Source: Oscillospiraceae bacterium (lineage in GTDB: Bacteria; Bacillota; Clostridia; Oscillospirales; Oscillospiraceae). From it: a stretch of 64,000 nucleotides of DNA. Both the position numbers and the translations under genes were made by a program. The stretch is taken from positions 1 through 64,000 of the forward strand of contig JAFUNI010000022.1 of assembly GCA_017482385.1 (NCBI GenBank), in the 5' to 3' direction. Of this stretch, positions 1 through 64,000 are shown one piece after another (the first letter of the stretch is position 1; each line of letters starts with the position of its first letter). The notes beneath the pieces are model-generated. The model searched no databases and had not been told where the DNA came from. It saw only the letters and a list, made by a program, of their open reading frames with translations.

Positions 1-3000
1 AACTGTTACATTTGCCAGAATATTGGAGCTTGCGTCGATCTTGGAATCGGTAGTGCCACAACCGTTGTCACACTCGGCGACCAGGTTGCCCTTGCCGTCT
101 GCAACATACTTGGTGTAGCTGTGACCCAGTGCAGGGATCTCAGTCTGCTCGACGATGGTCACGCCGCAAACGGTACACTTCTTACCCTCGGTCAAACCGG
201 ATTCGGTACAGGTTGCTGCCTTGCCGGGGATAGCTTCCTCGGTGTGGCCCAGAGCGGGGATCTCAGTCTGCTCAACGATGGTCACGCCGCAAACGGTACA
301 CTTCTTACCCTCGGTCAGACCGGGCTCGGTGCAGGTTGCATCCTTACCGGCGATGACTTCCTCGGTGTGGCCCAGAGGCTCGATGGTCTCGCAGCCGGAG
401 AGAACATTTTTGCAAATTGCGCACTTGGTGCCAGCGGTCATGCCGGGCTCGGTGCAGGTAGCTGCATAGCCTTCCACTTCAATCACTTCATGGTCCAGCT
501 TTTCGAGCTCTTCCTGCTCGGTGTTCCATTCGCCACAGTTAGCGCACTTCTCACCCTCGGTCAGGCCGGTTTCGGTGCAGGTGGCTTCCTTGCCTTCCAC
601 ATAGATCCACTCGTGATCAAGGGTTTCGAGTTCTTCAGGCTCTGTGACCCATTCGCCACAGACATCGCACTTCTCGCCTTCGGTGTAGCCGGGCTCAGCG
701 CAGGTGGGTTCCTTGCCGGGAACGGTGACCGGAGTATGCTCAAGCTTTTTGATTTCTGCCTGTGCAACTACGATCTTGTCGCAGTACATACACTTCTTGC
801 CCTCGGTCAAGCCAACCTCGGAGCAGGTGGGCTCTCTGCTGGGGATAACTACCAGGACATGGCCCAGGGCAGCACCCTCGGTGATGCCACAGGTGGCACA
901 GGTCTTGGGTTCGGTGCAGGTTGCATCGATCCAGTTGTGATCGGCTGCAACGGTTGCGTCAGTGATTTCTACCTTGGCCTCGGCATCTGCAAACAGCTTG
1001 CCGCAGGGGCAAACCCAGTGCTGAATGTTGCCAGGAGCTGCGCAGGTAGCTTCCACTGCGGGAACCTCGGTCAGGTTGCCGTGGTGGGTAACCTTGATAT
1101 AAGCAGCTCTTGTTACAGTGATAGAGGTCTTGGTGGTCAGTGCGCTACTGGACCAGGACTTATACTGGAACAGGATACAAGAGCCTTCCGGAACGGCAAC
1201 TGTCTTCTGTGCACCGCCGATGTTGACGGCGCTGTAGCTGCCGAAAGCTTCCAGTGTGCCGCCGTTGACCTGAACGGAGTAGTCCGCATCAACGATCAGA
1301 CACCAGGGCTGGTTACTGTTGGCATACACACTACCGCCGTTGATGACGATGTTACCGCCGGTGACCTTAACAGGATACACCTGAGAGGCGCTGGCAGTAA
1401 TGCTGACATCGCCGCCGTTGACGGTAAAGTCGCCGCCATTGACATAAACAGGGAAGAAGTTACCGGTGTACTGGTTGGTCTGGTGGATGGTCAAGTCAGC
1501 ATCCACGGTCAGGGAGCAGTCAGTACCAAAGCAGTACGCGCCGGTGCTCCGGCAGTACATATCCAGTTTGGCACCGTCCTCGCTTTCAATGGTCAGGTCG
1601 GCAGCGTAACGCAAGCCGAAGCAAGCCTTAATGACACTGTCCTCGCCCTGGAGAATGATCTTCACGGGCGCGCCGGCATTCACCTGCATAGCAGTATCGT
1701 CTTCCTTTGTAAACAGGCTTGTAGCATCATTGTAAGTATAGTACTTAAAGCCATCCAAATACAGGGTGGGACCTTCGTCGCCGGTGTACCAGATCAGCTT
1801 TGCCTGCCAATCCTGGGCATCGGCAGTGGTAGTGACCGCATATGCAGTAAATTCATTTCCGCTGGAATCGGTCTTCTGAACTTCATAGCTCTTGAAGTAG
1901 AGGGGGGTATCGTACTTCGTCAGAGAGTAGTTATTGAAGCCGAATCTCATGATGTAGTTTGCGGACAGATCAGCGCCGCCGCCAAGGACAGGAATGATCT
2001 CCTGCTTGACCAGGATCTCACCGCAGACAGCGCACTTCACGCCGTCGGTGAGGCCGGTCTCGGTTTCGGTAGCTGCCTTGCCGGGGATGACTTCCTCGGT
2101 GTGGTCGCCCAACGGGGTGATCTCGCGGTAGACAAGAGTCTCGCCGCAACGGTCACAGTGCTTGCCCTCGGTCAGACCGGTCTCCAGACAGGTAGCTGCG
2201 ATGGCAGGCAGGATCACCACATTGTGGCCCAGAGCCTCGCCCTCGGTGAGGCCGCAGCGAGTACAGGTCTTGGGCGCGGTGCAGGTAGCATCGGCCCATG
2301 TATGGCCACCGATGATAGCTACCGTTGCCAACTCCTCGTCGCCCTCAGCGTCTGCGAAGTTCTTGCCGCAGGTCTCACAGTGCCAGTGGTGGATATTACC
2401 CTCAGCATAGCAAGTAGCGGGAACTTCCGCGACCTCGGTCAGCTTGTGAGCAGAGATCTTGAGGTAGGCACTATTGTCAGTGATTTCTGCGATTTCCTTG
2501 TTGGTTTCGGGGTTGCTTCCCGCGATAGCGGACCAGCAAGGCATCTCGGTCAGATCCAACTGAGAAACATTGCCGAGTGCGGCGCCGTCGTCACGATACA
2601 GTTCCAGAACGCCACCCGTCATCTTGATGCTGTCGCTGATGGTGGGTGTGCCATGGTTAGTAGCGTAGATCTTACCGCCGTTAATCAGGATCGGAACATC
2701 TCCATCGCCACCCATAGCAACGACATTCCGGCTGTCGATCTTCAGATCGCCACCGTTGACGATGACAGCGCTGCCTTCACCGTTAGCAGTAATTGCGAAC
2801 ACGCCGCCAGTACCAGAGTAGTAACCGGTGAGCAGATCAAAGGTACCGTCATTGATGACGACATTGCCTGCGCCGGCATAGATCAGTGCGCCAACCGCAC
2901 CGCTGCTGTTGCCAGAACCGCCCGCTGCCGTGGGGCTGTAGATCTTGTAGTTACCGCCGTTGATGGTAACGCCGCCGTTGGGGGCATACAAGGGACGGTT

Positions 3001-6000
3001 GTTGGTCGAATAGTAGTTAACCTGCATATCCAGGTTTGCATTGTTCAGGATCAGGTTCTTGTTAGAAATGATACCAGCAGTGTTGCGGGTAGTCAGCTTT
3101 GCATCGCCAACACTGGAGACAATGATGTCACCATATTGGGCACATTTCTGAACAACTTGTCCGGCAGATGCGAAAGAGCTGTCCTCTTCAATAACAATTG
3201 CCAAATCCCGCACTGTAGCGCTATCTGTATCGGAATATCCGCAAACGAAGCTACTGTAATGAATAGACAAGTTTCCGCTGATGACTGCGTATTTACCCGT
3301 AGTCTCATCATAGTTGTCCATAACAGCGCCCTTCAGCACGACGGTGGGCACACCACCTGCGGGCCAGTAGAACTTCACATTCCACTCTGCAGGCTCTTCC
3401 AGAGTTGCAGAAGCAATTCTCTTCAAGGTAGTACCCTGGAAGGTAACTTCGGAGGTAGAACCATCCTCATTGGTGACAGTATATTTGCGCTCGATCGGGG
3501 AGTTCACCATATAGCTTGCGCGACCGTCAGAATATGCGGTCAGAACGGTGTCACGCATAACCTTAATGACTTCCTTCTGGACGGTCAAAGGTGCGATGCC
3601 CTGGGGCTCGACCAGGATCTCGTCACAGACAGAACACTTCACACCCGCGGTATGGCCGCCTTCGGTATCGGTAGCTGCCACAGCGGGGATCTCAACCTCG
3701 GTGTGGGCCAGCTTCTCGGTGACCTCACGGAGCACCAGGTACTTATTACATGCGGAGCAGTACTTGCCCTCGGTCAAGCCGGTGTTCTGGCAGGTAGCTG
3801 CTACGGCAGGCAGAATGACCTCAGTATGGCCCAGAGCCTCGCCCTCGGTGTAATCGCAGTTGATGCAGTGCTTGGGAGTCTCGCAGTCTGCATCCACCAT
3901 AGTATGGCCAGTGGAGGGGATCACGGTGGATTCCACCTGGATCTCGCCACAGGTCAGACATACCAGGCCATCGCCCTCGCGGCCTGCAGCGGTGCAGGTG
4001 GGAGCCATAGCGGGGATAGCGACCTCTTCGTGGACATGGCCTTCGAATCTTACGAACTTAGAGCCATAAGCGTTCGCATTATAGTAGTCCAGATGATCGG
4101 CATCGGGGCCGTAGTAACCCACAACACCCTCGCCCAGTACGGGGTTCTTGTTAAGGCCATCGGCCGCAGTGATATTTACGATACCGCCGTTGATGCAGAT
4201 ATCGCCTTCGACGCTATGGATACCGCTTCCATTGGCGTTGATATTCACTTCGCCGCCGTTGATGGTAACGCCTTTGACACCGCTGATACCGGCGCAGTTG
4301 GTACCGGTGGCAGTGATCTCGCTGTTACCGGAGATGGTAATAGTGCCGTTGGATGCATGGAGCGGGCCAACGCTGGGATTCGGACCGGTCAAGGTACCGG
4401 TAGCATTGACGGTGGAACGGTGAATGTAAACATTACCGGTTCCCATAGCCGCAATCGCAACATTATTGCCATTGACAGCAGAAATCTTGGAATTGATGAT
4501 CCGCAAATCACCGTTGTTTGTACGGATGGGGACAGCGTTACCGCCGGCACCGGCCTTCTCAACAGACACTTCGACATTGTCGAAGGTCAGATTGCTGCTA
4601 CCGTCAGCAGAAATGCCGTAGGTGCCGCCAAAGCCGGTCAGCTTACCGCCGTCTACGCTGGTGATGGTAATATCACCAAATGTACCCTTGATAATACCGT
4701 AGTTTGCTTCCACACGGTTTTCGCCCATGAGCACGATCTTCAGATCTCTGACCTCGTGCTTGGTGCTGGGCAGGATGAGGGTACGGCTGTTGTAAGCGCT
4801 GTAGCTTACAGCACCGGTGGTCTTATCGATAGTCTCCGCGCACAGGGTGGTACCGTCGTCGCCGATGATGTCATAGGTAACATCCTTCATGGTCAAGGTA
4901 GGCACGCCGCCCTTGGGCCACTCGAACTTGAAGTTCCAGTTGTCGGCATTGGCGCCGGATGTAGTGGTGCGCCACAAAGTACCGTTCTCTACGCCGGCAG
5001 CAGTGTAGCCCTGGGCAGAATAGCTCCGGGCATACTTAGGACCGGCGCCGTAAGTAACGGACCAGTACTGTGCGTCCCAGTTACCCAAAGTGATGCCAGC
5101 GGTAGAACCCTCAGCGGGCTCTTCGCCGGGAACGGGATCCACGGGATCGGGAATCTCGGGGAAGGTGGGCTCAGCAGGCACAGTCTCCTCGGGAACCTCA
5201 ACCTCGATGGTGGGGATCTCAGCTTCCCAATCGAAGTCGCCGCCCTCGGGAGCGGTCTCGGGAGTGTAGATGCCGTCATCGACCAGAGCAACACTCAGCT
5301 CTGCGCCGGCCTCGTTTTCAATGATGCCGGTGATGACACCGTCAGCATTGGCGGCCATTTCTACGGTTGCAACAACGGTCTGTACACCGCCGATGGTGGC
5401 AACCACATTGGCCTTCTTACCGGTCTGGGTGGCATTCAGCCAGGAAACGCGGTAAGCTACCTCAGTTTCGGTAGTGGAATCAGTGGTGATCTGGAGACCG
5501 GAAGAAACCTTGTAGAGCTCCAGATCCTGGGCAATACCGGTGGGGTACAGCTTGTAATCGTCAACCAGCACGGTGGTAGTCGCACCAGTGACTGCGAAGC
5601 CAATGGTCTCCACGGGCAGGTTGTACTCTGCGCTTACACTATCCTCAGCGGTAGCAACAACAGCGCCGTTTGCGGAGAGGGTGTAGGTTGCAGTGTTAGT
5701 TGCAAAGTTGTTTTCGACCTTTGCTGTGTACTTGACACCGGTCTGCAGCTCTGCCATTACCTCATCCAGGTAACGGATCTCGGTACCGTTGCCAGCCTCG
5801 TTTGCTGCCAAAGTGAACGCGTCGTTCAGCAATTTAACAGTACCGGAGGTCATATGCTCGGGCAGGGTGAAGGAAACTTCCCAAGCCTGCTGCATAGCGT
5901 AGTTATCGCCGGCAGTGATGTTCTTAGGCAGCTTCACATTGTTAAGAGTTGCAGTGCCGGTCAGTGCCAAAGCGCCGCCCTGAACAGTCAGGTCAGCATC

Positions 6001-7722
6001 GGCTTCCCAAGCCTGCTTCTCGTTTGCGTTCTCACCATTGAAGATGGTGCCGTCAGCATAGTCAAAGTCCTCAACATAGGAGGGGTTGTTTGCATAACGG
6101 TTATCCTCGTAAGTATAGATGGGCTGCACATCCTTAGGAGTCTCAACCCAGTAACCGCAGGTGCCAACCACGCTGATCTCGCTGTCAGCAATGATACGGC
6201 CCTGGGGGAAGGTAATGGTGACACCGTTTGCGGAGAAGGTAGGTGCCTCATCGGTGACAAGGAAGTCCTCAACGGTCATACCGTGGGTGGTATCGGGCGT
6301 GATACGCCACAGGTTTCTGCCACCGGTGTACATACCGGACAGGATAAAGCCATCGTTCCAGGCTACGGGAGTCTCGATGGGCTTACGGTCAGAATAGCCT
6401 GCTACACGGGTCAGCTCGGAGAGGAGCTGGGAAATGACCTGCATGCGCTCATCGTAAGCTTCCTGGCTTTCAAAGCTGGAACGATACATATAAACCAGGA
6501 AGGGCTGGGGATTCAGCATACCGATATGCAGGATGGTTTCTGCATAGTAGGGGGTATTGCTGGCGGAGCCAGTGCCCTCGTTGTAGTCATACTCAGCAAT
6601 CCAGGCATTGAGCTGCTTGTTGTCAGTGGAAGCATAGTACTGCTTGAAGCGGTTTGCATCCACAGCGAACATATTGTAGCTGCTCTTCTCGTAGACAGCC
6701 TCATTGTAGGCAGTGGGGTTCTTATAAACCGCATTGCCATCGCTGTCCTTATAGAAGTTGCCATCGGGACGGTACTGGTAGCTATTATGGTTGGAGGTAT
6801 TACCAACCTTGATGCTATTGCCAGCAATCCAGCTCTTGCCACCGGAAGCAGACATATGCTTCTGCCATGCATCCACATCAGTTTCCTGATAGTCGGACAT
6901 AATGGCATCGGGATACTCTGCAGCCAAAGGCGCATACACTGCATCGTTCAGGTAATTGGCAATACGGATACCCATTACAGTATTCCAAATGTCATAGCAG
7001 CCGGCATACTTGACACGCTCAGCAGCAGACAGGAGATGCGTAGGATACATACTCCAAATTTCGGACTTTCTGTCAGTGGTCTCCTCGTAGAACTTAAAGC
7101 CGCGTTCTACCAACAGAGGACGAATATCCGTAGCGTACTGAGGATGGTTTACAACATCCCAGTAGAAATTACGGTTGCTGCCCTCAGGCGCATTCGCATC
7201 ATAATGTCCACCATAGGGATCGCCGTACAGATACCAGCTACCCATATTGATGTACTCGGTATCCAGGATCACGCCGTCCAGCTTGCCGCCGATCTCAGCG
7301 TAGGCCTGGATAAAGGCAGTGAACAAAGTCTTCAACTCGCCCATGCCCTTATCGGCAAAGAGATGAAGACCCTCGTCCTCGTAGGCTTTGAAGGCCTTGG
7401 CCGTTCCGTACAGCATAATATACCGCATACCTGCGGGATAGCTGTCCATAACGGACTTCATGACCTGAGCCATGCCCTCGGGGTTAGTTGTTCCACCATA
7501 GGACATGGTCACATTGCCTGTTTCTTCACTAATGCCAACGGCAATAGTGGGCATGCCGTCCAAGTTGGAAAACTTCATACGGCTGATGTCGGACCAACCC
7601 AAACCATAGTAGGGTTTAATGTCCGCCTCTGTCGTTGTCTCGGCAAATGCCGCAAGGCCCACTGCGGGGACCATCGACAAAACCATTGCCAACGTCAGAA
7701 GGATTGATAGAAATCGCTTCAT
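1..7722 (-). CDS. Giant secreted surface protein with repeat arrays (3' end outside window)
   Basis: The frame is open from the ATG at 7722 to the window edge (2574 codons, no stop), so this is the N-terminal part of a larger protein. A GGAGG ribosome site sits 6-7 nt upstream. Residues 1-28 are a clear signal peptide (MKRF, then a Leu/Met/Val-rich core, then AAFAE). Residues about 30-530 form an unrecognised globular domain with a barrel-like strand, GVILDTE at 150-156, that could carry acidic catalytic residues. After linkers rich in Pro, Glu and Val come three blocks of INGG/VNGG-type short strands typical of right-handed beta-helix, carbohydrate-binding-like regions (about 4100-5000, 2500-3500 and 1140-1990). 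Each block is followed by CxxC-containing GHTEE-type repeats. I infer a cell-surface or secreted glycan-interacting protein. No anchor is visible because the C-terminus is missing. Confidence 0.85.
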   Translation of the reverse strand, partial: MKRFLSILLTLAMVLSMVPAVGLAAFAETTTEADIKPYYGLGWSDISRMKFSNLDGMPTIAVGISEETGNVTMSYGGTTNPEGMAQVMKSVMDSYPAGMRYIMLYGTAKAFKAYEDEGLHLFADKGMGELKTLFTAFIQAYAEIGGKLDGVILDTEYINMGSWYLYGDPYGGHYDANAPEGSNRNFYWDVVNHPQYATDIRPLLVERGFKFYEETTDRKSEIWSMYPTHLLSAAERVKYAGCYDIWNTVMGIRIANYLNDAVYAPLAAEYPDAIMSDYQETDVDAWQKHMSASGGKSWIAGNSIKVGNTSNHNSYQYRPDGNFYKDSDGNAVYKNPTAYNEAVYEKSSYNMFAVDANRFKQYYASTDNKQLNAWIAEYDYNEGTGSASNTPYYAETILHIGMLNPQPFLVYMYRSSFESQEAYDERMQVISQLLSELTRVAGYSDRKPIETPVAWNDGFILSGMYTGGRNLWRITPDTTHGMTVEDFLVTDEAPTFSANGVTITFPQGRIIADSEISVVGTCGYWVETPKDVQPIYTYEDNRYANNPSYVEDFDYADGTIFNGENANEKQAWEADADLTVQGGALALTGTATLNNVKLPKNITAGDNYAMQQAWEVSFTLPEHMTSGTVKLLNDAFTLAANEAGNGTEIRYLDEVMAELQTGVKYTAKVENNFATNTATYTLSANGAVVATAEDSVSAEYNLPVETIGFAVTGATTTVLVDDYKLYPTGIAQDLELYKVSSGLQITTDSTTETEVAYRVSWLNATQTGKKANVVATIGGVQTVVATVEMAANADGVITGIIENEAGAELSVALVDDGIYTPETAPEGGDFDWEAEIPTIEVEVPEETVPAEPTFPEIPDPVDPVPGEEPAEGSTAGITLGNWDAQYWSVTYGAGPKYARSYSAQGYTAAGVENGTLWRTTTSGANADNWNFKFEWPKGGVPTLTMKDVTYDIIGDDGTTLCAETIDKTTGAVSYSAYNSRTLILPSTKHEVRDLKIVLMGENRVEANYGIIKGTFGDITITSVDGGKLTGFGGTYGISADGSSNLTFDNVEVSVEKAGAGGNAVPIRTNNGDLRIINSKISAVNGNNVAIAAMGTGNVYIHRSTVNATGTLTGPNPSVGPLHASNGTITISGNSEITATGTNCAGISGVKGVTINGGEVNINANGSGIHSVEGDICINGGIVNITAADGLNKNPVLGEGVVGYYGPDADHLDYYNANAYGSKFVRFEGHVHEEVAIPAMAPTCTAAGREGDGLVCLTCGEIQVESTVIPSTGHTMVDADCETPKHCINCDYTEGEALGHTEVILPAVAATCQNTGLTEGKYCSACNKYLVLREVTEKLAHTEVEIPAVAATDTEGGHTAGVKCSVCDEILVEPQGIAPLTVQKEVIKVMRDTVLTAYSDGRASYMVNSPIERKYTVTNEDGSTSEVTFQGTTLKRIASATLEEPAEWNVKFYWPAGGVPTVVLKGAVMDNYDETTGKYAVISGNLSIHYSSFVCGYSDTDSATVRDLAIVIEEDSSFASAGQVVQKCAQYGDIIVSSVGDAKLTTRNTAGIISNKNLILNNANLDMQVNYYSTNNRPLYAPNGGVTINGGNYKIYSPTAAGGSGNSSGAVGALIYAGAGNVVINDGTFDLLTGYYSGTGGVFAITANGEGSAVIVNGGDLKIDSRNVVAMGGDGDVPILINGGKIYATNHGTPTISDSIKMTGGVLELYRDDGAALGNVSQLDLTEMPCWSAIAGSNPETNKEIAEITDNSAYLKISAHKLTEVAEVPATCYAEGNIHHWHCETCGKNFADAEGDEELATVAIIGGHTWADATCTAPKTCTRCGLTEGEALGHNVVILPAIAATCLETGLTEGKHCDRCGETLVYREITPLGDHTEEVIPGKAATETETGLTDGVKCAVCGEILVKQEIIPVLGGGADLSANYIMRFGFNNYSLTKYDTPLYFKSYEVQKTDSSGNEFTAYAVTTTADAQDWQAKLIWYTGDEGPTLYLDGFKYYTYNDATSLFTKEDDTAMQVNAGAPVKIILQGEDSVIKACFGLRYAADLTIESEDGAKLDMYCRSTGAYCFGTDCSLTVDADLTIHQTNQYTGNFFPVYVNGGDFTVNGGDVSITASASQVYPVKVTGGNIVINGGSVYANSNQPWCLIVDADYSVQVNGGTLEAFGSYSAVNIGGAQKTVAVPEGSCILFQYKSWSSSALTTKTSITVTRAAYIKVTHHGNLTEVPAVEATCAAPGNIQHWVCPCGKLFADAEAKVEITDATVAADHNWIDATCTEPKTCATCGITEGAALGHVLVVIPSREPTCSEVGLTEGKKCMYCDKIVVAQAEIKKLEHTPVTVPGKEPTCAEPGYTEGEKCDVCGEWVTEPEELETLDHEWIYVEGKEATCTETGLTEGEKCANCGEWNTEQEELEKLDHEVIEVEGYAATCTEPGMTAGTKCAICKNVLSGCETIEPLGHTEEVIAGKDATCTEPGLTEGKKCTVCGVTIVEQTEIPALGHTEEAIPGKAATCTESGLTEGKKCTVCGVTIVEQTEIPALGHSYTKYVADGKGNLVAECDNGCGTTDSKIDASSNILANVTV
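127..950 (-). repeat. Array of about seven 41-residue GHTEE/CxxCG repeats
   Basis: Inside the surface protein the minus strand encodes consecutive units with the pattern H-[TE]-x-V-x-P-G-K-x-x-T-C-x-E-x-G-L-T-E-G-x-K-C-x-x-C-G, followed by an acidic linker ending in L-x-H. The two units nearest the left edge are almost identical at DNA level with a 123-bp period, so they are recent duplications. Shorter copies of the same unit recur at about 2000-2460 and 3600-4060. Such units are common in very large clostridial surface proteins. Their paired cysteines suggest metal-stabilised or disulfide-stabilised spacers. Confidence 0.8.
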
Positions 7723-7752
7723 TGTTTTACCTCCAATTTGCGAAATTTTGCT

Positions 7753-7811
7753 GGTTATTACAAGGAATAACCGCTCGAGAGTATTATATCAGCCACTTTT
7801 TTTGTTTGCAA
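7753..7811 (-). promoter_or_regulatory. Promoter and 5' UTR hairpin of the surface protein gene
   Basis: On the minus strand TTGCAA (7811-7806) and TATAAT (7788-7783) are separated by 17 nt, a good sigma-A promoter. A 7-bp inverted repeat, GGTTATT/AATAACC (7753-7772), lies in the leader just upstream of the ribosome site. The rest of the gap, 7812-8097, is very A/T-rich with no supportable gene. Confidence 0.75.
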
Positions 7812-8097
7812 GGCAATTTTTTATGCAAGGTAGCAAAAAAATGCACAAAAATCATCCCTGTTTTTTCGTATTGTTGACATAATGCAGGCGCTATTGTAAA
7901 CCTTTTCCACAAAATATGTGCCTCACTGGCGCACAAACATCCCCATATGTAAGGCATAAACCCGTTTTTTTATCATTTGTTAGATTGCACAAAAGATTAA
8001 ATGCAAATTTTTCACGATTTTTTCTTCAAAATTATGGGTATTTATAAAACTGCAAAAAATTAGAAATTTATTGCAAAAATACATTTCGTGCAAAAAC

Positions 8098-8131
8098 ATC
8101 GGCCTGCCGGAACGGCGGGCCGATGCTTTTA
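8098..8131 (-). terminator. Terminator of the glm-mal operon
   Basis: On the minus strand a 12-bp GC-rich stem (one G-U pair) with a short loop is followed by TTTTTG. It lies directly after the stop codon of methylaspartate ammonia-lyase. Confidence 0.8.
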
Positions 8132-8150
8132 ATGTACATTTTTCAGTTTC

Positions 8151-9398
8151 TTACTTCTTGGCATTACGGATCGCAATGATACGGTTCATTTCGTTGTAGA
8201 CGATCATAAAGCCTTCGTCCACGCCCATACCGGGCTTTGCCAAAATCTGCACGGGCTGGGTAGCCATTGCGCAGTGGACACAGACCTGTGCGCTGCGGTC
8301 GGTCTCATTACAAGTACCGCCCTGGTATGCGCCAATGCCCTTTTCTTTGCAGTAGAGAACTGCCTCGATGGTGTTGTTGATGCCGCCCAGGTCGGGAGTC
8401 TTGATCTGCACCATATGGCCGGCCTTGTTATCGGCAAACAGCTTGATATCTTCCAGGGTATTGCACCATTCGTCGGCAACCAGCTCCACATCACAGCCAC
8501 GGGCATCCAACTCAGCGGTCAGAGCTGCCAGAGCCTTCATCTGGGTGGGGACATCCACATCGCAGTCCATAGGACCTTCGATACGCAGGTGGAAGGGCTT
8601 TGCGATCTTGCCCAGCTTTTCGATGTAGTCAGCCATAGCCTTGTAGTTGTCGTTGCCGAAAGCAGCGCCAATAGTGCCGTAAACATCGATATGGAAGATG
8701 GGCAGGTAATCCTCGCTGGTGCGGTGGGTCAGGATACGGTCACGGAGCCATGCCACATACTCTTCCAGCTTCTCGCCCTTGGGTCCCAGCTTGGTCTCCA
8801 CATTGTTGATCAGCGCGTGGGGCAAAACCTGTGCGCCCTTGATGATCATCTTGTCGGAGTTGTCGTAACGGTCATCACCGGACTGGGTGAAGATGTCGAT
8901 GGGCTTATCGGAAACACTGCAGCCGTACTCGTCAGCCACAACTTCGCACATCAGCCGCTTGGTAGCCTTGGCAACGGCATCCAGGATAGCCTGGGAAACA
9001 CCGTAACGGATAGCGGTATGCAGGCGCTTGCCCTCAACCTGGATTGCTTCCATCATAGCGCACAGGCCACGGAAGTCATCGGCTTCCTTGCCCACCAGCT
9101 GGGGCTTGATGTACTTGTCGATAACGGGAATAAAGTCCTCTGCCAGGAACAGGGGGTCACGTCCGCCTGCACCGGAGTACTGCACGGCAGCGCAGTCACC
9201 GAAAGCAACCTGGCCGTCCTCCAAAACGATCATAACAGAGATGGACTCACCGGCCTGGCGGACAGAACGGAAGCCCTCGGTAACAGGTGCACCGACATAG
9301 AACACACCGTCGTGGCCGGCGCCCTGCTTGATAGCGCGCTGGTCATCGAAGTAGAAGCCGGTACGGCCGGCAGAGCAAACAACGTCAATGATTTTCAT
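8151..9398 (-). CDS. mal: Methylaspartate ammonia-lyase
   Basis: This 415-residue protein matches the family's usual length of about 413. It deaminates (2S,3S)-3-methylaspartate to mesaconate (EC 4.3.1.2), the second step of glutamate fermentation by the methylaspartate route. It belongs to the enolase superfamily. The barrel motifs RIEGPMD (metal-binding Glu), ELVADEWCN (Asp) and VQIKTPDLGG (catalytic Lys, equivalent to K331) are all present. It is the last gene of the glmS-mutL-glmE-mal operon and is followed by a terminator. The substrate comes from the glutamate mutase encoded just upstream. Confidence 0.95.
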   Translation of the reverse strand: MKIIDVVCSAGRTGFYFDDQRAIKQGAGHDGVFYVGAPVTEGFRSVRQAGESISVMIVLEDGQVAFGDCAAVQYSGAGGRDPLFLAEDFIPVIDKYIKPQLVGKEADDFRGLCAMMEAIQVEGKRLHTAIRYGVSQAILDAVAKATKRLMCEVVADEYGCSVSDKPIDIFTQSGDDRYDNSDKMIIKGAQVLPHALINNVETKLGPKGEKLEEYVAWLRDRILTHRTSEDYLPIFHIDVYGTIGAAFGNDNYKAMADYIEKLGKIAKPFHLRIEGPMDCDVDVPTQMKALAALTAELDARGCDVELVADEWCNTLEDIKLFADNKAGHMVQIKTPDLGGINNTIEAVLYCKEKGIGAYQGGTCNETDRSAQVCVHCAMATQPVQILAKPGMGVDEGFMIVYNEMNRIIAIRNAKK

Positions 9399-9425
9399 AA
9401 TAAGATACTCCTTATAAAATTATAT

Positions 9426-9470
9426 CGGAGATTGCCACGCCAGTGACTCGGTCACTGGCTCGCAATGACA
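9426..9470. repeat. REP-like interspersed palindromic element
   Basis: A long imperfect inverted repeat lies in the short gap between glmE and mal: ATTGCCACGCCAGTGAC, then TCG, then GTCACTGGCTCGCAAT. The GTCATTGCGAGC...GTGGCAATC signature resembles short interspersed repeats seen in many gut Clostridia (family recollection). Only one copy is in this window. In the mRNA it would form a stable hairpin between glmE and mal. Confidence 0.6.
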
Positions 9471-9476
9471 ACCGGA

Positions 9477-10925
9477 TTATCTGGGGCGGCCAACCAGGCG
9501 GCCCTTGCCGATGGCATAAACATCGTCGATGACCATCTGGAAGGATGCCTTCCGCTTTTCGGCCAAAGCGCGCTCATAGATCTTGGTTTCGTGGAAGTCC
9601 TTCAGATCCTTGCTGAAGGGTAGGTTGCCGGGGTTCAGAATACGGACAGCGCCGTCGTTATCACGGCAGGGCAGCATCAGACCGGCATTGGCGCGGCAGG
9701 GTGCGAAGGGAACGTCCAGCACGCCTGCTTCCACACCGCGGCAGACGCCAACAGCGATGTCGCCGTTACCCAGCTCAAAGCACTTGTCCACGATGCAGCG
9801 GGTCTCCTGGCGGATGATCTCCTTCTCCTCTTCCAGATGCACATCCTGGAAGCTCTGGTCAGCCAGCATGTTAACCACCTGCTTGGTGCAGCGCAGGCCC
9901 TGCGCATTGGCTTCCATAGTGGGGATGCCCACAGCCTCATGGGGGGTCTTAACAATAACCTTGGTGGCCTTTGCCAAAGCAGCGGTCAAGCTGCCGGAGG
10001 AAATAACGCCGAAGGCTTTGGCTTCATCAGCAGGGAAACCGCCCATCCACTGGTGCAGAACGGTGGTGACCTTAACATCCTTGTAGCCGTACTTCTGCAG
10101 ATACTCGTCGGTCAGCTCTTCCAGGGTACGGATGGCAGCGATGTCCTGAACCAGGTTGCCGCACTGGCCGTAGCCGACGGTGATGTTCTTAACGCCCTGC
10201 TCAGCAGCCAGCAATGCCTCGATGATAGCGGCAGCATGGGAAATACAGGGGGGCACCAGGGTACCGGTCAGCGGGCCGTAAGGCTCACGGTTGATGGAAA
10301 CACCCATTTCCTCATAGAGGCCGGTCAGACGGTCAACATACTGCCAGTCACGGATGGTGCGTTCCATAGGAATATTCTTACAGTAGGGCAGGTTGTAGGA
10401 GATACCGCCGCCCTCGTAGCTGGTGAAGCCGCCGGCGTAGGTGATCTCGGTGAGCAGTCTTGCATCGGGTGTGCCGTGACGGACCTGCATAGGTACGTTG
10501 ACACTCTCAACCACCTGGCGGCACTTGGCAACGCCGTGGTTTACTGCGGGGAAGCCGTTGAGCATGGCCCGGCCCAGGCGAATGGACTCGGCGATGCCGT
10601 TTTCTGCTTCGGCATAGCGATTCTGACGGGTGTAGCTGTCGATGGTGGAGGGCAGCAGGTCAGCCTCGCCTTCCTTCTCTAAGTACTGCATCAGCTTGAT
10701 GTGCTCCTCAACCACAGGAACACCGGCCCGGGGCTGCACCAAAGTGACCTTATTCTTCTTTGCATCCAGCAGCTTCTGAGAGAAGTCACGGGACTTGGGC
10801 ATAGCCTTGTGGTAAGCGACAGCCTCTTCCAGGTCTACATCCTTACCGGTGGGCCACTGGGTCAGGATCTCCTGACGCATTTTCATAAACTCGCCTTCGG
10901 GAATGCGCTTATTCTGAATGTCCAT
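9477..10925 (-). CDS. glmE: Glutamate mutase epsilon (catalytic) subunit
   Basis: The protein has 482 residues (family about 483). With GlmS and adenosylcobalamin it interconverts L-glutamate and (2S,3S)-3-methylaspartate (EC 5.4.99.1). I chose the ATG at 10925 because AGGAG lies 10 nt upstream. The in-frame TTG at 10934 is too close to that site. The start lies inside the end of mutL, so the two are translationally coupled. Arginine-rich barrel segments that bind glutamate in this family (for example [11 protein letters not shown] and [11 protein letters not shown]) are visible. Confidence 0.95.
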
Positions 10926-12300
10926 AGTATTCAAGCTCCTTTTTTATAATTCGGAGAGCCGTCTGGGGATAGTGCAGGGAAAGCAATCCCATCGCGGCCA
11001 AAATATACGTTCTGTCTACCCACACGCCGGCTTCCTTGGGTCGCAGGGATTCCGGATGGGCGGGGTCATAGAGGGCATGGGCAGCGATCTTCTCTGTCTG
11101 CCGGGTGTGGATCAGGCTGCCGCCTGTCACCACGATCTGCTTTACTTTGGTCAGATTCTTGCCCTCTTGCACGAAGGTCTGACCCAACATTGTGTATGTT
11201 TCGGAAATGGTGCCTGCATGGCGGGCTACCGCCTCAGCCACAGCGCCGGATGCCAATGCAAAGTCCAGCTTTTCCAGGTCGTCATCACCGTTGGGGACCT
11301 TGTCGGTATTTACCTTCAAATCTTCAACCAATTCTGTGACCCGCTCTTCCGTCAGGCCGGAAAGCCGGCAAATCTTGTCCATACCGGCTGCATCCACAAT
11401 GCCCTGGATGCTGTAGCGCATACCGATGTCACCTTCCACCGTACGCTTGGCATAGGGTTCTGGCAAACCTTTATATACGGTATTCATATGGTCGGGCATG
11501 CCTTCAGCAATGGAGTATATATCGGTGGTTGCACCGCCCACATCCACAGCGACCAGTTCGCCGATACCGCTCTCCCCTTCGCAGCCGTCCGCCAGCAGCT
11601 TCATCGCCGCCAGCACCGCCGAGGGGGTGGGCATCATAATATCAGACAGCAGCTCCGTCGCTTTGCTCAGGCCCTTGGCCTGGATAATGCGGGTGAGGAA
11701 GATCTCCCGGATCTGCTTTTGGGTAGGTTCTGCATTTAAGACTCCGAATTTCGGCATCACATTGGGGCAGACATAGACCTCGCAGCCATCTAAAATCCGC
11801 TGGCACTGCCGCGCCGCTGTGCGGTTGCCGGCAATGACGATGGGAAATTCCGGTTTCATTTGGGCCAGCATTTTGGCATTGTGGAGGATACATTCCGTAT
11901 TGCCGCCGTCGGTGCCGCCTACCAGCAGAAAAATGTCCGGCTTGGCTTCCCGGATGTCCTCCAGGTCGTCCTCGGTGAGCTGGAAGGCATACACCCCAAC
12001 CACCTTGGCGCCTGCGCCCAGGCTTGCCAATCTTGCCGCCTCACCGGTCAGCTCCGGCACAAGGCCGCTGGTGACCATCCGCAGGCCGCCGGCCGCGGAG
12101 GAGCAAGCATAGGTTTCTGCGAAATCCACCGGACCTATCTTGGCTTTCAGCTTTTTAAGGCCTTCCGTCAAGCCGTCATTGATATCGGTCTGAATGGTGG
12201 TGAAAGCCGCTGCCGTACCTAAGAGGGTCTCCGACTCCACATCCACGGCGGTCAGCTTGGTATATGTACTGCCAAAGTCGATCAGAAGGACCGGTTTCAC
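10909..12300 (-). CDS. glmL: MutL, glutamate mutase-associated ASKHA ATPase
   Basis: This 463-residue protein has the actin-like ATPase fold. The N-terminal [11 protein letters not shown] is the phosphate-1 motif, GGTDGGNTE comes near residues 130-140, and [12 protein letters not shown] is the second phosphate loop. MutL/GlmL always accompanies glutamate mutase and is thought to reactivate the B12 enzyme by cofactor exchange (family knowledge). The GTG start overlaps the glmS stop in GTGA, which implies coupled translation. Confidence 0.92.
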
Positions 12301-12728
12301 GCAGTCTCACCGTCCATGTGCAGCAGCTCACGGAGTGCTTCGATGGTAGTTTCGGGAGCAGTACCGGGAGGGAAGGCTCTGTCAAAGCCCATATCCTTAA
12401 AGCGGCGTTCTACGTCCTCAAACTTCTGCTTACCGATCACGATGTTGCCGCCAACAACCAGGGGGATACCCTTCAAGCCAGCCTCGTCGCACTTCTCACG
12501 GAGGCCCCGGCAATCCAGCTCGCCCTGGCCATAAAGAGAAGAAACCACGATCGCATCTGCATTGGACTCGATGGCCGCTGCAATGTACTCCTCCTGCGCA
12601 ACCATAACACCCAGGTTGATCACCTCGAAACCGGCTTCGGTGAATGCGTGGTACAAGATCTTGTTACCAACGGCATGCACATCAGCGCCGATTACGCCGA
12701 TGACCAACACTTTCTTACGTTGTTCCAT
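12297..12728 (-). CDS. glmS: Glutamate mutase sigma (cobalamin-binding) subunit
   Basis: This 143-residue B12-binding Rossmann-like protein carries the DxHxxG signature: Asp16-Val-His18-Ala-Val-Gly21. His18 is the lower axial cobalt ligand. It assembles with GlmE around adenosylcobalamin. It is the first gene of the operon glmS-mutL-glmE-mal and is preceded by a GAGGTG ribosome site and a TTGACA promoter. This glmS is unrelated to the glucosamine synthase of the same name. Confidence 0.95.
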
Positions 12729-12773
12729 TTTTACACCTCATAATTTTTGTTTTTGCTATTGTTCTATTCATAT

Positions 12774-12802
12774 ATGTTACAATGGTATATAACATTTGTC
12801 AA
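12774..12802 (-). promoter_or_regulatory. glmS operon promoter with overlapping inverted repeat
   Basis: On the minus strand TTGACA (12802-12797) and TAACAT (12779-12774) are spaced by 17 nt. An inverted repeat with TGTTA and TAACA arms (12775-12794) covers the spacer and -10. That makes it a plausible operator, most simply for the adjacent GntR protein. Related half-sites occur at the citD promoter. Confidence 0.65.
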
Positions 12803-12815
12803 TACACAAATTTGC

Positions 12816-13793
12816 TTATGCAATACTTTTTGCATCCAGCAGGCGTTTGATCTTGGATTCCAGGTACAAAACAGAGCCTTCGTCCATTTTATAATAGCAA
12901 TCGATGACTCTGCCGCCGAAATTCTGTATCAATTCCGTAGCGCCGGCGCTGAAATACTTTTCATAGAATTTCGGCACAAGCACCACGGTCTTATCCTTAA
13001 GATAGCCTTCTAAATCCTCAGACTCTGCAGTGGTGGGTTCAAACACCTCCGCATCCTCCACATAGGTCTTGCAGGTGTTATACATCAACTGGGCAAACCG
13101 GGCACTGCTACCAACGATACCCAGCTTCTCCCCTGCCTGCAGCTTCAGAATCCGTGCCAGGGAGTGCGCCGAGGGCCGCAAAGCCGTCCGGGCCAGGGGC
13201 ACTTTCTCCGGCAGAATTTCTGCCAGGTAATCTCCGTGGCTGGAGGTAGTGACCACCAGGTCATAATCTTCGTTCAGCTGGTAGGGATACTGTTCAATAC
13301 TCTCCAAATGGTAGGCATGCAGATCCACACCGTTTATGTGGTTCAACTGCTCGGACATATGGGACAGGCACTCTGCGTTACATTCCACCAATGCCACCTT
13401 AATAAAAGCTTCCTGCTCTGCCCGCTGGCGCAGCTTCAGATCCAGGAAAATATTGATCTCCATAGGAGAAAATCCCATCTTCTCCAGCCGGTTAAGCATA
13501 TCATCGATAGCAGCCATTGCCTGTTCCTTCCGGCTATTGGAATTGGCAGGCTGGTAACGGACAAACGTACCCCGGCCCTGTGCCTTTTCCACCAAGCCCC
13601 CAAGCTCCAGCTCGTCATAGGCCCGCTTGATGGTGCCCCGGGCAATGCCCAGGCGCTCCGTCATTTCCTGCACAGTGGGCAATTGCTGCCCGGCAGGGAG
13701 CGTTCCGTTTTTGATAGCAGCCCGGATGCTGTCCACCAATTGCTGGTAGATAGGAACATCCAATTCCGGGTTAATCTTATAAACAGAATCCAT
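12816..13793 (-). CDS. GntR-family transcriptional regulator
   Basis: This 325-residue protein has an N-terminal winged-helix domain (about 8-78: DVPIYQQLVDSIRAAI, then GTIKRAYDELELGGLV), a linker helix, and a long C-terminal effector domain of unfamiliar type with a GIVGSSARFAQ turn. It sits 4 bp after citF, downstream of citDEF and upstream of glmS. It is therefore the obvious candidate to control both halves of the methylaspartate pathway, probably by sensing a pathway acid (inference). AAGGA precedes the ATG. Confidence 0.85.
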   Translation of the reverse strand: MDSVYKINPELDVPIYQQLVDSIRAAIKNGTLPAGQQLPTVQEMTERLGIARGTIKRAYDELELGGLVEKAQGRGTFVRYQPANSNSRKEQAMAAIDDMLNRLEKMGFSPMEINIFLDLKLRQRAEQEAFIKVALVECNAECLSHMSEQLNHINGVDLHAYHLESIEQYPYQLNEDYDLVVTTSSHGDYLAEILPEKVPLARTALRPSAHSLARILKLQAGEKLGIVGSSARFAQLMYNTCKTYVEDAEVFEPTTAESEDLEGYLKDKTVVLVPKFYEKYFSAGATELIQNFGGRVIDCYYKMDEGSVLYLESKIKRLLDAKSIA

Positions 13794-13797
13794 AAGT

Positions 13798-15210
13798 TCA
13801 ATCCTTTACAGGTACATTATAAATAACATCTTGCAGATCGCCCTCCCGGCCGATGACATTTGCCACCACCCGGTCGCCCTTGGGGAGTTTGGCGGGCTTG
13901 CCGGTGATCCGCTCAGCCTTTTCTTTTAGTTCGTGGATATCCACCACAGGCAGACCGGCATCTACCAAGCGCTGCTTCAGCTCCGCCTGGCGGGGATTGA
14001 CGGCGATACCGCCCTGGGTCACCAGCACATCAATACTCTCACCGGGGGTGGAGATACAGGTAACACGGTCGGTGACGATGGGAAGTCTTGCCCGGAACAT
14101 AGGTGCAATGATCATAGACAGCTTTGCGCCGGCTGCGGTATCGCTGTGACCGCCGGAGCCGCCCATAATATAGCCGTTGGAGTCGGTGTGGACATTGACA
14201 TTGAAATCGGTATCGATCTCCGTTGCGCCCAAAATAACCACATCTAAGTTATCCACCACTGCGCTGCGGCTTCCGGGAGCGGCATAGTGCATGGCGGTGA
14301 TCTCCTGGTGACGGGGGTCGCTGCGGATGGACTCCACCGCTTTCAAGTCAAAGCACTGGACATCCAGCAGATTCCGGAAGCAGCCCGCCTGGAGCATATC
14401 TACCAAATAACCGGTGATGCCGCCCAAGCCGAAGCTACCCTGGATCTTCTTTTCAAGCATAATATCCTTTAAGTACTTGGCAGCAGCCAAAGATGCGCCG
14501 CCGGCACCGGTCTGGAAGGAAAAACCGTCCTTCAAAAGGCCAGAGTTTTCAATGACCTTGGCTGCATGGGATGCCATTACCAAGCCCACCGGATCACGGG
14601 TAATTTGGGTCGTGCCGGACACGATACCCTTGGGATCGCCGATGGCATCCACTGCCACCACATAGTCTACATAGCTTTCAGAAATAGACCAATTCTGCAG
14701 AGGATAGTCCATCAGCTGGTCGGTGATAACAACTACCTTTTTGGCATACATCGCATCGGCAAAGGCATAGCCCAAGCTGCCGCAGGCAGATTTGCCGTAC
14801 TTGCCGGTACAGTTGCCCATCTTGTCCGCTGCGGGGGCAGCGATAAAGGCCACATCAATGGGGGTTCTTCCCAATGCAATATCTCTGGGGCGGCCACCGT
14901 GAGTACGGAACTCCACCGGTTTTTCCATAACGCCCTGGGAGATAGCCCGGCCGATACCGGCGCTGATATAGTCAGCGGACAGACCAGTGACTACCTTATT
15001 TTGAATATGGGTCAGCAAAGGTCTGTGGACATCAAACAAGGAGCTGGCGTTGACCGTCAGATCTTTAATGCCCGCGTTGGCGATCTCCTCCATCACCATA
15101 TTCAGCACAAAGTCACCGTTACGCAGGTGATGGTGGAAAGAAACGGTCATGCCGTCTTTTAAGCCGGAGAGGGCAACCGCCTCCCGGATGGAATTTACAA
15201 GTTTGCTCAT
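13798..15210 (-). CDS. citF: Citrate/citramalate lyase alpha subunit
   Basis: This 470-residue protein is a CitF-type CoA/ACP transferase subunit. It exchanges the acetyl group on the ACP for the incoming acid (EC 2.8.3.10 or 2.8.3.11). Motifs include THGGRPRDIALG, GSGGHSDTAAG and the C-terminal VTQGGIAVNPRQ. The neighbouring glutamate mutase and methylaspartate ammonia-lyase make citramalate, not citrate, the likely substrate: (S)-citramalate is split to acetate and pyruvate. The start overlaps the citE stop in ATGA. Confidence 0.9.
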   Translation of the reverse strand: MSKLVNSIREAVALSGLKDGMTVSFHHHLRNGDFVLNMVMEEIANAGIKDLTVNASSLFDVHRPLLTHIQNKVVTGLSADYISAGIGRAISQGVMEKPVEFRTHGGRPRDIALGRTPIDVAFIAAPAADKMGNCTGKYGKSACGSLGYAFADAMYAKKVVVITDQLMDYPLQNWSISESYVDYVVAVDAIGDPKGIVSGTTQITRDPVGLVMASHAAKVIENSGLLKDGFSFQTGAGGASLAAAKYLKDIMLEKKIQGSFGLGGITGYLVDMLQAGCFRNLLDVQCFDLKAVESIRSDPRHQEITAMHYAAPGSRSAVVDNLDVVILGATEIDTDFNVNVHTDSNGYIMGGSGGHSDTAAGAKLSMIIAPMFRARLPIVTDRVTCISTPGESIDVLVTQGGIAVNPRQAELKQRLVDAGLPVVDIHELKEKAERITGKPAKLPKGDRVVANVIGREGDLQDVIYNVPVKD

Positions 15211-16088
15211 TCTGCGTCCCTCCTGTCAAGGCCAAGCTGCTCTGCCATTTCGATCGTGCGCTGGGCACGGGCCACGATGGGCGCATCGATCATCTTGCCA
15301 CGCAGGGCGATAGCGCCCTTGCCCTGGGCCTTAGCCATAGCGATGGCTTCCAGTACCTCGTAGGCATAGTCGATCTCTGCCAAAGTGGGGCTGAAGGTCT
15401 GATTGATAGCCTCCAAGTGGCGGGGAGAAATGGCTGCCTTGCCGGTAAAGCCCAAAGCTTTCGCAAGCTCAGCATCCGTCCAGATACCCTCGTCATCGTT
15501 AACATCAGTAAAGGGTGTATCATAAACTTCCACATCCGCAGCCCGGGCAGCAACCACCAAACGGGTACGGGCATACTCGATCTCCCGGCCCTCCTTGGTG
15601 CGCTTGCAGCGCAGGTCGGCGGTCAGGTCCTCCGCGCCCAGGAACAGGGCGTGGATCCGCTTACAGGAAGCGGCAATGGCATAGGCATTCTCAACACCCA
15701 AAGCAGTTTCGATGAGGGGCATCAAGCCCACGGAATTTGCAGGCAGGCCCAGTTTTTCTTCCAATTCGGTTATGTAGGCATCTGCTGTGAGGGCATCCTG
15801 GGCAGTACCGGTCTTGGGCAGGAGGATAAGCTCCGGTTTTTCCGGCAAAACGGCATCCAGGTCAGCCTTCCAATAAGCAGTGTCTGTAGAATTGATGCGG
15901 ACGATCCGCTGACAGCCGGTAAAGTCCATATAGCGCAGGGTATTACGCACCAGCACCCGGGCTGCATCCTTCTCAGCAGGAGAAACTGCATCTTCCAGGT
16001 CAAAAATCACGGCATCCGCGCCTAAAACGCTGCCATTGATGAGCATATTGGGGTTATTACCCGGCAAAAACAGCATAGAGCGAATCAT
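15207..16088 (-). CDS. citE: Citrate/citramalate lyase beta subunit
   Basis: This 293-residue HpcH/HpaI-like aldolase fold protein carries out the retro-Claisen cleavage (citryl- or citramalyl-ACP). Visible motifs are SMLFLPGNNPNML at the N-terminus, DLEDAVSPAEKDAAR (metal-binding Asp/Glu), RIN and LGAEDLTADL. I set the start at the ATG at 16088, which overlaps the citD stop in ATGA. The upstream extension of the frame lacks family similarity. Order citD-citE-citF as in other citrate lyase operons. Confidence 0.92.
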   Translation of the reverse strand: MIRSMLFLPGNNPNMLINGSVLGADAVIFDLEDAVSPAEKDAARVLVRNTLRYMDFTGCQRIVRINSTDTAYWKADLDAVLPEKPELILLPKTGTAQDALTADAYITELEEKLGLPANSVGLMPLIETALGVENAYAIAASCKRIHALFLGAEDLTADLRCKRTKEGREIEYARTRLVVAARAADVEVYDTPFTDVNDDEGIWTDAELAKALGFTGKAAISPRHLEAINQTFSPTLAEIDYAYEVLEAIAMAKAQGKGAIALRGKMIDAPIVARAQRTIEMAEQLGLDRRDAE

Positions 16089-16357
16089 TGGGCATCCCCC
16101 TTTCCCCGGAGAACCGCAGTCTCCACTCTGGCACGGATGACACACTCCAGTGCGCCCCGGTCAACCACACGGACATTGGCATTTTCCACGGACAGTTCCT
16201 GCAGGACATTCCGCACAGCCTTCTCGATAGCCTCACCAAACTGGCCCATAACCACCGATTCCAGCTGCAGCTTGATGCCGTCAGTGCCCGGCTCGATCTC
16301 TACATAGGCATCGCTGGACTCCATGGTTCCAGCAGATGCACGCAGTTTCATTTCCAT
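16085..16357 (-). CDS. citD: Citrate/citramalate lyase gamma subunit (acyl carrier protein)
   Basis: This 90-residue protein matches CitD in length. It contains the conserved ASAGTMESSDA stretch, whose serine carries the 2'-(5''-phosphoribosyl)-3'-dephospho-CoA prosthetic group. The group is made and attached by the CitXG protein encoded across the divergent promoter. AAGGAAG lies 8 nt before the ATG. It is the first gene of the citDEF-gntR operon. Confidence 0.93.
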   Translation of the reverse strand: MEMKLRASAGTMESSDAYVEIEPGTDGIKLQLESVVMGQFGEAIEKAVRNVLQELSVENANVRVVDRGALECVIRARVETAVLRGKGDAQ

Positions 16358-16376
16358 ATCTGACTCTTCCTTTCAA

Positions 16377-16428
16377 TGTTATAGTAACAATTCCCGGATA
16401 TTATATAACACAATCAGGTAAATTGCAA
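16377..16428 (-). promoter_or_regulatory. citDEF promoter with TGTTA/TAACA operator
   Basis: On the minus strand TTGCAA (16428-16423) and TATAAT (16405-16400) are spaced by 17 nt. Just downstream, 16377-16389 is a tight inverted repeat with TGTTA arms around 3 nt. A further TATAACA half-site overlaps the -10. The same half-sites occur at the glmS promoter. Confidence 0.65.
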
Positions 16429-16446
16429 TTCTTTTTACTTTTTTAT

Positions 16447-16474
16447 TTGCATATTTCCTTTCTTGTTGTATAAT
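16447..16474 (+). promoter_or_regulatory. Promoter for the folded RNA and citC operon
   Basis: TTGCAT (16447-16452) and TATAAT (16469-16474) are spaced by 16 nt. Transcription would begin near 16481, just before the folded region at 16486-16653. Confidence 0.65.
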
Positions 16475-16485
16475 GGTTTTATACA

Positions 16486-16653
16486 CAGCCTGACCAACAT
16501 AATCCAAACCCGTTCCTGCGACCTAGGGGGATGGATGAATGGGTCAGGCAAAGCATATGAAGCCGATGGGCTGGCGCCCATCAATGAAATATAATGACGC
16601 CTGAGCCAATCAGATGCACCCTTAGGCGGGTTCGGATTATATTGGGCAGGCTG
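16486..16653 (+). ncRNA. Strongly folded RNA or leader upstream of citC (family not identified)
   Basis: Positions 16486-16512 pair with 16627-16653 in a stem of about 27 positions with only three mismatches, closing a 168-nt element. Inside are hairpins at 16565-16582 (perfect 7 bp, loop TGGC) and 16598-16628 (8 bp with one G-U, competing slightly with the outer stem), and a weaker one at about 16515-16549. It has its own promoter and no open frame. It may be a riboswitch-like leader of citC or an independent structured RNA such as a raiA-motif or 6S-type RNA. I cannot assign a family by eye, and no B12 box is visible. Confidence 0.65.
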
Positions 16654-16672
16654 CAGAAAGGGGCGCAAGGCT

Positions 16673-17695
16673 ATGGATATTGAGATTCTCACCTCCCTGC
16701 GGGGCAGGAAGTTAACAGCGTGGGAGCATCTGCTGGAAAAGACCGGCCTTGTGCCGGAGGAAATGCCGGAGCAGACCGTGCTTATATGGGAAGGCGACGA
16801 TCTCGCCGCCACCGGCAGCCGTCAAGGCAACATCTTAAAATATTTGGCTGTTGACCCGGCCCATCAGGGCGAAGGCCTGCTTGCATCGCTGCTCACCGCT
16901 TTGCGACAGGAGGCGTTCCAAAAGGGACATCGGCATTTGTTCCTCTACACCAAGCCCTCCAACGAGTATCTGTTCCTGGATTTGATGTTTTATCCCGTGG
17001 CCGCCACAGATCAGGTGCTTTTGATGGAGGATACGCCCAACGGAGTGAAAAGTTTCTTACAAACGCTGCCTGTTGAAACCGGGGGCGGCACGGTAGGCGC
17101 TGCGGTTATGAACTGCGACCCCTTTACCTTGGGTCACCGCTATTTGGTGGAAAGCGCCGCCAGGGAATGTGATCATTTCTATGTGTTCGTCCTTTCCGAA
17201 GACCAAGGCCATTTTTCCGCTGCCGATCGGTTGGCTATGGTAAAAGCCGGTACGGCAGACCTCAAGAATGTGACGGTACTGCCTACCGGACCGTACCTCA
17301 TTTCCGCCGCCACCTTCCCCACCTATTTCCTCAAGGACCGGGACGGGGCGGAGCAGGTGCAGTGTCTTTTGGATATTGCCATCTTCTGCAAATATTTTGC
17401 ACCCCATTTTGGCATCACGCGCCGCTATGTGGGCACAGAGCCCCTCTCCCCCATGACCAATAAATATAATGCAGCTCTAAAAGCAAATCTGCCTGCCAAG
17501 GGCATTGCAGTCCGGGAGCTGGCCCGCTTTGAAAAAGACGGTGCTCCCGTCAGCGCCAGCGCTGTACGAAAAGCTTTGACCGAGGGAGATTGGGATACCC
17601 TTCGTTCCCTCGTTCCCCCCACCACTTTTCAACACTTACAAAAAACAAGCAAGGAGGACGCATTATGCAAGACCGCCAAGACAGCCACATCTTAA
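16673..17695 (+). CDS. citC: [Citrate (pro-3S)-lyase] ligase
   Basis: This 340-residue enzyme acetylates the CitD prosthetic group with acetate and ATP to activate the lyase (EC 6.2.1.22). The N-terminal 125 residues form a GNAT-like domain (LAVDPAHQGEGLLASLL). Residues about 135-325 form a nucleotidyltransferase domain with the HxGH-like PFTLGHRYL and a C-terminal SASAVRKAL that contacts ATP. It lies divergent to citDEF behind the folded RNA and overlaps the next gene by 31 bp. Confidence 0.92.
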   Translation: MDIEILTSLRGRKLTAWEHLLEKTGLVPEEMPEQTVLIWEGDDLAATGSRQGNILKYLAVDPAHQGEGLLASLLTALRQEAFQKGHRHLFLYTKPSNEYLFLDLMFYPVAATDQVLLMEDTPNGVKSFLQTLPVETGGGTVGAAVMNCDPFTLGHRYLVESAARECDHFYVFVLSEDQGHFSAADRLAMVKAGTADLKNVTVLPTGPYLISAATFPTYFLKDRDGAEQVQCLLDIAIFCKYFAPHFGITRRYVGTEPLSPMTNKYNAALKANLPAKGIAVRELARFEKDGAPVSASAVRKALTEGDWDTLRSLVPPTTFQHLQKTSKEDALCKTAKTATS

Positions 17696-18606
17696 GCAGC
17701 TATTTCGCCCCCAGAGGTCACAACCGTATGTATGCTTTGGGTATGCAGCTGGCTCAGCTATACCTATCCCCCTTTGATAAGCTCATCGGCATCATCGGCG
17801 AGGCCGGTTCCGGTAAGAGCGCCTTAATTCGGGGTATGTTCCCCGGATTGGAGCTGACCAACGATGACGACGGCGTTTATGTCCGTCCTCTGCCCCTGCT
17901 GGAGCAGGATTCCGGCTTCAGCTTCTTCACACCCCATACCTATCACTTAGATATTCGTTTTGAAAACGGTTTTACCCAAATGAGCATCTTAGCCGATGCC
18001 ATCATTGAAGCCCTCCACAACGGCAAACGGGTGATCGTGGAGCATTTCGATTTGGTCTATCCCCTGCTGGGCTTCAACGCCAATCTGCTGATCGGTGTGG
18101 GTGAGCAAGTCCTGATCGCCCGGCCCACTATTTTCGGTCCGGAGCCCCAGGAGATCCGGGACTCCGTGTACAAATCCCTGTCCTACCGGCTGATGGCCCA
18201 CACCGCCGAGGATCTGTGCGAGCTCTGTATGCCCGCCGAGGAGCTGGCCCGCTGCGGCCACGACGATGTGCGCCACGGCTTTGTCATTACCTTCCCCGAT
18301 CACGCGCCCAATTTTGATATTCAGGAATTGGAGCAGAAGGTCAATGCGCTTATCCAGGAAGACCTTCCCATCACCTATCTGGACAACAACCACGTTTCCA
18401 TCGGTGATCAGTCGCATTTCTGTACCGGACCCCGTATCCACGTACGCCGGACAAGTGACATTCAAGATTTCCACCTGCTGCATCACTTCATCTATGACCG
18501 TTTCGCCAAACAATATCTGCTGGTAGGTTGCGTGGGTGAAAATGCTTTGGATAACCTGGCCAAGCTGGATGCCCAGCAGGAAAAGCAATCCGATCTGATT
18601 GTATGA
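17665..18606 (+). CDS. P-loop NTPase with AlaRS second-additional-domain-like region
   Basis: I chose the ATG at 17665 because AAGGAGG lies 7 nt upstream; the protein then has 313 residues. GEAGSGKS (45-52) is a Walker A motif. The C-terminal half contains GHDDVRHGF and CTGPRIHVRR followed by SDIQDF. These resemble the metal/editing motif of the alanyl-tRNA synthetase second additional domain (CxGxHVxxTxxIGxF). It is embedded between citC and citXG with overlapping ends on both sides, so a role in lyase maturation or CoA-derived cofactor handling is likely (inference). The biochemical function is unknown. Confidence 0.75.
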   Translation: MQDRQDSHILSSYFAPRGHNRMYALGMQLAQLYLSPFDKLIGIIGEAGSGKSALIRGMFPGLELTNDDDGVYVRPLPLLEQDSGFSFFTPHTYHLDIRFENGFTQMSILADAIIEALHNGKRVIVEHFDLVYPLLGFNANLLIGVGEQVLIARPTIFGPEPQEIRDSVYKSLSYRLMAHTAEDLCELCMPAEELARCGHDDVRHGFVITFPDHAPNFDIQELEQKVNALIQEDLPITYLDNNHVSIGDQSHFCTGPRIHVRRTSDIQDFHLLHHFIYDRFAKQYLLVGCVGENALDNLAKLDAQQEKQSDLIV

Positions 18607-19919
18607 CAGAAGTAACACTTCAGGACATCCTGCTTGCCCGGGAGCAACGGGCCGCTAAGCAAAAGGAATTTTTGACCAAGTATCATTGCCCCCTTGTTTC
18701 CTTTACCATGAATATTGCCGGGCCTGTGAAGACCTCCCCTCTCATTGAACGGGGATTCCGGGCAGGTGTAAAAAAGCTGGAATCTCTCGGCTCTGCCATT
18801 TTGGCAAAGGAGATCACCTGCAAGGACACCGGGTGCGAGGGCTTTTTCGCCGTGAATGTGGATGCCCACATTCTCAAGGCCATTTGCACAGAATTTGAAG
18901 AAGCCACTCCCTTGGGGCGGCTCTTTGATATGGATGTATTGGATGCCGATGGCAACAAGCTGGACAGAGAAGGTCAGCGGGGCTGTATTGTCTGCGGTGC
19001 GCCCGGTCGGGGCTGCGCTGCCGGACGGGTGCATTCCGTGTCTGAATTACAAGCCGCTACCGATCGGATCTTACGGGAGCATTTCCGTTTGGCTGACCGG
19101 GAACGGGTCGCCGACCTGGCTGTACTAAGCCTGTTGGAAGAGGTATGTATCACCCCCAAGCCCGGGCTTGTAGACAGGCGGAATACCGGCAGCCACACCG
19201 ATATGGATTTGGATACTTTTTATGCCAGCGCCAACGCTCTGTGGCCTTATTTCAAAGCCTGCGTTGCCATTGGCCAGGACACCGCCACCCAGCCCCCGGA
19301 AGAAACCTTCCGTCTGTTACGGCAAGCCGGTTTGGAAGCCGAAAAAGCCATGTATGCAGCGACCAACGGGGTAAACACCCACAAGGGCGCAATCTTCACC
19401 TTGGGCATTTTGTGCGGCAGTGTGGGCAGACTTTGGGCAGCAGAGTTGCCTGCACCCTCCCTTCCATTATTATTAAAGGAATGCGCCGCTGTTGGGCAGG
19501 CCGCTATAGAGGATTTCTCCAAGACGGACGGCTCTACGGCAGGACAGAAATTATATTTACAAAAAGGCTTACGGGGCATTCGCGGCGAAGTGGCCGAGGG
19601 ATTACCTGCGGTTACAAACATCGCATTGCCCGCTTTGGAAGAAGGCCTTGCCAAAGGAATGTCTTTCAACGACGCCGCCGCCTGCGCCTTAGTAGGACTG
19701 ATCGCCCGGGTGGAAGACAGTAACCTCTATCACCGGGGCGGTGACGAAGGCGCAACCTTTGCCAAGGAGGCTGCCAGGGCGTTGGGCAAATTCCCGCCAA
19801 AGACAAAAATTGAGGCATTGGACGATGCCTTTATCCGCAAAAACCTCTCCCCCGGCGGCTGCGCCGATCTGCTGGCTGCCACCTTATTCCTACATAAACT
19901 AAAAGGAGATATACTATGA
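18603..19919 (+). CDS. citXG: CitX-CitG fusion: holo-citrate lyase synthase / triphosphoribosyl-dephospho-CoA synthase
   Basis: The protein has 438 residues with two domains. Residues about 1-165 are CitX-like (transfer of the prosthetic group to CitD; LAREQRAAKQ, GCIVCGAPGRGCAAGRVHS). Residues about 175-438 are CitG-like (ATP plus dephospho-CoA to triphosphoribosyl-dephospho-CoA; ITPKPGLVDRRNTGSHTDMD, GVNTHKGAIFTLGI, EDSNLYHRGG). Fusion of the two is known in citrate lyase loci. ATGA overlaps occur at both ends. Confidence 0.92.
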   Translation: MTEVTLQDILLAREQRAAKQKEFLTKYHCPLVSFTMNIAGPVKTSPLIERGFRAGVKKLESLGSAILAKEITCKDTGCEGFFAVNVDAHILKAICTEFEEATPLGRLFDMDVLDADGNKLDREGQRGCIVCGAPGRGCAAGRVHSVSELQAATDRILREHFRLADRERVADLAVLSLLEEVCITPKPGLVDRRNTGSHTDMDLDTFYASANALWPYFKACVAIGQDTATQPPEETFRLLRQAGLEAEKAMYAATNGVNTHKGAIFTLGILCGSVGRLWAAELPAPSLPLLLKECAAVGQAAIEDFSKTDGSTAGQKLYLQKGLRGIRGEVAEGLPAVTNIALPALEEGLAKGMSFNDAAACALVGLIARVEDSNLYHRGGDEGATFAKEAARALGKFPPKTKIEALDDAFIRKNLSPGGCADLLAATLFLHKLKGDIL

Positions 19920-21124
19920 AACTGACGATTTTAGGCGACATCATGGCCGAAATCCCGGTACTGCGGGCAGCAAAGTGCCGCTGCGGTAAATATGATTTCA
20001 GCGGTGTGTTTGACCCCTCCCGGAAGCTGCTGGCTGAGTCCGACTACATCATCGGCAATTTAGAGACCCCTTTGGCCGGTGAAGAGGCAACGTATTCTCA
20101 AAACCATGTTTGCTTCAATGCCCCTGACGAATATGTGGACGCCATTATGGATGCCGGCATCAAGCTGGTCTCCACTGTCAACAACCACTCTTTTGACCGT
20201 GGTTATGCCGGTATGGAACGCACCATTAAGGTACTGGACGAAAAGGGTCTGCCCCACACCGGCACTTACCTGCCCGGCACTGAGCGGCAGGAGGCTTACT
20301 ATTTCGAGCAGGACGGCACCAAGTTTGCCGTGATTGCCTACACCTATGGCACCAACTACGGCGGCAGCGGCGGCAAGTATCTTGCCGAAGGCGAATACGA
20401 AGGCACTGTGAATCTGCTTTGTCATCAGACCCGCAGCACTTATATGCCCGGCGTATGGCGGGAAGACTGGATGGAGCGGCTCCTGGAAAACAGCAAGCTG
20501 ATCAAAGACCCCAACGGTTTTTATAAGTTAAAAAAGTATATGGGTCTCACCGCCACCTATCCCCGCCACGACGATAACTTAGACGGCAAGACCGACACTC
20601 CCTACATTGTACAGATGCAATCCGATATCCGCAAGGCCAAGGAAAAGGCCGACATTGTGCTGTTTTACCCCCATGTGGGCGGTCAGTTTACCATTAAGCC
20701 CGGCGCATTCACCGAGTATGTCATCGAAAAAGCCTTGGAGGCCGGCGCTGATGCCATCGCAGCCACCCATTGCCATATCCCGGAGAAATTCGAGTGGAAA
20801 AACGGCGTGCCCGTGTCCTACTGCCTGGGTAACTTCAATATGAACCCCAAGTCCTATCTGGCTATGCCGGAAATCCTCACCAACTACGGCTACGCTCTGC
20901 ATCTGTATGTGGAGAACAAGAAGATTGTCAAGGTCACCTGCTCTATGATGAAGAACTGCGTGATGCCCGGCGGTCAGATCGCAAGCTGTCCTGTGGATGA
21001 ACTGTACGCGCAGGCAAGCGAGAAAGAAAAGAAAGCTCTGGAAAAAGACATCCGTCATCTGTATGGCCGCATCACCGGCAAGGTACTGAAAGAGAATATC
21101 GTCAGAAGAGAATACGAATTATAA
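19916..21124 (+). CDS. CapA-family metallophosphatase-like protein
   Basis: The protein has 402 residues with the CapA/PgsA calcineurin-like pattern: GDIMAEIP near the N-terminus, IGNLETPL, STVNNHSFDRG, FYPHVGGQ, ATHCHIPEKF and YCLGNFNM. CapA proteins are usually linked to poly-gamma-glutamate. No signal peptide or membrane segment is visible, so a cytosolic hydrolase is more likely. It starts in an ATGA overlap with citXG, so it belongs to the citC operon, although no published role in citrate lyase maturation is known to me. A relative lies at 40490-41773. Confidence 0.8.
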   Translation: MKLTILGDIMAEIPVLRAAKCRCGKYDFSGVFDPSRKLLAESDYIIGNLETPLAGEEATYSQNHVCFNAPDEYVDAIMDAGIKLVSTVNNHSFDRGYAGMERTIKVLDEKGLPHTGTYLPGTERQEAYYFEQDGTKFAVIAYTYGTNYGGSGGKYLAEGEYEGTVNLLCHQTRSTYMPGVWREDWMERLLENSKLIKDPNGFYKLKKYMGLTATYPRHDDNLDGKTDTPYIVQMQSDIRKAKEKADIVLFYPHVGGQFTIKPGAFTEYVIEKALEAGADAIAATHCHIPEKFEWKNGVPVSYCLGNFNMNPKSYLAMPEILTNYGYALHLYVENKKIVKVTCSMMKNCVMPGGQIASCPVDELYAQASEKEKKALEKDIRHLYGRITGKVLKENIVRREYEL

Positions 21125-21130
21125 GCAAAA

Positions 21131-21163
21131 AGTCATCCTGAGTAGCTCAGGATGACTTTTTTA
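21131..21163 (+). terminator. Terminator of the citC operon
   Basis: A perfect 12-bp stem (AGTCATCCTGAG/CTCAGGATGACT) with a 3-nt loop is followed by six T. It lies directly after the CapA-like gene. Confidence 0.9.
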
Positions 21164-21185
21164 TCCCCCAGTCTTTTTGGCAAAA

Positions 21186-21212
21186 AGACAGCCCCCTTTA
21201 GGCAAGGGGGCC
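21186..21212 (-). terminator. Likely terminator of the lysR gene
   Basis: On the minus strand GCCCCCTT/AAGGGGGC forms an 8-bp stem with a 5-nt loop, followed after 3 nt by CTTTTT. Confidence 0.55.
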
Positions 21213-21226
21213 TTTGTATTATGTAA

Positions 21227-22111
21227 TTACAGTGCGGTGATATGGGGATGCTCGCCCATAACTTCCCGGAGGCATTCCAAAAATGCCGCGATTGCGGGCT
21301 GATTCTGACTCTCTGCCGCTGTGACGCAGGACACCTCCCGGCAAGGCAGGGAAAACACAGTTTCAAGCCTCCGGGCAATGCCCTCCTGCTCCAAGCCCTC
21401 CGCTACGCTGATGGGAACAATGGCCCAGTGCTGCTTCTGCTCAATGAATTTCTGCAAGTGTGCCATAATGGAAATACAGATCTGCGGCCGCTCGCCGCCA
21501 AACATCTGCTGATGCCACTTGGCAAAGGCACTGCTCCACTCTATGTACACCTCATCAAGCAATGACAACTGGTGCAATTCCACCGGCTCGTGATAAACAC
21601 TGACCATAGAAGTTATCAAAACCATAGGCTCGGAAAATACAGGCGTTTGTGCAAAATAGCCGTCCTTCACCCGGCCGCAAGTGAACGCCAAATCGGTTTT
21701 ATCTTCCTGAATGCTGTGGATTGCCGCATCCAGCTCCATATCCTGGATCTCCAGGTGGATCTGAGGGTTTGTCTGCATAAACCGCTCATACACAGCCGTG
21801 AGCAAGTACGTACCGATGCTGTTAAAGGAAGACACCCGGAGCATTTGGTTGGGCTTGTGGTAGAGCTTCTGCATTCTGTCCAGTATCGTCTCATACTGGA
21901 CAGCCAAATCATAAAACTCCCGGCCCGCCGCAGTGAGGGTCATCTCCCGGCAGCCTTGCTTCCGATAAAAAAGAGGTCCGCCCAGCTCCTTTTCCAATGC
22001 TTTCAGCCGTGTACTCAGGGAGGATTGGGTGATAAACAGCGATTCCGCAGCCCGGCTGCCGGTCTTATAACGGCAAACAGCCAGGAAACATTCGATTCCC
22101 GCGTGAGTCAT
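21227..22111 (-). CDS. LysR-family transcriptional regulator
   Basis: This 294-residue protein has an N-terminal winged helix-turn-helix (about 1-60: RAAESLFITQSSLSTRLKALE, then LFYRKQGCREMTLT). A periplasmic-binding-like effector domain follows from about residue 90. It is divergent from the Ald-like gene, with a LysR-type palindrome in between, so it very likely controls that cluster and itself. GGAGG precedes the ATG. Confidence 0.9.
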   Translation of the reverse strand: MTHAGIECFLAVCRYKTGSRAAESLFITQSSLSTRLKALEKELGGPLFYRKQGCREMTLTAAGREFYDLAVQYETILDRMQKLYHKPNQMLRVSSFNSIGTYLLTAVYERFMQTNPQIHLEIQDMELDAAIHSIQEDKTDLAFTCGRVKDGYFAQTPVFSEPMVLITSMVSVYHEPVELHQLSLLDEVYIEWSSAFAKWHQQMFGGERPQICISIMAHLQKFIEQKQHWAIVPISVAEGLEQEGIARRLETVFSLPCREVSCVTAAESQNQPAIAAFLECLREVMGEHPHITAL

Positions 22112-22132
22112 AAAAACTCCCTCCTATGGCAA

Positions 22133-22154
22133 AATATTGAGTATATTCAATATT
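22133..22154. promoter_or_regulatory. LysR-type operator palindrome
   Basis: AATATTGA - 6 nt - TCAATATT is a perfect 8-bp inverted repeat in the divergent region between the LysR gene and the Ald-like gene. It fits the T-N11-A spacing typical of LysR binding sites. Confidence 0.65.
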
Positions 22155-22173
22155 ATAACAAGAAATAATCAAC

Positions 22174-22202
22174 TTTACAAGTAGCAATTTTAGGTTTATA
22201 AT
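22174..22202 (+). promoter_or_regulatory. Promoter of the Ald-like gene cluster
   Basis: TTTACA (22174-22179) and TATAAT (22197-22202) are spaced by 17 nt, downstream of the palindrome. Confidence 0.75.
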
Positions 22203-22243
22203 AGGGCCAGTTCATAAAAACAACATTTTTAGGAGGAACTATT

Positions 22244-23410
22244 ATGATTTTCGGTGTTCTGAAAGACATCAAAGAAGGCGAAAACAGAGTTATCTGCACG
22301 CCCGTGGAGGTAGCTTCCATTGTTGCCGCCGGTCACACTGTGTACGTACAGAAGGGCGCTGGCGTTGGCGCCGGCTTCCCCGATGAGAAGTACGCTGCTG
22401 CAGGTGCTACCATCGCCGACACCGCTGCCGAGCTGTGGGACAAGTGCGAATTCCTGGCTAAGGTTAAGGAAATCGAAGCGTCCGAGTACAAGTACTTAAA
22501 GCAGGGCAAGATGATCTACTGCTGCATCCACCCCGCCGGTCACCCCGAAGAGATGCAGGCCATCCTGGACAGCAAGTGCATCGCTATCACCGCTGAGGAC
22601 AGCCACCGTTACGGCTCTCCCAACTGTGAAGCTGCCGGCAAGCAGGGCGCTCTGTTCGGCCTGGAGTCCATGCTGACCATCAACGGCGGTAAGGGCAAGT
22701 TCGTTGGCGGTTTCGCCGGCGCTCCCGGTATGAACGTTCTGATCCTGGGCGGCGGTATCGTTGGCCAGGGCGCTCTATCCGTTCTCCACGCTCTGGGCGC
22801 AAATGTTACCGTTATGGATATCAATATCGGCTGCCTGAAGATGCTGGGCGACAAGTATCAGAACAAGATCAACACCATGTTCTGCACCCAGGAGACCATT
22901 GCCTCCGTTCTGCCCCAGACCGATATGGTCATCAACTGCGTGAAGTGGCCCAAGCAGCGCAAGGACTTCCTGATCACCAAGGAAATGCTGAAGCTGATGG
23001 AGCCCGGCAGCGTTTTGGTTGACATCTCCAATGACGATCCCGGTGCTATCGAGTCCAGCCACGAGACCCACCACGACAACCCCCGTTATGTTGTCAACGG
23101 CGTTGTGCACTACTGCGTCAGCAACATTCCCGGCGCTGTGGCTCACTCCACCACCGTGGCTTTGGCTGCTGAGACCCTGCCCATGCTGCTGAACATCCTC
23201 AACAACGGTCTGGCCGAGGCCTGTGTCCGCGACGGCTTCATCCGCCGCAGCCTGACTGCCTACGAAGGCATTCTGACCCACGAGGAGACCAGTGCTATTC
23301 AGAACCGTCCCTGGATGAAGCCCGAGGATGCTCTGAACATTGCTGATCGCAAGCTGGATCCCGCTCCCCCCGCTACCACCACCCGTAGCACCAACTTCAT
23401 CAAGAAGTAA
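22244..23410 (+). CDS. Alanine dehydrogenase-family NAD(P)-dependent oxidoreductase
   Basis: This 388-residue member of the AlaDH/PNT family has the N-terminal signature GVLKDIKEGENRV (Arg15), Lys in LAKVKE, His in CCIHPAG and Asp in DISNDDPG. Together these match the catalytic set of alanine dehydrogenase. The Rossmann motif is VLILGGGIVGQGAL. The segment after the catalytic His and the C-terminus differ from typical Ald, so the keto acid or amine substrate may differ; opine-type dehydrogenases share this fold. AGGAGG precedes the ATG. It is first in a cluster with M20 and MmgE/PrpD genes. Confidence 0.75.
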   Translation: MIFGVLKDIKEGENRVICTPVEVASIVAAGHTVYVQKGAGVGAGFPDEKYAAAGATIADTAAELWDKCEFLAKVKEIEASEYKYLKQGKMIYCCIHPAGHPEEMQAILDSKCIAITAEDSHRYGSPNCEAAGKQGALFGLESMLTINGGKGKFVGGFAGAPGMNVLILGGGIVGQGALSVLHALGANVTVMDINIGCLKMLGDKYQNKINTMFCTQETIASVLPQTDMVINCVKWPKQRKDFLITKEMLKLMEPGSVLVDISNDDPGAIESSHETHHDNPRYVVNGVVHYCVSNIPGAVAHSTTVALAAETLPMLLNILNNGLAEACVRDGFIRRSLTAYEGILTHEETSAIQNRPWMKPEDALNIADRKLDPAPPATTTRSTNFIKK

Positions 23411-23420
23411 GATTAAAAAT

Positions 23421-24563
23421 ATGGCTCTGAAAATAGATCTTGACCAGTACCTCCGTGAGCTGGAGTGGCTGGTGAATACAGACAGCGGTCAGGGCAACCC
23501 CGAAGGTATCACTGCGGTTGGCGATTTTTTCGCCGACCGCTTTGCCGCTATGGGCTGGATTGTTGAAAAATACGATCTGCGCCCCGGCACCGGCAACTGC
23601 ACCGTGGTAAAGAATCGGGAAGCCGACCGTTATGATTTGATGCTCATTGGCCACGTGGACACCGTGTTCCAGACCGGTGAAACCGCGAAACGGCCTTTCC
23701 GTCGCGACGAGAAGAATTGCTACGGCGTTGGCGTGATCGATATGAAGCAGGGCTGCCTGTCCATGCTGCATATCTTGGAGCAGCTGCCTGCCCAGGTGAA
23801 CAAAAAGCTGAATATTATGGCTATTTTCAACCCCGATGAGGAGGTTGGCAGCCGTTGGTCCAAACCGATCCTCCATCGCTATGCCGCCATCTGCGACAAG
23901 GTGTTTGTCTTCGAAGCCGGCGGCAGCCACCCCGGTATGGTAACTGTGGAACGAAAGGGTCAGACCGCTCTGTCCGTGACCATCACCGGCCGGGCCGGTC
24001 ACGCAGGCTATATGTTTGAAAACGGTTCTCTGTCTGCCGTAACTGAGGCTGTTCACTGGGTAAATGTTCTGAATCAGTACCACTCTGAGGAAATGGACAC
24101 CACCGTCAATGTGGGTGTTTTCAATGCCGGCGAGAAGCGGAATGTGGTTGCCCAGACCGCCACCGTTGCCTGGGATATCCGCTACAGCCGTCCGGAAATT
24201 AAGGATCAACTGGAAACCACCCTCGACGAACTGGTAAAGCACGCAGAAGCAGGTGGCTACAAAGTGGAGTTCGGTCTGCGAAAGACCTCCCCGGCCTTGG
24301 CGCCCGATGAACAGGGCTGGGCCTATGTGGAGCGGATAAAGAAGGTTGCCAAGAAGACCGGTGTTACCTTTGCTCTCAAAAAGCGGGGCGGCATGTCCGA
24401 TGCCAACCATATGTCTCAGCTTGGCCCTATTTGTGTGGACAGCTTAGGTCCCACCGGTGACTTTGATCACAGTGACCGGGAGTACTTAGCTATTGACTCC
24501 ATTATCCCTTACACCCAATTTGCTTATGATCTGATTTGCGATCTTGCGGAGGATGCAGAATGA
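23421..24563 (+). CDS. M20-family zinc peptidase (carboxypeptidase G2-like)
   Basis: The protein has 380 residues. Metal and catalytic motifs are GHVDTVF (His, Asp), VIDMKQGC (bridging Asp), NPDEEVGS (general base Glu plus ligand Glu), VFEAGG and the C-terminal DHSDREY. A dimerisation domain starts near VTITGRAGHAG. The ATG at 23421 is 10 bp after the preceding stop and lacks a strong ribosome site, so coupling to the Ald-like gene is likely. It probably hydrolyses an N-acyl or peptide-like bond in the same pathway. The substrate is unknown. Confidence 0.8.
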   Translation: MALKIDLDQYLRELEWLVNTDSGQGNPEGITAVGDFFADRFAAMGWIVEKYDLRPGTGNCTVVKNREADRYDLMLIGHVDTVFQTGETAKRPFRRDEKNCYGVGVIDMKQGCLSMLHILEQLPAQVNKKLNIMAIFNPDEEVGSRWSKPILHRYAAICDKVFVFEAGGSHPGMVTVERKGQTALSVTITGRAGHAGYMFENGSLSAVTEAVHWVNVLNQYHSEEMDTTVNVGVFNAGEKRNVVAQTATVAWDIRYSRPEIKDQLETTLDELVKHAEAGGYKVEFGLRKTSPALAPDEQGWAYVERIKKVAKKTGVTFALKKRGGMSDANHMSQLGPICVDSLGPTGDFDHSDREYLAIDSIIPYTQFAYDLICDLAEDAE

Positions 24564-25897
24564 TTTTTACTACCGATTACAAGTTAGAAAATTACATACT
24601 AAACACCAAGTGGGAAGACCTGCCCGCCGAAGTGCAAAACCGGCTGAAAGGCTGCTTTGTGGATCTGATGGGCGCTCTGACCATCGGCAGCCGCAGCAAG
24701 CAGTTTGATGCAGGCCTCAAGCTGGCAAACTCCCTGTTCGGCAAGGGTGATATTCCTGTCATTGGCGCTCCCGACAAGCTGTGCTTTGCCGGTGCTGCCA
24801 CCGCCATGGGTCACTCTTCCAACGCCTACGACATTGATGACGGCCACAATCTGACCCGGGCTCATCCCGGCACCTCCTTCATTGGTGCGGTGCTGGCTGC
24901 GGCTTATGAGAAGAATGTGTCCCGGAACGAGTTCTTGGCTACCCTGCTGGTGGCTTATGAAGTCACTGTTCGTATGGGCGCTGCGCTGATGGATTACTAT
25001 CAGTACGCACACAGCAGCGGCACTTTTGGCGCTGTTGGTGTGGCTGCCGGCGTAGGCCGTCTGTACGGCTTTACCAAGGAACAGATGAACAATGTGCTGT
25101 CCGTTGCTGAGTTCAACGCACCCTTGGTTCCCGGTATCCGCAGTGTGGAGTACCCCTCCATGAACAAGGACGGTGTTCCCTTCGGTGTGATGACCGGTGT
25201 GCTGGCTGTGCTGAACACCATGTGCGGCTTCACCGGTAACAAGCATATGCTGGAGGCCGAGGAATACCGCAGCTACTGCGACGATTTGGGCAAAAAGTAC
25301 CAGGTTATGGATCTGTACTTCAAGCCCTACCCCTGCTGCCGCTGGGGTCATCCCGCTATTGATGCCTGCGTAGGCCTGATGACGGAAAACAATTTGAAGG
25401 CCGCTGACATTGCCAAGGTCACCATTCATACCTTCAAGCGGGCCACTATGCTGTCCAAGATCATCCCCCAGACCGCCGACGAGGCCCAGTACAATATCGC
25501 CTGGCCCGTAGCTGCCTGCCTGGTTTACGGCGGCTTCGGCTTGGAGCAGGTTCGAGAGGAAAGCCTGGGCGACCCCGCCATTGTGGCAATGATGGACAAG
25601 CTCACCTTTGCTGTGGACGAGGATATGGACGCCCAGTTCCCCGCCCGCCGTATCTGCAAGGCAGAGATCATTACCAAGGACGGCCGCGTATTCGTGTCCG
25701 ATGAGTGCGAACCCCGGGGCGAAGCCAAGGAGAACATTCAGCTGCCCTGGCTGTGCGACAAGTTCCGCTACATCACCGCCCCCGTCCTGACCGAGGAAGG
25801 CCAGGAAAAGGTGCTGGAAATGATCACAAGCGAGGCCGATATGCCCATCCGTGCTTTGGTGGACGAAGTCAACAAGGCAGAATACTGGAAACAGTAA
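24560..25897 (+). CDS. MmgE/PrpD-family protein
   Basis: This 445-residue protein starts in an ATGA overlap with the M20 gene. It shows the family's N-terminal helical domain (DLMGALTIGSRS, AMGHSSNAYDIDDGH, AHPGTSF) and the YPCCRWGHPAIDA segment of the second domain. The superfamily includes 2-methylcitrate dehydratase, cis-aconitate decarboxylase and iminodisuccinate epimerase. No methylcitrate cycle genes are nearby, and the link to an Ald-like dehydrogenase argues for a different substrate. Confidence 0.85.
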   Translation: MIFTTDYKLENYILNTKWEDLPAEVQNRLKGCFVDLMGALTIGSRSKQFDAGLKLANSLFGKGDIPVIGAPDKLCFAGAATAMGHSSNAYDIDDGHNLTRAHPGTSFIGAVLAAAYEKNVSRNEFLATLLVAYEVTVRMGAALMDYYQYAHSSGTFGAVGVAAGVGRLYGFTKEQMNNVLSVAEFNAPLVPGIRSVEYPSMNKDGVPFGVMTGVLAVLNTMCGFTGNKHMLEAEEYRSYCDDLGKKYQVMDLYFKPYPCCRWGHPAIDACVGLMTENNLKAADIAKVTIHTFKRATMLSKIIPQTADEAQYNIAWPVAACLVYGGFGLEQVREESLGDPAIVAMMDKLTFAVDEDMDAQFPARRICKAEIITKDGRVFVSDECEPRGEAKENIQLPWLCDKFRYITAPVLTEEGQEKVLEMITSEADMPIRALVDEVNKAEYWKQ

Positions 25898-25934
25898 ATA
25901 ACAAAAACCCGGATTCTTCCGGGTTTTTGTTATT
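25897..25934 (+). terminator. Terminator of the Ald/M20/PrpD operon
   Basis: A perfect stem of about 17 bp with a TTCT loop starts at the stop codon. The upstream arm is A-rich and the downstream arm T-rich, so it can act in both directions. Confidence 0.9.
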
Positions 25935-26002
25935 TATACTTGCAAACAGACACTTCTTCGGTTATCATAGTACTATCCAAAAACAAAGAGAGGCGGCTCC
26001 CT

Positions 26003-26611
26003 ATGAAAAATTTCAGAAAAAACTTCAAAAACATTTTGCTTTGTCTGTTCGAGCTGATCGCCGGCTTGCTGATTGTGATCAACTCCAAAGGCTTTAACAA
26101 AATCATTATCACCATCGCCGGTTTCGGTTTCATCCTTTCCGGTCTTCTGCAGGTGATCCGGTACTACCGGGCTGAGCCCCAAGCTGCCGCCCAGAAGAAT
26201 TATTTGATGAAGGGTCTGCTGCTGTTGTCCACCGGCTGCTTCTGCGCTTTCCGGTCCAACTGGTTTGTGGCAGTCCTGCCCTCCTTTAGCTTCCTGCTGG
26301 GTGTGGGTGTATTTCTGATCGGCCTCGCCAAGATCCAGCAGGCAATGGATATGGTTCGTATGGATCAAAAGCAGTGGTATTATGCCTTTATCGGCGCAGC
26401 CGTTTCCTTGGCTTGCGCAGCTACCGTTTTGAACGGACCTGTCTCCACCAAGAAGATCCTTTGGATCTTCACCGGTATTATTTTGATCTTTGTAGCCGTT
26501 GCAGATATTGCCATGCTGGTTACCCGTAATTCCCCCAAGAAGCCCAAAGCTGCAGAGCCTGTGGAAGAAATTCCTGCTGAGGAAACACCCATTGAAGAAA
26601 CCAACGAATAA
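26003..26611 (+). CDS. DUF308/HdeD-like small membrane protein
   Basis: The start at 26003 follows a GAGG ribosome site, giving 202 residues. About six hydrophobic segments fill residues 10-175, paired as in HdeD/DUF308 proteins (LFELIAGLLIVI, ITIAGFGFILSGLL and others). The C-terminal tail is cytosolic and rich in Pro, Glu and Thr. The function is unknown; HdeD of enteric bacteria is an acid-resistance membrane protein. It is monocistronic between two terminators. Confidence 0.75.
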   Translation: MKNFRKNFKNILLCLFELIAGLLIVINSKGFNKIIITIAGFGFILSGLLQVIRYYRAEPQAAAQKNYLMKGLLLLSTGCFCAFRSNWFVAVLPSFSFLLGVGVFLIGLAKIQQAMDMVRMDQKQWYYAFIGAAVSLACAATVLNGPVSTKKILWIFTGIILIFVAVADIAMLVTRNSPKKPKAAEPVEEIPAEETPIEETNE

Positions 26612-26615
26612 CAAT

Positions 26616-26648
26616 ATCCCCCGGTGAGCAATCACCGGGGGATCATTT
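26616..26648. terminator. Bidirectional terminator
   Basis: A perfect 12-bp stem (ATCCCCCGGTGA/TCACCGGGGGAT) with a GCAA loop and CATTTTT on the plus strand. It lies between the convergent DUF308 and isomerase-like genes. Confidence 0.85.
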
Positions 26649-26654
26649 TTGCTA

Positions 26655-27449
26655 TTACAGCTCGGCCTCAATGTAGCGGATGCTTTTTTCCATAGTGTAC
26701 AGGGGGTCGGGGGTGGAGCAAGCGCTGTCGTGCTCTACCAGGAAGTGCTCAGTGCCGGCTTCCTTCATCTTGGGGACGATGGTCTTGAAGTCCATATTGC
26801 CGTAGCCAACGCATTCATAAGCAGCGCAAGCATCGAAGTAGTCCAGCTTGGTATCCACAACGATCTTGTAGTCCTTCAGGTGGACGCAGCCGATACGGCC
26901 CTTCAGCTTCTCGATGGTAGCCAGCACATCCACACCGGCGTGCTGCAGCCAGTAGGTATCCAGGGTGAAGTTGATGTTGGGGCAGTTCTCCACGATGTGA
27001 TCGAAGATGCGCTCGCCGTTGGACATACGCATAAACTCATAGTGGTGGTTGTGCAGGAAGAAGCTGTAGCCGTTCTTCTTCATATGCTCACCGGCCTTGT
27101 TCAGCTCCTCTAACTTGGTCTTGCAGATCTTCTCGTCCACGATATTCTCTTCGGTGACCATTGCCACGATGGGGATAGAGCCCAGGCCGATGTTCGTACA
27201 GCCAAACACTGCGTGCTCTTCCATCAGCTTGTCGGTATCATTTACGATCCGGTCAGCAGGCATATGGGTCAGCACGAAAGGAAGACCTGTTGCATCACTG
27301 ACTCTCTTCAGCCGTTCGGGAATGAACTCAGCACCGGAATACTGCATAGAGATGTAGCCCATCTCCTTCAGCTTCTGGGCGGTATCCAGCAAGCCCTCCT
27401 CGGTCTTGATCAGCTTGTGGACAGAATACAGGTTAATGCCAGCTTTCAT
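26655..27449 (-). CDS. Sugar phosphate isomerase/epimerase-like (xylose isomerase-type TIM barrel)
   Basis: The protein has 264 residues. AP-endonuclease-2/xylose-isomerase barrel motifs include FFLHNHHYEF, TLDTYWLQHAG (metal ligand region) and CVHLKDYKI. It probably isomerises or epimerises a sugar or inositol derivative; the substrate is not predictable. The start overlaps the upstream paralogue in ATGA, so the two form a two-gene operon. Confidence 0.8.
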   Translation of the reverse strand: MKAGINLYSVHKLIKTEEGLLDTAQKLKEMGYISMQYSGAEFIPERLKRVSDATGLPFVLTHMPADRIVNDTDKLMEEHAVFGCTNIGLGSIPIVAMVTEENIVDEKICKTKLEELNKAGEHMKKNGYSFFLHNHHYEFMRMSNGERIFDHIVENCPNINFTLDTYWLQHAGVDVLATIEKLKGRIGCVHLKDYKIVVDTKLDYFDACAAYECVGYGNMDFKTIVPKMKEAGTEHFLVEHDSACSTPDPLYTMEKSIRYIEAEL

Positions 27450-28300
27450 TTTACAAATCCTCCGTTCATTTCTTTATAGCCCTGGTCGGCAAGAAGGCCC
27501 TTCAGAGCGTTGACGGCATAGTCAAATGCTTCGTCATTGTTTTCAAAGTGGAAACGATTCTTCATTTCCTCATCGTCGATAGTTGCGTAGCCATCAAAGA
27601 TCGCTAAGTGAGGCTCCAAGGTCAGAACCTGGTCGCCCTCGATCATCTCGATGAGCTTGGGGATATCGCCGTCGCCCACACCGGCAGGAACCAGTTCCTC
27701 GGTCTTGGCATCGGTATCCTTAATATGGAAGTACTCCATTTTGCTGTGGAGCGCGGGCAGAGTGACCTTGGGATCCTCGCCGCACTGGATGTAGTTGGCA
27801 GGGTCATAGACAAACTTCAGACCGGGCACATTGGTCATCAGCTCCTGGACACGCTCCAGAGTATCGCCATAGACCTTCTTTTCATTCTCGTGGCAGAGCT
27901 TTACGCCATACTTGGTGGCCACCTCTACCATACGCTTTAAGTAAGCAAAGACCTGCTCCTTCTTATCGTAAGCATCGAAGAAGCTGAACATGCGGATCTT
28001 GTCTGCACCAAAAATATTGGCCAGCTTGCACATATGCTCCACCTTGGGCAGATATTCCTCAAAGTTGAAATCCTCGTCAAGAGAAACCTTACCCATGGGA
28101 GAACCCAAAGACCATACTTTTAAGTTATTCTCCTTCAAAATGGCGGCTACTTCCTCCGCTCTTTCCAAGGTCATATCACCGATATTCACACTGTCCACGG
28201 TACGGATCTCCAAAAGGCCGATACCGTTGCGGTGCAGAGCATCGATCTGGGCCTGCAGGCTGCTGCCGGCCTCATCTGCAAATGCACATAAACGAATCAA
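27446..28300 (-). CDS. Sugar phosphate isomerase/epimerase-like protein
   Basis: This 284-residue TIM-barrel protein has LCHENEKKVYG, FVYDPANYIQCGED and YFHIKDTD metal-site motifs. It begins with TTG at 28300, 8 nt after AAAGGAG. It is first in an operon with the preceding paralogue and may act in the same sugar pathway. A third relative lies at the right edge of the window. Confidence 0.8.
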   Translation of the reverse strand: MIRLCAFADEAGSSLQAQIDALHRNGIGLLEIRTVDSVNIGDMTLERAEEVAAILKENNLKVWSLGSPMGKVSLDEDFNFEEYLPKVEHMCKLANIFGADKIRMFSFFDAYDKKEQVFAYLKRMVEVATKYGVKLCHENEKKVYGDTLERVQELMTNVPGLKFVYDPANYIQCGEDPKVTLPALHSKMEYFHIKDTDAKTEELVPAGVGDGDIPKLIEMIEGDQVLTLEPHLAIFDGYATIDDEEMKNRFHFENNDEAFDYAVNALKGLLADQGYKEMNGGFVK

Positions 28301-28335
28301 AGCAATTGCTCCTTTCCTATTAAATACTAAGAATT

Positions 28336-28363
28336 ATTATACTTTGTTTCCATAAAAAGTCAA
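28336..28363 (-). promoter_or_regulatory. Promoter of the isomerase operon
   Basis: On the minus strand TTGACT (28363-28358) and TATAAT (28341-28336) are spaced by 16 nt. Confidence 0.75.
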
Positions 28364-28386
28364 CAAAGAATCCGCTAAAAAAGTGC

Positions 28387-28415
28387 TTGACAAGGGGCAA
28401 AAGATGTGGTAAGAT
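28387..28415 (+). promoter_or_regulatory. infC operon promoter
   Basis: TTGACA (28387-28392) and TAAGAT (28410-28415) are separated by exactly 17 nt. Transcription would start near 28422. Confidence 0.85.
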
Positions 28416-28439
28416 ACGCAGGTAATAAAGAAGGCTTAT

Positions 28440-28540
28440 CATCCGCCTCACCTCCAGCTAAAGCGCAAAGAGGTTAATATTCCACCTCCTTAGCGGAGAA
28501 ACTGTGTGAATGCGGATGGACTGCCATCCGTTTTTTCTTT
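28440..28540 (+). promoter_or_regulatory. infC-rpmI-rplT leader with attenuator (L20-leader type)
   Basis: Two exclusive folds are visible. The terminator pairs 28513-28519 (CGGATGG) with 28524-28530 and is followed by six T. The alternative fold pairs 28440-28446 (CATCCGC) with 28512-28518 and 28448-28451 with 28506-28509. It encloses a stem of 28452-28461 with 28490-28498 and a hairpin of 28470-28474 with 28484-28488. In Firmicutes this operon is repressed by ribosomal protein L20 acting on such a leader, so the same control is expected here. Confidence 0.8.
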
Positions 28541-28560
28541 TATTATTGGAGGTGCTTACC

Positions 28561-29076
28561 ATAGCCAAGTTAGATCATCAGCTCAATGAAGAAATCCAGG
28601 ATAAGGAGCTTCGCATCATCGGTGAAGACGGCGCGCAGCTGGGCATTATGTCCGCTGACGAAGCCAATGCTTTGGCCGAGGAGCAGGGCCTGGACCTGGT
28701 AAAGATCTCCCCCAACGCAGTTCCCCCCGTCTGTAAGATCATGGATTATTCCAAGTTCTGCTTCGACCAAAAGAAGCGGGAAAAGGAAGCCAAGAAGAAT
28801 CAGAAGGTCGTGGAGATCAAGGAGATCCGTATGAGCCCCAGCATCGACACCAACGACTTGAACACCAAGATCAAAAATGCCCAGAAGTTTCTGAAGGACG
28901 GCAACCGGGTCAAAGTCAGCGTCCGTTTCCGCGGCCGTGAGATGGCGCACACCAATCTTGGCGAGAAGCTGCTGATGGACTTTGCAGAGGCCTGCGCTGA
29001 AATATCTACTATGGAAAAGAATCCCAAGCTGGAAGGCCGGTTCATGGGTATGTTCCTGGCCCCCAAAAAACAGTAA
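28561..29076 (+). CDS. infC: Translation initiation factor IF-3
   Basis: The protein has 171 residues. The ribosome site GGAGGT ends 7 nt before an ATA codon that begins the family-typical N-terminus (I-A-K-L-D-H-Q-L-N-E). I therefore assign AUA as the start, in keeping with the rare start codons used by infC for autoregulation through IF-3 proofreading. An upstream in-frame ATG at 28510 lies inside the attenuator stem and is rejected. The N-domain (IRIIGEDGAQLG-like) and C-domain (EIRMSPSIDTND, VSVRFRGREMAHT) are intact. First gene of infC-rpmI-rplT. Confidence 0.95.
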   Translation: MAKLDHQLNEEIQDKELRIIGEDGAQLGIMSADEANALAEEQGLDLVKISPNAVPPVCKIMDYSKFCFDQKKREKEAKKNQKVVEIKEIRMSPSIDTNDLNTKIKNAQKFLKDGNRVKVSVRFRGREMAHTNLGEKLLMDFAEACAEISTMEKNPKLEGRFMGMFLAPKKQ

Positions 29077-29125
29077 GTAACAAATTATTTGTTCTATTAC
29101 CAATGATACGGAAGGAGAACCAACT

Positions 29126-29323
29126 ATGCCCAAGCTGAAAACCCATAGCGGCGCTAAGAAGAGATTCAACCTCACCAAGTCCGGTAAGGTCAAGAGAGCC
29201 CGCGCTTACAAGAGCCATATCCTCACTAAGAAGGATACCAAGCGTACCCGTCGTCTTCGTACCACTGCTTATGCAGATGCTACCAACGTAGCTACCGTCA
29301 AGAAGATGATTCCCTACAAATAA
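29126..29323 (+). CDS. rpmI: 50S ribosomal protein L35
   Basis: This 65-residue basic protein has the classic [13 protein letters not shown] start and a Lys/Arg-rich body ([15 protein letters not shown]). AAGGAG lies upstream. It is between infC and rplT, the standard order. Confidence 0.97.
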
Positions 29324-29343
29324 GCCAAGGAGGATATTGAGAA

Positions 29344-29700
29344 ATGGCAAGAGTCAAAGGCGCAATGATGACGCGCAAGAGAAGAAATGCTACCCTGAAG
29401 CTGGCTAAGGGTTACTGGGGCTCCAAGTCCCGCCACTTTAAGATGGCCAAGCAGCAGGTTATGAAGTCCGGCAACTACGCTTATGTTGGCCGCAAGCTGA
29501 AGAAGCGTGACTATCGCAGACTGTGGATCACCCGTCTGTCTGCTGCAGTTGCTCCCTACGGTCTGAACTACTCCACCTTTATGAACGGTGTGAAGAAGGC
29601 CGGCATCGAGATGAACCGCAAGAGCCTGTCCGAGATGGCTATCCAGGACACCGCCGCTTTCGCTGCTCTGGTTGAGCAGGCTAAGGCCGCTCTGAAGTAA
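29344..29700 (+). CDS. rplT: 50S ribosomal protein L20
   Basis: The protein has 118 residues, with [23 protein letters not shown] at the N-terminus and [19 protein letters not shown] in the globular domain. It binds 23S rRNA during assembly and, in Firmicutes, represses its own operon through the leader RNA. AAGGAGG precedes the ATG. Last gene of the operon. Confidence 0.97.
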
Positions 29701-29713
29701 GAAAAGCATCGAA

Positions 29714-29748
29714 AACCGCACTGCCGATTGGCAGTGCGGTTTCTTTTT
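29714..29748 (+). terminator. Terminator of infC-rpmI-rplT
   Basis: A perfect 12-bp stem (AACCGCACTGCC/GGCAGTGCGGTT) with a GATT loop is followed by TCTTTTTT. Confidence 0.9.
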
Positions 29749-30746
29749 TATTTCAGCTCATTTAAGTAATATGCACGGGTTGCGGCATAGCTGCCGTCGG
29801 GAGCTGTAACAGTCAAGCGAATATAGCTATTCTCATCACCCTTTTCAAGCAAGCGGGTCAGATCAAAGGTTGCCTCATTGAGCCACTTCCCACCTTCTGC
29901 CGTTTTCTGTCCGGCAAAACGGCCATGGCTTTCCATCATAATATGTTGGGCATCAGAGCAGGTGATCTTCACAATATTTTCCTCAACCGTCAAATCGAAG
30001 ATCTCCGGGCCGCAGGACATATAGAAATCACCCTTTTCCAGCGCATTGATCACGGAAGCGTATTCCAGCTTCTCCGCGCCCACCATGATCCAGGCGCCGC
30101 CCAGCGCCTCCGGATGGTGCATATCGTCAGTGCCCACAGGGTAGATTTTGTTGCCCAGATTTAAAAGCTCCCTCAGCACCCAGGCGTTGTTTTCATTGTT
30201 GCCCAGGTAGCAGCATTCTTCGTTCCGCAGCTCCATACCCCACAGGCCCTTCAGGGGCGCATAATCAGTGTAGCTATGGCAGGACCAGTTGGGATGGTTA
30301 TACATAACCAAAAATCCCATCTCATTGGCCTTGGCGATCATCTCGTTGGTGATATCCACCTCGTGGCGCATATCCATATTTTCAAATTGGACCAGCTTGT
30401 TATATTCTTGCGCATTGGCATAATTGCTTCTGGCGCTCCAGGGAGACCACAGATTGTCCGGGCGCTTGGCAATCAGGTTGAAATGGTAGGACTTTCCGTC
30501 AAGCTTGGGGCGATAATTCTCGTGGTTGTAGTTCAGCTCCATAGCGGTAAGCATCAGAAAATCCGGATCGTTCATATGGGAATGGTCTACGATCACATTA
30601 TGATCTGTCAGCGCAAGGACTTGATAGCCCTTAGCCTTGTAGGCATCCTTCACCTCCTGGGGTGTCAGTTTGCCATCGGAAATGGTACTGTGTGTATGGA
30701 GATTTGTCTTGAAATATTTGGGAACACGGGGTAGCAGGTGTTTCAT
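29748..30746 (-). CDS. PHP-domain metal-dependent phosphoesterase-like protein
   Basis: The protein has 332 residues. The N-terminus carries the PHP metal motif NLHTHSTISDG (His17, His19, Asp24), then LTDHN, and MYNHPNW and VGTDDMHH further on. The C-terminal 90 residues look like a beta-sandwich. It is a tandem duplicate of the next gene upstream, with the same length and motif order. No signal peptide. The third gene of a minus-strand operon with its paralogue and a DUF1846 gene. Substrate unknown. Confidence 0.8.
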   Translation of the reverse strand: MKHLLPRVPKYFKTNLHTHSTISDGKLTPQEVKDAYKAKGYQVLALTDHNVIVDHSHMNDPDFLMLTAMELNYNHENYRPKLDGKSYHFNLIAKRPDNLWSPWSARSNYANAQEYNKLVQFENMDMRHEVDITNEMIAKANEMGFLVMYNHPNWSCHSYTDYAPLKGLWGMELRNEECCYLGNNENNAWVLRELLNLGNKIYPVGTDDMHHPEALGGAWIMVGAEKLEYASVINALEKGDFYMSCGPEIFDLTVEENIVKITCSDAQHIMMESHGRFAGQKTAEGGKWLNEATFDLTRLLEKGDENSYIRLTVTAPDGSYAATRAYYLNELK

Positions 30747-30760
30747 CTTTTCTCCTCCAA

Positions 30761-31759
30761 TTATTTCAGTTCCTTTAAGTAATAGGGACGGGTGGTTGCG
30801 TAACTGCCATCAGCGGCAACAACCGTTAGGTAAATAAAGCTGTTCTCATCGGCCTTTTCAAAAAAGGGCGCTATGTCAAACTCGGCTTCGTTGAGCGTTT
30901 TATTTTCCTCTGCTGCCACTCTACGGGTAAAGCGACCGTGGTTATTCAGACTCACAGACCTGGCATCGGAACAGGTGATTTTCACAACATTCTCTTCAAT
31001 GGTCAAATCAAAAATTTCCGGGCCGCAGGACATATAGAAATCACCTTTTTCCAGCGCATCGATCACGGAGCTATACGCTAACTTCTCTGCGCCAGCCATA
31101 ATCCAGCTGCCGCCCATATCCTCTACCTTGTGCGCATCATCACTACCCACAGGGTAAATACGATTTCTCAGGTTCAAAAGATCCCGCCACACCCGAGCAT
31201 TATTCTCATCAATGCCGGCATTGTAACAATCGGTATTGCGCACCTCCACACCCCACAGGCCCTTGAGAGATGCATAGTCGGGGTAGCTGTGACAGGACCA
31301 GGTGGGATGGTTATACATCACCAAAAATCCCTTTTCGTTGGCCTTTGCGATCATGGCATTGGTAATGTCCACCTCATGGCGCATATCCATATTCTCGCAT
31401 TCCATCAGCTTGTTGTATTCCAGGGCTTCGGGATTTGTGCGTCTTACATTCCAGGGCGTCCACACATTGTCCGGCCGCTTGGCAATCAGGTTAAAATGGT
31501 AAGTCTTTCCATCAAACTTGGGTCGGTAATTCTCGTGGTTGTAGTTCAGCTCCATACCGGTAAGCATCAGAAAATCCGGCTCATTCATATTGGAGTGATC
31601 CACCATCACATTATGATCGGTCAAGCAAAGAACCTGGTAGCCCTTGGCCTTATAGATTTCCTTCACCTCTTGCGGAGTCTGCTTTCCATCGGAAATGGTG
31701 GTGTGGGTATGCAGGTTGGTCTTGAAATACTTATCTACACGGGGTAACAGATGCTTCAT
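30761..31759 (-). CDS. PHP-domain metal-dependent phosphoesterase-like protein (paralogue)
   Basis: The protein has 332 residues. Motifs are NLHTHTTISDG, LTDHNVMVDHS, MYNHPTWSCHS and VGSDDAHK. It is clearly homologous to the downstream 332-residue protein along its whole length. The specificity region (TDCYNAGIDENNARV against EECCYLGNNENNAWV) and the C-terminal domain differ most. AGGAGG precedes the ATG. The 14-bp gaps on either side imply one transcript. Confidence 0.8.
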   Translation of the reverse strand: MKHLLPRVDKYFKTNLHTHTTISDGKQTPQEVKEIYKAKGYQVLCLTDHNVMVDHSNMNEPDFLMLTGMELNYNHENYRPKFDGKTYHFNLIAKRPDNVWTPWNVRRTNPEALEYNKLMECENMDMRHEVDITNAMIAKANEKGFLVMYNHPTWSCHSYPDYASLKGLWGVEVRNTDCYNAGIDENNARVWRDLLNLRNRIYPVGSDDAHKVEDMGGSWIMAGAEKLAYSSVIDALEKGDFYMSCGPEIFDLTIEENVVKITCSDARSVSLNNHGRFTRRVAAEENKTLNEAEFDIAPFFEKADENSFIYLTVVAADGSYATTRPYYLKELK

Positions 31760-31773
31760 TATTTTTCCTCCTG

Positions 31774-33237
31774 TTATGCCTTATATCGGGGTTGGCAGGT
31801 GATATTCACGCCCAGGCGCTTGAAAATCTTTTCATCCACCGGGGAGAGAATCACAGAGGAATGCACTTCGCAGCCGCGGAGCTTACCCAGCTGTTCCATT
31901 GCCTGCTCGGCTTTGGGATCGGTAGCGGCGCAGATGGACAAAGCGATCAGCACCTCGTCGGTATGCAAACGGGGATTGCGGTTGCCCAAATGATCAACCT
32001 TCAGATGCTGGATGGGGTCGATAACCTCCGGTGCAATCAAGTGGAGGGCATCGTCCAGGCCTGCAAGGGTCTTTAATGCGTTCAGCAGAAGCGCCGCCGA
32101 TGCGCCCAGCAGATTGGAAGTCTTACCGGTGACGATCCGTCCGTCCGGCAGTTCCATAGCCGCAGCGGGCTTGCCGGTCTGCTCAGCCTTTTCCAAAGCG
32201 GGAGCTACCACCCGGCGGGCATCCTCGGTCACATTGGCCTTCTTCATCAAAAGCTCTAATTTGAGAATTTGGTTATAGTCTGCCTTGCCCTGCTTTTGGT
32301 CGCACAGAGCGGTATAGTACCGGCGGACGATTTCCTGACGGGAGGCTTCACAGCAGGCCTCGTCATCGACAATGCAGTTACCCACCATATTCACGCCCAT
32401 ATCCGTGGGAGATTTATAGGGACATTCTCCCAAAATCCGCTCAAACATGGCCACCAGCACAGGGAATGCTTCCACATCCCGGTTATAATTGACGGTGGTC
32501 TGTCCATAAGCTTCCAAATGGAAGGGGTCGATCATATTCACATCGGACAGGTCAGCAGTAGCAGCCTCGTAAGCCAAGTTCACAGGATGATTCAGGGGCA
32601 TATTCCACACAGGGAAGGTCTCAAATTTTGCATAGCCGGCCTTCACGCCCCGCTTATGCTCGTGGTAAAGCTGGCTCATACAGGTGGCCAGCTTGCCGCT
32701 GCCGGGGCCGGGCGCGGTGACAACCACCAAAGAGCGGGAAGTTTCGATAAAGTCATTCTTGCCATAGCCCTCATCGCTGACAATATAGCCGATATTGGCA
32801 GGATAGCCGGGAATATCATAATGGTGATAGACCTTAATATCCATGGCTTCCAGGCGGCTGCTGAAGGCTTTTGCCATACTTTGGCCGGAGAACCGGGTCA
32901 GCACCACGCTGGACACATACAGGCCGAAGCCACGGAACACATCAATGAGGCGGATCACGTCCCGGTCATAGGTGATACCCAGGTCGCCACGGATCTTATT
33001 CTTCTCGATATCATCGGCATTGATGGCAATGACCATCTCCACCTGGTCCTTCAGCTCCAGAAGCATGCGCAGCTTGCTGTCCGGCTGGAAACCGGGCAGA
33101 ACACGGGCTGCGTGATTGTCATCGTAGAGCTTGCCGCCAAACTCCAGATACAGCTTACCGCCAAACTGGGCGATCCGCTCCCGGATATGGGCGGATTGGG
33201 TACTGATATATTTATCGTGATCAAAACCTTGCTTCAT
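31774..33237 (-). CDS. DUF1846 family protein
   Basis: This 487-residue protein is recognised as DUF1846 by its overall sequence: [19 protein letters not shown] at the N-terminus, [20 protein letters not shown] in the middle and [15 protein letters not shown] at the C-terminus. APGPGSGK looks like a phosphate-binding loop. The length fits the family. The function is not known to me. It is the first gene of the operon with the two PHP proteins. Confidence 0.85.
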
Positions 33238-33362
33238 TTTTCTGCGCCCCTTTTCTGCAAAACTTGCAAAACAAATACCTTTTTCTATTTTAATTTACTT
33301 TTTTAAAAATAGCAAGTTTTTTTCTGCATTTTCAAAAGAATAAAAAATAAGCAAAAAAGCTA

Positions 33363-33391
33363 TTGCTTTTTCCTGTCGAAAAGGCTAATAT
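33363..33391 (+). promoter_or_regulatory. Promoter of the first MATE gene
   Basis: TTGCTT (33363-33368) and TAATAT (33386-33391) are spaced by 17 nt; an overlapping TATAAT starts at 33389. The CTATTGCTTT context of the -35 is repeated at the promoter of the second MATE gene. Confidence 0.55.
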
Positions 33392-33435
33392 AATACAAGG
33401 CATATTCAAAAATACTTTGCAACGAGGTGATCGTG

Positions 33436-34794
33436 ATGCGTAGGAAAGATGTCAATATGCTGGAAGGCTCCATCATGAAGGGAATTTTGACCATTGCTAT
33501 TCCCGTTATGGTCATGAATGTAGCCACTTCCCTCTTCAACATCATCGATATGACGGTGTTGAAAACCTTTGGCGGCGCCGTTGGCGCTGTTGGTGTTTGC
33601 GGTACGCTGATCTCCCTGATTACAGGCTTGGTGATCGGCGTTTCCTCCGGTTCCAATGTCATCATAGCCCGGTACATCGGCCGAAAAGATCCGGCCAGTG
33701 TGGACCGGGCTATTAACACAGCTATGGCTTTTTCCATTGCTGCCGGTATCGCTTTGGCGATCATCGGTGTGGTGGGCGCTCCGCTGTTTTTGACCTGGAA
33801 CAACTGCCCGAAAGAGCTTCTAACGGATGCAACACTGTACTTCCGGCTTTACTTCGCAGGCGTTCCCATTTTGATGGTCTACAACTTCTGCGCATCCATT
33901 CTCCGGTCCTCCGGTGACTCCCGCCGGCCTATGATCTTCCTGATCATTGGCGGTATTGTAAAAGTTCTTTCCAACCTGGTATTTGCCGGTGTGTTCCACT
34001 TGGGTGTGATGGGCGTTGCCTTTGCCACCATTCTTTCCTGGTGTGTATTCACCACCTTGGGCTTAACTGCGCTTACCCACAACGAAGGCGCTGTTAAGCT
34101 CCGTTTGAAGGACATTCGCTTCTACAAAAAAGAGATGAATCAGATCCTCCACATCGGTATTCCCGCCGGTATGCAGCAGGCTCTTTACTCCGTTGCCAAT
34201 GTGATCATCACCGCCGAGGTAAACAAGCTTGGCCCCGCCGCCACCACCGGTATGTCCATTGCCAACAATTTTGACGGCATTCTCTATCAGATCAGCGTGG
34301 CTACCTCTCTGGCGATCATGCCCTATGTCAGCCAGAACATCGGCGCAGGCAATCTAAAGCGCTCTGTCCGCTCCATTTGGGAGGGCATTTTGGTAACCGT
34401 AGCCCTGGGCGGTTTCTTCGGCTCGCTGTCTGCCATCTTCTCCCGGCAGCTTTCCGGCATTATGTCTGCCGACCCGGAAGCCATCAAATACTCTATGCAA
34501 AAGATGGTCCTCATCTCCAGTACTTACTTCATTTGCGGCATCAACGAGATTTTGGGCGCGGCCCTGCGCAGTATGGGCAAGCCCCTGGCTTCCACCGTAT
34601 CCGTTATGGTGTGGATGTGCGGCTTCCGGTTTGTATGGGTGTATTTGATCTATCCGCTGTTCCCCGCAAGCCTGACCTACCTGTACTTGGTATGGCCCAT
34701 TGGTTGGGTAATGTCCGGTCTGTCGCTGCTTTGCGTTCTCATCCCCACCGTCAAAAAGATGAAAGCCAAGAAATCGGCACAGTTGCTTTCCTAA
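33436..34794 (+). CDS. MATE-family efflux transporter
   Basis: I chose the ATG at 33436, 8 nt after GAGG; two upstream GTG codons are in frame. The 452-residue protein has about 12 membrane segments in two halves, each starting with a G-x-P-x-x-x-x-x pattern (AIPVMVMNV; HIGIPAGMQQALYS). It should export cationic drugs or metabolites with Na+ or H+. Tandem paralogue of the next gene. Confidence 0.9.
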   Translation: MRRKDVNMLEGSIMKGILTIAIPVMVMNVATSLFNIIDMTVLKTFGGAVGAVGVCGTLISLITGLVIGVSSGSNVIIARYIGRKDPASVDRAINTAMAFSIAAGIALAIIGVVGAPLFLTWNNCPKELLTDATLYFRLYFAGVPILMVYNFCASILRSSGDSRRPMIFLIIGGIVKVLSNLVFAGVFHLGVMGVAFATILSWCVFTTLGLTALTHNEGAVKLRLKDIRFYKKEMNQILHIGIPAGMQQALYSVANVIITAEVNKLGPAATTGMSIANNFDGILYQISVATSLAIMPYVSQNIGAGNLKRSVRSIWEGILVTVALGGFFGSLSAIFSRQLSGIMSADPEAIKYSMQKMVLISSTYFICGINEILGAALRSMGKPLASTVSVMVWMCGFRFVWVYLIYPLFPASLTYLYLVWPIGWVMSGLSLLCVLIPTVKKMKAKKSAQLLS

Positions 34795-34855
34795 AAAAGG
34801 TAGCGACCCTACAAATTTATTATGCAAGCATAACAAATTCGATATGCAAAAACTA

Positions 34856-34884
34856 TTGCTTTATTGGAGCAACGTCATTACAAT
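34856..34884 (+). promoter_or_regulatory. Promoter of the second MATE gene
   Basis: TTGCTT (34856-34861) and TACAAT (34879-34884) are spaced by 17 nt. Its layout duplicates the first MATE promoter. Confidence 0.55.
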
Positions 34885-34927
34885 AACCACAAGCATATGA
34901 AAAACATACTGTGACGAGGTAATCGTG

Positions 34928-36307
34928 ATGCGTAGAAAAGATGTAAATATGCTGGAAGGCTCTATCGTAAAGGGTTTATTGGCTATGGCCCTGCCCATTA
35001 TGCTGGCCAATGTGATCCAGTCCATGTACAACATCATCGATATGCGGGTCCTGAAGCAATTCGACCCCGGCGATGGTTTGGCCATTGGCGCGGTAAGTGC
35101 CTGCAGCAATCTGACCAACCTGATCACCAGTTTGGTTATCGGCGTTTCCACCGGCTCCAATGTTATAGTAGCCCGATACATCGGCCGCAAAGACCCGGAA
35201 AGCCGGGATCGGGCCATGCACACCGCTTTGGCCTTTTCCATTATGGCAGGCATTGTGCTGATGGTCATTGGCATTATCGGCGCCCCCCACTTTCTCACCT
35301 GGACCAACTGTGATCCCGACCTTTTGCCCCAAGCAACCCTTTACTTCCGAATGTATTTTTCCGGTGTGGCTGTCTTGTTCCTGCATAATTTCTTAGCCTC
35401 CTTCCTTCGTGCCACCGGTGATTCCCAACGGCTGATGGCTACTTCCCTCACCGGCGGTGCCGTCAAAGTCGCTGCCACCTTCTTGTTTGTAGGTGGATTG
35501 CGTTTGGGTATTATGGGCGTTTCTTTTGCCACCCTGACTTCCTGGTTCGTTTATTTGGTGCTGGATCTGCGCGTGCTGCTCCCCAAGGATCGGGCCGGTG
35601 TTCAAGTCCGGCTCAAGGATATCCGTTTCCACAAGAAAGAACTGAAGGAGATTCTCCATGTGGGCATCCCTGCCGGCTTACAGCAGGCCCTCTACTCCAT
35701 AGCCAATGTAATCATCGTTTCTACGGTGAACACCTTCGGCAAAGAGGCCACCGCTGGTCTGGGCATTGCCAACCAGTACGATAATATTCTCTATCAGATC
35801 TGTACTGCTGTGACCGTGTCCGTAATGCCCTATGTGAGTCAGAATATCGGCGCAGGTAATGTAAAACGTGCTAAGCAGGCTATGCTGCGGGGTTTCTTCA
35901 TCACTCTTACTTTGGGCGGCGGATTGGGCGCGCTGTCTGCCATCTTCTCCCATGGATTGGCCAGCTTTATGTCCGGCAATCCTTTGGTCATTGCCCACGC
36001 CCGGGAAAAAATGGTCATCATCTCCAGCACCTATTTCCTCTGTGGCACTGACCGAATCATCGGTCAGTCTCTGCGAGCCATGGGTAAGCCTCTGGCCGCC
36101 ACCATTTCCACCATGGTATGGATGTGCGCCTTCCGGTTCTTCTGGGTGTATGTGGTTTATCCATTCCTGCCCCAGGGCAATTTAACCTCCCTGTATTTGG
36201 TTTGGCCCATCGGCTGGCTGCTGTCCATCTGCACGTTGCTGTGCATTTTCTTCCCAACGATCAAAAAGCTGGACAAAAAAGCTGCACAAAACCAAGTTAT
36301 AATCTAA
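34928..36307 (+). CDS. MATE-family efflux transporter (paralogue)
   Basis: The protein has 459 residues. The N-terminus MRRKDVNMLEGSI is identical to the first MATE protein, and the ribosome site (GACGAGGTAATCGTG) is nearly the same. Twelve membrane segments; ALPIMLANV and HVGIPAGLQQALYS mark the two halves. The second half ends with a basic tail. The substrate is unknown. Confidence 0.9.
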   Translation: MRRKDVNMLEGSIVKGLLAMALPIMLANVIQSMYNIIDMRVLKQFDPGDGLAIGAVSACSNLTNLITSLVIGVSTGSNVIVARYIGRKDPESRDRAMHTALAFSIMAGIVLMVIGIIGAPHFLTWTNCDPDLLPQATLYFRMYFSGVAVLFLHNFLASFLRATGDSQRLMATSLTGGAVKVAATFLFVGGLRLGIMGVSFATLTSWFVYLVLDLRVLLPKDRAGVQVRLKDIRFHKKELKEILHVGIPAGLQQALYSIANVIIVSTVNTFGKEATAGLGIANQYDNILYQICTAVTVSVMPYVSQNIGAGNVKRAKQAMLRGFFITLTLGGGLGALSAIFSHGLASFMSGNPLVIAHAREKMVIISSTYFLCGTDRIIGQSLRAMGKPLAATISTMVWMCAFRFFWVYVVYPFLPQGNLTSLYLVWPIGWLLSICTLLCIFFPTIKKLDKKAAQNQVII

Positions 36308-36313
36308 CCAAAC

Positions 36314-36349
36314 CAACCCACCCAGCAACAGATTTTGCCGGGTGGGTTG
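36314..36349 (+). terminator. Possible terminator after the second MATE gene
   Basis: A 10-bp stem (CAACCCACCC/GGGTGGGTTG) with an inner 4-bp stem. The T tail is poor, so this is uncertain. Confidence 0.45.
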
Positions 36350-36407
36350 TTACTGAGAACCGGTTTCCGCGCTCCAAAAAATAATTTGCAGAATTTGCGA
36401 AAAGCTG

Positions 36408-36436
36408 TTGACAAATCCTTTTCTGCGTGGTATTAT
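36408..36436 (+). promoter_or_regulatory. tRNA-Leu promoter
   Basis: TTGACA (36408-36413) and TATTAT (36431-36436) are spaced by 17 nt, about 35 nt upstream of the mature tRNA. Confidence 0.8.
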
Positions 36437-36471
36437 ATCCAAGCGTCAGACGGAAGTCTGCAAGTAAATAT

Positions 36472-36559
36472 GCGCGAGTGGTGGAATTGGTAGACTCGCT
36501 AGATTCAGGTTCTAGTGTTCACTGCGGACGTGCGGGTTCAAGTCCCGCCTCGCGCACCA
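36472..36559 (+). tRNA. tRNA-Leu (anticodon CAG)
   Basis: The 7-bp acceptor stem GCGCGAG/CTCGCGC, discriminator A and encoded CCA are all visible. The anticodon loop TTCAGGT is closed by CTAGA/TCTAG, giving anticodon CAG (reads CUG). The extended variable arm is of class II size, as expected for leucine. The T arm GCGGG-TTCAAGT-CCCGC is intact. Confidence 0.97.
36537..36559 (+). repeat. Candidate attachment-site copy 1 (tRNA-Leu 3' end)
   Basis: The last 23 nt of the tRNA gene (from the TTCAAG of the T loop to CCA) recur at 43410-43432 with one mismatch. This is the usual hallmark of integration into a tRNA 3' end. Confidence 0.6.
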
Positions 36560-36565
36560 GAAAAG

Positions 36566-36600
36566 AAAAAGTCGTCTCAATCGAGACGACTTTTTTCTTT
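36566..36600 (+). terminator. Terminator of tRNA-Leu
   Basis: A 13-bp stem (AAAAAGTCGTCTC/GAGACGACTTTTT) with an AATC loop, followed by more T. Confidence 0.9.
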
Positions 36601-36625
36601 GCTCTTGCGAAATTCGCACACCAGG

Positions 36626-36656
36626 AGAGATAACTGCAAGGCTGTCTCTTTTTTGT
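36626..36656 (+). terminator. Second weak terminator-like hairpin
   Basis: AGAGATA pairs with TGTCTCT (one G-U pair) across a 10-nt loop and is followed by six T, just downstream of the tRNA terminator. Confidence 0.4.
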
Positions 36657-36664
36657 TAGGTTTT

Positions 36665-37537
36665 TCATAGTCCTTTTTTGTTTTTATTTGCAAACTCTGA
36701 CGGGGAAATTTTCATATATTTTTTAAAGTTCCTATAAAAGGTGCTGAAATCATTATAACCGCAGCAATTCCCCGCCACAGAAATCTTTTCGCCGGATGCA
36801 ATCAACTCGGCAGCCCGCTCAATGCGATAGCGATTGAGGTACTCTTTAAACGGCATACCGGCAATCGAATTGAAAATTGTGCAGAAGTTCGTTTTGGACA
36901 TAGCAGAGCGCCGCACGATCTCACCGAGAGTGATATCCTCATCAAAATGGTTCTTTATATACTCAATGCTATGCAACACCAGCTGTCGATTCTCTTTTGC
37001 CACAAGCGCTAAGGCGTTTTCTTCAAAATACACCCGGGCAAAAAGCGAAAGGAGGACCGAGACCGTTTCCTTTACAATCTCTTGCTTACCGGTTTTATTG
37101 CCAGAGAATTCCGCCATGATTCTTTTGAAAAGGGTATCGGTAAAAATCATATCTTCATAAGATAAAGAAATCTTCGGCTCGATTTTTTCCGCCTGTTCCG
37201 CTTGGAGATATAACAGAAAATCCAATATCAATTTGTTGGCCTCTTTAATGTTCTGAAAATAATCCGTTGTAAAGGATAATGAATAAAAGTCCACCTCTCC
37301 ATCGGGCGTTTGGATATAGTGCGGCTGATTGGGCGGCAGAATGAATATATCGCCCGCAGTGAGATCTGCCATACTGTTTTCAAGATGATGCGTAAGTCTC
37401 CCACTGATCACATAGTAAATCTGAAAGTAATTGTGGCTATGGAGTTTAAGGGCCTCTTTGGGAGAAGTGATACGCGTAATATAAAAATCGTTTGTGGCAT
37501 TTTTGTAATATGATAGGACAAATTTTTTCACATTCAT
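36665..37537 (-). CDS. AraC-family transcriptional regulator
   Basis: I chose the ATG at 37537 (290 residues, MNVKKFVLSYY) with a GGTGAT site upstream; the longer frame adds a hydrophobic stretch unlike the family. The N-terminus is a cupin sensor (LKLHSHNYFQIYYVISG, then GDIFILPPNQPHY). The C-terminal 100 residues carry two helix-turn-helix motifs (ITLGEIVRRSAMSKTNF; YRIERAAELI, then SVAGNCCGYNDFSTFYRNFKK). It is divergent from the AtuA-type module and is its probable activator. Confidence 0.9.
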   Translation of the reverse strand: MNVKKFVLSYYKNATNDFYITRITSPKEALKLHSHNYFQIYYVISGRLTHHLENSMADLTAGDIFILPPNQPHYIQTPDGEVDFYSLSFTTDYFQNIKEANKLILDFLLYLQAEQAEKIEPKISLSYEDMIFTDTLFKRIMAEFSGNKTGKQEIVKETVSVLLSLFARVYFEENALALVAKENRQLVLHSIEYIKNHFDEDITLGEIVRRSAMSKTNFCTIFNSIAGMPFKEYLNRYRIERAAELIASGEKISVAGNCCGYNDFSTFYRNFKKYMKISPSEFANKNKKGL

Positions 37538-37666
37538 AATCATCACCATAAAAAGCATAACACATTTGCGAACAAAACGCAATATAACCGGAACATTCTG
37601 CATTGATTATATGATAGGTTTTTACTAATATAGAATTATACTACTATCACCGGAAAGGAAGATTAT

Positions 37667-38986
37667 ATGAAAATCGTTGCACTAAACGGATTGTTGGGTT
37701 ACGGATACAGCGAGGAAGCTTTGGACATCGCTTTTTCGGAAAAGGTGGATTATTTGGGCGTTGATGCCGGCTCCACCGATCCCGGCCCCTATTATTTGGG
37801 AAGCGGAAAATCCTTTACTGACCGCGGCGCGGTAAAACGGGATTTGGAATTGGCTCTTCCCAAGGCTTTAGCCCAAAAAGCGCCGTTTATCATCGGCACC
37901 GCCGGCGGCGCAGGCAGCGCGCGGCACGTTCAGTGGCTGAAGGAGATCCTTTTGGAAATTGCCGCGGAAAAGAATCTGCAATTCAAGCTGGGTGTCGTTT
38001 TCAGCGATGTTTCCAAGGAATTTGTTTTAGAAAAACTCGATAGCGGAAAAATCACAAATATGAGCGATGAAATGCCGCTTTCCCAAGAAGCAATTAAAGA
38101 AAGTACAACCATTGTAAGCCAAATTGGCATCGCACCGATTATTGAACTGCTGAAAGAGAAGGCAGATGTAATTCTCTGCGGCAGAGCCTGTGACACTGCC
38201 ATTTACGCTGCCCCTTGCATCTATAATGGCTATAACCCGGGCTTAGCCTTCCATATGGCAAAGATTATGGAATGCGGCGCTATGTGTTCTGAGCCGGTTG
38301 CGGCAGCCGATGTCATGCAGGCGTATATGTACGAAGATTACTTTGAGCTGCGTCCTGCCAACCCTATTCGCAAATGCACCGTTGACCGGGTTGCCGCCCA
38401 CACACTGTACGAGCAAAGCAATCCCTATCTGATTTTCGAGCCGGACGGTGTCTGCGACCTGACAAATTCCCAATTCCGGCAAGTTGACGAACGGACGGTG
38501 CGGGTCACCGGTTCTGTTTTCAAGGAAGCAGAGCAGCCGACGCTGAAATTAGAGGGCGTAAAGTGCTCCGGCTACCGGACGATCTGCCCCGCAACGATCT
38601 ACGATCCGGAAACCATCCGTCAGTTTGACACCATTGCCGATACAGTTATGAATTTTGTGAAAGAAAACACGAAGAACACCCTTCCGGATGGCAGCTATAC
38701 CGTATCTTTCAAAACAAACGGCGGCGAAGAAAGCTCTCTGGGTATCATTATGGACATTGTGGGTCAGACCCAGGAAATTGCAGATACTGTTTGCGCCCTT
38801 GTGCGAAGCAGAATGCTGCACTGCGATTATCCGGGCAGAAAGTCCTCTGCAGGCAATCTGGCTTTCCCGTTCTCTCCTTCCGATATCCATGTGGGCCCGG
38901 TATATGAATTCTCCGTGTTCCATTTGGCACAGGTGGATTCTCTGCTGGAAACTTCAAAAATCGAACTGGAGGAAATTGGGCTATGA
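37667..38986 (+). CDS. AtuA/DUF1446-family protein
   Basis: The protein has 439 residues and the N-terminal AtuA-type pattern: DYLGVDAGSTDPGPYYLG, IIGTAGGAGSARH, VILCGRACDTAIYAAP. AtuA is named for acyclic terpene utilisation in Pseudomonas, but family members are widespread in anaerobes with no terpene pathway, and no reaction is established. Its stop overlaps the DUF4387 start (ATGA), a pairing seen repeatedly in this family, so the two probably form one enzyme. First gene of the AraC-linked module. Confidence 0.8.
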   Translation: MKIVALNGLLGYGYSEEALDIAFSEKVDYLGVDAGSTDPGPYYLGSGKSFTDRGAVKRDLELALPKALAQKAPFIIGTAGGAGSARHVQWLKEILLEIAAEKNLQFKLGVVFSDVSKEFVLEKLDSGKITNMSDEMPLSQEAIKESTTIVSQIGIAPIIELLKEKADVILCGRACDTAIYAAPCIYNGYNPGLAFHMAKIMECGAMCSEPVAAADVMQAYMYEDYFELRPANPIRKCTVDRVAAHTLYEQSNPYLIFEPDGVCDLTNSQFRQVDERTVRVTGSVFKEAEQPTLKLEGVKCSGYRTICPATIYDPETIRQFDTIADTVMNFVKENTKNTLPDGSYTVSFKTNGGEESSLGIIMDIVGQTQEIADTVCALVRSRMLHCDYPGRKSSAGNLAFPFSPSDIHVGPVYEFSVFHLAQVDSLLETSKIELEEIGL

Positions 38987-39282
38987 AAAAGCTGATTGAT
39001 TATACCAAAATCCTGCGCAGCAAAAATGCAGGTCCCCTGTTTATTACCTTTGATTTAATTTTCAACAACAACGAGGATATGCTCTATATCGCAGAACGTT
39101 TGACCAAAGCGCATATCGCAAAGGCTTACAATGTTCCGGCAAGCAAGATCGACATTATCGTGTACAGTGTAGTAAATTCCATCAAGATCACATTCCCCCG
39201 GAAAAACATCAGCGGAAGCCTTGCTGACAACGATATTTACGGCTGTCAGCAGCATGTCCCGCTGGCAAACATTGAACTATAG
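38983..39282 (+). CDS. DUF4387 family protein
   Basis: This 99-residue small protein is recognised as DUF4387 by L-R-S-K-N-A-G-P near the N-terminus, TFDLIFNNNEDM and IKITFPRKNISGS. The family is typically encoded next to AtuA/DUF1446 proteins or fused to them, so it is probably a subunit of the same enzyme. Function undescribed. Translationally coupled to the AtuA gene. Confidence 0.8.
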   Translation: MKKLIDYTKILRSKNAGPLFITFDLIFNNNEDMLYIAERLTKAHIAKAYNVPASKIDIIVYSVVNSIKITFPRKNISGSLADNDIYGCQQHVPLANIEL

Positions 39283-39293
39283 GAGTGCTGAGT

Positions 39294-40493
39294 ATGTACG
39301 CAGATAAAGATTATATTCTGAGCTTAAGACACGAGCTTCACGAATATCCCGAAATTGGATTTGATCTTCCGAAAACTATTTCTGTGGTAAAGCGGGAGCT
39401 GGAGAATCTCGGCATTGCATACACAGAAAAATACGGCGAATCCAGTGTTGTAGCAACCATCAATCCTGAAAAATCCCATTTCACCATCGGTATCCGGGCG
39501 GATATGGATGCGCTTTTGATCGAAGAGAAAACCGATCTGCCGTTCAAATCCAAGATTCAAGGACAAATGCACGCCTGCGGCCACGATGCCCATACGGCTA
39601 TGCTTCTTGGCACAGCCAAAGCTCTCAAAGCGATGGAGGACAAGCTTGCTTGCAGAGTTATGCTGGTTTTTCAGCCCAGTGAGGAAGGTATCCGCAGCGG
39701 TGCAGGCGAACTGGTCAAGGGTGGCCTCATGAATGAGATCGATGTGATCATCGGTATGCACGTTGAGAATTGGCTGGAGACCGGAACTGTTGGTGTTTGC
39801 AAAGGCAGTTCTATGGCATCCAGCCGCAATCTGCGGATCGATTTTTACGGCGCTACTGCCCATGCAACACTGCCCCACACAGGTGTAGATGCTTTGGCTG
39901 CCGCGGTGCGTACCTATAACGACATTCAGTATATGCTGGCACGGGAGCTGAATCCCTTTGCAAAATACGTATTTTCTATTGGAAAACTGGAAGGCGGCAC
40001 GACCCAAAACGTGATCGCGGATCATGCCTATATGCTTGGTACCATCCGGACCTTCGATATGGAGGTTGATAGTTTCCTGATCCGCAGAATCGGAGAAATT
40101 GCGGAAAGCTGCGCCAAGCAGATCGGCGCCCGGGCTGAGGTGAACTCCAGTTTGAAAGCGCTTGTTGTATATAATAACCCCTATATTTCTGATTTGGTTC
40201 TGGATTCTGCGGCTAAAGTGGTTGGTGCAGAAAATATTGTACATATGCCCGAAAAGCTAAGCTCTGAGGATTTTTCCCAGTATTTGACCCAAAAACCCGG
40301 TGTATTTATCCGATTGGGAACTCGAAATGCTGAAAAGGGCTGCACCACCCTTCCCCACAACAACGATTTCATGATTGACGAAGATGCATTTCCCATGGGA
40401 ACGGATACCTGCGTGCAGTTTGTCCTAGACAATATGAATGGCATCAATATTGAAAAAGTAACCGCTTCTGACGAAAGGGTAAAAAGATCATGA
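39294..40493 (+). CDS. M20D-family amidohydrolase (hippurate/IAA-amide hydrolase type)
   Basis: AGGAG lies 8 nt before the ATG at 39294 (an in-frame GTG at 39285 overlaps the site); the protein has 399 residues. Metal motifs are MHACGHDAHTAML, QPSEEG, GMHVENW and the C-terminal TLPHNNDF. Such enzymes deacylate N-acyl amino acids. Here it may release the acid or amine that the rest of the module degrades (inference). The stop overlaps the next start in ATGA. Confidence 0.88.
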   Translation: MYADKDYILSLRHELHEYPEIGFDLPKTISVVKRELENLGIAYTEKYGESSVVATINPEKSHFTIGIRADMDALLIEEKTDLPFKSKIQGQMHACGHDAHTAMLLGTAKALKAMEDKLACRVMLVFQPSEEGIRSGAGELVKGGLMNEIDVIIGMHVENWLETGTVGVCKGSSMASSRNLRIDFYGATAHATLPHTGVDALAAAVRTYNDIQYMLARELNPFAKYVFSIGKLEGGTTQNVIADHAYMLGTIRTFDMEVDSFLIRRIGEIAESCAKQIGARAEVNSSLKALVVYNNPYISDLVLDSAAKVVGAENIVHMPEKLSSEDFSQYLTQKPGVFIRLGTRNAEKGCTTLPHNNDFMIDEDAFPMGTDTCVQFVLDNMNGINIEKVTASDERVKRS

Positions 40494-41773
40494 AACAAAC
40501 GATTTGCAGTGTAGGCGATGCAATATTGCTGGAAAAGCTCCCGGATAACTACGATATTACGCCAATCAAAAGCATTGTGGAAAAAGCGGATGTACGGCTT
40601 TTCAATCTGGAAAATGTTCTGTCCGACAGAGCAATATATGGATCCACCTACTGCGGCGGAACTTGGCTTCTTGCCAAAGAGGACACGCTGGACAGTACCC
40701 TGCGCTTTGGGTTTAACGGCTGCTCCTTTGCAAATAATCACACTATGGACTTTTCCTATGACGGCCTTTTTGACACCCTTGCTGCCGCCAAAAAAAGAAA
40801 TCTGCCCATCTGCGGAGCAGGAAAGGATCTGGAAGAAGCTTCCGATTATACTGTGATCGAAACCGAAAATGGCAAATGCGCCTTGATCTCCATTTGCGCA
40901 ACCTTCAATGATGCTGCCCGTGCCGGTCATCCGTCAGATTACCTTTTGGGAAGACCCGGCTTAAATCCTCTGAGATTTTCTGTTGAATACCACATTACCC
41001 CAGAACACATGAAGGCACTCAAAGAAATATCCGCAGGCACTCATATTGACGGCAGAAGAAACCGCTCCCGTATGGGCGGTTATACCCCCATGCCCCCCGA
41101 GGGTTGTTTCGGCTTTGGTGAGTATAACTTCAGGGAAAGTGAAGTGGAAGGAAAGTTTTCGAAAGTAAACGCAGTGGATATGGCAAGAACGGAAAACACC
41201 ATCCAAAAAGCCCTTGCCGTGTGCGACAGTGTCATTGTGAATATCCATTCCCACGAAATCAAGCACGATACAGATGACGAGCCCGACGATTTTCTGATTG
41301 AGTTCTGCCGAAAATGCATCGATGCCGGTGCATCGGCCGTGGTGGGCACCGGAACCCATCAGCTGAAGGCCATTGAAATATATAAGAACAAGCCTATTTT
41401 CTACAGCCTTGGTAACTTTATTTTCCAAAGTGATCTGGTTTTCTGTATGCCGGATGATTTCAGAGAAAAATATAAATTGCCCTACGGTCTTACCGCAAAG
41501 CAGCAGGTTGCCGAACGGGCAAAGCGCGGTAACGGGGGACTTCACAATGATGTTAACAATTTCCGTTCTCTGATGCCCTTTATGACTTTTGAAAACGGCT
41601 GCGTTGAACGAATTGTTCTCTATCCGCTGCGGCTGGATATGCATACAGGTCTGCCTGCCCTCGCCGATCAAGCCGAAGCACAGATCATTTTCGATTATCT
41701 TTGTGACAGAAATAAGCAATTCGGTACAGTTATCAAAATAAATGACAGTGTAATAGAGGTGGAATTACAGTGA
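40490..41773 (+). CDS. CapA-family metallophosphatase-like protein
   Basis: The protein has 427 residues: SVGDAILLEKL at the N-terminus, FNLENVLSD, SFANNHTMDFSYDG, NIHSHEIKH, GTGTHQLKAIE and YSLGNFIFQSD follow the CapA/calcineurin-like order. No signal peptide. It is embedded between M20 and fumarase-like genes with overlapping ends, as the first CapA-like gene is in the citXG operon. Role in the module unknown. Confidence 0.78.
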   Translation: MKQTICSVGDAILLEKLPDNYDITPIKSIVEKADVRLFNLENVLSDRAIYGSTYCGGTWLLAKEDTLDSTLRFGFNGCSFANNHTMDFSYDGLFDTLAAAKKRNLPICGAGKDLEEASDYTVIETENGKCALISICATFNDAARAGHPSDYLLGRPGLNPLRFSVEYHITPEHMKALKEISAGTHIDGRRNRSRMGGYTPMPPEGCFGFGEYNFRESEVEGKFSKVNAVDMARTENTIQKALAVCDSVIVNIHSHEIKHDTDDEPDDFLIEFCRKCIDAGASAVVGTGTHQLKAIEIYKNKPIFYSLGNFIFQSDLVFCMPDDFREKYKLPYGLTAKQQVAERAKRGNGGLHNDVNNFRSLMPFMTFENGCVERIVLYPLRLDMHTGLPALADQAEAQIIFDYLCDRNKQFGTVIKINDSVIEVELQ

Positions 41774-42687
41774 TTAAAACAGAAGTTTATGAGCAAGCGC
41801 TTTTCGAAACCGTTAAGCGCGGCGCAACAGAAATATCTGCCGATGTGAAAGAGGCATTTGAAGCCGCAATTGCCCGGGAAAGCAATCCCGATGCGAAAAA
41901 AGGTCTGATTGCGACCTTGAACAGTATGGAAATGTCTGCAAAGCGGGAAAATCCCCTTTGTGTGGATACCGGCTGGCCGATTTTTTACTTTAAGGTAGGC
42001 AATCAGTGCGTTTTGGAAGGCGGCTTTGTGGAGCTGGAAAATGCCGCAAGACGCGCCGTTGCCAAGGCTACTGAGTTGGGCTATCTGCGTGCCACAATGA
42101 AGCATCCTTTGACCGGCTATGACCCGGGCAACAACATTGGTATGAACATCCCGGATTTTACATATCAGTTTGTGGACGGCGATTCTATTGAAATCTCCTA
42201 TGCCGCAAAGGGTGGCGGCAGTGAGTGCTTTGGCGGTACAAGGCATAGAATTGTGGCCTTTGCCGACGGCATTGCCGGAATCGAGAAATTTGTCATTGAC
42301 AGCTTTGTGGCATCTGCAAGAGCAGGTGCGGTCTGCCCGCCCTCGGTTTTGGGCATCGGCATTGGCGGCACTGCGAATGTGGCAGCCAATTTGGCAAAGG
42401 AAGCCGCTTGCCTGCGGACAGTTGGCTCCAAGCATCCCGATCCCATGTTCGCAAAAATCGAGGAGGATCTGTATAAGGCGCTTAACAGTTTGGGCGTGGG
42501 CATTTTGGGCGCCGGCGGTGACACTTCTGTGTTGGCAGTCAATGTGGAATATGCCTATACCCACATTGCCGGCATTGCCTGCGCTACCAGCACAAACTGT
42601 ATGGTTGCCCGTCGGGCATCGTCCAGAATTGATGCCAACGGCAAGGTTACGATTATGAGAAGTCCCAACTGGTTTGGTGACAGATAA
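41770..42687 (+). CDS. Fumarase/tartrate dehydratase alpha-subunit homologue (divergent)
   Basis: This 305-residue protein starts with GTG overlapping the upstream stop. The three cluster cysteines of class I hydro-lyases are present in LCVDTGW, AVCPPSVLGIGIGG and STNCMVARR. However, the first motif is CVDTG rather than CQDTG and the last is NCMVARR rather than NCHxxR; compare the canonical copy at 61713. It probably forms a 4Fe-4S hydro-lyase with the next gene, acting on an acid other than fumarate. Confidence 0.8.
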   Translation: MIKTEVYEQALFETVKRGATEISADVKEAFEAAIARESNPDAKKGLIATLNSMEMSAKRENPLCVDTGWPIFYFKVGNQCVLEGGFVELENAARRAVAKATELGYLRATMKHPLTGYDPGNNIGMNIPDFTYQFVDGDSIEISYAAKGGGSECFGGTRHRIVAFADGIAGIEKFVIDSFVASARAGAVCPPSVLGIGIGGTANVAANLAKEAACLRTVGSKHPDPMFAKIEEDLYKALNSLGVGILGAGGDTSVLAVNVEYAYTHIAGIACATSTNCMVARRASSRIDANGKVTIMRSPNWFGDR

Positions 42688-42698
42688 GGGGGATCAGT

Positions 42699-43322
42699 AT
42701 GGCAGAATATCATTTGACCGGCCCTTTGACTGATGCAGATGTAGAAAAGCTGAACATCGGCGATATGGTCTATATCAGCGGTGAGGCATTCACTTGCCGC
42801 TCCAGATTGCAAAAGTACATTTTTGACGAAAAGAACGTTCTTCCCTTTTCCACCGCAGGCAGAAACATCCTCATCCACAACGGCCCGATCGTCATAAAAG
42901 AAAACGGCCAATGGCGGTTGGTATCCTTTATGCCCACCTCCAGCATTCGTTTTGAAAAATGGGGTGCGCAGAGTGTGGATCAATGGGATTTGAAAATGAT
43001 TGTCGGTAAAACCACCATGGGCAAAGAAACTGCCCAAATGATGAAAGAGAAAAAATGTGTGCACGTTTCTCCCCGTTCGGTCAGCCCCAATTTGTGGATC
43101 GATTCCATTGAAGTACAGGATGTTTATTTGTATGATGAACTGGGCCGGATTGAAGCGGCTTGGTTCTTCAAACTGCATGAGCTTGGCCCGTTCATTGTGG
43201 ATATCGATACCAAGGGACAGAATCTGTTTGACCGGTTGGACGAGCAAATTTCTGAGAACAAGGACAAAGCATTGCAAGAGCTGGGCATAGACCCGGATTT
43301 TCAATTCACAAAACTGTACTAA
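42699..43322 (+). CDS. Fumarase/tartrate dehydratase beta-subunit homologue (divergent)
   Basis: The protein has 207 residues. LTGPLTDADVEKLNIGDMVYISG and the HNGPIV turn place it in the fumarase C-terminal domain family. The usual GPTTSGRMD substrate motif is replaced by MPTSSIRFE, and the GGAGAL-type loop is absent. The substrate pocket therefore differs from fumarase. It is about 25 residues longer than the canonical copy at 62557. Partner of the preceding alpha subunit. Confidence 0.78.
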   Translation: MAEYHLTGPLTDADVEKLNIGDMVYISGEAFTCRSRLQKYIFDEKNVLPFSTAGRNILIHNGPIVIKENGQWRLVSFMPTSSIRFEKWGAQSVDQWDLKMIVGKTTMGKETAQMMKEKKCVHVSPRSVSPNLWIDSIEVQDVYLYDELGRIEAAWFFKLHELGPFIVDIDTKGQNLFDRLDEQISENKDKALQELGIDPDFQFTKLY

Positions 43323-43409
43323 AATCCGGCGGCGGGTGGTCGGCGGATGGGATTTGCGTAACCGTTTTTGCCGACCGTATGGACTTTAGGACGGGTTTCC
43401 TGAGAAACC

Positions 43410-43432
43410 TTCAAGTCCCGCCTCTCGCACCA
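43410..43432 (+). repeat. tRNA-Leu 3'-end remnant, candidate attachment-site copy 2
   Basis: TTCAAGTCCCGCCTCTCGCA plus CCA matches the tRNA-Leu 3' end at 36537-36559 in 22 of 23 positions. The sequence upstream cannot form the 5' side of a T arm or the rest of a tRNA, so this is a fragment. A strong terminator follows within 5 nt, as expected if this is the displaced original tRNA end. Confidence 0.7.
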
Positions 43433-43436
43433 AACA

Positions 43437-43475
43437 AAAAGATCGCTGACGCATACTTTGCGTCAGCGATCTTTT
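43437..43475. terminator. Strong bidirectional terminator
   Basis: A 17-bp perfect stem centred on GATCGCTGACGCA/TGCGTCAGCGATC with a 5-nt loop, with T on the plus side and A on the other. It separates the island from the convergent metallophosphoesterase gene. Confidence 0.9.
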
Positions 43476-43477
43476 AT

Positions 43478-44890
43478 TTACGGTTGATAGGTATAAGTTA
43501 CAGTATTACTCTTGGCGCCCCAGCTATCGTAGGCAGACAGGGTAATGGTGTAGGTGTGACCCTTAAAATAGGTATCAAGCGCCAGCTCCAGTGTCCATAA
43601 AGTCTTCATATCCGCAGGGGAAGCGCACAGGTAGGAGTCTGCCAGCAGCTTGGCGGTTTCCACCACCTGCTCCCCCTCTGTAATGATCACCTCGTAGTAA
43701 TGGATCTGATCATCATCCGTTCCTGCCTTAAACGCAAGGGTCGGTTTTACAGCCCCCTCGGAGATTCGTGCGGCATTGTCTGCCACAAAAATGGCGTTCT
43801 CATCCAGGACGGGAGGCGTATTATTCTCAGCACGTTCCCAGGTGTAGCACTTTAAGTGGGCACCGTCAGCGGTGGGCGCAGGCAAAATCCAGGGATCCTT
43901 GATGGTCTTGTGCAAACCGAAGTTCATACGGATGATACGCAGGTTGCCATCTTCGTCTATCTGCACCAAATGTCCGTTGGACACGCTGGAGGCATCCTTC
44001 ATAACGGTCACGCTGGCCATATCCCGGTAATTTCCGTTCTCAATGGCCATATAGGACATGGCGCCGCAGTTGATATTGGTCACCTTATCCTGCATGATGG
44101 AGCGCTCGTCGCTGATGGGAAAATGAAGATGTCCGCCGAAAGCCACCACCTGCGGGTACTTGTTCAGAACCTCCAGCAGTTCCTTGGTGTTCCAGAACAT
44201 AGTGCTCATAATAAGATCGCCGCCGTAGGCAAGACCCCGAAGCATGGGATGTGTGGCAAGGAACACATAACGGTCAGGATTCTCTGCTGTGATCTTCGCC
44301 AACAGCTGATCCAGCCACGCTAAGAGCGCAGGATCGTAGTGGGCACCGCTCTTATCCCCCACCTCATCACTGATATAGCCGTTATCCAAAGGATTCACAG
44401 CAATAAAATGGTATCCTCCCACTACCTGATGGACATAACCCCTCTGCGGGTCGCTGTTTTCTGCATCATAAGTGCGATAGCTATCACCGAGGATGCTGTA
44501 AAAAATGTCCATGTTTAGTTTCTGACAGGTATAAGGCCTAGTTTTGACATCGTGGTTGCCCAGGCAGAAAATAAGGGGTACCTTTGCCGGATCAAACACA
44601 TCTTCGTAGACAGCCTTGAAGTCCTCCACCTGAGAGACACGGGCGTTGTTAACGATATCGCCGGCAAAGAAGACAGCGTCCAGACCGCGGTCGGTGTACT
44701 GCAGCGCCAGTTCCTGCAGCTGACGGAAACCCTCGCGACCGCGCTCACCGGTGTCAAACCGGTCAAGGATATTGCTCAGATGCTGCTCACCGGGGGATCT
44801 TTTGCGCAGAACGGATTCCTTGCCCAAAAAGCCATGCTGCAAGTCGGAAACCGCGGCAAATTGAAGAACAATTTTCTTTTCGTTAAACAT
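43478..44890 (-). CDS. Calcineurin-like metallophosphoesterase
   Basis: The protein has 470 residues. Metal motifs run AAVSDLQHG (the usual D-x-H has a variant second residue), FFAGDIVNN, LGNHDVK, ATHPMLRG and GGHLHFP. The C-terminal 140 residues form a beta-rich domain resembling a fibronectin-type module. There is no signal peptide, so it is cytosolic. GGAGG precedes the ATG. It follows the histidine phosphatase-GNAT gene by 32 bp and is probably co-transcribed with it. Confidence 0.85.
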   Translation of the reverse strand: MFNEKKIVLQFAAVSDLQHGFLGKESVLRKRSPGEQHLSNILDRFDTGERGREGFRQLQELALQYTDRGLDAVFFAGDIVNNARVSQVEDFKAVYEDVFDPAKVPLIFCLGNHDVKTRPYTCQKLNMDIFYSILGDSYRTYDAENSDPQRGYVHQVVGGYHFIAVNPLDNGYISDEVGDKSGAHYDPALLAWLDQLLAKITAENPDRYVFLATHPMLRGLAYGGDLIMSTMFWNTKELLEVLNKYPQVVAFGGHLHFPISDERSIMQDKVTNINCGAMSYMAIENGNYRDMASVTVMKDASSVSNGHLVQIDEDGNLRIIRMNFGLHKTIKDPWILPAPTADGAHLKCYTWERAENNTPPVLDENAIFVADNAARISEGAVKPTLAFKAGTDDDQIHYYEVIITEGEQVVETAKLLADSYLCASPADMKTLWTLELALDTYFKGHTYTITLSAYDSWGAKSNTVTYTYQP

Positions 44891-44922
44891 AGGAAACCTC
44901 CCCTTCTGAAACGTGTGATGGA

Positions 44923-46053
44923 TTAACCGTAAATGGGACCCTCAACACCGGGAACTGTGACGCGCATACGCATAAAGCCGTCATAACCGGGCATGGGCTC
45001 AAAAATGAATCTGTCGATCAGCAGACGGAAATGGGGATCATCCTTGTTTTCCAGTACCACATAGCGGCAGCCACGGCGGCGCAGCACATCGATGACTTCG
45101 CCGAACGCCTGTTCCGTATAGCCCTTATTGCGCAAATCGTCGGGGATAAACATACCGGTTAACTGACCGCAATCGGCAGGCATTTCTGCATTTTTCTTCA
45201 CGGTAACAATACCGCAAGTACGATCCAGCAGCACGGGGAAAAATGCGTAGTCGCTGTTTTGGCTTAAGGACTCCTCCACCTTCGCGCGGATGTCAGAGGC
45301 ATCGTTCCAGGCAGGCAGCTGCTGAACGGCCTGTTCCACGGTCTGGGCATAGCGGGCATCGTCCTGGGGTAAGGAGATATACTCAAAGTCAAAATTTGTT
45401 TCCGGACCACGACCGGTATAGTTCTTGCGAAGCAGCTCCGGGGGCAAATGGGAATCATCGTTGATATAGATGACCTCCACATTGCCCTTTTCGTCTACCT
45501 CCAGCTTGGTCACAGCAGTATTGTCACCGCTCTTGATCTGGGTGTAATAGCTGATAGGCTGTCCCAGCAGCCGGGTCAAGGTGCAATTCAGGGTGCAGGA
45601 ATGGGTGATAGCCACCACAACACCGCCGGGATTCTCTTTTGCCATACGCTGGATGGCTTCACAGCCCCGCTCTGCCACCACACTGAAAGGGTCAGCGCCC
45701 GGAATGTTGTGGGCATAGGGTGTAGTGATCCAGGTCGGATACAGATCCGGATTTTGACGGGCGCTGCGGGCAATACCGACACCTTCCCAGGCACCGATGG
45801 TATATTCCCGCAGGAGCATACGCAGCTGCACCGGCAGACCCTTAGCCGCAGCCAAGGGTTCGGCGGTCATACGGGAGCGGTAAGCATCGCTGCTGTAAAT
45901 GGCCGTTACCGGCACATCGGCAAAGCGTTTTGCCAATGCATCGGACTGCAGTAAGCCCTTACGGGTAACAATGCCATCAAACTGTGCATGGCTGCGCCGA
46001 CAGGCATTGCCCTCCGATTCGCAGTGACGAACCATATACACTGTAGTTTTCAT
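44923..46053 (-). CDS. Histidine phosphatase-GNAT fusion protein
   Basis: The protein has 376 residues. Residues 1-210 are a histidine phosphatase domain: VRHCESEGN (catalytic His), YSSDAYRSRMTAEPL, LREYTIGAWEG and AITHSCTLN (second His). Residues about 215-376 look like a GNAT acetyltransferase domain (GQLTGMFIPDDLRNKGYTEQAF, VLENKDDPHFRLL). A near-consensus promoter lies upstream. The combination suggests small-molecule dephosphorylation plus acylation, but the substrate is unknown. Confidence 0.8.
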   Translation of the reverse strand: MKTTVYMVRHCESEGNACRRSHAQFDGIVTRKGLLQSDALAKRFADVPVTAIYSSDAYRSRMTAEPLAAAKGLPVQLRMLLREYTIGAWEGVGIARSARQNPDLYPTWITTPYAHNIPGADPFSVVAERGCEAIQRMAKENPGGVVVAITHSCTLNCTLTRLLGQPISYYTQIKSGDNTAVTKLEVDEKGNVEVIYINDDSHLPPELLRKNYTGRGPETNFDFEYISLPQDDARYAQTVEQAVQQLPAWNDASDIRAKVEESLSQNSDYAFFPVLLDRTCGIVTVKKNAEMPADCGQLTGMFIPDDLRNKGYTEQAFGEVIDVLRRRGCRYVVLENKDDPHFRLLIDRFIFEPMPGYDGFMRMRVTVPGVEGPIYG

Positions 46054-46095
46054 ATCATATCGTCCTTTCTTTTTACGGAATCCGTTTTTAACGAT

Positions 46096-46124
46096 ATTAT
46101 ATGGTTCGTGTGCGTTTTTGTCAA
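46096..46124 (-). promoter_or_regulatory. Near-consensus promoter of the phosphatase operon
   Basis: On the minus strand TTGACA (46124-46119) and TATAAT (46101-46096) are spaced by 17 nt; both hexamers are perfect. GTGTGCG and GTGTGTT tracts flank it and may bind the adjacent DeoR protein. Confidence 0.85.
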
Positions 46125-46164
46125 TGTTATTTGCGTTTTTGTGTGTTTTATGTGGGTTTTTGGC

Positions 46165-46200
46165 AAAAAAGCCCTCACATCCCTATGTGGGATGTGAGGG
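46165..46200 (-). terminator. Terminator of the DeoR-family gene
   Basis: On the minus strand a perfect 12-bp stem (CCCTCACATCCC/GGGATGTGAGGG) with a 5-nt loop is followed by CTTTTTT. Confidence 0.88.
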
Positions 46201-46217
46201 TCGGTAGACTATTTCAT

Positions 46218-46994
46218 TTATAACGGCGCAAGCAGGACTTCTACTTCCCGCTCAGCCAGCCCATCCACATATTCCTGTTTCAGCCGCTCGTCGGTGATGA
46301 TCAGATCCACATACTCCAGGGTATTGCGGGTATGCAGGCCGTTGTGACCGAACTTTTCGCTGGCCGCCACCACGATCACCTGATTGCAGCGTTTCAGCAT
46401 TTCATCCCGAATGGTATAATCCTCGTTGGTAAAATGAGAAATGCCATACTCAAAGGTAATGCCCGCCGCGCCGATAAAGGTTTTATCCACAAAAAAGCCC
46501 CGCAAGCCGGACAATCCGATCTCTCCGGCGGTAAACATTTCGTTGCAATCCAGCTTTCCGCCCAAAAGATAAATATCAAAAGTGGTATCGGAAAGCTCCT
46601 GTGCTACCAGCAAAGAATTCGTGAGAATTGTCAGATGCCGGAAATGCTTTAACGCTTTGGCAACTTCCAGCACAGTAGTGCCGGTACCCAGCAGCAAGGT
46701 CTCATTTTCGCTGACCTGCCGGGCTGCCAGGCGGCCGATGGCTTCCCGTTCCCGCTGACCTTTGGCCCGGGTTGCTGAGAATATGGCTCTTGTACCGCTG
46801 CTGCTCTGCTGTTCCGCCAAAACTGCGCCACCGTAAACCCGGCGGATCAGCTGCTGCTCCTGCAGGTAAGCCAAATCCCGTCGAATGGTCTCATTGGATG
46901 CGCCAAACCGTTTGGCAAGCTCTGTCATTTTCACAACGCCACCGCGCTGGACCAACAAACTCAGTATTTCATTCTGCCGTTCCTGTGCGAGCAT
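46218..46994 (-). CDS. DeoR-family transcriptional regulator
   Basis: The ATG at 46994 follows AGGAGG; 258 residues. The N-terminus is a DeoR helix-turn-helix (RQNEILSLLVQRGGVVKMTE, then ASNETIRRDLAYLQ). The C-terminal sugar-phosphate sensor domain (GTGTTVLEVAKAL, then YLLGGKLDCNEMFTAG) resembles ribose-5-phosphate isomerase. TGTGTGG inverted repeats lie just upstream. It probably represses itself and perhaps the phosphatase operon. Confidence 0.88.
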   Translation of the reverse strand: MLAQERQNEILSLLVQRGGVVKMTELAKRFGASNETIRRDLAYLQEQQLIRRVYGGAVLAEQQSSSGTRAIFSATRAKGQREREAIGRLAARQVSENETLLLGTGTTVLEVAKALKHFRHLTILTNSLLVAQELSDTTFDIYLLGGKLDCNEMFTAGEIGLSGLRGFFVDKTFIGAAGITFEYGISHFTNEDYTIRDEMLKRCNQVIVVAASEKFGHNGLHTRNTLEYVDLIITDERLKQEYVDGLAEREVEVLLAPL

Positions 46995-47007
46995 ATTTTC
47001 CTCCTTT

Positions 47008-47091
47008 TGTGTGGCAAATCCCACAAACACACAACAAATATGGTACATTATACCCTTTTTTGTGTGGAATTGCAAGACAAAATCCCACACA
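47008..47091. promoter_or_regulatory. TGTGTGG/CCACACA operator pair upstream of the DeoR gene
   Basis: A perfect 7-bp inverted repeat TGTGTGG (47061-47067) / CCACACA (47085-47091) lies upstream. A second inverted repeat built on TGTGG (47010-47014) / CCACA (47021-47025) is next to the ribosome site. Two copies upstream of a regulator gene suggest autorepression. Confidence 0.55.
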
Positions 47092-47110
47092 CCATTGTGC
47101 AGAAGTAACT

Positions 47111-47872
47111 TTATGTATCGTAGTTATAGGCATACTCCGACGGGGAAACGCCGTATTTCCTCTTAAATTCTACAGAAAAGTATCGGTAATCGCGGTACCC
47201 GGACATAGATGCCACCTCTTGCAAGGAATAGTATCCCGTTGCAATCAGGCCTGCCGCATTTTGCAGGCGCAGATCAATGATATATTTCTGTGGCGAAATG
47301 CCATATTTCTGCTTAAAAAGCTTTCGGAAATAAACCTCTGTCATAAAGGATTTTTCTGCAATCTTTTGCATGGACAGGTCATCGCTTTTATAATTTTGGT
47401 GAATATAGTCCACCGAAGGCTGAATTTTCGGCAAGCCTATGCTTTGTCTGTAATTCTGTTTATAGCATTCGGCGAATATCTCATAAAGGATTGCAGCGCA
47501 TCGAAACCGATAGCCCACTGCCTTCCCATTCCAGCAATCCAGTATATCACGGAACAGTCCGTGTAGGGTTTCTGCATCGGTAGGTGTAAAGCACTCGATT
47601 TCCCGGGTGGTATAATCAGTGGTTTCAAAATGCACAACGATCAGATCGTCATACTTGGCATGGCGGTCATAATCCAAGCACGAAGGCACATAGGACACCG
47701 TATTATCCTGCATGGGATATTCTTTCTTTTCAGTTTTCAGAACGGTATCTGCGTGGATACGGAAAGACAGGGCATTAAAATTGCGCCCGCTGTTAAACAT
47801 ATGGATATTCTGCTGCTTCAGCGCTACCACATCCAAGATGGTAAAGGAAAGCATTTCTTTTTCGAAAAACAC
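47111..47872 (-). CDS. AraC-family transcriptional regulator
   Basis: I take the GTG at 47872, 6 nt after AGGAGG, as the start (253 residues); the longer frame reads through that ribosome site. The N-terminal sensor half is divergent. The C-terminal 100 residues carry the two AraC helix-turn-helix motifs (SMQKIAEKSFMTEVYFRKLFK; LQEVASMSGYRDYRYFSVEFK). It is divergent from the enolase-superfamily/SDR/UlaG-like operon and likely controls it. Confidence 0.85.
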   Translation of the reverse strand: MFFEKEMLSFTILDVVALKQQNIHMFNSGRNFNALSFRIHADTVLKTEKKEYPMQDNTVSYVPSCLDYDRHAKYDDLIVVHFETTDYTTREIECFTPTDAETLHGLFRDILDCWNGKAVGYRFRCAAILYEIFAECYKQNYRQSIGLPKIQPSVDYIHQNYKSDDLSMQKIAEKSFMTEVYFRKLFKQKYGISPQKYIIDLRLQNAAGLIATGYYSLQEVASMSGYRDYRYFSVEFKRKYGVSPSEYAYNYDT

Positions 47873-48013
47873 ACCACGCCTCCTTTGTTTTTGCCTTATT
47901 ATACTGTATTCGTTTCGAAAATTCAACCTATTGTATTGTTTTCTATAAAGATTTCTGCAAAGCTGTATGCTATGATAACATTATCTTCACATTGAAAAAG
48001 AAAGGTGTTACAT

Positions 48014-49351
48014 ATGAATTTTTCTTCCAATCCTTCCGATCTAAAAATAACCGATATGCGGTTCGTGGACATTGACGGCGCACCCAAGCGCTGCACCATT
48101 CTGCGAATCGATACCAATCAAGGCATCAGCGGCTTTGGCGAAGTGCGGGATGCTTCCTCAAAAACCTATGCACTGATGCTGAAAAGCCGCATTTTGGGTG
48201 AGAATCCCTGCAATGTGGACAAAATTTTCCGCAAAATCAAACAGTTTGGCGGTCCTTCCCGCCAGGGCGGCGGTGTTTCCGGCATTGAGATCGCCCTGTG
48301 GGATTTGGCCGGCAAGGCCTACGGCGTGCCCCTGTATCAGCTGCTGGGCGGCAAGTTCCGGGACGAAGTGCGGGTCTACTGCGACACCGATGTAGAGGGC
48401 AAGCACACCGGTCACGATATGGGTCTGGCTCTCAAAAAGAGAATGGAGATGGGCTTTACCTTCTTAAAAATGGACCTGGGCATCGGCCTTTTGCTGGACG
48501 AGCCGGGCACTCTGAATGCTCCCCTTGGCTTTATCGATGATATGAAGAAATATGCCTCCCATATCCTCAATGTGCAGGGCGGCTCTGTCACTGCCGATAT
48601 GGTCCGCCACCAAAAGAGCTACCAAATCGTCACCACCGCCCACCCCCACACCGGCATCCATCTCACCGAGAAAGGCCTGGATTTCCTGGAAAACTATGTG
48701 CGGGAAGCCCGTGAAGTTATCGGCTACGAAGTACCCTTGGCTGTTGACCATTTCGGTCACATTTGTGTGGAGGACTGCATCCGCTTTGCACGAAGAATGG
48801 AACCTTACAACATCGCCTGGATCGAGGATATGGTTCCCTGGATGTACACCGATCAGTATGTGCGTCTGCGCAACAGCACCACCATCCCCGTTTGCACCGG
48901 CGAGGACATTTATCTCAAAGAGGGCTTTGAGACCCTTATCAAGGCCGGCGGTGTATCCGTGATTCACCCGGACATTCTCACCTGCGGCGGCGCTTTGGAG
49001 CTGAAAAAGATTGCGGATATTGCCGACGAGCACGGTGTTGCCACCGCAGTCCATATGGCAGAGAGTCCTGTGGCTTGCCTGGCAGCCGTCCATACTGCCG
49101 CAGCAATGCACAATGTGCTGGCGCTGGAGTTCCACTCGGTAGATGTTCCCTGGTGGGCAGATATGGTCACAGGCATCGACAATCCCATCTTTAAGGATGG
49201 CTTTATTAAGGTTCCCGAGAAACCCGGTCTTGGCTTTGACGATCTGAACGAGGAGGTTCTCCGGCAGCATATCAACCCCAACATTCCCGGATACTTTGAG
49301 CCCACTGATGAATGGAACAAGGAATTTTCCAACGACAGAATTTGGAGCTGA
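48014..49351 (+). CDS. Enolase-superfamily (mandelate racemase/muconate lactonising type) dehydratase-like protein
   Basis: AAAGG lies 8 nt before the ATG; 445 residues. The capping domain is at the N-terminus (KITDMRFVDIDG). The barrel carries FLKMDLG (catalytic Lys region), VDHFGH, WIEDMVPW, CTGEDIYL and HPDILTCGG, the usual Asp-Glu-Glu ligand order. This group is mainly acid-sugar dehydratases. With the SDR and UlaG-like genes it suggests an oxidative sugar-acid pathway. Confidence 0.85.
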   Translation: MNFSSNPSDLKITDMRFVDIDGAPKRCTILRIDTNQGISGFGEVRDASSKTYALMLKSRILGENPCNVDKIFRKIKQFGGPSRQGGGVSGIEIALWDLAGKAYGVPLYQLLGGKFRDEVRVYCDTDVEGKHTGHDMGLALKKRMEMGFTFLKMDLGIGLLLDEPGTLNAPLGFIDDMKKYASHILNVQGGSVTADMVRHQKSYQIVTTAHPHTGIHLTEKGLDFLENYVREAREVIGYEVPLAVDHFGHICVEDCIRFARRMEPYNIAWIEDMVPWMYTDQYVRLRNSTTIPVCTGEDIYLKEGFETLIKAGGVSVIHPDILTCGGALELKKIADIADEHGVATAVHMAESPVACLAAVHTAAAMHNVLALEFHSVDVPWWADMVTGIDNPIFKDGFIKVPEKPGLGFDDLNEEVLRQHINPNIPGYFEPTDEWNKEFSNDRIWS

Positions 49352-49353
49352 GT

Positions 49354-50082
49354 ATGAAAACTGCATTTATCACAGGCTCGTCAAGAGGGATCGGCCGGGC
49401 CATCGCTTTGCGTTTGGCAAAGGACGGTTTTCGGGTCATTCTCCACGGCGCGACAGAAAGCGCCAAATTGTCAGATACCCAAAAAGCCATTGAAGCAAGC
49501 GGCGGCAAGGCAGAAATTGCTGTGGGGGATCTTTGCGATCTGAATGCTGCAAAAGCCCTTTCTGCAAAGGTTGCAGGCGCAGACGTTCTGATCCTCAATG
49601 CCTCGTTGCAGTACCGCACCCCCTGGCAAGAGATTGCCGTTGATGCCGCCTATGAACAGCTTAACTGCAATTTTATTTCCTCTCTTCTGCTGATGCAGGC
49701 CGCTGTTCCCCATATGAAAGAATGCGGCTGGGGCAGGATCATCACCATCGGCTCTGTGCAGGAGGCCAAACCCCACCCGGATATGCTGGTTTATTCCGCC
49801 TCCAAAGCCGCCCAGACCAATATGATGCAATCCCTTTCTCTACAGCTGGCTAAGGATGGGATCACAGTCAACAATGTTGCCCCCGGCGTTATCAATACGG
49901 ACAGAAACTTAGATGCTCTTTCCGATCCTGTCTATGCAGAAAAAGTTAAAAACAGTATCCCCGTTGGCTTTTACGGTGAGCCGGAGGATTGCGCAGGGAT
50001 CGTTTCTCTGCTTTGCTCCGAAGAGGGCAGATACATCACCGGGCAGAGCATCTTTGTGGACGGAGGAAAAAGCGTACAATGA
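49354..50082 (+). CDS. Short-chain dehydrogenase/reductase
   Basis: The protein has 242 residues. The nucleotide-binding motif is TGSSRGIGRA. Later come LILNASL, the catalytic Ser in ITIGSVQEAKP, and YSASKAA (Tyr and Lys). GGAG lies 6 nt before the ATG, immediately after the dehydratase stop. It probably oxidises a sugar or reduces a keto acid in the same pathway. Confidence 0.9.
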   Translation: MKTAFITGSSRGIGRAIALRLAKDGFRVILHGATESAKLSDTQKAIEASGGKAEIAVGDLCDLNAAKALSAKVAGADVLILNASLQYRTPWQEIAVDAAYEQLNCNFISSLLLMQAAVPHMKECGWGRIITIGSVQEAKPHPDMLVYSASKAAQTNMMQSLSLQLAKDGITVNNVAPGVINTDRNLDALSDPVYAEKVKNSIPVGFYGEPEDCAGIVSLLCSEEGRYITGQSIFVDGGKSVQ

Positions 50083-50798
50083 TCATTCGGTTTTTAGGCC
50101 AAAGCGGCTATGTTTTGGAAACGAAAAACAGCCGCATTCTCATTGACCCCTATCTTTCCGATTCTGTCAACCGATTGGTTGGCAGACCCAGGCTTCTGCC
50201 CATACCCATACACCCCCGGGATATTGTCTGCGATGCCGTGATCTGCACCCACAATCACCCGGATCACCTTGATCCGGATACTGTTTTGCAGGTTTCCGAC
50301 GGACAGTTTTTTCTCACCACCACCGAAGGCAAGAAAAGACTTCATGAGTTGGGCAAACGGAATGTACAAGCGCTGTCATTGAACGAAACTGTGACCGTGG
50401 GTGATTTTACGCTGACCGCTGTTTTTGCAAAGCATACTGTGGAGGCATTCGGCCTTGTAGTAAAGGCCGAGGGGAAAACCCTGTACTTCAGCGGTGACAC
50501 CCTCTTTGATGCGCAATTGTTTACAATTGCAGAGTATCGTCCCGATGCCACCTTTATTTGTATCAACGGCAGGTTAGGAAATATGAACGCAGAGGAAGCA
50601 CTGACAGTTGCAAACAAGATCGGTGCGCCCATCAATATCCCCAATCATTATGATATGTTTGCCTCCAACGGGGCTGATCCTCATCTCTTTGCCGATCACA
50701 TTCCCGGAGGCTTTATCATGGCGTTTAACAAGCCTTACCGTTTCACGGAGATTTCTGCTTCGGAAATCACGCGCCAAGACACGAAGTGGCCTTTTTGA
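50079..50798 (+). CDS. UlaG-like metallo-beta-lactamase-fold hydrolase
   Basis: This 239-residue protein starts in an ATGA overlap with the SDR gene. Metal motifs are THNHPDHLDP (HxHxDH type), AKHTVE, SGDTLFD and PNHYDMF. The N-terminus FLGQSGYVLET, then LIDPYLSDS resembles UlaG (ascorbate-6-phosphate lactonase), so lactone hydrolysis is a good guess. Confidence 0.85.
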   Translation: MIIRFLGQSGYVLETKNSRILIDPYLSDSVNRLVGRPRLLPIPIHPRDIVCDAVICTHNHPDHLDPDTVLQVSDGQFFLTTTEGKKRLHELGKRNVQALSLNETVTVGDFTLTAVFAKHTVEAFGLVVKAEGKTLYFSGDTLFDAQLFTIAEYRPDATFICINGRLGNMNAEEALTVANKIGAPINIPNHYDMFASNGADPHLFADHIPGGFIMAFNKPYRFTEISASEITRQDTKWPF

Positions 50799-50836
50799 CT
50801 GGTTTTTGCAGGAAACCTTCCCCCTCACGTGTCATA

Positions 50837-50866
50837 AGAGACAGCTCAAAAAGCTGTCTCTTTTTG
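50837..50866 (+). terminator. Terminator of the sugar-acid operon
   Basis: A 10-bp stem (AGAGACAGCT/AGCTGTCTCT) with a CAAAA loop, followed by TTTTG. Confidence 0.85.
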
Positions 50867-50951
50867 CCTTTTATGGACAAATGTTCCCTTGCGGTTTTTT
50901 TCCCGATGTGGTATGATTGTTTTCGTTCATTTACAGTTCTAAGGAGGCAGA

Positions 50952-51506
50952 ATGATGCGTAAAAATATGCGATGGATCACGGAAACCGCTGTGATGCTGG
51001 CGCTGCTTATAGCCCTGCAGGCACTTACCAAACCTATGGGACAGCTGGTCACCGGCTCCTGCGTCAACGCAGTATTGGCTATTAGCGTACTGCTTGTGGG
51101 TATGGGCAGCGGTATTGCGGTAGCTCTCATCAGCCCGGTGTGCGCATTCCTGTTGGGGATCGCCCCTAATTTTGTGACGGTCCTGCCCATTATGGTGGGC
51201 AATGTATGCTTTGTTACATTGCTGCGCCTTATCTCCGGCAAGGCCCTTTGGCGGCAGCCGGTGGCATTGCTGGCAGCAGCGGGTGTAAAATTTGGGGTTC
51301 TGTATTTGTTGGTGGTGAAGGTCATTTGCGGCTTTGCATCCAACGCATTGCTGGGCAAGAAATTAGGAGAAATTGTGGTTTTGGCACCGCCTATGCTGAA
51401 GATGCTGCCCACGATGTTTGCCTGGCCGCAGCTTTTCACCGCTCTCATTGGCGGTGCTGTGGCGCTGCTCATTGCTGCTCCTCTGCGCAAAGCCTTGAAA
51501 AGATAG
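50952..51506 (+). CDS. ECF-type transporter substrate-binding (S) component-like membrane protein
   Basis: The protein has 184 residues (183 if the second ATG at 50955 is used, which has better spacing from AGGAGG). Five to six membrane segments and the arginine-rich N-terminus are typical of S components (MRKNMRWITETAVMLALLIAL). Energising A and T subunits are not in this window, so it would share a common ECF module. It lies directly upstream of the hdr operon but has its own terminator. The vitamin or metal it binds is not predictable. Confidence 0.75.
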   Translation: MMRKNMRWITETAVMLALLIALQALTKPMGQLVTGSCVNAVLAISVLLVGMGSGIAVALISPVCAFLLGIAPNFVTVLPIMVGNVCFVTLLRLISGKALWRQPVALLAAAGVKFGVLYLLVVKVICGFASNALLGKKLGEIVVLAPPMLKMLPTMFAWPQLFTALIGGAVALLIAAPLRKALKR

Positions 51507-51537
51507 AAAAGCAGTGGCTGAGCCACTGCTTTTTCTT
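51507..51537 (+). terminator. Terminator after the ECF S component gene
   Basis: A perfect 12-bp stem (AAAAGCAGTGGC/GCCACTGCTTTT) with a TGA loop and T tail. Confidence 0.9.
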
Positions 51538-51580
51538 TCCTTCTTTTGACAAAATTGGGTAGTCTTTTTTTCTTTCATGC

Positions 51581-51609
51581 TTGCATTTTTCGGCGCTTTA
51601 TGATACAAT
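51581..51609 (+). promoter_or_regulatory. Promoter of the hdr-flx-tfr operon
   Basis: TTGCAT (51581-51586) and TACAAT (51604-51609) are spaced by 17 nt, about 70 nt upstream of hdrB. Confidence 0.75.
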
Positions 51610-51628
51610 TTTATCGATTGAGCAAAAG

Positions 51629-51645
51629 TGCATAAAGTTTATGCA
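51629..51645. promoter_or_regulatory. 17-bp palindrome in the hdr operon leader
   Basis: TGCATAAA-G-TTTATGCA is a perfect 8-bp inverted repeat about 20 nt downstream of the -10. This is a typical place for a repressor to bind. It does not match a Rex or ArgR consensus by eye. Confidence 0.55.
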
Positions 51646-51677
51646 AAAACCCTATGGAAAGATACGAGGTGTGTGGT

Positions 51678-52463
51678 ATGAAATACAGTTATTTTCCCGG
51701 TTGCACTCTGCGAAACAAAGCCAAGGATTTGGACGACTACGCAAGAGCCTGCGCCGAAAAATTAGGCTTTTCTTTAGAGGAGCTGACTGATTGGCAGTGC
51801 TGCGGCGGTGTATACCCCCTGGGCGCTGACGAGATCGCCAGCAAGCTGCCCTCTGTCCGGGCGCTGAATGCCGCCAAAGAAAAGGAGCAGGATCTGGTAG
51901 CGGTTTGCTCTGCCTGCTACCACGTGCTCAAGCGTGTCAATGACGATATGGCAAATGTGGCTGACATCCAGACCCGCGCCAACAACTATATGCAGCTGGA
52001 TACGCCCTATACCGGTGAAACCAAGGTACTGCACTATTTGGAAGTTCTGCGGGATGTGGTTGGCTTTGACAAGCTGAAAGAAGCGGTGGTCAATCCCCTC
52101 ACCGGTCGCAAGGTAGGCGCTTACTACGGATGCCTTCTGCTGCGGCCCAGTAATGTGATGGCCTTTGACGATCCTGAGAACCCCACCATTTTGGAGGACT
52201 TTATCCGGGCCCTGGGCGCAGAGCCTGTGATGTACCCCTACCGCAACGAGTGCTGCGGCGGCTATATTTCTATTAAAGAACAGGATCAAGCTGCCGGTCT
52301 TTGCAAGAAGATCGTAAGCAGCGCTGAAGGCTTCCAGGCCGATTGCCTGGTAACTGCCTGCCCGCTGTGCAAGTACAACCTCAGCAAGAACAGCACACTC
52401 CCCATCGTTTATTTTACCGAGCTTTTGGCAGAAGCCTTGGGCATTAAGGAGGCGCAGGAATGA
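51678..52463 (+). CDS. hdrB: Heterodisulfide reductase subunit B-like (two CCG domains)
   Basis: The ATG at 51678 follows GAGGT; 261 residues. Both cysteine-rich CCG domains are complete: YFPGCTLR ... WQCCGGVY ... CSACYH, and YYGCLLLR ... NECCGGYI ... CPLCKY. In HdrB these bind the two noncubane 4Fe-4S clusters that reduce a disulfide-type acceptor. First gene of a 12-gene operon; the stop overlaps hdrC in ATGA. Confidence 0.9.
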   Translation: MKYSYFPGCTLRNKAKDLDDYARACAEKLGFSLEELTDWQCCGGVYPLGADEIASKLPSVRALNAAKEKEQDLVAVCSACYHVLKRVNDDMANVADIQTRANNYMQLDTPYTGETKVLHYLEVLRDVVGFDKLKEAVVNPLTGRKVGAYYGCLLLRPSNVMAFDDPENPTILEDFIRALGAEPVMYPYRNECCGGYISIKEQDQAAGLCKKIVSSAEGFQADCLVTACPLCKYNLSKNSTLPIVYFTELLAEALGIKEAQE

Positions 52464-52837
52464 ACAAAGTAGAAGAAATCAAGCTGATCAGCGGCGTCAA
52501 TCCTCTCAAATGTATGAAGTGCGGCAAATGCTCCGCATCCTGCCCTTCCTTCAATGAGATGGACATTAAGCCCCATCAATTTGTTACTTATGTAATTAAC
52601 GATGATGTAGAGGCCTTGGCCCAGTCCAAATCCGCATGGAAGTGCCTGAGCTGCTTTGCCTGCATCGAGCGCTGCCCCCGGGATGTGAAGCCCGGCAAGC
52701 TGATCGATGCCGCCCGGCAGATCCTCATCCGGCAGCGTGACCAGGAGGGTCTGTCCCCCGACGAGATCCCGGCGCTTTTGGACGAAGAGATCCCCCAGCA
52801 ACTTCTGATGAGTGCATTCCGCAAATACAGGAGGTAA
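52460..52837 (+). CDS. hdrC: Heterodisulfide reductase subunit C-like 4Fe-4S protein
   Basis: This 125-residue protein has two cubane-cluster motifs, CMKCGKCSASCP (about 18-29) and CLSCFACIERCP (about 62-73). This is the compact HdrC form that wires HdrA to HdrB. The C-terminus is helical with a DEIPALLDEE acidic patch. Confidence 0.9.
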   Translation: MNKVEEIKLISGVNPLKCMKCGKCSASCPSFNEMDIKPHQFVTYVINDDVEALAQSKSAWKCLSCFACIERCPRDVKPGKLIDAARQILIRQRDQEGLSPDEIPALLDEEIPQQLLMSAFRKYRR

Positions 52838-52840
52838 GAG

Positions 52841-54829
52841 ATGCGTAGAATTGGTGTATTTGTTTGCCATTGCGGCAGTAACATTGCTGCAACGGTAGAT
52901 GTTAAGAAAGTCGTGGAGATGGCTCTGAAAGAGCAGGGCGTTGTCCACGCGGAAGATTACCCCTATATGTGCTCTGAGGCAGGTCAAGTCAAGATCGCAG
53001 AAGCCATCAAGGAACATAAGCTTGAAGGCATCGTGGTCTGCTCCTGCTCTCCCCGTATGCACGAGGCCACTTTCCGCAAGTGCGCTGAAAGAAACGGTCT
53101 GAACCCCTACCTGGTAGAAATCGCCAACATCCGTGAGCACTGCTCCTGGATCCACAAGGATATGGCCGAGGCCACGGAAAAGGCTGTCATTTTGATGCGG
53201 GCTGCTGTTGCCAAGGTGCATTTGAACGCGCCCCTGCAGGCCGGCGAAAGCGCCGTTACCAAAAAGGCGCTGGTCATCGGCGGCGGCATTGCCGGTATTC
53301 AGACCGCAATCGACATTGCCGATGCCGGCTACAAGGTGGACATCGTGGAGAAAGAGCCTTCCATCGGCGGCCGTATGAGCCAGCTGGACAAGACCTTCCC
53401 CACCCTGGACTGCTCCGCCTGTATCCTCACCCCCAAGATGGTGGAAGCTGCCGCTCACGAGAACATCACCATACATACCTGGAGCGAAGTGGAAAAGGTT
53501 TCCGGCTTCGTGGGCAATTTCACTGTGGATATCCGCAAGAAGGCTCGCTATGTAAATATGGATAAGTGTACCGGCTGCGGCGTTTGCCAGGAGAAATGCC
53601 CCTCCAAGAAGCCTCTCAACGAGTTCAACCGGGGCTTAAACACCCGCAGCGCCATTTATACACCCTTTGCACAGGCCATTCCCAATGTGCCTGTGATCGA
53701 CGCCAACGCCTGTATCAAGCTGAACACCGGTAAGTGCGGTATCTGCGAGAAGTTCTGCCAGGTGGGCGCTATCGACTACACCCAGAAGGATGAGATCATC
53801 ACCGAACAGTACGGCGCTATCGTGGTTGCTACCGGCTTTGATACCATCAAGCTGGATAAGTACGGCGAATATGCCTACAACGAAAGCAAGGACGTGATCA
53901 CTTCCTTAGAGCTGGAGCGTATTATGAATGCTGCCGGCCCCACCAAGGGTCACTTGGAGCGCCTGTCTGACGGCAAAGCTCCCAAGGAGATCGTGTTCAT
54001 TCAGTGTGTGGGCAGCCGCTGCTCCGACGACCGGGGCAAGCCCTACTGCTCCAAGATCTGCTGTATGTACACCGCCAAGCACGCAATGCTCATCCGGGAT
54101 AAGTACCCCGATACCAATGTAACTGTGTTCTACATTGATGTCCGTACCCCCGGTAAGAACTTTGATGAGTTCTACCGCCGGGCTGTGGAAGACTACGGCG
54201 TCAACTATGTTAAGGGCCAGGTAGGCAAGGTTGCGCCTCAGCCCGACGGCAGCCTTATGGTTCACGGCGTTGATCTTCTGGAAAACAAGCAGATCGTAAA
54301 GAAAGCGGATATGGTGGTTTTGGCAACCGCCATCGAGCCTAACCCCGATGTGCGTAAGATCGCCACCATGCTCACCGCTTCTATTGACACCAACAACTTC
54401 CTCACCGAGGCCCACCCCAAGCTGCGCCCCGTGGAATCCCCCACAGCGGGTGTGTTCCTGTCCGGCGTTTGCCAGGGTCCCAAGGACATTCCCGAGACCG
54501 TAGCCCAGGCCGGCGCTGCGGCTGTGAAGGTCATCGGCTTGCTTGCCAAGGATAAGCTGAAGACCAATCCCTGCACCGCCAAGGCCGATGAGCTGCGCTG
54601 CAACGGCTGCAGCCAGTGCGCCAATGTGTGTCCCTACGGTGCTATTTCCTACGAAACCAAGCAGGTCAACGACCACGGCATCCGGGAGGATCGCCGCATT
54701 GCGGTGGTCAATTCCGCGCTGTGCCAGGGCTGCGGTGCTTGTACCGTAACCTGTCCCAGCGGCGCTATGGACCTGCAGGGCTTCTCTAACAGACAAATCA
54801 TTGCGGAGGTGGATGCAATATGCCGGTAA
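52841..54829 (+). CDS. hdrA: Heterodisulfide reductase subunit A-like flavoprotein (electron-bifurcating candidate)
   Basis: This 662-residue protein starts with FVCHCGSNIA (HdrA N-domain). The FAD motif VIGGGIAGIQ is at 145-154, CSAC at 191-194 and inserted-ferredoxin motifs lie at 243-253 and 299-306. Two C-terminal ferredoxin clusters are at 587-597 (CNGCSQCANVC) and 628-638 (CQGCGACTVTC). HdrA carries the flavin at which electron bifurcation occurs in Hdr complexes. Its presence with B, C and FlxD-like subunits supports a soluble bifurcating complex. Confidence 0.92.
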   Translation: MRRIGVFVCHCGSNIAATVDVKKVVEMALKEQGVVHAEDYPYMCSEAGQVKIAEAIKEHKLEGIVVCSCSPRMHEATFRKCAERNGLNPYLVEIANIREHCSWIHKDMAEATEKAVILMRAAVAKVHLNAPLQAGESAVTKKALVIGGGIAGIQTAIDIADAGYKVDIVEKEPSIGGRMSQLDKTFPTLDCSACILTPKMVEAAAHENITIHTWSEVEKVSGFVGNFTVDIRKKARYVNMDKCTGCGVCQEKCPSKKPLNEFNRGLNTRSAIYTPFAQAIPNVPVIDANACIKLNTGKCGICEKFCQVGAIDYTQKDEIITEQYGAIVVATGFDTIKLDKYGEYAYNESKDVITSLELERIMNAAGPTKGHLERLSDGKAPKEIVFIQCVGSRCSDDRGKPYCSKICCMYTAKHAMLIRDKYPDTNVTVFYIDVRTPGKNFDEFYRRAVEDYGVNYVKGQVGKVAPQPDGSLMVHGVDLLENKQIVKKADMVVLATAIEPNPDVRKIATMLTASIDTNNFLTEAHPKLRPVESPTAGVFLSGVCQGPKDIPETVAQAGAAAVKVIGLLAKDKLKTNPCTAKADELRCNGCSQCANVCPYGAISYETKQVNDHGIREDRRIAVVNSALCQGCGACTVTCPSGAMDLQGFSNRQIIAEVDAICR

Positions 54830-55257
54830 CTGAAAATTGGAAACCCAAAATCGTTGCCTTCTGCTGCAACTGGTGCAGCTACGCCGGCGCTGACCTGGCC
54901 GGCTCCAGCAGACTGGCTTATCCTGCCGATGTGAAGATCATCAAAGTGCCTTGCTCCTGCCGGGTGAACCCCATGTTCATCCTCCGGGCCTTTGAAAAGG
55001 GCGCTGACGGCGTGATCCTCTGCGGTTGCCACCCCGGCGACTGCCACTACTCCACCGGCAACTACTATGCCCGCCGCCGTATGACCCTTCTGTTCTCTAT
55101 GCTTGACTATCTGGGCGTGGAAGAGGGCCGCACCCGTGTGGAATGGGTGTCTGCTGCTGAGGGCGTAAAGTTCTCCGAAACCATGAACAGCTTTGTAGAA
55201 AAAGTTCGCGCCCTTGGCCCGAATGTGAGATTGGGGGATTTGCGATGCAAGAATTGA
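54820..55257 (+). CDS. MvhD/FlxD-like iron-sulfur electron-transfer subunit
   Basis: The protein has 145 residues. CNWCSYAGADLAG, PCSCRVN and CGCHPGDCHY are the conserved 2Fe-2S motifs of MvhD, which docks input electron modules onto HdrA. The start overlaps the HdrA stop by 10 bp, and the stop overlaps the next gene. It delivers electrons from the FlxA-like NAD(P)H module (family knowledge). Confidence 0.9.
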   Translation: MPVTENWKPKIVAFCCNWCSYAGADLAGSSRLAYPADVKIIKVPCSCRVNPMFILRAFEKGADGVILCGCHPGDCHYSTGNYYARRRMTLLFSMLDYLGVEEGRTRVEWVSAAEGVKFSETMNSFVEKVRALGPNVRLGDLRCKN

Positions 55258-56204
55258 TCAAGAAAGCCAAAGCGCTTTTGGAAAGCGGCGAAGTAGCCCG
55301 GGTTTTGGGCTGGAAGAAGGGCGAATACGAATATGACCCCGAACCTGCTTTCTTTGAAACTGCCGAGAGCCTGAAGGATTTCGTCTATAACGGCTTCTGC
55401 GGCGCTAACCTGAGCAAGTACATGATCGAAGCAGGCAAGAAAGAGGGCAAGACCCTGGTCTTCCTCAAGCCCTGCGACAGCTACAGCTACAATCAGCTCC
55501 TGCGGGAGCACCGGGTTGACCGGGAGAAGGCCTACATCGTAGGTGTAGGCTGTAAAGGCAAGCTGGCTGTTTCCAAGATTCCTTTCGAGGGTATCTTGAA
55601 TATCTCCGGCTCGGAGTATCCCGATGCAGCGGAAACCCTCACCGTGGAAACCCTCTATGGCACCCAAACCATTGCCTATAAGGACGCAATGCTGGAGCGC
55701 TGCCATGTGTGCAAGGGCAAGGAGCACGTTGTTTATGACGAGCTGATCGGTGAATCTGCTGACACTGTGGATGCCGACCGTTTTGCAGAGGTGGAACGCA
55801 TTGAGGCTATGAGCCCCGAAGAGAAGTTCGCTTTCTTCCAGAGTGAGCTTTCAAAGTGCATCCGCTGCAATGCTTGCCGGAATGTATGTCCTGCCTGCTC
55901 CTGCCGGAAGTGCGTGTTTGACAGCACTGCCTTTGACTCTGAGCAGAAGGCCAACACCACCTCTTTTGAAGAGAAGATGTTCCACATCATCCGCGCCTTC
56001 CATGTGGCAGGCCGTTGCACCGATTGCGGCGAATGCAGCCGTGTCTGCCCTCAGGGCATTCCTCTGCATCTGTTCAACCGGAAATTCATTAAGGATATCA
56101 ACGCCCTGTACGGCGAGTACCAGGCAGGAAGCGACTTGGAGAGCAAAGCACCTCTGACCAACTTCACTACCGAAGATGCTGAGCCGGGCGTAGGCAGGGG
56201 GTAA
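55245..56204 (+). CDS. 4Fe-4S dicluster electron-transfer protein (FlxB/FlxC-like)
   Basis: The protein has 319 residues. The N-terminal domain is shared with F420-hydrogenase beta-type and Flx subunits (FLKPCDSYSYNQLL). The C-terminal half carries CIRCNACRNVCPACSCRKC and CTDCGECSRVCP. It overlaps the MvhD-like gene by 13 bp. The closest known context is FlxABCD, where such proteins bridge the NAD(P)H subunit and FlxD. I cannot tell FlxB from FlxC by eye. Confidence 0.75.
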   Translation: MQELIKKAKALLESGEVARVLGWKKGEYEYDPEPAFFETAESLKDFVYNGFCGANLSKYMIEAGKKEGKTLVFLKPCDSYSYNQLLREHRVDREKAYIVGVGCKGKLAVSKIPFEGILNISGSEYPDAAETLTVETLYGTQTIAYKDAMLERCHVCKGKEHVVYDELIGESADTVDADRFAEVERIEAMSPEEKFAFFQSELSKCIRCNACRNVCPACSCRKCVFDSTAFDSEQKANTTSFEEKMFHIIRAFHVAGRCTDCGECSRVCPQGIPLHLFNRKFIKDINALYGEYQAGSDLESKAPLTNFTTEDAEPGVGRG

Positions 56205-56207
56205 ATT

Positions 56208-57233
56208 ATGTATAAGATCAAAAAAGAAAACTTAAATGCCCTCTATGCAGCCATTGCTGCTGTAAACGATCTGTTCCTGCCGGTAAAGGCAGCCGGTCAG
56301 ACTAATTTTGGTCTGTATACCGAAAACGCTGAAGTAGACATTGACACCTTGAAGACCGTCAAGTCCGGCAAGGATATTTTCTTCCCCCAGAGCGAGACCC
56401 TTTACCAGGTCCGCCGGGAAGAAGGCAAGTTTGCCATTGCAGGGGAAGCACCCCGGCAGACCCCCTTTGTTGTGTTTGGCATCCGTGGCTGTGATGTAAA
56501 AGCTTTGGCTGTGCTGGACAAGGTATTCCTCTCCGACCCCATCGACAGCTACTATGCCGCCCGCCGGCAGATGGGCACCATCGTGTCCCTGGCCTGCGGC
56601 AAGCCCGCCACTTCCTGCTTCTGCAAGGTGTTCGGTGTGGATTGCGCAGAACCCGAAGGCGATGTGGTGACCTGGCTGGTTGGCGAGGAGCTGTACTGGC
56701 AGCCCAAGACCAAGAAGGGTGAGCAGCTCACCGAGAAGTTGACCTCTTTACTGGAAAAGGCTGACGAGGCTGCTGTTGAAGCAGAGCAGGCCGCCATCCG
56801 CGCTATCGTGGAAAAGCTGCCCTACGCCAATCTGTCCTTGGATAAGTGGGGCGCTGCCGCCGCTGACGCAAACTTCGATTCTCCCATTTGGGAAGAGCTG
56901 TATAAGCCCTGTCTGGCCTGCGGCACCTGCACCTTTGTGTGCCCCACCTGCCAGTGCTACGACATTAAGGACTATACGACAGGTAACGGCATTCAGCGCT
57001 ATCGCTGCTGGGACAGCTGTATGTACTCCGATTTCACCATGATGGCTCACGGCAACAACCGCACCAGCCAAATGCAGCGGTTCCGCCAGCGGTTTATGCA
57101 CAAGCTGGCTTATTTCCCCGCCAACAATCAGGGTATGTTCTCCTGTGTTGGCTGCGGCCGGTGCGTTGACAAATGCCCCAGCCACTTAAATATCGTGAAG
57201 GTCATCAAGGCCTTTGAAAAGGAGGGTGTATGA
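56208..57233 (+). CDS. 4Fe-4S dicluster protein, AsrA/FlxC-like
   Basis: This 341-residue protein has the AsrA-type N-terminal half (FFPQSETLYQVRR, VVFGIRGCDVKAL). Cluster motifs CLACGTCTFVCPTCQC (about 234) and CVGCGRCVDKCP (about 311) follow, with YRCWDSCMYSDF between them. In anaerobic sulfite reductase the equivalent subunit passes electrons from the flavin subunit. Here the partner is the FlxA-like protein, whose start overlaps its stop. Confidence 0.8.
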   Translation: MYKIKKENLNALYAAIAAVNDLFLPVKAAGQTNFGLYTENAEVDIDTLKTVKSGKDIFFPQSETLYQVRREEGKFAIAGEAPRQTPFVVFGIRGCDVKALAVLDKVFLSDPIDSYYAARRQMGTIVSLACGKPATSCFCKVFGVDCAEPEGDVVTWLVGEELYWQPKTKKGEQLTEKLTSLLEKADEAAVEAEQAAIRAIVEKLPYANLSLDKWGAAAADANFDSPIWEELYKPCLACGTCTFVCPTCQCYDIKDYTTGNGIQRYRCWDSCMYSDFTMMAHGNNRTSQMQRFRQRFMHKLAYFPANNQGMFSCVGCGRCVDKCPSHLNIVKVIKAFEKEGV

Positions 57234-58099
57234 TGCAGGAGCCTATGCACGAATGTAAACACAATCCCGGCTTTATGCGGGACACCCTGGTCCCCCAGGT
57301 GGGTATCATCACCGATATCCGCACCGAAACTCCGGATGTAAAGACCTTCCGGGTGGAAGCTCCCAATGGCGGCAAGCTCTTTGAGCATATGCCCGGTCAG
57401 TGCGCTATGGTCTGCGCGCCCGGTATTGGTGAGGCGATGTTCTCCATCACCTCCTCCCCCACCAACAAGCTTTATCAGGAATTTTCCATCAAGCGCTGCG
57501 GTGTTCTCACCGAGCATCTGCACTCTTTGAAGGCCGGTGACGAGATCCTGGTCCGGGGCCCCTACGGCAACAATTTCCCCGTGGAAACCGAGCTGAAGGG
57601 TCAGAACCTTTTGTTCATTGCCGGCGGTATCGCCCTGGCGCCTCTGCGCAGTGTGATCAACTACTGCCTGGACAACCGGGAAAACTACGGCGACATTGAC
57701 ATCGTCTACGGTTCCCGCTCCGCTGATGATCTGGTGCAGCGCAAGGAGATCGAAGAGGTTTGGTCCAAGATCCCCGGTGTGAATGTACATCTGACCATCG
57801 ACCGGCCCCAGGAGGGTTGGGACGGCCATGTGGGCTTTGTTCCCTCCTATCTGCAGGAGCTGGCCTTTGACACCAACCGCACCGCTATCCTCTGCGGACC
57901 TCCCATTATGATCAAGTTCTGTCTGCAGGGCCTGAAAGAAATGGGCTTTGCTATGGAGCAGGTCTACACCACCCTGGAGCTTCGGATGAAGTGCGGCGTG
58001 GGCAAATGCGGCCGCTGCAACATCGGCACCAAGTATGTCTGCAAGGACGGCCCCGTGTTCCGCTTCGACCAAGTCGATGCACTGCCTAACGAATATTAA
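57230..58099 (+). CDS. FAD/NAD(P)-binding oxidoreductase subunit, FlxA/AsrB-like
   Basis: The protein has 289 residues. A ferredoxin-reductase FAD domain (about 15-105: MFSITSSPTNK, GDEILVRGPYGNNF) precedes the NAD(P) domain (LLFIAGGIALAPLRS). The C-terminus is a 2Fe-2S motif, CGVGKCGRCNIGTKYVC. It should oxidise NAD(P)H and feed HdrA through the FlxD-like subunit, or run in reverse. It starts in an ATGA overlap. Confidence 0.85.
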   Translation: MMQEPMHECKHNPGFMRDTLVPQVGIITDIRTETPDVKTFRVEAPNGGKLFEHMPGQCAMVCAPGIGEAMFSITSSPTNKLYQEFSIKRCGVLTEHLHSLKAGDEILVRGPYGNNFPVETELKGQNLLFIAGGIALAPLRSVINYCLDNRENYGDIDIVYGSRSADDLVQRKEIEEVWSKIPGVNVHLTIDRPQEGWDGHVGFVPSYLQELAFDTNRTAILCGPPIMIKFCLQGLKEMGFAMEQVYTTLELRMKCGVGKCGRCNIGTKYVCKDGPVFRFDQVDALPNEY

Positions 58100-58112
58100 G
58101 GAGAATGAACCA

Positions 58113-58787
58113 ATGGAAAATATGGTAAATGTTTATTTCTTTGGTAAGAAATATTCCGTTCCCGGCGATCTGACCATTATGACCGCTATGGAATATGCAG
58201 GCTACACCCTGACCCGGGGCTGCGGCTGCCGTCACGGCTTCTGCGGTGCCTGCGCCACGATCTACCGCATCAAGGGTAAGAATGAGCTGAAAACCTGCCT
58301 GGCTTGCCAGACCCAGGTGCAGGAGGGCATGTATGTGGCATCCATCCCCTTCTTCCCCACTGACAAGCGGACCTATGATATTAACGAGATCAAGGCCGAT
58401 CAGCGGGTAATGATGGAACTGTATCCCGAGATTTACGCCTGCATCGGCTGTAATGCCTGCACCAAGGCCTGTACCCAGAGCCTGAATGTTATGCAGTACA
58501 TTGCCTATGCACAGCGCGGCGAGCTGGAAAAGTGCGCTGAGGAGTCCTTCGACTGCGTCAGCTGCGGCTGCTGCTCCGTCCGCTGCCCTGCCGGTATCAG
58601 CCATCCTATGGTTGGTCTGCTGGCAAGACGCCTTACCGGTAAGTACATTGCTCCCGAGACCGAGCATCTGAAAAACAGAGTTGCTGAGATCAACTCCGGC
58701 GCTTACGATGAGCTGATCGAGGCAATTATGCAGAAGCCCATCACCGAGATGCAAGAGCTTTACAACAACCGGGACATTGAAAAGTAA
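58113..58787 (+). CDS. Fumarate reductase iron-sulfur subunit, TfrB-like (without CCG domain)
   Basis: AAGGAG lies 9 nt before the ATG; 224 residues. The N-terminal 100 residues are a plant-type 2Fe-2S domain (CGCRHGFCGACATIY with a later CLAC). Residues about 110-160 hold two 4Fe-4S motifs, CIGCNACTKACTQS and CVSCGCCSVRCP. Methanogen thiol:fumarate reductase TfrB also has a HdrB-like CCG part; here that part is the separate hdrB gene. No membrane anchor subunit is encoded. Confidence 0.82.
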   Translation: MENMVNVYFFGKKYSVPGDLTIMTAMEYAGYTLTRGCGCRHGFCGACATIYRIKGKNELKTCLACQTQVQEGMYVASIPFFPTDKRTYDINEIKADQRVMMELYPEIYACIGCNACTKACTQSLNVMQYIAYAQRGELEKCAEESFDCVSCGCCSVRCPAGISHPMVGLLARRLTGKYIAPETEHLKNRVAEINSGAYDELIEAIMQKPITEMQELYNNRDIEK

Positions 58788-58799
58788 GGAGGGTACAGG

Positions 58800-60398
58800 A
58801 TGTTTACAGAGACTATGATGGAATCCATCAAGAAGGTGGAAGCAACCCGTGCCGCTCGTATGGGCACAGAACCCCGCCGTATGACGGCTGAGGAAAAGTC
58901 CGAACTGCTGAAGGCCTACCATCCCGACTACCGGCCCGAAGGCTTTAAGGAAATTCAAATCGGACCCAACAAGGGTCAGAAAGCTCCCGTGGAGCTGACC
59001 GATCTCATCCACTCCAACAGCCGTCTGCTGGGCGAGAACATCGACCTTTCTAAGATCGACTACGATGTGGACGTACTGGTCATTGGCGGCGGCGGCGCAG
59101 GCTCTTCTGCTGCCATCGAAGCCCACGAGGCCGGCGCCAATGTTATGATTGTTACCAAGCTGCGTATCGGCGATGCCAATACCATGATGGCTGAGGGCGG
59201 CATCCAGGCTGCTGACAAGGAGAACGACTCCCCCGTGCAGCACTATCTGGACGCTTTCGGCGGCGGTCACTTTGCTGCCCGCCCCGAGCTGCTGCGGCGC
59301 TTGGTTATGGAAGCTCCCGATGCCATCCGCTGGCTGAATGAGCTGGGCGTTATGTTCGACAAGGACGAGGACGGCCGTATGGTCACCACCCACGGCGGCG
59401 GTACTTCCCGCAAGCGTATGCACGCCTGCAAGGACTACTCCGGTGCGGAGATCATGCGTACTGTCCGTGATGAAGTGCTCAACCGTCATATCCCCGTGGT
59501 AGAGTTCACCTCTGCTGTGGAACTGATCAAGGACGACAAGGGCCAGGTGGCCGGCGCTGTTCTTCTGAACATGGAAACCGGCGATTATATGGTGGCAAAG
59601 GCAAAGACTGTCATCATCGCCACCGGCGGTGCAGGCAGACTTCACTATCAGAACTTCCCCACCTCCAACCACTACGGCGCTACCGCTGACGGTCTGATTT
59701 TGGGCTACCGCGCCGGCGCTCCCCTGCTGTACCAGGATACCATTCAGTATCACCCCACCGGTGTTGCTTATCCCAGCCAGATCTTCGGTGCGTTGGTTAC
59801 CGAGAAGGTCCGTTCCATCGGTGCTATGCTGGTCAACAAGGACGGCGAGGCTTATGCCCATCCTCTGGAAACAAGAGACGTTTCCGCATCTGCCATCATT
59901 CGTGAATGCGCCAACGGCAAGGGTGTTGAAACGCCTCTGGGCAGCGGCGTTTGGCTGGATACGCCCATGATCGAGCAGATTCACGGTGAGGGTACTATTG
60001 AAAAGAGAATCCCCGCAATGCTGCGTATGTACTTAAACTACGGCATTGATATGCGGAAAGTTCCCATCCTGGTATACCCCACTCTCCACTATCAGAACGG
60101 TGGTTTGGAGATCGGTGGCGACGGCTTCACCAAGGCCATCCCCAACCTGCTGGTTGCCGGCGAGGCTGTGGGCGGCATTCACGGCCGTAACCGTCTGATG
60201 GGTAACTCCCTGCTGGACATCATCGTCTTTGGCCGTAACGCCGGTAAGGCTGCTGCTGCCAAGGCTAAGGAAGTGAAGCTGGGTGCTATGAACCTGGATC
60301 ACATCACCGCTTATGCTGAAGAGCTGAAGAAGGCCGGTATTACACAGGAGGGTGTTTCTCCCCTGCTGCTGCCTAAGTACGCCCGCCACGAAAGATAA
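58800..60398 (+). CDS. Fumarate reductase/succinate dehydrogenase-type flavoprotein, TfrA-like
   Basis: This 532-residue protein has the FAD motif VIGGGGAGSS at 94-103, after an unusually long N-terminal extension of about 88 residues. Catalytic landmarks of the family are present: QYHPTGV, EKVRSIGAMLVN (Arg of the EGxRGEGG region), LHYQNGG and the C-terminal GEAVGGIHGRNRLMGNSL. The usual long C-terminal domain is shortened. It reduces fumarate to succinate in the cytosol, taking electrons from the TfrB-like subunit. AGGAGG precedes the ATG. Confidence 0.85.
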   Translation: MFTETMMESIKKVEATRAARMGTEPRRMTAEEKSELLKAYHPDYRPEGFKEIQIGPNKGQKAPVELTDLIHSNSRLLGENIDLSKIDYDVDVLVIGGGGAGSSAAIEAHEAGANVMIVTKLRIGDANTMMAEGGIQAADKENDSPVQHYLDAFGGGHFAARPELLRRLVMEAPDAIRWLNELGVMFDKDEDGRMVTTHGGGTSRKRMHACKDYSGAEIMRTVRDEVLNRHIPVVEFTSAVELIKDDKGQVAGAVLLNMETGDYMVAKAKTVIIATGGAGRLHYQNFPTSNHYGATADGLILGYRAGAPLLYQDTIQYHPTGVAYPSQIFGALVTEKVRSIGAMLVNKDGEAYAHPLETRDVSASAIIRECANGKGVETPLGSGVWLDTPMIEQIHGEGTIEKRIPAMLRMYLNYGIDMRKVPILVYPTLHYQNGGLEIGGDGFTKAIPNLLVAGEAVGGIHGRNRLMGNSLLDIIVFGRNAGKAAAAKAKEVKLGAMNLDHITAYAEELKKAGITQEGVSPLLLPKYARHER

Positions 60399-60415
60399 GG
60401 AGATGTAAAAACAAA

Positions 60416-61693
60416 ATGGATTTTATATCTAAGCTGATCAGCCTCGGTCAGACCCCCGTGGTGCTGCTGAGCGTGTTTGTTATCTGCGCAGTGGGCTATG
60501 CCATCGGCAGAATCAAAGTCAAGGGCTTAAATCTGGGCACTGCTGGCGTGTTTCTGTTTGCCCTGCTGTTTGGTTATCTGTGCACCTTGCCGGGACTGCA
60601 GAATGTGCCTGTTTTGGGCAAGTTCTTCATGGCAGATGCGTCCGATGCCAAAATCTCCAGCTTTAAGTTTATTTCCAACATCGGACTGGTGCTGTTTGTG
60701 TCATCTGTTGGCTGCATTGCCGGACCTAAATTTTTCCGGAATCTGAAGACAAACGCTAAGTCCTATGTGCCTATGGGTGCGCTGATCATCGTGATGGGCG
60801 CACTGGTTACCGTGGTATTTGCACTGATCCCCGGCATTGGCTCTGCCTATGCTACCGGCATTTTGTCCGGTGCACTTACGTCCACCCCCGCCTTCTCTGC
60901 TGCCCAGGGTGCTGTGGAAGCAATGGCACCGGAGCAGTTGGGACTGGTATCCCTCGGTCACGCAGTCGCCTATCCCTTTGGTGTGATCGGCGTGGTGCTG
61001 TTTGTGCAGATCATGCCCCGGCTTGTGAAGGCCGACATGGCAAAAGAGCGTCTTCTGATCGGCTATACCGCAGAAAATCCGGAGCTGAATCTCAGCAAAA
61101 AGAAACTGGTCGAAATCGACGAATTTGGTTTCTTTGGCTTTGGTCTGTCTGTTGTGCTTGGTATTTTGCTGGGCGCGATCAAGATTCCTCTGAGCGGTGA
61201 AGGCTTTGATGGGCCTTGCTTCTCTCTGGGGCTGACCGGCGGTCCTCTGCTGATGAGCCTGATTTTGGCACACTTCGGTCACATTGGCCCTGTGAGCCTG
61301 AAGGTGGATGAGCACACCCTGAAAAGCTTCCGGGAATTTGGCCTTATGCTGTTCCTTGTGGGCGCAGGCGTAGAAGGCGGCGTGGAGCTGGTGGAGCAGA
61401 TCGCTGCATCTGAGTACGGCATTATGCTGGTAGTCTATGGCTTTATTGCCGGCGCAGTGATGACTGTCATCCCCATGATCACAGGCTACCTGTTTGCCAA
61501 GAAGATCTGCAAGCTGCCCCTGCTTAACAACCTGGGTTCTATTACCGGTGGTATGACCTCCACTCCTGCGCTGGGTACGCTGATCGGTGTTGCCGGCACA
61601 GATGATGTGGCAGGTGCATATGCGTCCACCTATCCCATTGCGCTGGTACTGGTGGTACTGGCATCTCAGCTCATCAACTCCTTTATGCTGTAA
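60416..61693 (+). CDS. Aspartate:alanine exchanger (AspT/SucE) family transporter, compact form
   Basis: This 425-residue protein has 10-12 membrane segments in two homologous halves, each ending in the family motif (GALTSTPAFSAA; TGGMTSTPALG). AspT exchanges aspartate for alanine, and SucE of Corynebacterium exports succinate. The usual hydrophilic middle region with two RCK_C (TrkA-C) domains is missing; only about 30 polar residues link the halves. Its place between fumarate reductase and fumarase argues for succinate, fumarate or aspartate transport. Confidence 0.82.
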   Translation: MDFISKLISLGQTPVVLLSVFVICAVGYAIGRIKVKGLNLGTAGVFLFALLFGYLCTLPGLQNVPVLGKFFMADASDAKISSFKFISNIGLVLFVSSVGCIAGPKFFRNLKTNAKSYVPMGALIIVMGALVTVVFALIPGIGSAYATGILSGALTSTPAFSAAQGAVEAMAPEQLGLVSLGHAVAYPFGVIGVVLFVQIMPRLVKADMAKERLLIGYTAENPELNLSKKKLVEIDEFGFFGFGLSVVLGILLGAIKIPLSGEGFDGPCFSLGLTGGPLLMSLILAHFGHIGPVSLKVDEHTLKSFREFGLMLFLVGAGVEGGVELVEQIAASEYGIMLVVYGFIAGAVMTVIPMITGYLFAKKICKLPLLNNLGSITGGMTSTPALGTLIGVAGTDDVAGAYASTYPIALVLVVLASQLINSFML

Positions 61694-61712
61694 CTGACAG
61701 GAGGAATAAACA

Positions 61713-62555
61713 ATGCGTGAAATTCAAGTATCTGCCATCACCGATGTGGTGGAGCGGCTTTGCATTGAAGCCAACACCCATCTGCCCGGTGATGTAAAAT
61801 GCGCCATTGAGACCTGCCGCGCCTGCGAGGACGGTGCGATCGCCCAGGGCGTTTTGGACAAGATCATCGAAAACTACAACATCGCTGACAGCGAGAATGT
61901 TCCCATTTGCCAGGACACCGGCATGGCCTGCGTGTTCCTGGAAATCGGCCAAGATGTACATTTGGTTGGCGGCGACCTGCGGGAAGCCGTGGACGAGGGC
62001 GTGCGCCGCGGCTACGGCAAGGGCTATCTGCGCAAATCCGTTGTGGCTGACCCTGTCCGCCGTGGCAACACCGGCGACAACACCCCCGCAATGCTCTACA
62101 CCGAGATCGTTCCCGGTGAGAATGTGAAGATCACCGTTGGCCCCAAGGGCTTCGGCAGCGAGAATATGAGCGCCATCCGGATGTTCAAGCCCTCTGCCGG
62201 TCTGCAGGGCATCAAGGACTTTATCCTGGAGACTGTGGAATTGGCCGGCCCCAACCCCTGTCCTCCCATGGTGGTGGGCGTTGGTATCGGCGGTACCTTC
62301 GACAAGGCTGCGCTCCTTGCCAAGAAAGCCATTATGCGTCCCCTGGACACCCACAACCCCGACCCCTTCTATGCAGAACTGGAAGAGGAAATGCTGGAGA
62401 GAATCAATGCGCTGGGTATCGGACCTCAGGGCTTCGGCGGCAAGACCACTGCCATCGGTCTGAACATTGAGACTATGCCCACCCACATTGCAGGTATGCC
62501 CTGTGCGATCAACATCAACTGCCATGTGACCCGGCATAAGACGGAGGTGCTGTAA
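61713..62555 (+). CDS. Class I fumarate hydratase alpha subunit
   Basis: The protein has 280 residues. The three 4Fe-4S cysteines lie in ICQDTGMA, PNPCPPMVVGVGIGG and NINCHVTRH, with GFGSENMS before the second. It hydrates fumarate to malate or the reverse; related enzymes hydrate mesaconate to citramalate. It could therefore also supply the missing step of the methylaspartate pathway. Followed after one base by the beta subunit. Confidence 0.9.
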   Translation: MREIQVSAITDVVERLCIEANTHLPGDVKCAIETCRACEDGAIAQGVLDKIIENYNIADSENVPICQDTGMACVFLEIGQDVHLVGGDLREAVDEGVRRGYGKGYLRKSVVADPVRRGNTGDNTPAMLYTEIVPGENVKITVGPKGFGSENMSAIRMFKPSAGLQGIKDFILETVELAGPNPCPPMVVGVGIGGTFDKAALLAKKAIMRPLDTHNPDPFYAELEEEMLERINALGIGPQGFGGKTTAIGLNIETMPTHIAGMPCAININCHVTRHKTEVL

Positions 62556-62556
62556 A

Positions 62557-63108
62557 ATGGAAAAGCATATTACCCTTCCTCTCACCGAAGAGATCGCCAA
62601 GACTTTGAAGGCTGGCGACACCGTGTATCTCACCGGTACTATTTACACCTCCCGTGACGCAGGTCACAAGCGGATGTGCGAATCCCTGGCAAAGGGCGAG
62701 GAACTGCCCTTTGACCCCAAGGATGCCACCATCTACTATGTTGGTCCTACCCCCGCAAAGCCCGGTCAGGTCATCGGTTCTGCCGGTCCTACCACCTCCG
62801 GTCGTATGGATGCATACGCGCCCACTATGATGAGCGTTGGCGCCCGGGGCATGATCGGCAAGGGTGCAAGACTGCCCGAGGTCGTGGAGGCCATGAAGAA
62901 GTACACCGGTGTGTACTTTGGCGCTATCGGCGGCGCAGGCGCACTGCTTGCCAAGTGCATTAAGAAGTGCGAGCTGATCGCCTATGAAGATTTGGGCGCC
63001 GAGGCTCTGCGCAAGCTGTACGTTGAGGATATGCCCCTGTTCGTCATCATTGACTGCGAAGGCAACAACCTCTACGAAACCGGTCGTGCTGAATACTTAA
63101 AGAAGTAA
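62557..63108 (+). CDS. Class I fumarate hydratase beta subunit
   Basis: The protein has 183 residues. The substrate motif GPTTSGRMDAYAP, the IGKGA loop and GAIGGAGALLAKCI are intact, as in fumarase/tartrate dehydratase C-terminal domains. It completes the enzyme with the preceding gene. Last gene of the hdr-flx-tfr operon. Confidence 0.92.
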   Translation: MEKHITLPLTEEIAKTLKAGDTVYLTGTIYTSRDAGHKRMCESLAKGEELPFDPKDATIYYVGPTPAKPGQVIGSAGPTTSGRMDAYAPTMMSVGARGMIGKGARLPEVVEAMKKYTGVYFGAIGGAGALLAKCIKKCELIAYEDLGAEALRKLYVEDMPLFVIIDCEGNNLYETGRAEYLKK

Positions 63109-63109
63109 C

Positions 63110-63143
63110 AAAAAATCACCCTGCGATGCAGGGTGATTTTTTT
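63110..63143 (+). terminator. Terminator of the hdr-flx-tfr-fum operon
   Basis: A 15-bp stem (AATCACCCTGC/GCAGGGTGATT core with an A/T extension) and GAT loop, followed by T. It also serves the convergent gene on the minus strand. Confidence 0.9.
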
Positions 63144-64000
63144 AGTCTTCATATACATTGTAAGAGGTGAGCAGGTATTTGCCTGTTTCGTAGAGGGCTT
63201 TTTCATAGGCCCTTGCCACCGGCAAAGATGCGCCGTTTTGTCCGCGCAGTTTTTCAAACTTACGAAGCTTGTGCTGGATCTTACTGGTGGCTTCAAAGGT
63301 GAACGGGCCTTCAAAGCCCGCATCCACCAAGCCACGCATAGCATCGTCGTTATCCAAAGTGGACAGGAAGGGTGCAGTGTGCAGGTCATTTTTTCGGTCG
63401 TTATCGTTATAGTGAATAGCTTTTATGCGCTTGCCAAGTTTTACGATCTCATCGTGCTGCGGGGCAAACACATTGGCATGGCCGATATCCCAGCAAACAC
63501 CCATGAGCGGATGGTCAAAATAGTCCAGGAAATCCGCCAACCGCTGAGCACTGTTCATATAAAATCTGCCGTTATTGTCTGCAATGCCCACATTTTCCAC
63601 CAGCACCTTGACACCGGTCTTTTCCATAGTAGGAATCAGTTTTTCATAGAATTCCTTATTCAGCCGGAAGGTCTCCTCCTGGGGGGTATTTCGTTTGACA
63701 CCTGCATGGACTACGGTCATGGGGATGCCCAGCTCGCCGCAAATCTCAATAGAGCGGATGGTCTGCGCAGTCTTTTCCACCGGGTCTTCCGTGGGGCTCA
63801 GGGTTTCCAAGGTCTCAAATGCCGGGGAATGGGCCTGTACAAAGGTCACGCCCAGCTTATCCGCCTCGTCCTTCAGCCGGCGGATATCCTCCCGCCAATT
63901 ATCGTGCATATAGGCGGCAGCTTCGTTATTGTACATAGAAAAGTCTATGCACTTAAAGCCGGCATCTGCAACCTCTCTGATCTTATCGATGTCATTTGCA
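63142..64000 (-). CDS. Sugar phosphate isomerase/epimerase-like protein (5' end outside window)
   Basis: The coherent reading frame continues upstream of the first internal Met (63936) to the window edge, with barrel-like sequence (IDKIREVADAGFKCIDFS), so the true start lies beyond 64000. Motifs in the visible part include TVVHAGVKRN, VLVENVGIADN, GVCWDIGHANVF and IHYNDNDRK (metal-binding His, Glu and Asp). Same family as the pair at 26655-28300. Substrate unknown. Confidence 0.8.
   Translation of the reverse strand, partial: ANDIDKIREVADAGFKCIDFSMYNNEAAAYMHDNWREDIRRLKDEADKLGVTFVQAHSPAFETLETLSPTEDPVEKTAQTIRSIEICGELGIPMTVVHAGVKRNTPQEETFRLNKEFYEKLIPTMEKTGVKVLVENVGIADNNGRFYMNSAQRLADFLDYFDHPLMGVCWDIGHANVFAPQHDEIVKLGKRIKAIHYNDNDRKNDLHTAPFLSTLDNDDAMRGLVDAGFEGPFTFEATSKIQHKLRKFEKLRGQNGASLPVARAYEKALYETGKYLLTSYNVYED

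Follow-up and report, generated by a model that had tools for sequence, protein, structure and literature searches.

Energy conservation from fumarate reduction normally runs through membranes and quinones. Among the described systems closest to the locus analyzed here, the FlxABCD-HdrABC complex of Desulfovibrio vulgaris, reported, it is said, by Ramos et al. in 2015, has the same seven subunits and, to our knowledge, no TfrAB. Methanogen TfrAB, whose electron donors are CoM-SH and CoB-SH, has a TfrA-like flavoprotein in common with our locus; it differs in having a single, longer TfrB and no HdrA or Flx, whereas separate proteins are encoded here. The idea of a succinate operon in Pseudoclostridium thermosuccinogenes was reportedly put forward in a preprint by Koendjbiharie and van Kranenburg in 2019.

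As described in the available sections of PMC7282089, this 'succinate operon' comprises a fumarase, Flx-Hdr (CDQ83_RS03360-30), a fumarate reductase (CDQ83_RS03325-20) and a putative transporter for succinate; ferredoxin coupling is assumed, expression was ~4-fold up at low CO2, though not significantly for every subunit, and a 2019 preprint with the same idea is cited. By this description it resembles our locus in uniting Flx-Hdr, a two-gene fumarate reductase and a fumarase in one operon, but the fumarase is at the opposite end. In vent tubeworm symbionts and Thioflavicoccus mobilis, tfrAB and korABCD occur with flxABCD-hdrABC (PMC6315080 and PMC11636981, available portions). There, as here, TfrAB lies amid Hdr-Flx, and direct electron transfer to TfrAB has been proposed; unlike here, the setting is reverse TCA carbon fixation and not a fermentation operon, and OGOR genes are interposed. 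The E-type succinate:quinone reductases and 8-methylmenaquinol:fumarate reductases (SdhABE), according to the accessible part of PMC2680327, have an SdhB with a second [4Fe-4S] cluster and a ten-cysteine CCG subunit like the HdrB encoded here; unlike our complex, they are linked to membrane and quinone and lack HdrA and Flx. DsrC, which interacts with FlxABCD-HdrABC in Desulfovibrio (PMC10504309, in its available part), is absent here. The first-pass annotation was aware of no reported complex composed of exactly these parts; the P. thermosuccinogenes operon and the vent symbionts, as far as these sources are accessible, precede it. The novelty of the locus is therefore limited, an operon of almost the same make-up having been published for P. 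thermosuccinogenes in 2019-2020. What is new is the operon's distribution in gut Lachnospiraceae and Oscillospiraceae, including Blautia luti, and the swapping of donors. In the literature as far as we have seen it, we found no biochemical proof of the bifurcating fumarate reductase idea.

Layout of the operon

Within the window, the whole 64,000-nucleotide stretch of gut bacterial DNA that was analyzed, open reading frames and Pfam/NCBIfam searches define 12 genes on the plus strand in the order hdrBCA-flxDCBA-tfrBA-transporter-two-subunit fumarase, spanning 51678-63108:

51506..51534, no strand: hairpin of 13 pairs (6 GC) with a T-rich tail; terminates the preceding transcription unit
51678..52463, +: hdrB, two CCG domains (PF02754 x2) and ten cysteines in the pattern of two non-cubane [4Fe-4S] clusters
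52460..52837, +: hdrC, dicluster ferredoxin-like subunit (Fer4_8, HdrC models)
52841..54829, +: hdrA, subunit presumed to bifurcate electrons at its FAD, ferredoxin domain at the C terminus (HdrA2 model, 808 bits against a cut-off of 1100)
54820..55257, +: flxD/MvhD, link between Flx and HdrA (PF02662, 184 bits); matches the MvhD part of HdrA2
55245..56204, +: flxC, dicluster protein, kin of FdhB in Hdr-formate dehydrogenase complexes (7bkb_E, E 2e-29)
56208..57233, +: flxB, AsrA/sulfhydrogenase beta-like dicluster protein (ShyB 190 bits, AsrA 148 bits, under cut-offs)
57230..58099, +: flxA, subunit for electron entry that binds FAD and NAD(P), [2Fe-2S] at the C terminus (PF00175, PF00970, PF10418; HydG/AsrB models)
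58113..58787, +: tfrB, [2Fe-2S] domain at the N terminus, dicluster domain at the C terminus (Fer2_4, Fer4_7), invariant cysteines
58800..60398, +: tfrA, flavoprotein of the fumarate reductase type, extended at the N terminus by ~88 residues; best named model TfrA
60416..61693, +: AspT/YidE-type transporter, accessory (PF06826 x2)
61713..62555, +: class I fumarase, alpha part, accessory (PF05681, E 5e-117)
62557..63108, +: class I fumarase, beta part, accessory (PF05683, E 5e-59)
63110..63142, no strand: strong terminal hairpin of 15 pairs with a T run; closes the operon

The operon is real: all twelve genes that had been proposed as one set are present on the same strand, their family matches agree, and they are separated by overlaps of 4-13 bases or gaps of 1-19 bases. 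The most likely starts of hdrB and tfrB are 51678 and 58113, because homologues begin at the same points. The proposed terminator corresponds to the 15-pair hairpin at the operon end. A single promoter had also been claimed, for which the promoter scan gave no support; it detected no sigma-70-like site 5' of hdrB, and over the entire region found 3 sites against 6.2 expected. By eye, TTGCAT-17-TACAAT can be read at 51581-51609, the point from which the first-pass annotation starts, matching only 8/12 consensus bases. A viral origin was rejected, as the four pattern-matching stretches from a viral-contig scan were all unrelated.

Composition of the nine-gene core

The MvhD-like and AsrB-like subunits and the two dicluster proteins named in the first-pass annotation are all present, but the dicluster pair is not a separate element: these proteins are FlxC and FlxB of an ordinary FlxABCD set. 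The core is therefore HdrABC-FlxABCD plus TfrAB, with all seven FlxABCD-HdrABC subunits encoded together. Most NCBIfam scores fall short of the thresholds curated for the named models and therefore show kinship rather than identity. HdrB scores 150 bits with the HdrB model and 142 bits with the SdhE-type anchor, each under the cut-off; it can be aligned to a solved HdrB structure, and its ten cluster cysteines (C10 to C232, alignment numbering) are invariant in 17/17 aligned relatives, with both non-cubane motifs kept. HdrA residues 3-660 align end to end with solved HdrA (E 1e-204), FlxB matches the solved chain 9nez_B (E 4e-58), and the best-matching stretch between FlxC and 7bkb_E lies within the dicluster part.

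Domain searches and alignment revealed no CCG domain within TfrB (224 aa), the dicluster part of which is nearest to RnfC among solved chains. The NCBI archaeal TfrB model matches three proteins of the operon: TfrB at model positions 19-87, HdrB at 260-465 and, weakly, HdrC at 132-219 (E 8.7e-5). Over this last stretch FlxC matches better (E 6.6e-6), and the HdrC part may therefore reflect generic dicluster similarity alone.

TfrA reaches 336.8 bits with the TfrA model, under the equivalog cut-off of 718. Its residues H318, E335, R338, R359, H430 and R465 are invariant in all 17 aligned relatives, and these six active-site residues, the catalytic His, Arg and Glu of the family, align with those of solved SdhA/FrdA. 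A histidine for covalent FAD is a feature of membrane-bound fumarate reductase and succinate dehydrogenase enzymes; in TfrA it is missing, the position being Asn (N127) in 17/17, and the FAD is probably non-covalent. The genome itself holds no second TfrA match. Assignment as an L-aspartate oxidase was rejected, the best named model being TfrA (337 bits; best-scoring NadB model, 257 bits; neither reaches its cut-off) and the 31-34% homologues in eight relatives lying in loci without any other operon genes (8/8).

Conservation of the core and exchange of donors

The gene-order search suggested by the first-pass annotation found the nine genes colinear and complete in 20 of 23 relatives' loci, the remaining three being interrupted by contig ends (a 24th relative, G033, with tfrA divided between two contigs, is outside this set), and in 52/52 named loci having at least 8.6 kb upstream (50 by strict string, plus L070 and L099, with one gene matched in two pieces). 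The nine-gene core is a unit, and its arrangement is beyond chance. Across 393 genomes of the class, that of the window among them (three candidates scored per genome), HdrA accompanies TfrA in 54/54 TfrA-positive genomes, 49 within 9 kb and 5 at contig ends, and TfrA accompanies HdrA in 54/57, leaving three with HdrA and without TfrA; G129 and G155 have hdrA-flxDCBA and lack TfrA. Among 98 relatives, all 23 HdrA carriers have TfrA and 23 of the 24 TfrA carriers have HdrA, the contig of the exception starting at tfrA. Divergences of hdrB, hdrA, flxA, tfrB and tfrA are concordant (r 0.89-0.96, 76 loci). Most conserved operons thus retain TfrAB, in keeping with the proposal that a soluble Hdr-Flx module is tied to it.

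The first-pass annotation also listed a fumarase and an exporter, which by their distribution do not belong to the unit. Where at least 4.5 kb lies downstream, 50 of 62 named loci have the fumarase and 36 a transporter of this type (one on the opposite strand), and divergence of the transporter is independent of that of the core (r 0.26, 35 loci). Fumarase, and the transporter especially, are accessory to the core. The transporter is a possible C4-dicarboxylate exporter; no replacement dicarboxylate transporter was recognised among eight downstream proteins at seven named loci.

At the level of the phylum, 18 of 32 tfrA loci lack an adjoining hdrB or hdrA (one further locus is cut), and four carry hdrC-hdrB-tfrB-tfrA without hdrA or flx. 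Fumarase, malic enzyme or pyruvate carboxylase adjoin tfrBA at other loci. Since TfrBA occurs elsewhere in the phylum with different donors or none, the donor is exchangeable; candidate adapters are Hdr-Flx, HdrCB on its own, a set rich in HdrA but lacking FlxBA, a NapC-type cytochrome and a b-type cytochrome, and in some cases none is recognised.

Proposed electron flow and energy conservation

We consider it rather probable that the operon encodes a cytosolic, quinone-independent, electron-bifurcating NAD(P)H:ferredoxin, fumarate oxidoreductase with electron transfer from HdrB to TfrB. NAD(P)H would reduce the FAD of FlxA, the domain for which is present, and electrons would travel via FlxB, FlxC and the FlxD cluster to the HdrA FAD, as the kinship of FlxC, FlxD and HdrA with subunits of Hdr-hydrogenase and Hdr-formate dehydrogenase complexes suggests. 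This FAD would split the pair, one electron passing to ferredoxin via the C-terminal ferredoxin domain of HdrA and the other through HdrC and HdrB. HdrB would act as a bridge, in presumed contact with TfrB, rather than on a disulfide; the TfrB clusters would then supply the FAD of TfrA, whose active site is intact, for reduction of fumarate, made from malate by the fumarase where encoded, to succinate. The net reaction would be 2 NADH + fumarate + oxidised ferredoxin -> 2 NAD+ + succinate + reduced ferredoxin, at about -40 kJ/mol under standard conditions from textbook potentials.

The nine-gene order, the two-way HdrA/TfrA co-occurrence and the concordant divergence speak for this reading, as do the missing second TfrA match and the absence of UbiA and DsrC from 10/10 genomes tested. 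For UbiA, 14/14 controls were positive, so there is no quinone route and a quinol donor is ruled out; ORFs and domain searches also disclosed no membrane anchor gene in the operon. For DsrC (PF04358), E. coli was the sole positive among 14 controls, and DsrC-linked disulfide reduction is likewise ruled out. The ferredoxin branch is supported by the full-length HdrA alignment, direct HdrB-TfrB wiring by the archaeal TfrB model spanning both proteins and by the hdrC-hdrB-tfrB-tfrA loci, and fumarate chemistry by the active-site alignment and by the fumarase, malic enzyme and pyruvate carboxylase neighbours. Against this reading stand the independence of TfrBA from Hdr-Flx in 18/32 phylum-level loci, the lack of Rnf in the own genome and, in the available sections of PMC11636981, the exception of tfrAB from hdr-flx cluster co-expression in vent symbionts.

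The same complex could also operate without bifurcation, Hdr-Flx being no more than a soluble diaphorase through which NADH electrons reach TfrBA with no ferredoxin involved. The B. luti ATP balance indeed uses an NADH-dependent fumarate reductase (PMC12773636, accessible part), and in our genome, where one [FeFe]-hydrogenase and no Rnf was found, there is no evident use for extra reduced ferredoxin. However, full operons retain an entire HdrA with its ferredoxin domain, more than a plain diaphorase needs, and Rnf is present in 9/9 named relatives tested; we regard this alternative as unlikely. Still less probable is a two-step thiol route, in which Hdr-Flx reduces a disulfide at HdrB and TfrAB oxidises the resulting thiols, as with CoM-SH/CoB-SH in methanogens. 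Archaeal Tfr is, reportedly from Heim et al. 1998, a thiol:fumarate reductase, and the invariance of both HdrB CCG motifs, which would fit continued selection on a disulfide site, counts against a bridge role. Yet TfrB lacks the CCG domain, which in archaeal TfrB is presumably the thiol-oxidising part and whose model positions match HdrB instead; DsrC is absent from all ten genomes, and ORFs and domain searches show no thiol-carrier gene in the operon. That TfrBA is an independent fumarate reductase and the co-operonic Hdr-Flx complex uses another acceptor is highly improbable, for although many phylum-level loci lack hdrB and hdrA and G129 and G155 lack TfrA, it is opposed by the class-wide co-occurrence, the concordant divergence, the hdrCB-tfrBA loci and the archaeal model matching TfrB plus HdrB.

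Returning to the bifurcating reading, B. luti is a cultured organism, and the genome record of its strain MSK.16.34 (L119) contains the full operon and Rnf but neither UbiA nor DsrC; the operon TfrA is the only close TfrA match there. In the available sections of PMC12773636, the ATP balance amounts to 3.05-3.15 ATP per glucose, and the energetics omit the Hdr-Flx-TfrAB operon; we infer that the frdAB given there is this tfrBA. Were bifurcation to operate, balances of this type would be short by up to ~0.56 ATP per succinate, by the factors in that source (2 H+ per two electrons, 3.6 H+ per ATP). More broadly, and with even chances of being right or wrong, TfrBA may be a general fumarate reductase head with swappable adapters, HdrB serving in the Hdr-Flx version as an electron bridge and not a disulfide reductase, such that many gut Lachnospiraceae and Oscillospiraceae, including B. 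luti, gain ferredoxin and, via Rnf, ATP from succinate formation without quinones. If the complex works as read, NADH-driven conversion of fumarate to succinate would save part of the energy as reduced ferredoxin, and common gut succinate producers would conserve energy in the cytosol instead of via membrane and quinone.

Operon layout and conserved unit

All of the genes named in the first-pass annotation are present in the window, which is part of a 2.39-Mb genome assembly (35 contigs, 95% complete). They share the forward strand, with overlaps of 4-13 bases or gaps of 1-19 bases between neighbors:

51678-63108, + strand: operon, in the order hdrB, hdrC, hdrA, flxD, flxC, flxB, flxA, tfrB, tfrA, AspT/YidE-type transporter, class I fumarase (two halves)
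51506-51534: hairpin bounding the operon on the left (structure scan)
63110-63142: hairpin bounding the operon on the right (structure scan)

Of the single promoter and terminator proposed to bracket these genes, the terminator is matched by the terminal hairpin, but a promoter scan upstream of hdrB returned no promoter-like site; TTGCAT-17-TACAAT at 51581-51609, seen by eye, has 8 of 12 consensus bases and is not counted as one.

Of 98 relatives (99 genomes counting that of the window), 24 carry TfrA at 68% identity or more and 23 carry HdrA, full length in 22 and cut after residue 518 in G014; limited candidates were scored per genome, at most 12 in the HdrA search. All 23 genomes with HdrA also contain TfrA, and in the sole relative with TfrA but without HdrA (G049) tfrA begins a contig. 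Among 393 genomes of the class, the window's own included (E 1e-80 or better, up to three candidates scored per genome), TfrA occurs in 54 and HdrA in 57. All 54 TfrA genomes have both, with HdrA within 9 kb of tfrA on the same contig in 49; in the other five the contig with tfrA breaks off within the cluster. The TfrA/B pair is therefore not missing from most otherwise conserved operons, TfrA being present in 54 of the 57 class genomes with HdrA. The three HdrA-only genomes match at 48% (G117) or 43-44% identity (G129 and G155), the latter two with flxDCBA-like genes and without TfrA. At two fetched loci, L146 and L147, flxDCBA-like genes adjoin several HdrA-like stretches with no HdrB or TfrA match; this Hdr-Flx set probably uses another acceptor.

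The search for the same gene order in other genomes, suggested in the first-pass annotation, covered 80 named loci, the best of 559 confirmed stretches and hence the nearer ones. Among them, the closest named relatives are MAGs labeled Oscillospiraceae, Clostridia, or Lachnospiraceae, mostly from ruminant hindgut, the top one (99% in TfrA) from roe deer cecum. The nine genes from hdrB to tfrA are in order in all 52 named loci with at least 8.6 kb upstream, 50 of them in strict string order and two (L070, L099) with one gene matched in two pieces. Four further loci with less upstream room also have the nine genes in order, and the remaining 24, cut by contig ends, show those of the genes for which there is room. 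In L135 (Sporofaciens musculi) the tfrA match runs through stops and a short stretch is matched in another frame, likely a frameshift or sequencing error. Pairwise divergences of the five core genes tested agree (r 0.89-0.96, 76 loci), whereas the fumarase is in part in step with the core (r 0.86, rho 0.55, 47 loci) and the transporter shows almost no such agreement (r 0.26, rho 0.12, 35 loci). Therefore, the conserved unit is the nine genes, and the fumarase and the transporter, previously counted as part of it, are accessories.

Elsewhere in the window, another fumarase-alpha-like protein (305 aa) is encoded at 41770-42687. It scores 226 bits, short of the 276-bit cut-off for fumarate hydratase but above the cut-off of the tartrate/fumarate alpha domain, and might be part of a mesaconase. 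Genes of methylaspartate-route glutamate fermentation (methylaspartate ammonia-lyase, mutase E, MutL) lie at 8151-21124 alongside genes of the citrate-lyase type (citF, citE-like, cit ligase, CitX/CitG), which may encode a citramalate lyase. In the region 1-7800, the 2528-codon plus-strand ORF at 121-7707 matches nothing in Pfam and appears to shadow an open minus-strand frame of 2596 codons, which has a signal-peptide-like start, reaches the left edge, and would encode a large secreted protein.

Subunits and the predicted electron path

Judged by its nearest homologs, the donor side is an ordinary Flx set. FlxB is nearest to sulfhydrogenase beta and AsrA, FlxA to HydG/AsrB-type models, and FlxC to FdhB of solved Hdr-formate dehydrogenase complexes (7bkb, 9t1s, 8rvu), its dicluster part aligning best; FlxD matches the MvhD part of the HdrA2 model. 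HdrA aligns with solved HdrA across residues 3-660, and HdrB with solved HdrB, the ten cysteines of both CCG motifs being kept in 17 of 17 aligned sequences.

TfrA consists of an N-terminal extension of ~88 residues and an SdhA/FrdA region; neither a Pfam search nor alignment with solved SdhA/FrdA matched a separate C-terminal SdhA domain. H318, E335, R338, R359, H430, and R465 align with what we take to be the catalytic residues of solved SdhA/FrdA and are invariant (17 of 17). TfrA probably binds FAD non-covalently, because the presumed FAD-histidine position is Asn. TfrB combines a [2Fe-2S] pattern at its N terminus with a pair of CxxCxxCxxxC motifs, probably for two [4Fe-4S] clusters by analogy with E-type SdhB, for which two are described in the available part of PMC2680327.

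We prefer a direct transfer of electrons from HdrB to TfrB on sequence-based grounds. The NCBI archaeal TfrB model PRK06259 matches TfrB at model positions 19-87 (E 5.6e-7) and HdrB at 260-465 (E 2.4e-9), so that one archaeal polypeptide unites at least the TfrB-like and HdrB-like parts, which are separate proteins here. A weak match to HdrC (132-219, E 8.7e-5) may be generic, because FlxC matches better (130-203, E 6.6e-6). Loci of the phylum with hdrCB-tfrBA carry the same TfrB/HdrB set as separate genes. Finally, HdrB scores 150 bits with the HdrB model and nearly as high, 142 bits, with that of the menaquinol:fumarate reductase CCG anchor, both below cut-off; in the latter family a subunit of this kind belongs to an SdhAB enzyme (PMC2680327, in part).

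Neighbors and possible donors of TfrBA across the phylum

Among 398 genomes of the phylum searched for TfrA, scores split into 39 matches of at least 700 bits in 38 genomes, besides the window's own, and nine other listed matches (E 1e-70 or better) below 296 bits that start at profile position 81-89. We fetched 32 of the 39 high-scoring loci, beside which HdrA was judged; the omitted seven all belong to family f151, represented by three fetched loci.

In five of the 32, hdrA, hdrB, hdrC, and flxDCBA adjoin tfrBA, which comes first in four, as in L144 of the class sample. Another four lack flxB and flxA but combine hdrCB and hdrA with flxD, a weak FlxC-like match, and a large additional HdrA-like protein; we observed HdrA, a second HdrA-like protein of ~1090 residues (1489 in L170), FlxD, and TfrBA, without FlxB/FlxA, in L159, L161, L163, and L170. 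Four have only hdrC-hdrB-tfrB-tfrA, one (L168) is cut by a contig end, and 18 have neither hdrB nor hdrA next to tfrA. These 18 include L175, with an HdrC-like protein (40%) ~2 kb before tfrB; L169 and L184, with weak HdrA-like matches (38%, 29%) 7-10 kb upstream; L176, a second copy in G578 without tfrB; L160 and L179, with a NapC-type cytochrome upstream of tfrB; and L180, with a b-type cytochrome carrying a ferredoxin domain downstream of tfrA. L181, which shows the same weak match there as L180, may have such a cytochrome too. A malic enzyme, scanned in L165, belongs to a cluster spanning eight loci, in six of which its gene sits between fumB and tfrB. Pyruvate carboxylase was scanned in L156, and L157 and L158 are alike. 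These neighbors support fumarate as the substrate of TfrBA and a role for TfrB in docking various donors, and the phylum loci show that TfrBA does not require Hdr-Flx.

TRAP-transporter-type genes lie upstream of hdrCB-tfrBA with fumarase genes in L166, L172, and L186 (DctM scanned in L166, others by cluster), which suggests that C4-dicarboxylates are imported as electron acceptors.

Physiology and earlier descriptions

We tested the window's own genome, whose completeness alone is given, and nine named ones (Blautia luti, B. schinkii, B. glucerasea, Mordavella massiliensis, Dorea 5-2, Lachnospiraceae 3-2, Porcincola intestinalis, C. asparagiforme, and Sporofaciens musculi). UbiA (controls 14/14) and DsrC were found in none of the ten, and [FeFe]-hydrogenase in all. 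Rnf/Nqr-type PF03116 is present in 9/9 named genomes; the window's own yielded neither PF03116 nor PF02508, and no second TfrA match at E 0.001. In this organism without Rnf, reduced ferredoxin would need to go to hydrogen or biosynthesis.

The main line of the first-pass interpretation holds, but its claim of novelty does not, the idea being already in print: a closely similar operon of fumarase, Flx-Hdr, fumarate reductase, and potential succinate transporter genes is described in P. thermosuccinogenes (PMC7282089), and direct transfer from Hdr-Flx to TfrAB is proposed for Thioflavicoccus and vent symbionts (PMC6315080, PMC11636981). Tfr with Mvh-Hdr is reported in Cloacimonadota (PMC8542988, in part). 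In Blautia luti, methyl-viologen:fumarate reductase was measured, frdAB is transcribed highly, and the ATP balance relies on an NADH-dependent fumarate reductase; "Flx" and "heterodisulfide" are absent from the main text as retrieved (PMC12773636). "Bifurcating fumarate reductase" had no match in the open-access literature searched, and the titles and abstract starts listed there held nothing on the operon in gut Lachnospiraceae or Oscillospiraceae, nor did the available parts of PMC8578096, PMC10504309, PMC6776011, PMC9751042, PMC12613782, and PMC12578642. The new elements are the operon's spread in gut bacteria, the exchangeability of donors, and a cultured test organism.
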